A stretch of 26,634 nucleotides of DNA, taken from positions 1-26,634 of IMG/VR virus record IMGVR_UViG_3300037189_013117, one strand, 5' to 3'. The translations under genes and the position numbers were made by a program. The notes under the pieces were generated by a model. That model was not told the DNA's origin, ran no database searches, and saw only the letters and a list, made by a program, of their open reading frames with translations. Within the stretch, counting starts at the first letter, position 1, and each line of letters starts with the position of its first letter. The stretch comes from a virus. Positions 1-26,634 of this stretch are shown piece by piece.

Positions 1-710
1 CCGTACTTCATCGCCACTGCCATGATTGCGCAGGAGCGATTTCGCAGCATGTCACGGGCTGAATTCTGATCGAACCACTGCGTGCCGCCAAAATTGATCG
101 CATCTAATCCGTTCTGCGCTCTCGCAACGCGAGTCGGTCGCTGCGTGCTAATCGTCGCGCCGCTGCCGTCAACCACATCAGTCGCATGGTTGGCCCCAGC
201 CTTGTCTAGCCAGCGACCGATGCTGCCGCCGTCGTCTGGCACGTTCCCGCCAGAGCCAGCGTTAAACAAAGTGGTACGATCCGCAGCGTCTAGCCAGCAT
301 TGCAATCCAGCGAGCAGCGGCGGCGACCACAACGCAAACGGAGATCGCCGCCAGAAGTTGGTTGCAGTGCAAGTGTACTGGTACTGCGAGTCATATGCGA
401 TCTGCCCAGCCGTACCCGTCGCCGTGGAAGAAGCTGGGACGCTAGACCAGACGGGGTCGCCGCCACCAGTCGTCCCAACCTCAAAGTAAGCACCCTGCCA
501 GATGTAGCAGCGACCCGTATCAGTCGCAACATAAATCACACCATTTGATGACCCAGTCGCAGGGAACGCCGAGACTGTCGCGGCAGTGATGACCGAACCG
601 CCACCGCTCGCAGCAACAAACTCCCACGCATAGCCAGTCCATGTATAGGTGCGGCCGTTCTGAACGGATGTCTGGCCGACTGCCGGTGATGAAGGGAGTG
701 ATATAGGCAT
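1..710 (-). CDS. Tail fibre / lectin-domain protein, truncated at left window edge
   Basis: The reading frame is open from an ATG at 710 to the window edge without a stop, so at least 236 residues are seen and the C-terminus is missing. Residues 1-30 carry the N-terminal module shared with the genes at 974-2287 and 7600-8649 (pattern FPxSPxVGxTSxQNGRxYxWxGxxW, here beginning MPISLPSSPAVGQTS). Next comes the recurring module with FPATG, IYVATDTGR and YFEVG. A region with LQCWLDAAD and WLDKAG follows, which is the start of the LamG/concanavalin-like domain also seen in the two preceding fibre genes. The ribosome site is weak (AGGT about nine bases upstream), so coupling to upstream translation is likely. 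A role as a surface-binding virion protein is inferred from these modules and from its position in the fibre array. Confidence 0.85.
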   Translation of the reverse strand, partial: MPISLPSSPAVGQTSVQNGRTYTWTGYAWEFVAASGGGSVITAATVSAFPATGSSNGVIYVATDTGRCYIWQGAYFEVGTTGGGDPVWSSVPASSTATGTAGQIAYDSQYQYTCTATNFWRRSPFALWSPPLLAGLQCWLDAADRTTLFNAGSGGNVPDDGGSIGRWLDKAGANHATDVVDGSGATISTQRPTRVARAQNGLDAINFGGTQWFDQNSARDMLRNRSCAIMAVAMKY

Positions 711-716
711 GTGGGG

Positions 717-872
717 TTACCTGAGTGGTTCCTCCTGCAATTCTTCGATCTCTCGCCTCCGCTCAACGGCCATCCGCACCACGGCGTGAGCCTCGGCCAA
801 AGCTCTGGGCAACACGCTCGCAGCCCCGCCATAGGCAGTAGGTGCCGATGGTGCTGCACAGCAGGAACTCAA
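717..872 (-). CDS. Small Ala/Glu/Arg-rich protein, possible (51 aa)
   Basis: This frame could start at a TTG and ends with TAA six bases before the ATG of the next fibre gene. Its N-terminus is Cys/Ala/Pro-rich (SSCCAAPSAP). Its C-terminus is a strongly charged helix (AVERRREIEELQEEPLR) that looks coiled-coil-like and more protein-like than random frames. It overlaps the 40-residue frame at 763-885 in a different phase; one of the two, or both, may be real. The start is uncertain: GTG or ATG codons further in would give a peptide of about 18 to 33 residues. No family is recognised. The fact that it fills the gap exactly up to the next gene argues for translation. Confidence 0.4.
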   Translation of the reverse strand: MSSCCAAPSAPTAYGGAASVLPRALAEAHAVVRMAVERRREIEELQEEPLR

Positions 873-885
873 CGAGGTGTTTCAC
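763..885 (-). CDS. Small hypothetical protein, GTGA-coupled (40 aa)
   Basis: A GTG start overlaps the TGA of the 31-residue frame upstream (GTGA), the same coupling used by several secure genes in this window. The peptide begins KHLVEFLLC and contains TYCLWRGCERVAQ, then a Gly/Arg-rich tail. The N-terminal half is mildly hydrophobic and could associate with the membrane. No family is recognised. The later part overlaps the frame at 717-872 in another phase, so at most the N-terminal part is free of competing coding potential. Confidence 0.4.
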   Translation of the reverse strand: MKHLVEFLLCSTIGTYCLWRGCERVAQSFGRGSRRGADGR

Positions 886-977
886 GGCGACCGCCAGACT
901 AGGTAACAGAGGCAGAGCGTCTGCATGATGGCGCAGAACACAAAGATAGCGGCCTCGTCGGTAAGGGTGTCGATCAT
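882..977 (-). CDS. Micro membrane protein (31 aa)
   Basis: An ATG overlaps the TGA stop of the large fibre gene (ATGA). The peptide has an acidic N-terminus (MIDTLTDEA) followed by one hydrophobic stretch (IFVFCAIMQTLCLCYLVW) and a positively charged end (RSP), which is the layout of a single-pass membrane micro-protein. Its stop overlaps the next small GTG start. It is too short for family assignment. It resembles in style the run of small membrane genes at 11.3-11.8 kb, so a holin-like or other membrane role is possible but not shown. Confidence 0.5.
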   Translation of the reverse strand: MIDTLTDEAAIFVFCAIMQTLCLCYLVWRSP

Positions 978-2287
978 GTGATAGCCCACTTGGAGATCAG
1001 GTATTGATCAACGGCTGACCTGTCCGTGTCGGAAAGAGCGACGTTGAAGATGATCACCTCATAGATGTCGCCGAGCAAAAAGTAAGATGCGTCAACCGGC
1101 TCTGGGTTGCCTCTAATCGCACCAAGAGACGCACCGTCGAATCCGGAACTGCTTGTAGACGCCGTGACGGCAGATGTGCCGTTCCTATATCCAGTTGTTG
1201 TAGAACTGGAAACGACACCAGTCAGCAGCATTGGCGCGCGAGCCGTAAAAGCTCGTGACGTTGAGTATGTATAAATAATGTTTTTTGGCGTTTCGCTCGC
1301 ATCCGTGCCAAATGCATACAATCCACTGCCATACGTTGTGTTGTATGACGTCAGAAGCGTTCCGTTGTGCTGGCTTCCTTCGCTGTAAGTTGGGTTGCCA
1401 CAAAAGAAGACCGTAAAAGGGGGTGCGAGCGAAAAAGATGTATTCAGCATTCGCGTGTATGACGCGGTATTACCGGGATGCACGGTCAAAGAGCCATCGC
1501 TCGCAACGTACCGCACTGCTCCAAGTCCATTCCGAACAGATGATTTGCGGAGCGGAAAGTTAGAGCCAGATGGTTTTGTGAAGTGATAGCCATTGCCACT
1601 TTTGTCTTGCCACCTCGCGACTCCGCCATCTGCCGCAACAAGCGAGCCGCCAGTTGTCGCACTGAAAAGCGAACCGGCATCACTCGCATCCAGCCAGAGT
1701 TGCAGGCCAGCAACACTCGTCGGTGCAAACGGTGTCACCGCAGCCGAAGCCGCCGTGTAAGCCCCGGTGCCAACGGCGTTGACCGCCGCCACGCGGAAGG
1801 TGTAGGCCGTGCCATTCGCCAGCCCGGTCACCGTCGCACTTGTCGCGGTGCTGCTGCCGTCGCTGAAGGTACTCCAAGACGACCCCGAGTTGCTGCTGAA
1901 CTGCACCACATAGTCCGACACGGGTGCCTGAGCTATCACGCCGGTAGGTGCAGTCCAAGACAGGGTTGCCTGCGCGTTGCCGTTTGCGACGGTCAGGCCG
2001 GTAGGCGCGGCGGGTAACAACAAATCCCACCGGGAGTCGCTTGCCGCGCCACTGAGCGGACCGATCTCTATGTATGCCGCACCTGCCCAGCGATAGACTC
2101 GCCCGGTGTCTGAAGCGCAATATAGATAATTGACATTCCCAGTTGCCGGAAAGCCAGCAGTAGTTTCAAAAAACGTCGCGGCGACATTGCCAGTTAATTG
2201 CCATGTATATCCAGACCATGTATACACACGCCCGTTTTGGGTGCTTGTTTGACCGACGCTTGGTGATGCTGGGAATGATAGAGACAT
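974..2287 (-). CDS. Tail fibre protein: QNGR module, FPATG module, Fn3, LamG-like lectin (437 aa)
   Basis: The start is placed at the ATG that begins MSLSFPASPSVGQTS, because that aligns with the N-termini of the fibre proteins at 1-710 and 7600-8649. Residues 1-34 form that module. Residues about 36-75 are the recurring FPATG...YLYCASDTGR...YIEIG module. Residues about 92-186 are an Fn3 domain (APTGLTV, SWTAP, TGLANGTAYTFRVAAVN). Residues about 193-437 form a LamG/concanavalin-like domain beginning LQLWLDASD and ending with YEVIIF and a WAIT tail. No Shine-Dalgarno sequence precedes the ATG, but a 25-codon frame ends two bases before it, so translation is probably coupled. Likely a host-surface-binding virion protein. 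Confidence 0.88.
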   Translation of the reverse strand: MSLSFPASPSVGQTSTQNGRVYTWSGYTWQLTGNVAATFFETTAGFPATGNVNYLYCASDTGRVYRWAGAAYIEIGPLSGAASDSRWDLLLPAAPTGLTVANGNAQATLSWTAPTGVIAQAPVSDYVVQFSSNSGSSWSTFSDGSSTATSATVTGLANGTAYTFRVAAVNAVGTGAYTAASAAVTPFAPTSVAGLQLWLDASDAGSLFSATTGGSLVAADGGVARWQDKSGNGYHFTKPSGSNFPLRKSSVRNGLGAVRYVASDGSLTVHPGNTASYTRMLNTSFSLAPPFTVFFCGNPTYSEGSQHNGTLLTSYNTTYGSGLYAFGTDASETPKNIIYTYSTSRAFTARAPMLLTGVVSSSTTTGYRNGTSAVTASTSSSGFDGASLGAIRGNPEPVDASYFLLGDIYEVIIFNVALSDTDRSAVDQYLISKWAIT

Positions 2288-2289
2288 GG

Positions 2290-2367
2290 TTATGAGTATG
2301 CGGGGAACGCTGCTGGTGCGTGCCACCAGAAAACTTCGTCGCAGAGGGTGTAGTAGAGTGTGGTCAT
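2290..2367 (-). CDS. Bridging micro-ORF between two fibre genes (25 aa)
   Basis: A 25-codon frame starts with an ATG that overlaps the TGA of the upstream fibre gene (ATGA). It ends with a TAA two bases before the ATG of the downstream fibre gene, filling the gap exactly. The peptide is aromatic-rich (LYYTLCDEVFWWHAPAAF). The downstream gene lacks its own Shine-Dalgarno sequence, so this frame may carry ribosomes across the gap. It could instead be a genuine micro-protein. No homolog is recognised. Confidence 0.45.
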   Translation of the reverse strand: MTTLYYTLCDEVFWWHAPAAFPAYS

Positions 2368-3785
2368 GAGATGCCCCACTTGGCAGCTAGGTACGTGTTA
2401 AGCGAGGCCCGCTCTCCTGATGTCAGCGCGCGGTTGTAGACGAGTACCTCATAAATGGTTATCTGCGGCGTAATAAAAAGCACGCCCGACGCCCGGATTG
2501 CTCCGATATGCAGGTCGTCGTCTACGGTGTATCCGGTTAACGCTGGCGTGTAACCTGTGGTTGTTGAATACCCAGACTGAATCAAGTCAAGTGACACCGA
2601 GTTGTTGTTTGCAAACATTGAACTTCCCGATGAAGTCAAAGTGATTGCCAGTGACTGAGCAGTGTTTGCCGCTCGCGTATAACCACTCGCGCCGAGACGT
2701 CCGTTACTAACACCCGGATTGACAACGCCAATTACAATCTTTTCGCCAGAAAACGCGCCAGCATTGCTTCCCGCAAACACGCCGCGTTCTGCGGGGTACG
2801 AGCCGCTCGCTGGCCCAACATGCCCAAAACCCCAGAAAGAGGCTGTGTTCGTATCGGCAGCAGCCGCCGAGAGAGACTTGAACACCATTATCACCGTGAC
2901 GGCAGTCAGCGACTGAAATCCCGCAACTGACGCCGTCAGGAAATCGTCCGTGCCATCCAGCAGCAATCCGGGCAAGCCGTTTTGATTGCTCAGTTTCAGC
3001 AGCGGCCTCGCGCCACTCGTAGCCTGCGTGGCGTGATTTCCGAGTCCGCTCATGTCTGCCCAGTAGCCCACTGGATTGTCGGTCGCCGTTGCCGCCGTAG
3101 TCCCGTTGGAATTCTGGAAGAGTGAAGGGGCAAAGCTGGCGTCCAGCAACAGTTGCAGGCCAGCGATGGATGCTGGAAAGGAAGGCGTCACCGCAGCCGA
3201 TACCGTCGAATAAGCCCCCGTGCCTAAACCGTTCACCGCAGCAACGCGAAAAGTGTACGCCGTGCCGTTGGTCAGCCCGGTCACAGTTGCACTCGTTGCA
3301 GTGGACGCCGAACGGCTAACGGTAGTCCATGACGAGCCAGAATTTGACGAATACTGAACGGTGTAGTTTGTGATCGGAATTTGTGCCGACACCGTGGGGG
3401 CCGTCCATGCCACCGTCGCCTGCGCGTTGCCGGGCGTCGCCGTAACACTTGTAGGTGCGGGCGGCAGGAAATACGAGAAAAGCGTTGACTCTGCTCCGGG
3501 CGCGCTTATTTCAACATACACAGAGTTTGTCCAACGAAACGCGCGGCTAGTATCCTTGTCGATATAAATGGTGTTCGCCGCGCCTGTAGCTGGAAAGAGA
3601 CTCTCGGTCGCGTACTCGTAAACCGATGTAGACCCGCCGCTGGTAGCCAACGCCGTAACGACACCCGCAGACGAGCGATAGAATAGCTTGCCGTCCGCTT
3701 GGTTCACGGCGATCACGCCGTTGCCGAGCGACGAAGGCGTGTTGCCTGCCGTGTTCGAGTACGGGTTTCGGACAACGTTTGGCAC
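2364..3785 (-). CDS. Tail fibre protein: N-terminal attachment module, FPATG module, Fn3, LamG-like lectin (473 aa)
   Basis: The start is a GTG with AAGGGA about 11 bases upstream, two bases after the stop of the previous gene. Residues 1-45 resemble the N-termini of the proteins at 3788-4495 and 6697-7590 (NxxGNxPxxLxxGxIAVNxxDGKLF), a probable virion-attachment module. Residues about 55-93 are the FPATG...IYIDKDTSR...YVEIS module. Residues about 107-200 form an Fn3 domain (PAPTSVTATPGNAQATVAWT, TGLTNGTAYTFRVAAVNGLG). From about 205 to the end is a LamG/concanavalin-like domain (LQLLLDAS, WADMSGLGNHA, IYEVLVYNRALT, AAKWGIS). This architecture is known for phage fibres that bind cell-surface glycans. 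The exact receptor cannot be read from the sequence. Confidence 0.9.
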   Translation of the reverse strand: MPNVVRNPYSNTAGNTPSSLGNGVIAVNQADGKLFYRSSAGVVTALATSGGSTSVYEYATESLFPATGAANTIYIDKDTSRAFRWTNSVYVEISAPGAESTLFSYFLPPAPTSVTATPGNAQATVAWTAPTVSAQIPITNYTVQYSSNSGSSWTTVSRSASTATSATVTGLTNGTAYTFRVAAVNGLGTGAYSTVSAAVTPSFPASIAGLQLLLDASFAPSLFQNSNGTTAATATDNPVGYWADMSGLGNHATQATSGARPLLKLSNQNGLPGLLLDGTDDFLTASVAGFQSLTAVTVIMVFKSLSAAAADTNTASFWGFGHVGPASGSYPAERGVFAGSNAGAFSGEKIVIGVVNPGVSNGRLGASGYTRAANTAQSLAITLTSSGSSMFANNNSVSLDLIQSGYSTTTGYTPALTGYTVDDDLHIGAIRASGVLFITPQITIYEVLVYNRALTSGERASLNTYLAAKWGIS

Positions 3786-3787
3786 GG

Positions 3788-4495
3788 TCAGAAAGTCCCT
3801 TGGTCAAACGTGATATTGTCGATCGATCCGCCCGTGATTGACACGTTGCTTGCGGCCTGAGTCGCCATCGACCCGAGGCCGAGGTTCGTGCGGGCCGTGG
3901 CCGCATCAGTGAGGTCACTGAGGTTTGACGCCTTGGAAAGTTTGCCGCCGATGCTGTTGCTGATCGTCGTCGAGAAGCTGGCGTCGTTCCCTAAAGCCGT
4001 CGCAAGCTCATTGAGCGTGTTTAAGGCTTCTGGGGCACTCGCCACCAGATTCGCCACAGCGGTCATAACGAACGAGGTGTTCGCAATCTTCGTCGAGGAG
4101 TCGCCCGCTGTCTGGTTTGGAGCAGTCGGCGAGCCGGTCAGTGCCGGTGATGCCAGCGGTGCATAGGTGCTGCTCGCGGACGACTGCGAGAGGTAGGTGC
4201 TGCTGGCAGACGAGATAGTCAGGTAGGTCGAGGCAGCGTTTGCGGTCGTCAGGTAGTTCGCGAGTTGCGACGACACGTCAACCGCAGCGACGGCAGTCGT
4301 GACATAAGACTTGGTCGCGAACACGCCGTCGCCGCCAATCGCGATGACCGACGTTGCGTTGCCGTCCTGCCCCAGACCCTTGCCATACCAAACCACACCA
4401 TCGACCTCATTCACGGCGACTTCGCCGTTCAAGAGTGTTGCGGGCGCGCCCGCGTTGCCCGAGACTCGACGCTTTAACCTGAGACGATTTGCCAT
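3788..4495 (-). CDS. Tail fibre protein with repeat shaft (235 aa)
   Basis: The start is secure: ATG preceded by a strong AAGGAGGA site. Residues 1-45 form the basic attachment module (MANRLRLKRRVSGNAG, LLNGEVAVNEVDG) shared with the gene at 6697-7590. The middle is a Ser/Thr/Ala-rich shaft with short repeats (TYLTISSASS, TYLSQSSASS, TYAPLASPAL). After it come the phage-fibre motif TAPNQTAGDSSTKIANTSFV and a helical region with ALGNDASFSTT and LSDLTDAATARTNLGLG. These are typical trimeric fibre-shaft motifs. There is no lectin domain, so it may be a connector or short fibre on which other subunits assemble. It lies 2 bases upstream of the 473-residue fibre gene. Confidence 0.88.
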   Translation of the reverse strand: MANRLRLKRRVSGNAGAPATLLNGEVAVNEVDGVVWYGKGLGQDGNATSVIAIGGDGVFATKSYVTTAVAAVDVSSQLANYLTTANAASTYLTISSASSTYLSQSSASSTYAPLASPALTGSPTAPNQTAGDSSTKIANTSFVMTAVANLVASAPEALNTLNELATALGNDASFSTTISNSIGGKLSKASNLSDLTDAATARTNLGLGSMATQAASNVSITGGSIDNITFDQGTF

Positions 4496-4514
4496 GATGC
4501 TTCCTCCTTAAAGT

Positions 4515-4802
4515 TCAAAAATTCTGGCCGTCTAAAATCAGATCGCCTTCGGGTTTGTTCCGCCACTTGTTCGATGAGTATCTCAGCAAGTCGCCATCCG
4601 CGACGTTGCTCAACTGCACGTCGCTCGCCGCAGATAGTGCATTACCGGGGGGGCCGATGACGCCCTGCGGGCCTTGAGGACCGATGCCGCCGCCTGCGTT
4701 TGCCGTGACGACCGACGAGCCGACGCTCGCGGAAATACTCCCCGACGCACTGACGGTCGCCGTGATCGGCTGCGAGTTGACGGTCGCTGTGATTTGAGTC
4801 AT
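4515..4802 (-). CDS. Small collagen-like fibre-associated protein (95 aa)
   Basis: The ATG overlaps the stop of the upstream Ig-like gene (ATGA). The N-terminal 35 residues are Thr/Ser/Val-rich beta-type sequence (TATVNSQPITATVSASG). A short collagen-like stretch of Gly-X-Y triplets follows (GPQGPQGVIGPPGN), then the fibre linker LSNVADGDLLRYSSNKWRN and a DGQNF end. The N-terminus plus collagen arrangement matches the beginning of the 738-residue protein at 8691-10907, and both genes directly follow an Ig-like gene. It probably trimerises and links fibre parts. Alternatively it is a truncated remnant of a longer fibre like its 738-residue counterpart. Confidence 0.82.
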   Translation of the reverse strand: MTQITATVNSQPITATVSASGSISASVGSSVVTANAGGGIGPQGPQGVIGPPGNALSAASDVQLSNVADGDLLRYSSNKWRNKPEGDLILDGQNF

Positions 4803-5125
4803 GCGTAGACCTCCACAGTGCCGCTGAGTGCCGTTCGCTGCACGCTGCCGGGAGCAGTCCAGTCGAGTTGCCAGCCGTAGGTGCCAGCGGGCAGGGCGGC
4901 AGTCTGCGTGTCTGTGAGGGCGATGTTGACCTGTCCTGCCGAGGCGTCTGACACGGTGGTCGTGAATGGCACTACGGTTGCTCCAGTGACAAGGCTTGTC
5001 ACGCTGGCGGTCACGGTGTAGCCGACCAGCGTCGTGCCGTCGAAGTCGATAAGCGACGAGAAATCATTGGCTCGCTTAAACGCGAGGTTCATCTGTCCCG
5101 GTAGCTGACTGACTGTGCTGCTCAT
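4799..5125 (-). CDS. Ig-like beta-sandwich virion protein, BppU-N-like (108 aa)
   Basis: The start is the ATG of MSSTVSQLPGQMNLAF, preceded by AGGAGA seven bases upstream. An upstream in-frame extension would run into the intergenic region. The protein is all beta-type: GYTVTASV, VVPFTTTVSD, VNIALTDTQTAALPAGTYGWQLDW and a final TALSGTVEVYA. The same order occurs in the protein at 10909-11259 (TLSLQENQTAALS, WYFRWVGPG, TVLSGTLT), so the two are paralogs. The pattern resembles the N-terminal domain of phage baseplate upper proteins that hold receptor-binding proteins. That assignment is by pattern only. Confidence 0.8.
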   Translation of the reverse strand: MSSTVSQLPGQMNLAFKRANDFSSLIDFDGTTLVGYTVTASVTSLVTGATVVPFTTTVSDASAGQVNIALTDTQTAALPAGTYGWQLDWTAPGSVQRTALSGTVEVYA

Positions 5126-5161
5126 CTCGCCGTCTCCTGTTATCAGTCTTCTCTTCGCATT

Positions 5162-5190
5162 GTACCGAATGCCGGTACGAATACCCGTAC
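5162..5190 (-). other. Two mutually exclusive short hairpins in a 73-bp intergenic gap
   Basis: The gap 5126-5198 lies between the methyltransferase gene and the Ig-like gene. One hairpin pairs 5162-5167 with 5173-5178 (six pairs, five-base loop). A second pairs 5175-5179 with 5186-5190 (five pairs, six-base loop). They share bases 5175-5178, so only one can form at a time. No T-tract follows on the minus strand, so a Rho-independent terminator is unlikely. A processing or regulatory element is possible. The same gap contains TACAAT near 5160-5165 (minus strand) without a convincing -35 box. Confidence 0.3.
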
Positions 5191-5198
5191 TTTTTAAC

Positions 5199-5759
5199 TC
5201 ACCAGCGTTTTGCGATCTGTTGCCGTTTTTCAACGATGACTTGCCACGCCCTGTGCAGCACAATTAGCTCCGTACCGTAGCCGACCAGAAAAGCGTCAAT
5301 TACCGGCTTCGGATCAACCAAGCCAACACAGCGAGCAGGATGCGTGTAGCGGTAGTCATCAAAAATAAGAACACCACCCTGCGTCAGAATGAGCCACGCT
5401 AACGCCGCATTTTCAAAAACAGCCCGAGCGTCGTGGCTTCCATCAATGTAAATAACGTCAAATTTTTCGTCGCGGGTGGCTGCTGCAAGAAGATAGGGAG
5501 TAATCAGCGACTTTATCTTGGTAGCCCGCGATCCCACATTGGTATCAAAACGCGATTCCGTGTCCGAGTTCCACCACGCATCCACGCAAACCAATTCGTC
5601 CCCTTGGCGAATGGCGTTATCGAGCGTCCAGACCGCCGACTTGCCCTCAAAAGAACCCAACTCAAGCCACCGCCGCCGCGTGCTAGGCAAACGCGGTAAT
5701 ACAAGTTCTTTCCAAGTGGCAATGTGATTTGAGTGCCAGTCTGATGTAAAGTCTGTCAT
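5199..5759 (-). CDS. Class I SAM-dependent methyltransferase (Methyltransf_24-like, 186 aa)
   Basis: The ATG overlaps the TGA of the glycosyltransferase gene (ATGA), which fixes the start at MTDFTSDWH. The fold signature is clear. Motif I is WLELGSFEGKSA (residues 31-42), an acidic residue ends the second strand (LVCVDAWW, D60), then FDVIYIDGSHD (about 100-110) and GGVLIFDDYRYTHP (about 128-142). This is the Methyltransf_24/CmcI-like type, common next to glycosyltransferases, where such enzymes methylate sugars or small acceptors using S-adenosylmethionine. The translational coupling suggests that both enzymes act on one product. Its position inside the fibre array makes fibre glycans a candidate substrate (inference). 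Confidence 0.85.
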   Translation of the reverse strand: MTDFTSDWHSNHIATWKELVLPRLPSTRRRWLELGSFEGKSAVWTLDNAIRQGDELVCVDAWWNSDTESRFDTNVGSRATKIKSLITPYLLAAATRDEKFDVIYIDGSHDARAVFENAALAWLILTQGGVLIFDDYRYTHPARCVGLVDPKPVIDAFLVGYGTELIVLHRAWQVIVEKRQQIAKRW

Positions 5760-6697
5760 CCGTCTTCTCTTCGACTTTGGAAATATGCAAGTGCCCTTTC
5801 GGCGTATTCTGGCTGAGTCCACTCCAAAACACCTTGCGAGTTAACTCGCAAGGGATACTCGCCGTCGGTCGGGTCTGGCATGTACTGCAAATTACGAGTG
5901 ACATACTGCCGGTTGTCTGCTGTGCCGTGCCAGAAATGCTGAACGACGTTGCCAGCAAGATAATTTATGCGAGGCGAACAATCCCGCACTCGCGAACGGT
6001 ATGCCTTATACGCAGTCGTGTCCGCAAAATAATCGTTCGTTCGGCTACAGTGTTGCAGCAAGACGGCAACGTCAGCGTCTTGCATAAGCGTGTACCATAA
6101 CGCCGTGTCGCTGCCGCCGAGCGGGTGCCGGTCGTAAAGCCCGCCGACTCGCTCAAGAAAATCTCGCCTCGCGGCCCACGCGAAACCGGGGTGATGCGCG
6201 ACGCCGGATAGTGGTGTTTTTTCCAGAATAGGCTGCACGCAATTGTTTTTTTCTCGCATAGGGCTGGTGTTTGTTTCGTCCAGCCAATAGCACTTCTCGA
6301 ACGGCTGTATCAAGTCATGCGTGTCTAGCAATAAATCAGTTTTGTTGAGCCAGTGCGGATCGGAGAATTCAATGTCGCCGTCGATGAATACAAGCTTGGG
6401 GTGCGTCGTGTGTGCGATCGCAACATTGAAGAGGTTCTCTTTCAGAAACAATACGCTTTGCCAGCCGACATGAATCGTCCGGTGATGCACCTCCGCCGGA
6501 AGCACTAGCGGCGGCGCATCTGGGTATACCGCTTCCACGACAACAACTGGGTACTTGGCGTGTAGAAGTTTCTCTACTGTTCGCAGGATGTTTTCACGCG
6601 GACGCTGAAAATTACACGGCGAGAAAAAAGCAATTACGATTGCTATGTCGTCTGACGCTGCCGGAGCGTATTGTGGAAATTCAAGCCACATAGTCAT
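5756..6697 (-). CDS. GT-A-type glycosyltransferase in the fibre array (313 aa)
   Basis: The start is the ATG of MTMWLEFPQ, which shares its A with the TGA of the upstream fibre gene (TGATG); an ATG six bases later is an alternative. Residues about 16-60 form a Rossmann-like nucleotide-sugar fold (DDIAIVIAFFSP, YPVVVVEAVYPD). The metal-binding DxD motif is in KLVFIDGDIEFSD (residues 101-113). PGFAWAARRDFLERVGGLYD (about 180-200) matches the acceptor-side motif of family 2-like glycosyltransferases, with SDTALWYTLM after it. It would transfer a sugar from an activated donor. It is coupled to a methyltransferase and surrounded by fibre genes, which points to virion or receptor glycan modification rather than DNA modification (inference). 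Confidence 0.85.
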   Translation of the reverse strand: MTMWLEFPQYAPAASDDIAIVIAFFSPCNFQRPRENILRTVEKLLHAKYPVVVVEAVYPDAPPLVLPAEVHHRTIHVGWQSVLFLKENLFNVAIAHTTHPKLVFIDGDIEFSDPHWLNKTDLLLDTHDLIQPFEKCYWLDETNTSPMREKNNCVQPILEKTPLSGVAHHPGFAWAARRDFLERVGGLYDRHPLGGSDTALWYTLMQDADVAVLLQHCSRTNDYFADTTAYKAYRSRVRDCSPRINYLAGNVVQHFWHGTADNRQYVTRNLQYMPDPTDGEYPLRVNSQGVLEWTQPEYAERALAYFQSRREDG

Positions 6698-7590
6698 CAG
6701 TATCCGCAGCCCTCTTGCAGCGTGATTGAAGCGTATGGGCCAGTACCGATAGAGTTGACGGCGGCGACTTGGAAGCTTCCGGTGGAAGAAGTGGCCGCAG
6801 AACCGCCCGTGAAGCTGCCACCGGCAGGCCAGCTTGAGTTGCTTCCGCTTGTGGGGCTGACGAGCGTCGTCGGGCCGCTGCTGCCGATTCGCCACAGGTA
6901 GCCTGTAATCGCAGACCCACCGTTTGACGCTGGGGTGTTCCAAGCGACAGTGTTTTGCCCGCCGCAGGTCCAATACTCATTGTAGTTTCGCACGTTTGTC
7001 GGCGCGCTAGGGACGGTTGGAGTGCCCGCCGTCGGCGTCACCGCACTCGACGCCGCCGTGTAAGCCCCGGTGCCAACGGCATTCACCGCCGCCACGCGGA
7101 AACGCACTGCCTGTCCGTTGGTCAGTCCTGTCACAGTCGCAGTCGTCGCCGTCGATGCCGCCGCCGTGAACGTCGTCCATGTGGTGCCGCCGTCAGTGCT
7201 GTATTGCTCCCGGTAGTCTGAGACTGGAGCCTGCGATATAACGCCGGTCGGTGCCGTCCAAGAGAGTGACGCCGAGGCGTTGCCTGCTACAGCAGTGAGG
7301 CCGGTAGGGGCAGGAGGCAGAAAAAGATCCCAGCGAGAATCGCTGGCGGACAGCACTCCGCTAGAGATCGACAAGCCCGAGCCGACGCGAATGCCACCGA
7401 GCGTGCTTGAAGAAGCGGTCGGCAAGGTGTACGCCCCGCCGAGCGTCAGGGTGACTATGCTGCCATTCAAGTCCTTGACAAACAACTTGCCGTCCGTCCA
7501 GTTAACGGCGCACTCGTTGGTATCGAGGTCGCTCGTCGTTGGAACGGCACCGGCGCGGTATGACCGCTTGAGTTTCACTTTGTTTGGCAT
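6697..7590 (-). CDS. Tail fibre protein with two Fn3 domains (297 aa)
   Basis: The ATG gives MPNKVKLKRSYRAG, the same basic attachment module as in the gene at 3788-4495 (ECAVNWTDGKLFVKDLNG). Residues about 52-85 contain TLPTASSSTLGGIRVGSGLS, a phage-fibre linker. A first Fn3 domain spans about 92-185 and is very similar in protein sequence to the Fn3 of the gene at 974-2287 (both include TAPTGVI, QAPVSDY and VAAVNAVGTGAYTAAS). A second Fn3 domain spans about 193-297 and contains two cysteines (WTCGGQ and the final EGCGY) that could bond. There is no lectin domain. No clear Shine-Dalgarno sequence lies in the nine-base gap, so coupling is likely. Probably a fibre or linker subunit. Confidence 0.87.
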   Translation of the reverse strand: MPNKVKLKRSYRAGAVPTTSDLDTNECAVNWTDGKLFVKDLNGSIVTLTLGGAYTLPTASSSTLGGIRVGSGLSISSGVLSASDSRWDLFLPPAPTGLTAVAGNASASLSWTAPTGVISQAPVSDYREQYSTDGGTTWTTFTAAASTATTATVTGLTNGQAVRFRVAAVNAVGTGAYTAASSAVTPTAGTPTVPSAPTNVRNYNEYWTCGGQNTVAWNTPASNGGSAITGYLWRIGSSGPTTLVSPTSGSNSSWPAGGSFTGGSAATSSTGSFQVAAVNSIGTGPYASITLQEGCGY

Positions 7591-7599
7591 GGAGTGACG

Positions 7600-8649
7600 C
7601 TACCGTTCCGCTGTGAATGTGAATGAAAAGGGATAGCCGATGGGCACAATCGTCATTTCTTGCATTGGCGAAAGGTTTGTCGATGCGGTATATGTGTCAT
7701 TCGCAACGATGTTTAGCCCGCTGTCGCTGGTGACACGAACCGGGCCTCCGGTCACTGTTATGTAGAAACTGACTAAATGAGTGCCGCTTGTGTTTGCGGT
7801 CTTGATCGTTACAGAACCAGTTTGCGAGGTAGTGGTTCGCGTGACGACCAGCGGCGTTGACGAATCGCCAATGCCCGCCACGGTCGCGCCACCCGTGTTG
7901 GATGTTACCGACAGGAGCGCGGGGCCGAACGCTACGTAGCCAGAGTGCTGTGCGTATGACCCCTGACCGATTGCGTTCACAGCAGCAACTCGCAGATCGT
8001 AAAAACCAGACGCCAAGCCAGTGATCGTTGCGCTAGTTGCCGTTGAGGTGCCGTCAGAAACGGTTGTCCAAACAGCGGGGTTGCCGCCGTAATTATAAAC
8101 CTGCACCACATAATCCGTTATCGACGAACCTCCGTTTGAAGCTGGTGCCGTCCACGATAGCGTGATGCTGCTGTCACCTCGCACCGCAGACAGTCCTGTC
8201 GGCACTCCCGGCGCAGTCGGATTGACGCCTAGTAGCGATTCTCCGCTAGTCACACTGGCTGCGCTTTGCGCTGAAATCACGCAGCGATAGCGGTCGCCGT
8301 TATTCGCGGTAGTCAGTCCCGTCAGAGCAAGCGATGCGGAATTTCCGCCGGTCACGCTTGCCCAGCTTGAGCCGCTGAACCGTTGCCACTGGTAGGTGAG
8401 CGTTCCGGCAGGGCTTGCTGTTGCTGTGACCGAAATGGTCGCGGCACCCGAGACGGCAGAATGATCGGTAGGTTGCTGCGTGATTGTTATGGTCCGGTCG
8501 TAGACGAGCGTGCCGACATAATCGCCGCCGTCAACGTCGCCATTCGCAATGACGAGTTCCCACGAGTTGTTCCCGGCGTAGACATACTGACGCCCGTTCT
8601 GCGTCGATGTTGCGCCAATGGCTGGAGATGATGGAAATGAAAATGGCAT
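7600..8649 (-). CDS. Tail fibre protein: QNGR module, Ig-like and Fn3 domains (349 aa)
   Basis: The start is set at the ATG of MPFSFPSSPAIGATS because AAGGTG lies seven bases upstream; a TTG two codons earlier is too close to that site. Residues 1-32 form the N-terminal module shared with the genes at 974-2287 and 1-710. Residues about 52-143 look like a bacterial Ig-like domain (ITQQPTDHSAVSGAATISV, LTYQWQR, LTTANNGDRYRCVIS). Residues about 145-240 form an Fn3 domain (APGVPTGLSAVRGDSSITLSW, DYVVQVYN, GFYDLRVAAVNAIG). The remainder is a beta-rich C-terminal domain ending FSFTFTAER, of no recognised family. Surface adhesion as part of the fibre apparatus is inferred. Confidence 0.87.
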   Translation of the reverse strand: MPFSFPSSPAIGATSTQNGRQYVYAGNNSWELVIANGDVDGGDYVGTLVYDRTITITQQPTDHSAVSGAATISVTATASPAGTLTYQWQRFSGSSWASVTGGNSASLALTGLTTANNGDRYRCVISAQSAASVTSGESLLGVNPTAPGVPTGLSAVRGDSSITLSWTAPASNGGSSITDYVVQVYNYGGNPAVWTTVSDGTSTATSATITGLASGFYDLRVAAVNAIGQGSYAQHSGYVAFGPALLSVTSNTGGATVAGIGDSSTPLVVTRTTTSQTGSVTIKTANTSGTHLVSFYITVTGGPVRVTSDSGLNIVANDTYTASTNLSPMQEMTIVPIGYPFSFTFTAER

Positions 8650-8690
8650 GAGCAATCACCTTGCCGACTTCGTTTGAAGGTCGATTTGTA

Positions 8691-10907
8691 TTATGAGTCG
8701 GGGAACGCTGCCGTGGGCTTGGTAATAGTGCGAGCAATTCCCTTGGTTATGCGGACGTCATCGATATATCCCGACATGAATCTTCCGATGACAAGACGTC
8801 CATCTGTCCAGTTTTGTGAAGACGAATACGAAGCTCCAGATTGAAACCCGTCGATATACAATCTCATAGTGCCCGAGACGCGAGTGATAGCAATGTAATG
8901 CCAAGCATTCGGAGGCACCGAGCCGCCATTAATGACGGTCTGAGTGATGTCGTGGACAAAAATGCGAAGCACATTATCTTCAGCGTATTTGTATAGCGAA
9001 AATCCGCTGCCGCCGTTGTTCGTATCGAAAATGTTAATCTGTGACGCGGCACCTTGGTGATACAGCCAGAGTTCAACCGTAAAGTCACCACTTCCAAACG
9101 CAAAACTGGCCCCTGACGCTTCAAGTCGCGAGCTACCGTTGAAGTACGCCGACTTGCCGCCCCACTTCGATTCTGCGTCTGACTGAGTCGCGCTGATTGC
9201 CGTAATCTGATTTGCCGCCAAGCTGGAATCGATAAACGTGCTGCCGCTGCCGTCCGCGTGAAGGAGAAAGGTCACTGACGAGAAATTTGGATCGGTTGTC
9301 GGCGCAGGCGGGGGGTCGCCCACGACTGGCGTTGCCTGCCCGCTTCCCATCTCAACGTACACACTGCCAGACCACCGAAACATTCGACTCGCATCGGTGG
9401 CGATGTAGATCGTGCCACTGGCACCTGTCACGGGAAAACCCGTCACGTTCGCGGCCTCGAAGGTGTTCCCGCCGCCAGCCGCAGTCCACTGACCATCGCC
9501 ACGAAGGAACGTCGATGCTGAAGCGGTGCCCGAACTGCCAAGCTGGGCGAGCGTTATCGCCCCCGTGCGACCAGAAACGCTAGTCACCGGGCCGTACTTT
9601 GCAGCCTCCACAGCGAAGTCAGAGATGGTCGAGGCGGTCTGAGTTCCCGTGTGGTTAGACCTGACGGTCGCATCTACATTCGGCACGCTGCCAAGGCCCA
9701 CGTCCGACTTACTGACAACAACCGCGCCCACTCGCCCCGCCACGCTTTGGACTGGTGCCGCTGCTGCGGCCCTCGCCGTGGTGTGGTAGAGGTTGCTTCC
9801 TTCCGGCACGTCAGTCGTCGTTCCGGGCGAAGGTGAAATCTCAACGTACCCCGTCCCTGACCATCGATAAATTTTCCTCGTATCGACCGCCGTGTAAATC
9901 TTGCCAACATCATTTGTGGCAGGGAAGGCACTGAGCGTCGCGTACTCGATGATGTCGTCCACGAACGACGGGAGCATTGACGACGGCACGGTTCCGTTTA
10001 CAAGCGTTGCGTAGCTTCCTGCGGGCTGCTTGGTGTCCAGAGCAGTCTGCAAGCTGACGATGTCATTTATCGTGTGCAGATGGGTCGATGGAGTGAAGGT
10101 TGCAGGAATCCCTGTTAATGCACTGAATGCAATGAGGGGAGTGGCATGTACGTGGTCAGCACGCGACGCCCGGAAGGCCGACCCCGCGCTGGCTGCCCCA
10201 AGCGGCTGAGGAGTCTCGTCGGCGAGGTTCGCAACCGCATCTGCGCCGCGTGGGATGGTGAAGTTTAGGGTGACTGTGTTTCCGCTCGTTACTGTGTCGA
10301 TCTTTGCATTCGTGCCAGACGCACCAGTCGTCACTCCACCCACTTGGACTGTCATTAGCGGTCCGACTTCGCCCTGAATCCCCTGCGGCCCGCGAGGCAC
10401 GACGAAGGAAATTACTTGAGACGGCGATGTTCCGGTGATCGATATCGATGCAGTGGTCGCCGAGGTCGTCGCAACGCTTCCGACAGACAGAGAGTTGGCA
10501 GGCCCGGCTGGACCCACATTTCCCTGCGGGCCTTGCACGCCGGTCGCGCCTTGCGGCAACACGAGCGAGAGAGTCTGAGTCGTTCCTGTGCCGGTTAGTG
10601 TGGCGGCTGCTTCAGCACCAGTGACAACAGTCCCGATCTGGAGCTTTGCGACAGGTCCGACTTCGCCCTGAATCCCCTGCGGCCCGCGAGGCACGACGAA
10701 TGAGATCGTCTGCGACGGTGCTGTTCCGGAGATCGATATCGACGCCGTAGTCGCAGAGGTTGTCGCAACACTTCCTACAGACAGGACGTTAGCAGGCCCG
10801 GCTGGACCCACGCTACCCGTCGGACCCTGCGGACCCACAGCACCGCCCTGTGTGTAAGACAAGGCGATAGGTGCAGGAGGTGTGATGTTGACGACGACGT
10901 CAGCCAT
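8691..10907 (-). CDS. Large tail fibre protein: collagen-like repeats, shaft, C-terminal LamG lectin (738 aa)
   Basis: The ATG has GGAGA eight bases upstream and lies one base after the stop of the Ig-like gene. Residues about 20-40, 74-88, 118-137 and 170-184 hold short Gly-X-Y collagen-like segments (GPQGPTGSVGPAGPA, GPQGIQGEVGP) separated by beta repeats. One repeat unit (SVATTSATTASISI plus PRGPQGIQGEVGP) occurs twice with near-identical DNA. The shaft contains HVHATPL, HLHTINDIVSLQTALDTK and FLRGDGQW, all classical phage-fibre motifs. Two FPATG/FPVTG modules occur (DNA about 9838-9960 and 9350-9461). The last 190 residues form a LamG domain (FLLHADGSG, FTVELWLYH, WHYIAITRVSGTMRLYIDG, IDDVRITKGIAR). 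It is the longest fibre in the window and probably the main receptor-binding fibre. Confidence 0.9.
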   Translation of the reverse strand: MADVVVNITPPAPIALSYTQGGAVGPQGPTGSVGPAGPANVLSVGSVATTSATTASISISGTAPSQTISFVVPRGPQGIQGEVGPVAKLQIGTVVTGAEAAATLTGTGTTQTLSLVLPQGATGVQGPQGNVGPAGPANSLSVGSVATTSATTASISITGTSPSQVISFVVPRGPQGIQGEVGPLMTVQVGGVTTGASGTNAKIDTVTSGNTVTLNFTIPRGADAVANLADETPQPLGAASAGSAFRASRADHVHATPLIAFSALTGIPATFTPSTHLHTINDIVSLQTALDTKQPAGSYATLVNGTVPSSMLPSFVDDIIEYATLSAFPATNDVGKIYTAVDTRKIYRWSGTGYVEISPSPGTTTDVPEGSNLYHTTARAAAAAPVQSVAGRVGAVVVSKSDVGLGSVPNVDATVRSNHTGTQTASTISDFAVEAAKYGPVTSVSGRTGAITLAQLGSSGTASASTFLRGDGQWTAAGGGNTFEAANVTGFPVTGASGTIYIATDASRMFRWSGSVYVEMGSGQATPVVGDPPPAPTTDPNFSSVTFLLHADGSGSTFIDSSLAANQITAISATQSDAESKWGGKSAYFNGSSRLEASGASFAFGSGDFTVELWLYHQGAASQINIFDTNNGGSGFSLYKYAEDNVLRIFVHDITQTVINGGSVPPNAWHYIAITRVSGTMRLYIDGFQSGASYSSSQNWTDGRLVIGRFMSGYIDDVRITKGIARTITKPTAAFPDS
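10360..10406 (-). repeat. 47-bp direct repeat, copy 1, in the large fibre gene
   Basis: This segment is identical base for base to 10654-10700. It encodes VVPRGPQGIQGEVGP, a collagen-like junction. The copies are 294 bp apart (98 codons), so the reading frame is kept. This is consistent with a fairly recent in-frame duplication or gene conversion. Confidence 0.9.
10654..10700 (-). repeat. 47-bp direct repeat, copy 2, in the large fibre gene
   Basis: This is the identical partner of 10360-10406. Recombination between the two copies would delete or add exactly 98 codons of fibre shaft without a frameshift, which could alter fibre length. Confidence 0.9.
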
Positions 10908-10908
10908 A

Positions 10909-11259
10909 TCACGCGTCTCCCGGCGTCAGGGTTCCAGACAGTACGGTTCGAGTCACGACGCCCGGCCCAACCCAGCGAAAGTACCAACGAAGCCTGTCAG
11001 TAGTGCTGAGAGCGGCAGTCTGATTCTCTTGAAGAGAAAGGGTGAGCCTCCCGGCAGCAAGATCGATCGGCGTGATCGTGAACTGAGCCACCTCCTGAGT
11101 GCCAGTGATCACGCCGTTAGCAACGCTCGTGACCTTGTAGATGCTCGACGAGAACGTATAGCCCGCGAGGCTTATGTCCGCATCGACGGTGAACCAGAAT
11201 TCGTCCCCGCGTATGAATTGCAGATTTAAGTTTTGAGGCAGGAGGGCGTAGTCAGCCAA
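10909..11259 (-). CDS. Ig-like beta-sandwich virion protein, BppU-N-like, paralog (116 aa)
   Basis: I choose the TTG start giving ADYALLPQNLNLQFIRGDEF: GGAG lies seven bases upstream, and this point aligns with the start of the paralog at 4799-5125 (STVSQLPGQMNLAFKRANDF). A TTG six codons earlier lacks a ribosome site. The body alternates beta strands (AGYTFSSSIYKVTSV, VAQFTITPIDLAAGRLTLSL, RLRWYFRWVGPG) and ends TVLSGTLTPGDA. The resemblance to N-terminal domains of baseplate upper proteins suggests it anchors fibres to the baseplate. It sits directly upstream of the 738-residue fibre, just as its paralog precedes a smaller collagen-like gene. Confidence 0.82.
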   Translation of the reverse strand: MADYALLPQNLNLQFIRGDEFWFTVDADISLAGYTFSSSIYKVTSVANGVITGTQEVAQFTITPIDLAAGRLTLSLQENQTAALSTTDRLRWYFRWVGPGVVTRTVLSGTLTPGDA

Positions 11260-11260
11260 T

Positions 11261-11395
11261 TCACTTCTCCACTGCAAAGGAGGCGTAGGCGACAGTCACA
11301 GCGGCAGCGGCTTTCGGAGCCTCGACGTCCATTGCGTGCGGGTCCGCAGACAGAGACGTCAGAACTGCGGTGATCCAAGCCCAGAGTGCGGTCAT
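11261..11395 (-). CDS. Small hypothetical protein (44 aa)
   Basis: The ATG overlaps the TGA of the preceding 52-residue gene (ATGA) and has GGAGG seven bases upstream, so translation is well supported. The N-terminus is hydrophobic and Trp-rich (MTALWAWITAVLTSLSA). The rest is Ala/Val-rich with a few acidic residues (MDVEAPKAAAAV). It could be a membrane-inserted micro-protein and is the last of the run of small membrane genes before the fibre genes begin. No family is recognised. Confidence 0.7.
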   Translation of the reverse strand: MTALWAWITAVLTSLSADPHAMDVEAPKAAAAVTVAYASFAVEK

Positions 11396-11550
11396 TTCGA
11401 CACCTCCACGTGCTGCCGCTGAACGTCCAGACACCACGCCGCAGCTACAAACAGCGAGAACGGGGCGATGATCAACGCAACCACGTAAGTCCACCACGGG
11501 ACCGGGAAGCGAAACTCTTGGTTATTGATGCTGTAAATGTTTTCCTTCAC
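11392..11550 (-). CDS. Small single-pass membrane protein (52 aa)
   Basis: The GTG start lies one base after the stop of the preceding gene. Residues 1-17 are polar (KENIYSINNQEFRFPVP). Residues 18-41 form one clear membrane helix (WWTYVVALIIAPFSLFVAAAW), and a short polar tail follows (LDVQRQHVEVSK). Size and layout fit a holin, antiholin or other lysis accessory protein, but nothing specific identifies it. It lies in a run of seven membrane or hydrophobic genes that includes a papain-like protease. Confidence 0.75.
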   Translation of the reverse strand: MKENIYSINNQEFRFPVPWWTYVVALIIAPFSLFVAAAWCLDVQRQHVEVSK

Positions 11551-11551
11551 G

Positions 11552-11815
11552 TCACCACCCCTGACCGTGGTTCAAGACTTGATGTCCTTCGGCGTCGATG
11601 CGAGCGTGAACGATGTTGGCCTCTTGCGGCGGTCGCTCTGCGACCATCATCACCCAGAGAAAACCCTTCGCGACACGAGCGATGAACTTGAGAACTGGAC
11701 GATCTGGACGAGAAGGCTCAGGCCTGATCGGAGACGCTGGCGACGACGCGAGCCACCAGCCGATCGCGAGGCAGGCGAGACCAGCGATCACGATATTGCG
11801 GTCACTTACTTTCAT
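11552..11815 (-). CDS. Small membrane protein with Pro/Arg linker (87 aa)
   Basis: Two ATG codons are adjacent; I use the second (MKVSDRNIVIAG), which sits six bases from GGGAG, while the first is too close. The start overlaps the end of the protease gene. Residues 7-24 form a membrane helix (NIVIAGLACLAIGWWLAS). A Pro/Arg-rich linker follows (SPIRPEPSRPDRP), then an amphipathic or hydrophobic stretch (FIARVAKGFLWVMMVAERP) and a polar His-containing tail. A spanin-like or holin-like accessory role is conceivable; no family is recognised. Confidence 0.72.
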   Translation of the reverse strand: MKVSDRNIVIAGLACLAIGWWLASSPASPIRPEPSRPDRPVLKFIARVAKGFLWVMMVAERPPQEANIVHARIDAEGHQVLNHGQGW

Positions 11816-12905
11816 CATTTGCTCCCGGTTGCAGCCATCCGCCATGATCCAAGTCTCGATATGCGAATCCGTTGACGCCGCCGATCGCGAAAGAGTCACC
11901 TTGGGCGAGAATCGCCTCGACGTCTTTGCGTTCGATCCAGAAGCTGCCGTCAGGCTGATCGGAGGGGAGCTTCCCACCTGAGACCCAGCGGGTGCCCCAA
12001 GAGTTGAGGCATAAAGCACCGTCGCGTGGACGCTTCATTCCGTTCTCGGGAGCGTTGGCAGCGTGACGAATCGATACCAGAGTCATGCAATGCGACCACT
12101 GCCCGCCTCTTGGTAAAAATCCGTCCTCGTCTCTGACATTCGTCGCAGCGAAGCCAACGTTGGAACAGATTGGGACGCAATAACCCGACTCCAGTGCGGC
12201 ACACAACTCTTCCCACGTGGAGACTTGAGCCACCGCACGAGCCGTGTGCTTGTTGGCCTCCTTCGCGAGATCGAGGGGCACGCCGTAGGCACCCCACTGA
12301 CGAGTTAGAGGAATTGAATATGTGGTGAGGTCAACGCTTCCGTACTTCTGCTTGTACAGGATTCCGCCGATGCCCGGAGTCTTACACTTGCCAGACACCC
12401 AGCGGGCTGCGGCGGCACCATAACTTCCATCTGAAAATCCCGCGTTAGTAACAGGAGGCATTCTGCCTGCCGTTCTGCTTCCGCCATAAATCGCGCTAAC
12501 GTCGCATTCAAGCGGAGGATTCGGCAACTCGCCGGTCGCGTGATCCGTCGCTTGTCCGATATATGACGACACACCCCAGCCGAAGGCGACGCAAGAACCC
12601 ATCTGCCCTTGATTCCAAGCCTCGAACGGCGTTCCATACACCTTGCGGTGAGCCTGATCAGCATACCGATAGAGGTACACGTCCTTGCCCTTCGCCTTCT
12701 TCACGGCGTCTGCACCGGCCTGAGCGAACGTCGGCTCTTTCAGTTCACCGAGGAACTCCTTCAGGCCAGCCGGATTGGGCTGGTAACCGAAGTTGTTCTC
12801 CAGATGGTTCGCCAGACGGAACGTCGCCAGTTGCACGAGCGCGCCGATGAACGACACGACGATCACTGTGACGAGAGCCGAGATGGTGAGCTTACTTCGC
12901 GGCAT
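11802..12905 (-). CDS. Membrane-anchored papain-family (C1-like) cysteine peptidase (367 aa)
   Basis: I choose the ATG of MPRSKLTISAL (AAGGG nine bases upstream) over a GTG two codons earlier. Residues about 4-29 are a signal anchor (LTISALVTVIVVSFIGALVQLATF). The catalytic region is papain-like: NQGQMGSCVAFGWG gives the oxyanion Gln (Q99) six residues before the nucleophile Cys (C105), as in papain Q19/C25. GGQWSHCMTLVS supplies the His (H272), and LCLNSWGTRW supplies the Asn (N301). So all four active-site residues appear present, and an active enzyme outside the inner membrane is predicted. Known members cleave proteins. In this run of membrane genes it may attack host envelope proteins or act in lysis (inference). 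A host-derived morphogenetic or entry function is an alternative. Confidence 0.85.
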   Translation of the reverse strand: MPRSKLTISALVTVIVVSFIGALVQLATFRLANHLENNFGYQPNPAGLKEFLGELKEPTFAQAGADAVKKAKGKDVYLYRYADQAHRKVYGTPFEAWNQGQMGSCVAFGWGVSSYIGQATDHATGELPNPPLECDVSAIYGGSRTAGRMPPVTNAGFSDGSYGAAAARWVSGKCKTPGIGGILYKQKYGSVDLTTYSIPLTRQWGAYGVPLDLAKEANKHTARAVAQVSTWEELCAALESGYCVPICSNVGFAATNVRDEDGFLPRGGQWSHCMTLVSIRHAANAPENGMKRPRDGALCLNSWGTRWVSGGKLPSDQPDGSFWIERKDVEAILAQGDSFAIGGVNGFAYRDLDHGGWLQPGANDESK

Positions 12906-13353
12906 CAGCACAAGCCCTTGAGATGTCCTTCATCGCGGCGACCCACTTGGCTCGATCCGCAGGAGTCACAGGCCCGCCGTTGTCGCCGACGGTCTCGTCG
13001 AGGTAGGCGTGAATCGCTTCCCTGACCTTCGGCTGACGGGCACCGAGGCTCTCGCCACGTAGACGAGCCTCGCGAGCAGCGATCCTGAGATCATCGAACG
13101 CCACTCCCGTCTTCAGTCGAGGACTCGCAAGAGTTCCATCGTAGGCGATGATTTCGCCGATCTCTCCTGTGAGAGCCGATAGCATCTGGGCGTCGGAACC
13201 GGCGTCCGGGCCGATGAACAGGCCTCGAAGGACGAGGCCGTTAGGTGGCACTGGCCCCGGAGCGACGTCTTCTACGCCTCCGGAGAAAGCCCACAAGAGC
13301 AACGCGAGTGCAACGAGGCACCCGGCTGCGATCTGACGGTGAAGCAGAGTCAT
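12892..13353 (-). CDS. Single-pass membrane protein with extracytoplasmic domain (153 aa)
   Basis: The ATG overlaps the TGA of the gene upstream (ATGA), giving MTLLHRQIAAGC. Residues 8-23 form the membrane helix (GCLVALALLLWAF). A Pro/Gly linker follows (VAPGPVPPNG), then a soluble domain of about 110 residues containing LVLRGLFIG, IGEIIAYDGTLASP, DDLRIAAREARLRGESLG and a C-terminal helical segment (KWVAAMKDISRAC). The arrangement predicts export of the C-terminal domain. No family is recognised. It overlaps the papain-like gene by 14 bases, so the two are probably co-translated and may act together. Confidence 0.78.
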   Translation of the reverse strand: MTLLHRQIAAGCLVALALLLWAFSGGVEDVAPGPVPPNGLVLRGLFIGPDAGSDAQMLSALTGEIGEIIAYDGTLASPRLKTGVAFDDLRIAAREARLRGESLGARQPKVREAIHAYLDETVGDNGGPVTPADRAKWVAAMKDISRACADAAK

Positions 13354-13619
13354 TCCTTGTCGCTCCCAGCCACGAGACACAGGGTAAGTTCATTGATCGC
13401 AGCCTTCGCCTTGTCGTCGAGCGTCTCGGTCGCGATCAGGCGGCTTCGGACAGCGGCAAGGCTCTCGATCGCACTGCGGTAGCTCGGAGCCTTGGGTGGC
13501 TGCGGGATCGCGGGCACGTCGATCGACGGCAGAGGCACTGGCTTGACGGCAGCAGGCTTCGTGGACTCAGGCCACACGAGGAGAGCCACAGCCACGGCGA
13601 TGATGAGCAGGAAAATCAC
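13350..13619 (-). CDS. Single-pass membrane protein with Pro-rich linker (89 aa)
   Basis: A GTG overlaps the TGA of the upstream gene (GTGA), with GAGGG eight bases before it. The protein begins with a membrane helix (IFLLIIAVAVALLVWP) at residues 2-17. It continues with a long Pro/Lys/Val linker (KPAAVKPVPLPSIDVPAIPQ) and ends in a helical segment (SAIESLAAVRSRLIATETLDD). An N-anchor plus extended Pro-rich segment is also seen in spanins and TonB-like periplasm-spanning proteins. The assignment stops at this architecture; no homolog is recognised. Confidence 0.75.
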   Translation of the reverse strand: MIFLLIIAVAVALLVWPESTKPAAVKPVPLPSIDVPAIPQPPKAPSYRSAIESLAAVRSRLIATETLDDKAKAAINELTLCLVAGSDKE

Positions 13620-13987
13620 TTGGAAGCCCTCACGATCGGGATAAGAGACTCGACCACGCCGCCTGCCGCGAGCAGAACGATCGCTCGAAATGTCGGACGG
13701 GAAACAAGCCAGAAAGGCACGAAGTAAATTGGCACACACTTGTCGGCGACGGCGTCAAAAAGCGTTGCTACAGCGGCTACAGCCCAGATTTTCTTCTGCT
13801 CGCCGTCGGCGGGGATCGAGTCAAGTGCCGAAACGACAAGTCTCAGGAGCGACGTCGCAAGTTCCGCGAAGTCTCCGACACTGATGCCGTCCTTGGCGAG
13901 CGTTTTGGCGTGCGAAACATAGGCCTTGACCTTCTCGATCAGGCCCGGAGCGTCGTTCGCGGCAGTGATGGCGGAGTCTGCGACCAT
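13616..13987 (-). CDS. Putative membrane protein, holin-like candidate (123 aa)
   Basis: The ATG shares its first base with the stop of the preceding gene (TAATG). The N-terminal half is helical (LIEKVKAYVSHAKTLAKDG, ELATSLLRLVVSALDSI). The C-terminal half is hydrophobic with two or three segments (IWAVAAVATLFDAV, VPIYFVPFWLVS, AIVLLAAGGVVESLIPIV) and a short basic end. It is the first of the consecutive membrane genes. Size and topology would suit a holin, but no family is recognised and the membrane order is not certain. Confidence 0.75.
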   Translation of the reverse strand: MVADSAITAANDAPGLIEKVKAYVSHAKTLAKDGISVGDFAELATSLLRLVVSALDSIPADGEQKKIWAVAAVATLFDAVADKCVPIYFVPFWLVSRPTFRAIVLLAAGGVVESLIPIVRASK

Positions 13988-14349
13988 TACTCGTCACCTC
14001 CCAGACCAGCCCAAGCGACTCGATCGAGGACCGACACGAGCCTCCGGCGGACTTCAGGAGTCACCTCGCCATCGCAGGGGAGGATCGCCGTAATGATCTT
14101 GCGATCGATGGCAGAGACAATCTCCGGGTAAAGCGACTCGCAAACCGGCTTCATTCCGGTCCAGATGAACTTCTTGATCGATCGATGCACTTTCGCCCAG
14201 TCCGCGACAGTGACGATCGTAGGATCATCGACGAGACCGTCTGCCTTGACGACGTCCCGCGTTGATTCGTAGATAGACTTGAGCCAGAGCCTGTCCGAGA
14301 TCAGCATCTTGGACAGAACTTGCTCAAGAGTGGCCGTTTTCAGCGTCAT
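13987..14349 (-). CDS. Hypothetical protein (120 aa)
   Basis: The start ATG overlaps the end of the gene upstream by 26 bases. The protein is mostly helical by composition (LEQVLSKMLISDRLWLKSIYES, VADWAKVHRSIKKFIW) and ends in a region with EVRRRLVSVLDRVAWAG. It has no signal peptide, no membrane helix and no recognisable catalytic motif. Its stop is fused to the start of the first membrane gene, so it is expressed with that module. Function unknown. Confidence 0.72.
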   Translation of the reverse strand: MTLKTATLEQVLSKMLISDRLWLKSIYESTRDVVKADGLVDDPTIVTVADWAKVHRSIKKFIWTGMKPVCESLYPEIVSAIDRKIITAILPCDGEVTPEVRRRLVSVLDRVAWAGLGGDE

Positions 14350-14545
14350 TCCCGGTCACCCAGCGGAGAAAGTCAGCACCCTCTTGGGTGCAAAGAATCG
14401 CAAAAATGCGGGTTTTTAGCCCTTTTTCGATCGTCGTCTCAGCCGTGTGTTCGAGCCACTCCATCGCTTCGTCGAAGACTTGAGCGCGTGCCCGGTCGTC
14501 GCAAGCGGCGAGAAAAAGCCTCGCGTACACATGGATTTGACCCAT
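14324..14545 (-). CDS. Small hypothetical protein (73 aa)
   Basis: I start at the ATG of MGQIHVYARLFLAAC, 28 bases after the upstream stop; the ribosome site is weak. The protein is helical with a conserved-looking core (FDEAMEWLEHTAETTIEKGLKTRIFAILC) and ends DFLRWVTGNDAENGHS. No family, membrane segment or signal peptide is recognised. It overlaps the next gene by 26 bases, suggesting translational coupling. Confidence 0.65.
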   Translation of the reverse strand: MGQIHVYARLFLAACDDRARAQVFDEAMEWLEHTAETTIEKGLKTRIFAILCTQEGADFLRWVTGNDAENGHS

Positions 14546-14573
14546 ACGATTCCAGCCTAGCACTCTCCGACGA

Positions 14574-14975
14574 TCACCCTGAAGTATCGATGAGACCTTC
14601 GAGAAAGGTCTGAGGGCCAGACTCGTCGTCGCTGGGTCTAACGCAGAAAAGACTCTCTGGAACGACGGCAACCTCGTAGGGGACGTGCTTCACCACGCCG
14701 CCCACCCGCCGCCGCTCCCGCTCTTCGTCCGTCCAACCAGCCTGAAATTCGAGGCATTTCTGCCTGATCTCTTCCTCTGAAGGCAGATAGGCCTTCCTGT
14801 GGCCGGTCTTCGACCCGTGCCAAGACTCGCGGCGTGCGAGGCCAAGCTGTTTGCGAGTCGTGTCGCAGCGGTCAGCCGATATCTTCAGGGTCTGGCTAAT
14901 GATCCGGGTCGGCGTCCCCGCGATCCACATCGCCGTGAACGTCGCCGTGCAAATTACTGTCGTCGATCGAGCCAT
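14574..14975 (-). CDS. HTH-type protein with C-terminal WTDEER motif (133 aa)
   Basis: The start is the ATG of MARSTTVICTA because AAGGA lies six bases upstream, although this overlaps the glycosyltransferase gene by 80 bases. Residues about 16-48 form a GcrA/resolvase-type helix-turn-helix (MWIAGTPTRIISQTL, DTTRKQLGLARR). Residues about 61-90 hold a second conserved motif (PSEEEIRQKCLEFQAGW, DEERERRR). The same two elements in the same order occur in the protein at 17074-17451 (PSRKEIRRLTAEIRKTW, PEEKARRD). It probably binds DNA and may regulate neighbouring genes. The C-terminus (about 97-133) is unique to this copy. Confidence 0.75.
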   Translation of the reverse strand: MARSTTVICTATFTAMWIAGTPTRIISQTLKISADRCDTTRKQLGLARRESWHGSKTGHRKAYLPSEEEIRQKCLEFQAGWTDEERERRRVGGVVKHVPYEVAVVPESLFCVRPSDDESGPQTFLEGLIDTSG

Positions 14976-15849
14976 CGGGCATCCTTGCCCCCTCCGGAAT
15001 CCAGAAAGAAACACATCGCATTGAAGGGTTCAGAAAGAGATTGCCTCCCATAGACTTATGGAAGGGCACGTGTTCGCAGTCTCCTCCGGAGTAAACGCCC
15101 ATCAGGAAGCTCTTCTCCCTGTAGACGGCAAGCTGACCGAAGGCACTGTTCATCTTCACGGGCGGCGAACCGACGGGCGGGTGCCACAGGTGGAACCAGA
15201 GCATGTCCTTACGCTCTTTCCATCCGGTCCATCGACAGGCCCAAGCGTCGTAGTGGCACAGAGTTGGCCTCGACCAGACCGGCGGACCCAACTCGCACCA
15301 CGAGTAGGAAGCCATCGCTGACGTCCACAGATGATCTTCGCTCTCCATCCGTCCGATCGTGTTCAAGATGCCGCCGACACTGAAGCCTCCCCACGGGTCA
15401 GTGTCGAACACGATCACGTAGTCGAAGTCCATCGAGTCGCCGTCCACCCACTTGCGGCAAGCGTTGCGATACTCGGCAAGAGCGAGCGTCCTCGACTCGT
15501 GCTTCGTCGAGTTCAGGTGAGGCCTGCCGTTGTCTTGCAGCGAGCAGAACGTGCGTGAGCCGTCTGACCACTGAGACAGAAAATCCTTCGTGCCATCTGT
15601 CGAGTCGTTCTCGTAGACAAAGACCTTGTAGTCCTCGAAGCATTCACCAGCAGCCTTCACGTACTGCATTGTGAACGGCAGAAACGGCATCGCATTGCGG
15701 CAGATCGCCACGAATGCGACCCTGAGAGACTTGGCCTGCTCAAGACCGACGTCAGCAAACTCACCGTAGTAGTTCGCGAACTCTTCGTCAGGTGGCAGCA
15801 ACAGGTCAGGGTGATGCTGCTCTATTTCCCGTAGCGATATAGTTGCCAT
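14896..15849 (-). CDS. Glycosyltransferase, GT-A fold, CAP59-like (317 aa)
   Basis: I start at the ATG of MATISLREIEQHH, inside the end of the previous glycosyltransferase gene (28-base overlap), with GGTGG upstream. Residues 42-52 begin the nucleotide-sugar fold (SLRVAFVAICRN). The motif VYENDSTDGTKDFLSQW (79-95) matches the acidic loop of GT-A enzymes such as the CAP59 mannosyltransferase type. DYVIVFDTDPWGGFS (143-157) supplies the DxD metal site. The acidic, repetitive C-terminal tail (HGDVHGDVDRGDADPDH) overlaps the next gene in another phase. The enzyme would add a sugar to a phage or host acceptor. It follows a second glycosyltransferase and an FkbM methyltransferase, so a short glycan pathway is likely. 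Confidence 0.83.
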   Translation of the reverse strand: MATISLREIEQHHPDLLLPPDEEFANYYGEFADVGLEQAKSLRVAFVAICRNAMPFLPFTMQYVKAAGECFEDYKVFVYENDSTDGTKDFLSQWSDGSRTFCSLQDNGRPHLNSTKHESRTLALAEYRNACRKWVDGDSMDFDYVIVFDTDPWGGFSVGGILNTIGRMESEDHLWTSAMASYSWCELGPPVWSRPTLCHYDAWACRWTGWKERKDMLWFHLWHPPVGSPPVKMNSAFGQLAVYREKSFLMGVYSGGDCEHVPFHKSMGGNLFLNPSMRCVSFWIPEGARMPDGSIDDSNLHGDVHGDVDRGDADPDH

Positions 15850-16487
15850 TTGTAATCCACCTCGCCTTCTGCAAGCGGCCATTCGTGAAACAGCACTTCT
15901 CCGCTCGTCGCCATCGTCGTCATGTGCGGATAACCAAATAGGCCAGATGACCCCGGCCTGTCGATTGGCCGGTCGTCCAACTCGTGGACGTGAGTCGTCT
16001 TGATCGTCAGGGCAGGGTTGATCAACTCAAGCTTTTCACGGCACGCCCAACCGGCTATTACCTGATCGCACCCGACCACAGCGAGCGGCATGTCGATAGT
16101 CAGGGCAGGCAGCGAGCCAGCAAGAAAAGCCCACGAGTCCTGCGAGCCGCTGAAGAACTTGTCGTCATACTGGTGGCCTATAAACCTTGGCCCGAAGTGG
16201 TTTTCCCATCGGGTAAGAGCCACGAGCCTGCCAGCCTTCTTCAAGCCCCTGAGCATGTACGCCGTCGCGTTGAACGTGATGTCGCTGTTTGCGATCACAC
16301 ACCACTCGCCACGGTATTTCGAGACGCAATGCTCGTGAAGCTCGCTGAACGAGATCGTGCGGTCGCCAGCTTCGAGATACTCGACGCGATCGAACATCCC
16401 CGACGTCTCATTGTGCAGTCTTACCCGCTGAAGCTCTTGCCTTCGATGCTCAGACTGTGGGGTGTAAGACTGCGAGACTAGGATCAT
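15822..16487 (-). CDS. Glycosyltransferase-like protein (221 aa)
   Basis: The ATG overlaps the TGA of the FkbM methyltransferase gene (ATGA), giving MILVSQSYTPQSEHR. The motif EWCVIANSDITFN (residues 61-73) resembles the DxD-like strand of GT-A-type glycosyltransferases that read 'ANSDI'. GSQDSWAFLAGSLP (about 115-130) and VVGCDQVIAGWACREK (about 140-157) look like acceptor-side motifs. The C-terminus (LFGYPHMTTMATSGEVLFHEW) is not recognised. Family assignment is less certain than for the next gene. Coupling to the methyltransferase and to a second glycosyltransferase supports a sugar-related job. Confidence 0.7.
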   Translation of the reverse strand: MILVSQSYTPQSEHRRQELQRVRLHNETSGMFDRVEYLEAGDRTISFSELHEHCVSKYRGEWCVIANSDITFNATAYMLRGLKKAGRLVALTRWENHFGPRFIGHQYDDKFFSGSQDSWAFLAGSLPALTIDMPLAVVGCDQVIAGWACREKLELINPALTIKTTHVHELDDRPIDRPGSSGLFGYPHMTTMATSGEVLFHEWPLAEGEVDYKWQLYRYGK

Positions 16488-17077
16488 TCGCCAATTGCCC
16501 AACAGTGACCGGGGTGAGACACGAGAGGGTGCGGTATGCGAGTCACTCGCTTGCCGATGCGGGCAAGCTCACGCTCGACGTCGTAGAACGTGTCGTGGCA
16601 CTCGACTACGAACAGAGTTCGAGACCACTTCAGAACGTCAACGATCCCCTGAAGAGCGACAACCTCGCCGCCCTCGATGTCGATCTTGACGAAGTCTGCA
16701 CCGTTCCCGCAGGCGTCGTCGAGAGAGAAGCACTGGACGGCCTTCTCTTCGACAACCGGCACGGGAGCCATCCCCTCGCCGCCGATCGGGTGCATTTCGA
16801 GGATCGAGTTGTGCCCTGACGACGAGCGGATAAAGAAGGGGCACTCGCCAGTGACGTCAGACACAGCAGCCTTGACGACCGTCAGGTTCTCGATGGTCGG
16901 AATCAGCGAGTAGTTTCGCTCGTCAGGCTCGAACGCCACGACCTCGTCGAACATCTGGCACAATGGCACAGCCCAAGTTCCTACGTTCGCTCCGACGTCC
17001 ACAGCAAGAGACTTGCTTTTTAGTCGTCCGATGCCGCTCATCACAGGCTCGGTGAGCCAGAATTCAACGCCAGTCAT
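16484..17077 (-). CDS. FkbM-family SAM-dependent methyltransferase (197 aa)
   Basis: I start at the ATG of MTGVEFWLTEPVMSG: it overlaps the upstream stop (ATGA) and has GAGG eight bases upstream, whereas an ATG two codons earlier is too close to that site. Motif I is LAVDVGANVGTW (about 25-35) and the second acidic strand is VVAFEPDERNYSLI (about 46-59). LTVVKAAVSD, FSLDDACGNGADFVKIDIEGGE and LFVVECHDTFYD follow in the order typical of FkbM enzymes, which O-methylate sugars and polyketides. It heads the block methyltransferase, glycosyltransferase, glycosyltransferase. A role in modifying the glycan made by those genes is inferred. Confidence 0.87.
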   Translation of the reverse strand: MTGVEFWLTEPVMSGIGRLKSKSLAVDVGANVGTWAVPLCQMFDEVVAFEPDERNYSLIPTIENLTVVKAAVSDVTGECPFFIRSSSGHNSILEMHPIGGEGMAPVPVVEEKAVQCFSLDDACGNGADFVKIDIEGGEVVALQGIVDVLKWSRTLFVVECHDTFYDVERELARIGKRVTRIPHPLVSHPGHCWAIGE

Positions 17078-17451
17078 AGCCATGTCCTCGAAAAGGAAGG
17101 TGCCTCGATCCCGATGCTAACTGCCGGTCGCCCCCGGCCCGCCTCGCTTCTTCCGCGAAGGTCTCTTCTTGCTTTCTCCTCTGGACTCCACGTCTTGCGA
17201 ATTTCTGCCGTGAGACGTCTGATCTCTTTTCGACTTGGGTCGAGATGCGATGCCCTTTCTGGTCTTGGGCCGAGATCGATTTTTCGGGCAATGCTTCGGA
17301 CAGTTGTCGGCAATAGCTTGAGATGAGTCGCCATCTCCGACACCTTCGCTGACCCCCAATTCGACTTGAGATACTCGAACATATCCGTCGCGTCCCGCGT
17401 CGTCAGGTCGAGTCGATTTTTGATGTACTTGATCTTGGTTTCCCGCTCCAC
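17074..17451 (-). CDS. HTH-type protein with C-terminal WSPEEK motif (125 aa)
   Basis: A GTG start with GGAGG seven bases upstream gives ERETKIKYIKNRL. Residues 31-61 form a helix-turn-helix (NWGSAKVSEMATHL, TTVRSIARKIDLG). Residues about 72-94 contain PSRKEIRRLTAEIRKTW followed by SPEEKARRD, matching the second motif of the protein at 14574-14975. The C-terminus is Arg/Gly-rich and then hydrophobic. The two related proteins bracket the methyltransferase-glycosyltransferase block. DNA binding and local regulation are inferred. The alternative frame that overlaps this gene is Arg/Ser/Lys-rich and judged to be a shadow. Confidence 0.8.
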   Translation of the reverse strand: MERETKIKYIKNRLDLTTRDATDMFEYLKSNWGSAKVSEMATHLKLLPTTVRSIARKIDLGPRPERASHLDPSRKEIRRLTAEIRKTWSPEEKARRDLRGRSEAGRGRPAVSIGIEAPSFSRTWL

Positions 17452-17557
17452 GAATCAGCCTCCAGAAAAAAGAAAAGATCATGTGTGCTTTCCAAGAGTG
17501 GCCCACCGCCAGCCTGCCTACCCGACAGACCGGCGGCGGGACCACCGGAGGGGACGG

Positions 17558-17935
17558 TCAAGGTGCGAACTGCTGCACCCAGTAAATTTTTCCGTCGCGG
17601 CCAACAATGCCAGCGACTCCGATGCGAGAGTTGTGCCTAGACAAGATGTTGGCACGATGACCCGGAGAGTTCAGCCACGTGCGAACAACCGCAGAGGCGT
17701 GAGGCTGACCCATCGCGATGTTCTCAGTCGCACCTGACGAGTGAGCGAAGAAGCCCTCGCTCGCCATTCGGTTCGCGTGACGACGAGCGCGTCCCATGAG
17801 ACGACAGTCAATCACGAGTTCCGGCAGACCGGCCTGAACACGTGCCTGATTAGTCTCCGCGATGACCTGAGACTCGGCCTCGGTCAACGTGTTGCAATCG
17901 CCGCCCAGCACTGCCAGCAAAAACAAGGCAAACAT
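17558..17935 (-). CDS. Secreted CAP-domain (SCP/PR1, YkwD-like) protein (125 aa)
   Basis: The ATG follows a strong AAGGAGG site. The first 13 residues are hydrophobic (MFALFLLAVLGG) and end near a cysteine at 14, suggesting a short signal peptide, perhaps with lipid attachment. The CAP core is present: VIAETNQARVQAGLPEL, LMGRARRHANRMASEG, the His and Glu of FFAHSSGATENIAMG (H65, E71), SAVVRTWLNSPGHRANIL (H93) and GKIYWVQQFAP. At about 110 residues it is a minimal CAP domain. Bacterial members are secreted and largely uncharacterised. In a phage it might modify or bind the host envelope, or block superinfection (inference). A 106-bp gap without a gene follows. Confidence 0.85.
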   Translation of the reverse strand: MFALFLLAVLGGDCNTLTEAESQVIAETNQARVQAGLPELVIDCRLMGRARRHANRMASEGFFAHSSGATENIAMGQPHASAVVRTWLNSPGHRANILSRHNSRIGVAGIVGRDGKIYWVQQFAP

Positions 17936-17950
17936 AAGCCCTCCTTGGCT

Positions 17951-18355
17951 TTAAGAGTTCTGAATCCAATCGCTACCCTGACGCTCGTAAAGACGAACGT
18001 CTCGACAACCCAACGCAGTCGCAATAGACACGCACTGCGGTGAGAAGACTGCCAATGTTTCCTGTGGATTGATGTGACCGTCGGCGATGAGCAGACTCGC
18101 TGCCGCTCGTGCGAGACCGCGACGCCGGTGCGGGGGGTCGGTGAATCCCTCTAGCGTCTGCATTCCTCGCCAGTAGTGCGTCGCCGTCCATGCCGCCACT
18201 CGCTCCTGATCCGTTCTCACGATCGACACCGGAGTCGTCGAAGTCTTTTCCTTGACCTCGACCTGAAACTCCGAACTCGGCTTCGTGAGCCTCGTGATGA
18301 TGATGTCAGCATCAATAAGGCTTAACTGCCGAACCGTCGTCGTGAACGCTCGCAT
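17951..18355 (-). CDS. GNAT-like N-acetyltransferase (134 aa)
   Basis: The second half carries the acetyl-CoA-binding motif: TLEGFTDPPHRRRGLARAAASLLIADG, with RRRGLA at residues 77-82. A strand and helix follow (TLAVFSPQCVSIATALGCRDVRLYER), as in GNAT enzymes, which acetylate amino groups of small molecules or proteins. The N-terminal 60 residues fit the first strands of the fold (ADIIITRLTK, FQVEVKEK, TPVSIVRT). Substrate unknown. Phage GNAT proteins can modify host proteins or antibiotics, but nothing here points to one. GGAAG lies about 11 bases upstream of the ATG. Confidence 0.75.
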   Translation of the reverse strand: MRAFTTTVRQLSLIDADIIITRLTKPSSEFQVEVKEKTSTTPVSIVRTDQERVAAWTATHYWRGMQTLEGFTDPPHRRRGLARAAASLLIADGHINPQETLAVFSPQCVSIATALGCRDVRLYERQGSDWIQNS

Positions 18356-18379
18356 AAGGTAATCACTTCCGTACTAACG

Positions 18380-18505
18380 TCAAGCAGTTTTTTTCTTGAT
18401 TGGGACAAGTTTTTTGACGCCGTCGATGATCTTCCACTCCCAGTTTTTGGGAGGCTTTCCCGGCGGCTCTGGGGGCCAAGTCTCACGTGTTGTTATCGAT
18501 CCCAC
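18380..18505 (-). CDS. Small Pro/Lys-rich protein (41 aa)
   Basis: A GTG start preceded six bases upstream by GGAGGG overlaps the end of the nuclease gene. The N-terminal half is Pro/Glu-rich (TWPPEPPGKPPKNWEW) and the C-terminal half is basic (IIDGVKKLVPIKKKTA). The good ribosome site and the tight fit between two genes support it. Function unknown; a nucleic-acid-binding role would suit the basic tail. Confidence 0.6.
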   Translation of the reverse strand: MGSITTRETWPPEPPGKPPKNWEWKIIDGVKKLVPIKKKTA

Positions 18506-18936
18506 GGCGTGCCCTCCGTGAACTGATCGAGAGGAATGTGGCAGACCGGCTCGATGTCTGCCGGGTCTCTGGTCTGGGCTGTTCGTCCGCCGTACCTGAT
18601 CCAATCTGGCGAAGTCTTGCAGAGGTTCGCACTCTTGATGACTCCGCAAGAGTCAGCCACCACGAAGTACGTGTCGGTTCCGGTCGAGGCCTTCAGACCG
18701 GCTGCTGCTCGAAGCTTTAGGACGCTGATCATCACGTCCGGGTACTGGCCCCATGTCATCCCCGGACGGCACTTGATTTCCAGCCACGCCACGAGCCTGC
18801 CATCCACCGTGACCATCGAGTCCACGCCGTAGCTCAGTGGCACTTTCTGCACCTCGGCAGAGAACGTCTGAGCCACGTAGCTGCGGACCGCCTCCTCGTT
18901 GCTCAGGTCAGCCTGAGTCTCATACATCGTTCGCAT
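18493..18936 (-). CDS. PD-(D/E)XK nuclease-like protein (147 aa)
   Basis: The ATG has AAAGGA six bases upstream and overlaps the VRR-NUC gene. The nuclease signature is an N-terminal helix with E15 (SNEEAVRSYV), then YGVDSMVTVDG (D39) and VAWLEIKCRPG (E53-x-K55), giving the E...D...ExK arrangement. The domain continues with YPDVMISVLKLRAA and DTYFVVAD. Such proteins cleave DNA, often at branched or damaged sites. It is the third nuclease-fold gene in a row. The exact family is not certain, but similar small proteins are common in phages. Confidence 0.75.
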   Translation of the reverse strand: MRTMYETQADLSNEEAVRSYVAQTFSAEVQKVPLSYGVDSMVTVDGRLVAWLEIKCRPGMTWGQYPDVMISVLKLRAAAGLKASTGTDTYFVVADSCGVIKSANLCKTSPDWIRYGGRTAQTRDPADIEPVCHIPLDQFTEGTPWDR

Positions 18937-19207
18937 CGAGAATCCTTTCCGCCTCAGCCTTACTAGTAACCACTTCCGCGACGGCTCCGCCGATCTCGCG
19001 AATCTCTTTCATCCTCTGCACCTGAAGCGGACGAGGCTTCTGCCCCGGTCGCTTTACTTCCATGAACACCGCTCGCCCATGCTTGACCGTGAGTAGGTCA
19101 GGAACCCCAGCCATCTGCATCGGCCCGCCAGCGATCTTGAACGTCCACCACCCCTTGGCTTTCGCGAGAGTCACGATCGACTTCGTGATGGTGCTTTCGA
19201 GTGTCAT
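18920..19207 (-). CDS. VRR-NUC domain nuclease (95 aa)
   Basis: I choose the ATG that overlaps the upstream stop (ATGA), giving MTLESTITKSIV; a GTG nine codons earlier is possible. The VRR-NUC pattern is complete: E4 in the first helix, AGGPMQMAGVPDLLTVKHG (D37) and AVFMEVKRPGQKPRPLQVQ (E50-x-K52, Q62). This is a minimal PD-(D/E)XK domain common in phages and related to Holliday-junction or structure-specific nucleases. It is translationally linked to another nuclease-like gene on each side. Confidence 0.87.
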   Translation of the reverse strand: MTLESTITKSIVTLAKAKGWWTFKIAGGPMQMAGVPDLLTVKHGRAVFMEVKRPGQKPRPLQVQRMKEIREIGGAVAEVVTSKAEAERILDANDV

Positions 19208-19611
19208 TTCAGGACGTGCCAAGCGTTTCGCCACTTCGAGTCTGTGCGAAAAACCATCTTGTGCCTCGATAGCTCGATCTCATCAATTGGCACCACCCAG
19301 AAAGACCTCGTGACGAGACTGACAAAAACAAACGCATCCAACTCTCCGTCTTCGTACTGAGCATTCTGATCGTCTGGCCTCTGCCGTCTGCAACCCGCTC
19401 GACGACGAACAGAGAAGGTCTCCGACAGAGCGACTGGCCTCGGCTTCTGCATGTAGACAGTCTTGACTTGAACTCTGCACAGCTTTGATCCATAAACCGA
19501 AACGATGTCATATCCGTGGTCGTCCTCTGGCCTCGAAGGTGAGATGCCGTGAATGAGCATCTCGGCAGACGCTAAGAGCCTGCCTGCCTCGCCCGCTGCT
19601 CTCGGAGACAT
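19204..19611 (-). CDS. PD-(D/E)XK endonuclease-like protein (135 aa)
   Basis: The ATG has AAGGAG seven bases upstream, which supports this start despite a 40-base overlap with the gene before it. The N-terminal helix has E17 (GRLLASAEMLIHGISPSRP). The core motif is DDHGYDIVSVYGSKLCRVQVKT (D35, then Q48-x-K50), the D...QxK form of the fold. A later segment, DAFVFVSLVTRSFWVVPIDEI, resembles the C-terminal strand of this endonuclease family. Function is probably DNA cleavage in replication, recombination or host DNA breakdown. The Glu of the usual ExK is Gln here, which is a known variant. Confidence 0.78.
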   Translation of the reverse strand: MSPRAAGEAGRLLASAEMLIHGISPSRPEDDHGYDIVSVYGSKLCRVQVKTVYMQKPRPVALSETFSVRRRAGCRRQRPDDQNAQYEDGELDAFVFVSLVTRSFWVVPIDEIELSRHKMVFRTDSKWRNAWHVLK

Positions 19612-20327
19612 TCATTCGCTCCTTCGATAGCCCAGCCGTTGAAACAACGACGACAACTTCCGCATACACCAGTGATGTCCTCGTTTGCGTTTAAGGGGCA
19701 ATCGTTTCCAGACAATTCATCGCCCTTGGGATCGTAGCCGTCGCGGAAGATCACCGGAGCTACGAACGGGTCTGGCGGAGTCTCGTCCTTGTCGCACTGG
19801 TAAGACCAGAACCATTGCAGCCCAGCCGGAGCCAGCTTCCGCATCTCTTCGAGCCGATCCCATGAAGACTTGTCAACAGAGAGATGCACGTAGACGTTTT
19901 CGCGTGGCCTGATCCGGGCGGCGAGCTTCGGCTTCCTGCTCACGACCCACTGCGGGATCGTCGGCATCAGGGCTGAGGCCCAGTCGATGCACGTCACGCT
20001 GGCTTCGACCAAGTCTCCGCCGCCGTTCCACCTGATGTAGTCGAGCTTCAGTCGAGCGGCCCAGTTCGCAATCCGCCCGGCGGTATCTTCAGGTGCTGCC
20101 TTGATCGAGTTGAGCAGCCTGTGCTGCTTTTTGAGCGATGCCGTCCACGTAGACGGACCCTTCGCAAAGTAGCAAGTCTCGCCACAGACGGTCGTCGGCG
20201 TGCATGTGCCGATGATCGGGACGTTCAGCGAGTGGCCGGTGACCTTGTTCGTCGAGAACGGGTTCTCGCCCGGTTCGAGCAGATCGGTGTAGGCGATGTG
20301 TTTCTTGGCGAGGGTTTTTACGGACAT
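19572..20327 (-). CDS. Cys-rich GP88-like phage protein (251 aa)
   Basis: The ATG of MSVKTLAKKHIAY has AAGGAAG five bases upstream. Near the N-terminus is C-x5-C-x3-C-Y (C42, C48, C52; TCTPTTVCGETCYFAKG). The C-terminus has C-x11-C-x2-C-x2-C (starting DCPLNANEDITGVCGSC). Between them lie LDYIRWNGGGDLVE, PQWVVSRKP and VYVHLSVDKSSWDRL, a barrel-like series of strands. This layout resembles the phage GP88 family and, more distantly, Gp37/Gp68-type proteins with metal or Fe-S-binding cysteines. The function of the family is not established. Cluster binding is my inference from the seven or more cysteines. Confidence 0.7.
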   Translation of the reverse strand: MSVKTLAKKHIAYTDLLEPGENPFSTNKVTGHSLNVPIIGTCTPTTVCGETCYFAKGPSTWTASLKKQHRLLNSIKAAPEDTAGRIANWAARLKLDYIRWNGGGDLVEASVTCIDWASALMPTIPQWVVSRKPKLAARIRPRENVYVHLSVDKSSWDRLEEMRKLAPAGLQWFWSYQCDKDETPPDPFVAPVIFRDGYDPKGDELSGNDCPLNANEDITGVCGSCRRCFNGWAIEGANECLREQRARQAGS

Positions 20328-21283
20328 GAGGCTTCCTTGCCTGCCTTGTTCTTCAAAGACCATCTCTGAAGAGTTGGGTGCCCGTTCTCTGAGCGAAGCA
20401 GCGGGCAGAATCCAACCAAGCTTCCGTGCGTGTACTCAAAATCCCATTCTTTATTCAACATTGGCATGAACCTGTGAATCAGGTTCTGCTCAGCAAGAGT
20501 GAGCATTTCTTTATCAACGGGAACAACAGCCACCTTGTCGCCGTGCTTTATCTTGTGGTGCGATCTCCACCGTATCCCAATGTCGACGCTTTTTCCTATA
20601 TAGACCAAGACTCCGCGACGTGATGCGAAGTAGATGCCGCTTAGACCCCTGTACTTATCTTGAGCAACGGCGAGGTGTTCGTAAGCGGCAAGCGGCGGGG
20701 GGTTAAGTGACGGATAGAACTCGCCCGGAGACAGTGACGATTCCTCTGGAGATGGTCTGCTGATCTGGGATGCAGTCCGATAGAAGTCGCTCTTTGCTTC
20801 GGCAAGTGCCTGCTGCTGATCTATTAAACTCTGCGTTAACTGCTCCGCCTTAGTTGCGAGCTTTGACGTGTTCCTCTCAAACGCCCCCAGCGAAGATGTA
20901 ATTCCAATCGCTTTCCATAGTGCATTCTCGGCTCTGGTGGTTGCGTGCTTGCCGAGGAGAATATTGAGTTCAGATAGATCGAACAGGGACCACTCGCAGC
21001 CTTCCTTATTGCGAAGCGGAGAAAGATGGTGGCTCGGAGGAGCGAATAATCGCACCGTTTTCACGAACCTGTATTCAGCATGATGACGGCACCATACACC
21101 CTCACCGTCAGCCATAGCTTGAAACTGAAACCCATCGACTTCTTCGCAGTTTACAACAAAGTAATTCCTTGGATGACGCTCCGAGAGTGCCAAAACATCA
21201 TCCGCCAATTCTTGCGTAATAGCGCGGCGAAGCGGTCCGTTTTCAAAATCGCGCTCAGTGACGCACGGTACTCTGGCGATCAT
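20318..21283 (-). CDS. GIY-YIG nuclease-domain protein with novel N-terminal region (321 aa)
   Basis: The ATG overlaps the upstream stop (ATGA), giving MIARVPCVTERDF. Residues about 214-275 form a GIY-YIG domain: GLSGIYFASRRGVLVYIGKS (GIY at 216, YIG at 228), an Arg at 238 in GIRWRSHH, and a Glu at 265 in TLAEQNLIHRFMPMLN. All catalytic positions appear present. Residues about 136-168 look coiled-coil (LATKAEQLTQSLIDQQQALA). The first 130 residues are of no recognised family. By eye the gene is less GC-rich than its neighbours, which would fit acquisition as a homing-type nuclease; a restriction-type or repair nuclease is an alternative. Confidence 0.82.
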   Translation of the reverse strand: MIARVPCVTERDFENGPLRRAITQELADDVLALSERHPRNYFVVNCEEVDGFQFQAMADGEGVWCRHHAEYRFVKTVRLFAPPSHHLSPLRNKEGCEWSLFDLSELNILLGKHATTRAENALWKAIGITSSLGAFERNTSKLATKAEQLTQSLIDQQQALAEAKSDFYRTASQISRPSPEESSLSPGEFYPSLNPPPLAAYEHLAVAQDKYRGLSGIYFASRRGVLVYIGKSVDIGIRWRSHHKIKHGDKVAVVPVDKEMLTLAEQNLIHRFMPMLNKEWDFEYTHGSLVGFCPLLRSENGHPTLQRWSLKNKAGKEASCP

Positions 21284-21525
21284 GTCATCCTCACGTAAAT
21301 CGGCCCATTCGGCCCCACGTAGCAACCAAGGGTGTTAAACTCAAGGCACTCTTCAGCACCCTCGTGCGTCATCCCGTCACGCTCGACGAGAATGTCGACG
21401 CACTTCTGGATGTCATAGACGGCGACGTGAGCGTGATGGTGATTGACGGTGTAGCCGACGAATGCCTTTTCGAGGCCGTCGGCGAGTAGGGCGTCAGGGT
21501 TGATTTCTGCTAAGTCGTCCATCAT
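21280..21525 (-). CDS. Conserved small phage protein (81 aa)
   Basis: Two adjacent ATGs begin MMDDLAEINPDA; either may be used, with GAGG about nine bases upstream. The sequence LEKAFVGYTVNHHHAHVAVYDIQKC, then GMTHEGAEECLEFNTLGCYVG and a PIYVR end, is a pattern common among hypothetical proteins of environmental phages. It has three consecutive histidines. No function is known. Its stop overlaps the start of the GIY-YIG gene. Confidence 0.8.
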   Translation of the reverse strand: MMDDLAEINPDALLADGLEKAFVGYTVNHHHAHVAVYDIQKCVDILVERDGMTHEGAEECLEFNTLGCYVGPNGPIYVRMT

Positions 21526-21611
21526 GTGTATTGGCCTCGTGACGTGAGGCAGACGGTCGAGTCACCAGCGGAAGAAATGGAGATCAGTTGCACCGGCCTC
21601 GACTGCCGAAG

Positions 21612-21788
21612 TTAGTCGCCACTCTCGGCACAACGACCAACGGTGCCGTGATTGGCAGCACACTTCGGGCGACCTGAGTCGCCGCACGGACATGGTGGTC
21701 CGATAATTCTGAACTCTTGGCATCCGCACTTCTCGCACGGGGCATTGGACTTCTTCTCCGCGTTGCAGCGGTTGCACAGCCGCTTCAC
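21612..21788 (-). CDS. Small zinc-ribbon protein (58 aa)
   Basis: A GTG overlaps the TGA of the ferritin-like gene (GTGA). The peptide begins KRLCNRCNAEKKSNAPCEKC and contains C-x2-C, C-x2-C-x-C, C-x-C and two further cysteines (about ten in 58 residues), which is a zinc-ribbon layout. Gly/Pro turns (RIIGPPCPCGDSG) follow, then KCAANHG. Its end is 86 bases before the next start. Likely a zinc-binding adaptor or nucleic-acid-binding protein. Coupling to a ferritin-like gene is notable but unexplained. Confidence 0.72.
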   Translation of the reverse strand: MKRLCNRCNAEKKSNAPCEKCGCQEFRIIGPPCPCGDSGRPKCAANHGTVGRCAESGD

Positions 21789-22252
21789 GTCCGATCCGCC
21801 AGATAGTTGTCCAGACCGATCTGGTCGATCACGAGACGCGTGGCCTCGATCTCCGCCATGCCGTCTTCGCTGCCCTTCAAGAGATCGGCGAAGATCGCCG
21901 CCGTCTCGGCGTCACCGAGACCGACGCAGAGCGTGTATCCAGACCTTTCGGTGTTTGCTGCCGTCTGGTCGAGCGTGTAGTTCACTTCGAGGATCGACTC
22001 GAAGTCGTGACGCGGCCACAGAGGCTGCTCGAAGTCATATGTCGGCTGGGCGTCGAAGAACTCAAGACGCTGGACGACCTTTCGGGCGTGTTCACGTTCC
22101 TCTTCGGCGTAAGCCAGAAACGCCTCGCCAAGCTTCTTGTAACCCCACCGCGTGAAGTGCGCGGCCTGAGACTCGTAGAGGAGAATCTGGGTCCAGTGAT
22201 TCCGGAGTCCAGCATTCAACGCTTCGACGACACCATCCATTGGCTTGGGCAT
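21785..22252 (-). CDS. Bacterioferritin-like four-helix protein with altered metal site (155 aa)
   Basis: Length and helices match bacterioferritin (155 versus 158 residues in E. coli). Anchors such as RWGYKKLGEAF, YAEEEREHARKVVQRLEFF and the end IGLDNYLADRT align with WGLKRL, DEMKHADRYIERILFL and MGLQNYLQ. ExxH is present (E52, H55) and Tyr26 is kept. However, the first-helix ligand Glu18 aligns with His19, Glu94 with Asp95, Glu127/His130 with Ser128/Gly131, and the haem-ligand Met52 with Arg53. So full ferroxidase chemistry and haem binding are doubtful. Storage, iron sequestration or DNA protection are possible roles. The alignment was made by eye. Confidence 0.82.
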   Translation of the reverse strand: MPKPMDGVVEALNAGLRNHWTQILLYESQAAHFTRWGYKKLGEAFLAYAEEEREHARKVVQRLEFFDAQPTYDFEQPLWPRHDFESILEVNYTLDQTAANTERSGYTLCVGLGDAETAAIFADLLKGSEDGMAEIEATRLVIDQIGLDNYLADRT

Positions 22253-22253
22253 T

Positions 22254-22269
22254 GCAAAATCCTTTTTGC
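22254..22269 (-). promoter_or_regulatory. Hairpin holding the ribosome-binding site of the ferritin-like gene
   Basis: In the mRNA, 22269-22254 reads GCAAAAAGGATTTTGC, a perfect six-pair stem (GCAAAA with TTTTGC) whose four-base loop is AGGA, the core of the Shine-Dalgarno site. It ends one base before the ATG. The stem is A/U-rich and could open with temperature or ribosome binding, so translational control is possible. Confidence 0.4.
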
Positions 22270-22281
22270 GAGGGTGAGGCG

Positions 22282-22311
22282 ATAGTGTCCGTACAAATCA
22301 ATTCGTGTCAA
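22282..22311 (-). promoter_or_regulatory. Possible promoter for the ferritin-like gene
   Basis: The minus strand has a perfect TTGACA (-35 type) at 22311-22306. After an 18-base gap comes CACTAT (22287-22282), which shares only three of six bases with TATAAT. The -35 box overlaps the end of the preceding gene. Evidence is weak; it could be chance. Confidence 0.22.
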
Positions 22312-22768
22312 GCCATTTTTTCGCGGCGTCCGAGACGGCAGTCCGCTTCGAGACCGTCACAAGTGACTCGATGTACCAGCGACCGCCAGCCGCAGCGATC
22401 TCGTCGAAACTCTTGCCGTCGAAGCGTCCGCCACGCATGCGGAACACGTCCGACTGCTTGCGGTCTTCCTTGTCGAGAAGGCCGGGGATCGGATCGACGA
22501 GCCACGAGTGCAAACACCACCAGCCGCACATGACTAGCCACTTTGTGCCACTGTCAGTCTTCCTGATGTCAATCAGATCGAGAGTCGTCAGTCCGCAGCG
22601 GTCGCAGGCGTAGTGGCCGTCGATGCTGGCGAGGTATCCGGCGGGCTGCTCCTCGACCGCAGGCTCTCGGTGAATCACCGGCTCTGGAACAGCCTTCTTT
22701 CGAGTCTGCTTTTTCTTCTTCTTGCCGTCCTCGTCCTCGATTGGAGACGTGTCGAAAAGAAAATTCAT
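22298..22768 (-). CDS. Cys-containing protein with ExoX-tail-like C-terminus (156 aa)
   Basis: I start at the ATG of MNFLFDTSPIEDEDG: it overlaps the helicase stop (ATGA) and has GGAGA seven bases upstream. A Lys-rich linker follows (GKKKKKQTRKK), then a putative zinc knuckle, YACDRCGLTTLDL and VMCGWWCLHSWL (C-x2-C with C-x3-C). The C-terminal 50 residues (FRMRGGRFDGKSFDEIAAAGG, then RWYIESL) resemble the small C-terminal domain of exodeoxyribonuclease X-like proteins, which usually follows an exonuclease domain; no exonuclease core is present here. Expression with the helicase suggests a replication accessory role (inference). Confidence 0.7.
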   Translation of the reverse strand: MNFLFDTSPIEDEDGKKKKKQTRKKAVPEPVIHREPAVEEQPAGYLASIDGHYACDRCGLTTLDLIDIRKTDSGTKWLVMCGWWCLHSWLVDPIPGLLDKEDRKQSDVFRMRGGRFDGKSFDEIAAAGGRWYIESLVTVSKRTAVSDAAKKWLDTN

Positions 22769-24432
22769 GCTGGTATCTCCATCGCGTACTTGTCGCCGTC
22801 GTTGACGATCCACAAGTCTCGCCGGGCACGTGTCACGGCTACGTAGTTCACGCGACACTCTTCGTCGTGAAGCTCATCGATCGCCTGCCTGCCTCTCTCC
22901 ACGGCAGGGCTGGAGACCGTCGAGAGGATCACGGTGTCGCCTTCGCACCCCTTCGCGCCGTGAATCGTCGAGAGTCTGACTTTCGGGTTGCACGCCGTCT
23001 CCGGGCCAAACTTCTTAGCAGCCTCGACCCACCTCTCGGCCTTCTTCGCGTGAGACTTGTCGAGGAATGCAGGCCAGCGTCCCTCGCGAACGATCTGGGC
23101 GAACGTCTCAGTGGCCCCGGCGAGTGCGAAGTCCTCGTCTACCGGGCGGATGATGTCGACCTGAGATCGAAGACCTTTCTTCCATGCCTGCTTCTCGCCG
23201 CGAACCAGAAGCGGTCCGACGTCCTTGTCTGCCGCTTGGATCATCGAGATCGCGTTAGCCCAGTCGTCGTGATGCACGACCTTGCCATGCTGCAAGTTCC
23301 ATAAGCAAGAGTATCCAGACATTTCTACAGCACTTCCGACGCGGTCGATCCACGTGTACGGGATGCCCCGGCTGCGGAGGATGTCCTCGTACTCGTGAAG
23401 AGCAAAGCCGCACCTTCCAAGGATCAGGACAGACTCGTCAGACTTGATAGCAGCGATCGCCTGCTCAGGTGAGCCAGCCCGTCGGACGTGGCCGGAATGT
23501 GAGGCGGGCTGAATGTGGCGATCACGGTAGCCGTGACGCATTCTGCGAATGCAGCGTTCTCCTAGCTCCATCACGACAGGCGGGCATCGGTAGGATCGGG
23601 GCATGACAAACTCCTCGGCATCCCAGTTCAGGAAGAGCCTGTAGTCGCTGCCGTTGAAGCTGTAGATGCTCTGGTAGGCGTCCCCGCTCAGGAAGACCCG
23701 CTCGACGAAAGGGCTTTCGGCCATCCGCCGACAGACTCGATCGACCAGAACAGACGAGTCTTGAGCCTCGTCGATCGCCAAGGCCCGGATGCTGGCAGGA
23801 ACTTCCCCCTCCGGATCGACCTCCTGCGGCCCTTCGATCGCGAACCTGATACCGGCAAACCTCGCGATGATGTCCGTGTAGTCCGCACGGCCTTCTCGCC
23901 GCTTTGCCTGCTCGTATCGCTCGACATAGCGGCGGACACCTGACTCGTCAGGCACACGCTCGCCAGCGACCGCCCACCGCCGCAGGACGCTCTTCAGGCT
24001 GGTCATGTTGGCTCTCGCCAAGTCCCACGCTTTCAAACCTAAAGTCAGGCCGTCGTCGCCGTCACCGGAGACGAAGCTGACCTCCCGGCTGCGAGGATCG
24101 AATCGGGTGGCGACCTTGCCTCCGACAGCGTTTCCGATCCACTCAGCACCCTCGCTGCCTTCGAGCAACTGACCCTCCTCGATGCCGCACTGACGGTGAG
24201 CGACTGAGTGAGCGGTTCTGAACCAGCCGTGCTTGGTCAAAGTCTCAGGATCGCATCCCCACTCCGCCGCCGCTCTCTCCGAAAGCTCCTGACGCCCCGC
24301 TCGCGTGAACGTGCAAAGCCCGATCTCGTGGACGCTCAGACCGAACTCGACTTTAGTCTCACTCAAACGATCGAGAATAAGACGGGTCTTCCCTGTGCCG
24401 GGACCGCCCAGATGCCTCTCTACCCTCCGCAT
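22765..24432 (-). CDS. UvrD/Rep-like superfamily 1 DNA helicase (555 aa)
   Basis: The ATG has AAGGAG eight bases upstream. Helicase motifs occur in order: Walker A GGPGTGKT (9-16), Ia CTFTRAGRQEL (40-50), II AIDEAQD (219-225), III FLSGDAYQSIYSFNG (247-261), IV PRSYRCP (278-284), V STIHGAKG (488-495) and VI NYVAVTRARRDLWIV (529-543). This is a complete UvrD/PcrA-type ATP-dependent 3'-5' helicase, shorter than cellular UvrD (about 720 residues) because the accessory insertions are reduced. It probably unwinds DNA for phage replication together with the primase-polymerase immediately upstream. Confidence 0.95.
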   Translation of the reverse strand: MRRVERHLGGPGTGKTRLILDRLSETKVEFGLSVHEIGLCTFTRAGRQELSERAAAEWGCDPETLTKHGWFRTAHSVAHRQCGIEEGQLLEGSEGAEWIGNAVGGKVATRFDPRSREVSFVSGDGDDGLTLGLKAWDLARANMTSLKSVLRRWAVAGERVPDESGVRRYVERYEQAKRREGRADYTDIIARFAGIRFAIEGPQEVDPEGEVPASIRALAIDEAQDSSVLVDRVCRRMAESPFVERVFLSGDAYQSIYSFNGSDYRLFLNWDAEEFVMPRSYRCPPVVMELGERCIRRMRHGYRDRHIQPASHSGHVRRAGSPEQAIAAIKSDESVLILGRCGFALHEYEDILRSRGIPYTWIDRVGSAVEMSGYSCLWNLQHGKVVHHDDWANAISMIQAADKDVGPLLVRGEKQAWKKGLRSQVDIIRPVDEDFALAGATETFAQIVREGRWPAFLDKSHAKKAERWVEAAKKFGPETACNPKVRLSTIHGAKGCEGDTVILSTVSSPAVERGRQAIDELHDEECRVNYVAVTRARRDLWIVNDGDKYAMEIPA

Positions 24433-24491
24433 ATTGCCTATCTCCTTGTTTTTGGAATCTGAGGAACCTGATCACGCTTTTAGTAGATTCC

Positions 24492-24630
24492 CTCTATAGG
24501 GCAACTTAAATTCTTTGTTTGCAAGACTTTCGGTTTCAGCCTTTTTTAGGAATGTAGGAATCTGGTCTGACAGGAGTTGTAAAAAAAAACTGCCCTATAG
24601 AGAGATCGCACATTCCTACGCGCCTGTCAG
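24492..24630 (-). promoter_or_regulatory. Three interleaved inverted repeats in the primase-helicase gap
   Basis: The 183-bp non-coding gap 24433-24615 contains three perfect inverted repeats: A 24492-24503 with 24591-24602 (12 bp, CTCTATAGGGCA), B 24547-24555 with 24610-24618 (9 bp, TAGGAATGT) and C 24567-24574 with 24623-24630 (8 bp, CTGACAGG). Arms run A-B-C-A'-B'-C', so no pair nests inside another. A run of nine T (minus strand) follows the A' arm. B' and C' reach into the 3' end of the primase gene. The gap is AT-richer than its surroundings. Candidate origin, operator or pseudoknot-type RNA element; undecided. Confidence 0.45.
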
Positions 24631-26214
24631 CCGATCGAGCGCGGCCATGTGGGCGTCGGTCCATACGATCCACCGATTCGCCTTCCCATTCACGGTGAAC
24701 TTCTTGTCAATAAAGTCTTCGAGGCCAGCCTCGTGGAGGATATGCCGTTTGAGCTTCGTTTTCTCTTTTAGCGTGGGGATTCCAGCCTTCGCGGATCGCC
24801 ACGCGGCAGCACACAACTCGTTCCATTTGAAATAAAGGCTCCACGTGCCATCCTCGCCCTTGATCCACTTGGGGGTGCCATCGGGGCAGGGGAGGACTTC
24901 CTCGTCGTCGTCAGACCGCGAGAAAGGCCTCAGATAGGCGATCAGGAAGGCGGCGTGCTGACTCCACGAGCAGGCATCCACTGAAGGCCACTCTTCGTCA
25001 GCCTCTTCGAGGAGCTTGCTCATTAGCCCTCTCACGTCCCTATCGCCGTCGTCGTTCTGGATGGTGTACCCAACCCAGATTTCATGCCAGCGTGAGTTGT
25101 GGGGGTCTCTCAGGTTGATCTTCCCAGAAGCCGCCAGAACAGCCGCAGCGACGTCCTTTGACTCTGGGAACTGACGAGCGTCGAGACTGGCACTGATCGT
25201 CCGCCCCTCGAAGGGGAACCGCAGCCGATACTCGATCGGGTCGGAGTGAACGACAGTGACCTTCCATTCTCCGGCCTCGTACTCGCGAGTCTCGGCGTCC
25301 CACCTCAGACCGTACCTCTCGAAGAGTCTCCCCGCACGCCTTTCGGCAGCACGGTCCCGGTAGTGATTGAACTGGTCACCGGCAATCCGCTCGACCTCGT
25401 CCTCTGTCTTCGCAGGCGAGCAGAAACGCTGATTGCAGGCCGACAGGATGTTGGTCAGTTCCCGTCTGTCGGCGTCGGTGAAGTCCTTAATCGTGCGAGC
25501 AAGACGAGATGCGTAGCCAACGAGAAACCCGTGACGTCCACCCGCAGTGACCCGACGATCGTCGCGAACGACGTCGATAGCCTGCACGATCGACCCGGAG
25601 CCGCCCTTCTTCGAGTTCGCCTTCACAGCCGCCTTGAACTCTGGAGGCAGCGGTGCCGGTTCGACTTCCTCCGGAGACAGGCCGGGAAGCCACAGGTACT
25701 GAATACCTGTGCGGTGCCACGACGATGGCATGACGCTCTGTGCTGCCTTGCCTCCGCCGCCAAGTCTCACCTCTAGCTGATCGACCTTCACGACGCCAAC
25801 GTCAGGAAGTTCGTCCTCGTACCTGAAAATCCGGTGACAGCCTCGTGATGCCCGGTAGGTCGGAGTCTCGATCGTGTCGAGTCCGTATTTCTTGAGAGTC
25901 TCCTCAGCTTCCGGTCCGTCGATCTCGACGTCCACAATGCCGCTGGCCTTGCCAAGTCTCACACCGACGTTGACACGCATGTTCTCGTTGTCATCGCCGT
26001 AGTGAAACCAGTCGCTGATCTCGTCCTCATCGTCCGTCGCACGAGCAGGCCAGTCTGCACCACCAGCCGGATGCTTTCCCGGCGTGCCGCAGTCTTTCCC
26101 CTTGTGGCATGTGCAAGTCGCGTTGTCGCGAACTCCAAACAGCCTGACGACCTTCCAGCCCTTGCGTGCAACAGCCGCTGCCGCCTGAAACACTTCCTGT
26201 GCGCGGTACTCCAC
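24616..26214 (-). CDS. Bifunctional primase-polymerase (PrimPol/AEP-type, 532 aa)
   Basis: A GTG start with a strong AAGGAGG site gives EYRAQEVFQAAAAV. Residues about 1-180 form the Prim-Pol N-domain: a Cys/His segment ending DCGTPGKHPAGGADW (41-55), NVGVRLGKASGIVDVEIDGPEA (82-103) with catalytic acids D95 and E97, RGCHRIFRY (H127) and LEVRLGGGGKAAQSVMP plus SSWHRTG (148-170). Residues about 207-290 look like a PriCT-type C-terminal helical domain. The last 240 residues have no Walker A, so no helicase is fused; the separate UvrD-like helicase next door would supply that activity. It makes primers and possibly DNA at phage replication start. Confidence 0.9.
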   Translation of the reverse strand: MEYRAQEVFQAAAAVARKGWKVVRLFGVRDNATCTCHKGKDCGTPGKHPAGGADWPARATDDEDEISDWFHYGDDNENMRVNVGVRLGKASGIVDVEIDGPEAEETLKKYGLDTIETPTYRASRGCHRIFRYEDELPDVGVVKVDQLEVRLGGGGKAAQSVMPSSWHRTGIQYLWLPGLSPEEVEPAPLPPEFKAAVKANSKKGGSGSIVQAIDVVRDDRRVTAGGRHGFLVGYASRLARTIKDFTDADRRELTNILSACNQRFCSPAKTEDEVERIAGDQFNHYRDRAAERRAGRLFERYGLRWDAETREYEAGEWKVTVVHSDPIEYRLRFPFEGRTISASLDARQFPESKDVAAAVLAASGKINLRDPHNSRWHEIWVGYTIQNDDGDRDVRGLMSKLLEEADEEWPSVDACSWSQHAAFLIAYLRPFSRSDDDEEVLPCPDGTPKWIKGEDGTWSLYFKWNELCAAAWRSAKAGIPTLKEKTKLKRHILHEAGLEDFIDKKFTVNGKANRWIVWTDAHMAALDRLTGA

Positions 26215-26251
26215 GAAACCCTCCTTGGATTAATGAAAAATGGTGAGAAAT

Positions 26252-26287
26252 GCCCGGCCGGAGGGGACAGCCCCGCCCCGGCCGGGC
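26252..26287 (-). terminator. Rho-independent terminator-like hairpin
   Basis: A perfect 10-bp GC stem pairs 26252-26261 with 26278-26287 (GCCCGGCCGG with CCGGCCGGGC). An inner GGGG/CCCC pairing and a small loop extend it. On the minus strand it follows the stop at 26307 and is trailed by ATTTCTCACCATTTTTCATT, a T-rich though interrupted tract. It may attenuate transcription into the primase-polymerase gene. Confidence 0.75.
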
Positions 26288-26306
26288 GAAAGAAAACAAG
26301 TCCGTA

Positions 26307-26634
26307 CTAGAAGGGCACCGCGTCGGTCGAGGCCTTGCCCACGTACTTCTCAAGCGAGCCACGCAACTTCGGCGAGACTTCGACGAAGTAGCTCCGGAAC
26401 GCCTCGACCATCTCGGCAGGGGCCGGAGACACGAACTTCGGCACGACACGGCTATAGTTCGCCTTGCCGCCCGTGACCTTCTCCAGACCCAGCGACACGA
26501 TGCACTGGTACGGCTGCACGCCCTGACCACGCAGCTTGCGAGCGAAATCCTGCACCTTCGGACTCGAAGTCTTCGAGAGCCGAATGAACAGGGGAGCCGA
26601 CTCGCCCGGACGAAGGATGCCGATCACACTCGTC
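26307..26634 (-). CDS. 3' end of a phage protein with SSB-like PF tail (partial, 108 aa seen)
   Basis: The frame is open to the right window edge, so the start is outside and the in-window GTG at 26627 is probably internal. The visible part has beta-type sequence (VIGILRPGESAPLFIRL), then VQDFARKLRGQGVQPYQCIV, LGLEKVTGGKANYSRVVPKFV and a helical end. The final residues TDAVPF resemble the acidic-PF tip of single-stranded-DNA-binding proteins. The pattern is common in phage hypothetical proteins next to replication genes. A ssDNA-binding or recombination accessory role is likely but not proven. Confidence 0.65.
   Translation of the reverse strand, partial: TSVIGILRPGESAPLFIRLSKTSSPKVQDFARKLRGQGVQPYQCIVSLGLEKVTGGKANYSRVVPKFVSPAPAEMVEAFRSYFVEVSPKLRGSLEKYVGKASTDAVPF

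Follow-up and report, generated by a model that had tools for sequence, protein, structure and literature searches.

Lysis by double-stranded DNA phages is thought to depend on peptidoglycan hydrolases. The locus described here, a run of membrane-protein genes around a papain-like protease, raises the question of whether a phage might open its host with a protease instead. It lies in a stretch of viral DNA of 26,634 nucleotides (IMG/VR record IMGVR_UViG_3300037189_013117; hereafter the window), the whole of which recurred without a difference inside a 50.7 kb contig. Our preferred reading, to which we assign a probability of about 0.55, is that seven genes of the window act late in infection as a co-translated cassette by which a tailed phage of Planctomycetota disrupts the envelope and lyses its host, replacing or assisting an endolysin where host walls are rich in protein.

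Seven open reading frames filled positions 13987 to 11261 of the window exactly, all on the minus strand (Table 1). Their junctions consisted of overlaps of 4, 4, 14, 17 and 4 bases, and one pair was 1 base apart, which confirmed the start-stop coupling of the seven genes that had been claimed in an earlier note made from the sequence alone. The GTG start of anc90 overlapped the stop of TM4, and the protease probably starts at the ATG at 12905 rather than the GTG at 12911 because its relatives start at the same MPRS. Hydrophobic segments were scored with Kyte-Doolittle 19-residue windows at a threshold of 1.6 or above. Six of the seven products contained such a segment, so the earlier statement that every gene encodes a hydrophobic or anchor segment held for these six and failed for the 44-aa protein, the N-terminal half of which was only moderately hydrophobic. 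TM4, described in the earlier note as a multi-segment protein, had just one segment above the threshold. Six consecutive positives, given nine positives among 38 genes, had a permutation p of ~0.001. Comparison with close relatives gave dN/dS values of 0.07–0.36 for all seven genes, indicating purifying selection, and the three micro-proteins can therefore be regarded as products of real genes.

Table 1. The seven cassette genes and their products, with positions in the window (KD, Kyte-Doolittle score)
Feature	Position	Strand	Evidence
TM4, 123-aa membrane protein, first cassette gene	13616..13987	-	one segment, KD 1.89; dN/dS 0.08-0.22
anc90, 89 aa, N-terminal anchor, Pro-rich linker, small domain	13350..13619	-	KD 2.47 at residue 1
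anc155, 153 aa, N-terminal anchor, Pro-rich linker, helical domain	12892..13353	-	AlphaFold pLDDT 87
C1-like (papain-fold) cysteine protease, 367 aa, N-terminal membrane anchor	11802..12905	-	fold, catalytic set, dN/dS
mic88, 88-aa anchored protein	11552..11818	-	KD 1.74
mic52, 52-aa single-span membrane protein	11392..11550	-	KD 2.46; dN/dS 0.07-0.24
mic44, 44-aa micro-protein	11261..11395	-	maximum KD 1.17

Relatives were encoded on at least 572 viral stretches, 80 of which were kept; cultured phages gave no match. A comparison of 98 protease loci revealed the constant order TM4-[anc90]-anc155-protease-mic88-[x]-mic44 on the same strand, and the set thus co-occurs in related genomes, as the earlier note had suggested checking. 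Of the partners, anc155 accompanied the protease most consistently (94/98 loci). The two main downstream small proteins, mic88 and mic44, were present in 88 and 83 loci respectively and the TM4 family, always on the same strand, in 75, while anc90 was detected in 22 and mic52 in nine, close relatives only. The complete genome G006 has, in place of anc90 and anc155, one protein of 185 aa that carries two hydrophobic segments. Complete genomes with the cassette ranged down to 32 kb in size.

Where the cassette could be placed relative to other phage genes, it lay at the end of the tail operon, upstream of the terminase gene or among head genes, and this position suggests that it would be expressed late. 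In Blastopirellula marina DSM 3645, where it is part of a prophage-like element, and in a related genome it was directly upstream of the terminase and portal genes; the lysis genes of lambda likewise lie just before terminase. It closed the tail operon in G006, G014 and G016. In the complete genome G021 it was flanked by the prohead protease and major capsid genes, which is unusual for lysis genes, and in the window it was directly followed by a gene for a tail-like protein (phrog_1084, E 2.9e-6), with collagen/LamG fibre genes nearby. These last two arrangements would suit a virion or assembly role, in which the anchored protease and small membrane proteins are packaged, or serve head or tail maturation or entry by cutting the wall from outside or processing virion proteins. 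We consider such a role unlikely; it retains some weight because the cassette of G021 lies among head genes. Its placement relative to structural genes varied (after tail genes, before terminase, before fibre genes) whereas its internal order was constant, and six adjacent products with membrane segments would be unusual for virion proteins. Moreover, a separate prohead-protease-like gene was recognisable by sequence in G021, G006, G014 and G416. On this ground a head-maturation (prohead) protease was rejected as the main reading, since in G021, G006 and G014 the cassette protease would not be the sole protease of the head operon.

Alignment of the protease with 18 homologues, down to ~33% identity, showed Gln99, Cys105, His272 and Asn301 to be invariant and in this order. 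A structure model with a pLDDT of just 65.6 was used for the fold comparisons. The top 50 Foldseek matches were all to papain-family proteins (E down to 2.5e-7), and VIA aligned the model with xylellain (PDB 3ois) over 230 residues (Z 16.6, rmsd 4.1), the top matches again belonging to the papain family. On this model the protein has a papain (C1) fold with an intact active site, in agreement with the membrane-anchored C1-like peptidase of the earlier note, and its dN/dS of ~0.10 against close relatives fits an active enzyme. None of 17 close relatives passed the curated cut-off of PF00112 and the window protein itself was below detection, whereas the distant homologue L117 (Gemmatales) did pass (26.7 bits against a cut-off of 20.7); we therefore call the protease C1-like. 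A sequence search of the PDB returned chance matches only.

No muramidase, amidase or transglycosylase was found by Pfam among the 30 window proteins scanned, consistent with the earlier note. Amidase_2, Phage_lysozyme, SLT, M15_3, CHAP and M23 were all absent from 18 long cassette-bearing contigs, among them four genomes judged complete by their overlapping ends and the 50.7 kb contig in which the window lies in full; the check proposed in the earlier note, for related genomes with the same set and no endolysin, came out in favour of its reading as far as these six families go. Identical searches gave matches in control genomes. A full Pfam scan of the 50 proteins of G006 revealed no peptidoglycan hydrolase, and for G014 and G021 the families considered were the best 25 of 42 listed. 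An unrecognised endolysin could be present in these genomes, since many of their proteins belong to no known family. Phage_lysozyme occurred in 6 of 392 Planctomycetota genomes, a figure that was not used as evidence as it has no fair baseline.

Other families of papain-fold enzymes (CHAP, NlpC/P60) frequently serve as endolysins, and the cassette might be a lysis cassette whose enzyme cuts the peptides of peptidoglycan, the protein wall of the host being incidental. The BFVD matches of the protease include weak ones to mycobacteriophage Lysin A, and Planctomycetes do have peptidoglycan, which is lysozyme-sensitive (PMC4432640). We nevertheless regard this reading as improbable: the fold matches were to true C1A proteases (xylellain, cathepsins), which cut proteins, the third catalytic residue is Asn, as in C1, no wall-binding domain was seen, and most genes for peptidoglycan synthesis are missing from many Planctomycetales (PMC8567305).

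Cellular homologues were found mainly in Planctomycetota (12 of 392 sampled genomes), which is probably the host group of the window virus. Planctomycetes have an SDS-resistant protein wall (PMC3422733; PMC8567305), and Cys-rich wall proteins are present in Planctomycetales (PMC8567305), so the implied host agrees with the protein-rich wall postulated in the earlier note, which had been written in ignorance of the host. A protease alone may not suffice because of the lysozyme-sensitive peptidoglycan (PMC4432640). Mucilaginibacter also had a C1-like homologue, which showed no evident anchor and lay amid ordinary chromosomal genes.

Under the lysis reading, the C1-like protease would be made anchored in the inner membrane, its catalytic domain lying in the periplasm, and TM4, anc90, anc155, mic88, mic52 and mic44 would position it, time it or open the way for it, as holin and spanins do in a standard lysis cassette. 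When infection ends, the protease would cut structural wall proteins, such as the Cys-rich ones found in Planctomycetales, or peptide links within the envelope. The cell would then break with no classical peptidoglycan hydrolase at work, or with the help of one that escapes recognition. We infer this membrane topology, the periplasmic location, the partner roles and lysis itself, with TM4 as a candidate holin-like component. Both anchored proteins with Pro-rich linkers reported in the earlier note, anc90 and anc155, were indeed anchored N-terminally, and no outer-membrane lipoprotein signal was seen in the window. TM4 and the other partners had no Pfam or PHROGs match, even when divergent Blastopirellula members were used, and no cassette product matched a known holin or spanin significantly, although TM4 and the small proteins carry membrane segments. 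Two genes near the G323 protease scored at chance level against a holin PHROG (E 0.2) and a spanin PHROG (E 0.13) and were discarded. In structure comparison the good model of anc155 gave generic helical-bundle matches only (best Z 7.2), which were not interpretable. Alignments showed that most members of mic88 end in a conserved C-terminal Gly-Trp and that mic44 has a conserved Pro-x-Ala-Ala-Ala-Ala-Val stretch. The proposal of a protease-based lysis module is partly supported: the conserved set, the papain fold, the absence of six endolysin families from 18 contigs and the implied host speak for it, and the lack of holin or spanin matches, the head-gene location in G021 and the lysozyme-sensitive peptidoglycan of Planctomycetes speak against it.

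The least probable alternative is a module for host takeover or for modifying the envelope (superinfection exclusion, surface remodelling). Glycosyltransferase and FkbM methyltransferase genes adjoin the cassette in the window, and the Mucilaginibacter homologue would suit this reading, but the glycosyltransferase neighbours are inconstant (missing in G021) while the cassette is kept in complete genomes of down to 32 kb. More frequent loss would be expected of an accessory module, and these genomes would then not be left with no recognisable lysis enzyme.

In G416, which lacks this protease family, the genes at the same locus encoded a trypsin-like protease (Trypsin_2, E 7e-23) and a papain-motif protein, alongside small membrane proteins. 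The papain-motif protein had no Pfam or PDB match and is called papain-like by motif only, because its profile comparison with the protease family was not significant. G418 and G422 also lacked the protease and were not counted as true absences since their contigs end within or beside the region where it would lie. A wider proposal, which we advance tentatively and at somewhat less than even odds, is that a large lineage of uncultured Planctomycetota phages lyses through an anchored papain-like protease cassette and not a peptidoglycan hydrolase, that the protease, where lost, was replaced in situ by a trypsin-like protease and a papain-motif protein, and that the system is adapted to the protein wall. 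Phage exit from Planctomycetes appears little studied, and their wall, long called proteinaceous, is still debated. If correct, the proposal would provide a testable answer to how phages leave Planctomycetes, hint at the function of hundreds of viral genes that lack annotation, supply a sequence marker by which planctomycete phages could be recognised and indicate, indirectly, that protein bears load in the planctomycete wall.

The cassette resembles holin-endolysin-spanin cassettes (lambda S-R-Rz/Rz1) in combining one enzyme with small membrane proteins in a compact, co-translated set that belongs to the late region and in some genomes immediately precedes terminase. It differs in having a C1-like protease as its enzyme, with no peptidoglycan hydrolase detected, and partners that match none of the known holin or spanin families; in the window, moreover, the anchors of the anchored proteins are N-terminal and a lipobox is absent. 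An N-terminal membrane segment is also carried by SAR endolysins (P1 Lyz, phage 21 R); unlike these muramidases, the present enzyme is a protease, and its strongly hydrophobic anchor (KD 2.57) showed no sign of a release-type segment. PeiW and PeiP, the pseudomurein endoisopeptidases of methanogen viruses, are cysteine peptidases by which the virus leaves a host whose wall is non-standard. The likeness drawn here is one of enzyme type and use, and their substrate and host domain differ. They are mentioned in a recent survey of the lytic proteins of prokaryotic viruses, which makes no mention of planctomycetes or papain proteases (PMC12596118). With MEROPS family C1 (papain; xylellain, cathepsins, Cwp84) the protease shares the fold and the Gln-Cys-His-Asn set, and differs in its N-terminal membrane anchor, its place in a phage cassette and its position below PF00112 detection. 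Within that family, Cwp84 targets a bacterial surface layer, yet is a host protein.

A conserved cassette, maintained under selection, surrounds a C1-like protease in planctomycete phages that encode no recognised endolysin. In the window its seven genes lie on the minus strand in the order TM4 (a 123-aa membrane protein), anc90 and anc155 (N-terminally anchored, with Pro-rich linkers), the protease, and the small proteins mic88, mic52 and mic44. Five junctions are overlaps (4, 4, 14, 17 and 4 bases) and one is a gap of a single base, in agreement with the start–stop coupling described in the earlier note. The hydrophobic or anchor segment it had placed in every gene was recovered for six of the seven products, which passed the hydropathy threshold, but not for the 44-aa protein, which fell below it. 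The permutation p-value for this run of six among the window's 38 genes was ~0.001. All seven genes showed a dN/dS of 0.07–0.36, which indicates that the micro-proteins too are encoded by genuine genes. The window is itself a fragment, its 26,634 bases being identical to part of contig G001 (50,674 bases).

The ATG at 12905 is the most likely start of the protease because the MPRS beginning is common to its relatives. The window protease had no Pfam C1 match and a PDB sequence search returned none; a Gemmatales homologue passed the PF00112 cut-off. The AlphaFold model, built from 17 sequences, was moderate (pLDDT 65.6) and its best PDB structure matches were papain-family throughout; VIA-align against xylellain gave Z 16.6 over 230 residues (rmsd 4.1). 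Gln99, Cys105, His272 and Asn301, the residue types that the earlier note had seen in place, were conserved without exception across 18 homologues, among them copies from Blastopirellula, Gemmatales and Mucilaginibacter (33–43% identity). As the N-terminus carries a strong hydrophobic segment (KD 2.57), the protein is likely to be anchored in the inner membrane with its catalytic domain in the periplasm.

A first scan revealed 22 viral relatives and an alignment-based scan at least 572 related viral stretches, 80 of which were kept. Profile searches iterated across the retrieved loci found the protease in 98, together with anc155 (94), mic88 (88), mic44 (83), TM4 (75), anc90 (22) and mic52 (9), always in the same strand and order; several of the absent partners fall at contig ends. 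The co-occurrence in related genomes that the earlier note had proposed as a check was thus observed. In the complete genome G006 a single longer anchored protein replaces anc90 and anc155. The anc155 model (pLDDT 87) predicted a helical domain behind the anchor and Pro-rich linker, and a structural search with it gave no informative match. Most members of the mic88 family end in a near-invariant Gly-Trp, even where the rest is divergent. A Transgly_assoc-type small membrane protein is an extra member of some cassettes; in other genomes it lies elsewhere in the late region.

Four cassette-bearing genomes are complete, with overlapping ends: G006 (41.8 kb), G014 (45.4 kb), G016 (41.7 kb) and G021 (32.3 kb). 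Searches for Amidase_2, Phage_lysozyme, SLT, Peptidase_M15_3, CHAP and Peptidase_M23 gave zero matches in 18 long contigs including these four, and control genomes matched in the same searches. Of the 65 proteins called in G006, 50 were scanned against Pfam, which gave 17 families, none a peptidoglycan hydrolase; the other 15 were either very short ORFs or clearly genes for structure, replication or glycosylation. For G014 and G021 (102 proteins scanned) there was none among the 25 families listed of 42.

Contig G416 and its near-identical sister G417, whose portal is 67% identical to that of G014, lack the C1-like protease. In both, the gene that in G006 stands ahead of TM4 is followed instead by genes for a protein of 85 aa, a pair of small anchored proteins, a protein of 289 aa, a trypsin-like protease with an anchor (Trypsin_2, E 7e-23) and two other membrane proteins. 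The 289-aa protein is papain-like by motif only (Gln..His-Glu-Cys and Gly-His-Ala-Val); a relative (36% identical) lies beside a 69-aa membrane protein at locus L241. In G218, a more distant prophage-type locus, a C1-like protease gene lies upstream of the terminase, next to genes for a lipoprotein and a small membrane protein. In these relatives, then, proteases and small membrane proteins occupy the slot, and no recognised peptidoglycan hydrolase does.

No copy of the protease was found in cultured phages. Among species genomes, the Planctomycetota copies came from a MAG contig, Blastopirellula marina DSM 3645 and Gemmatales; a bacterial MAG whose phylum is not stated also had one, and Mucilaginibacter a more distant one; 12 of 392 sampled Planctomycetota genomes had a homologue. 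A prophage-like element in B. marina and in the related genome G145 encodes TM4, anc155, the protease and a protein resembling mic88; these stand immediately upstream of genes resembling those for terminase, portal and prohead protease. From the cellular copies, the Planctomycetota genomes and the prophage-like elements we infer that the window phage infects Planctomycetota. In both species the element adjoins the same housekeeping genes at the same chromosomal site, and neither early genes nor an integrase appeared in the part that was read; the element could be domesticated or resemble a gene-transfer agent. The homologue on Mucilaginibacter chromosomes has no evident anchor; its neighbours are ordinary chromosomal genes, and cassette partners were not detected.

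Planctomycete walls have been defined as proteinaceous and resist boiling SDS (PMC3422733), and wall preparations contain Cys-rich YTV proteins (PMC8567305). Many Planctomycetales are missing most peptidoglycan synthesis genes (PMC8567305); planctomycete sacculi nevertheless contain peptidoglycan and are lysozyme-sensitive (PMC4432640). On leaving such a host, a phage may need to breach a layer of protein, alone or together with peptidoglycan. We infer that the cassette acts in lysis, as the earlier note had suggested for a host with a protein-rich wall; a literature search found no description of such a protease cassette. The main alternative is a role in the virion or its assembly, which is favoured by G021, where the cassette occupies a head-operon position, flanked by the prohead protease and capsid genes. 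In G006, G014 and G016 it closes the tail operon, and in the window and contig G003 it precedes the tail fibres. A further alternative is a lysis enzyme that cuts peptidoglycan peptides.

Positions of the cassette and of other features
Feature	Sequence	Position
Seven-gene cassette	Window	13987–11261
mic88	Window	11552–11818
Transgly_assoc-type protein	G006	22917–23168
Transgly_assoc-type protein	G021	27371–27598
Transgly_assoc-type protein	G003	74634–74885
Replacement slot	G416 (L229)	3416–6736
Replacement slot	G417 (L231)	5106–8426
Phage-like element	B. marina (L114)	6018–20721
Phage-like element	G145 (L167+L168)	10329 to about 35000
C1-like homologue	Mucilaginibacter (L115)	10046–10972
C1-like homologue	Mucilaginibacter (L116)	
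CAP-domain protein	Window	17558–17935
Ferritin-like protein	Window	21785–22252
Tail fibre genes	Window	974–10907

Elsewhere in the window are a protein with a CAP domain (SCP/PR-1) and a hydrophobic N-terminus, unusual in a phage, and a phage-encoded ferritin-like protein (Pfam Ferritin, E 1.5e-16), both kept in G003 and G004. The fibre genes have repeated fn3, LamG-like and collagen-like stretches in common, which suggests recombination among them.
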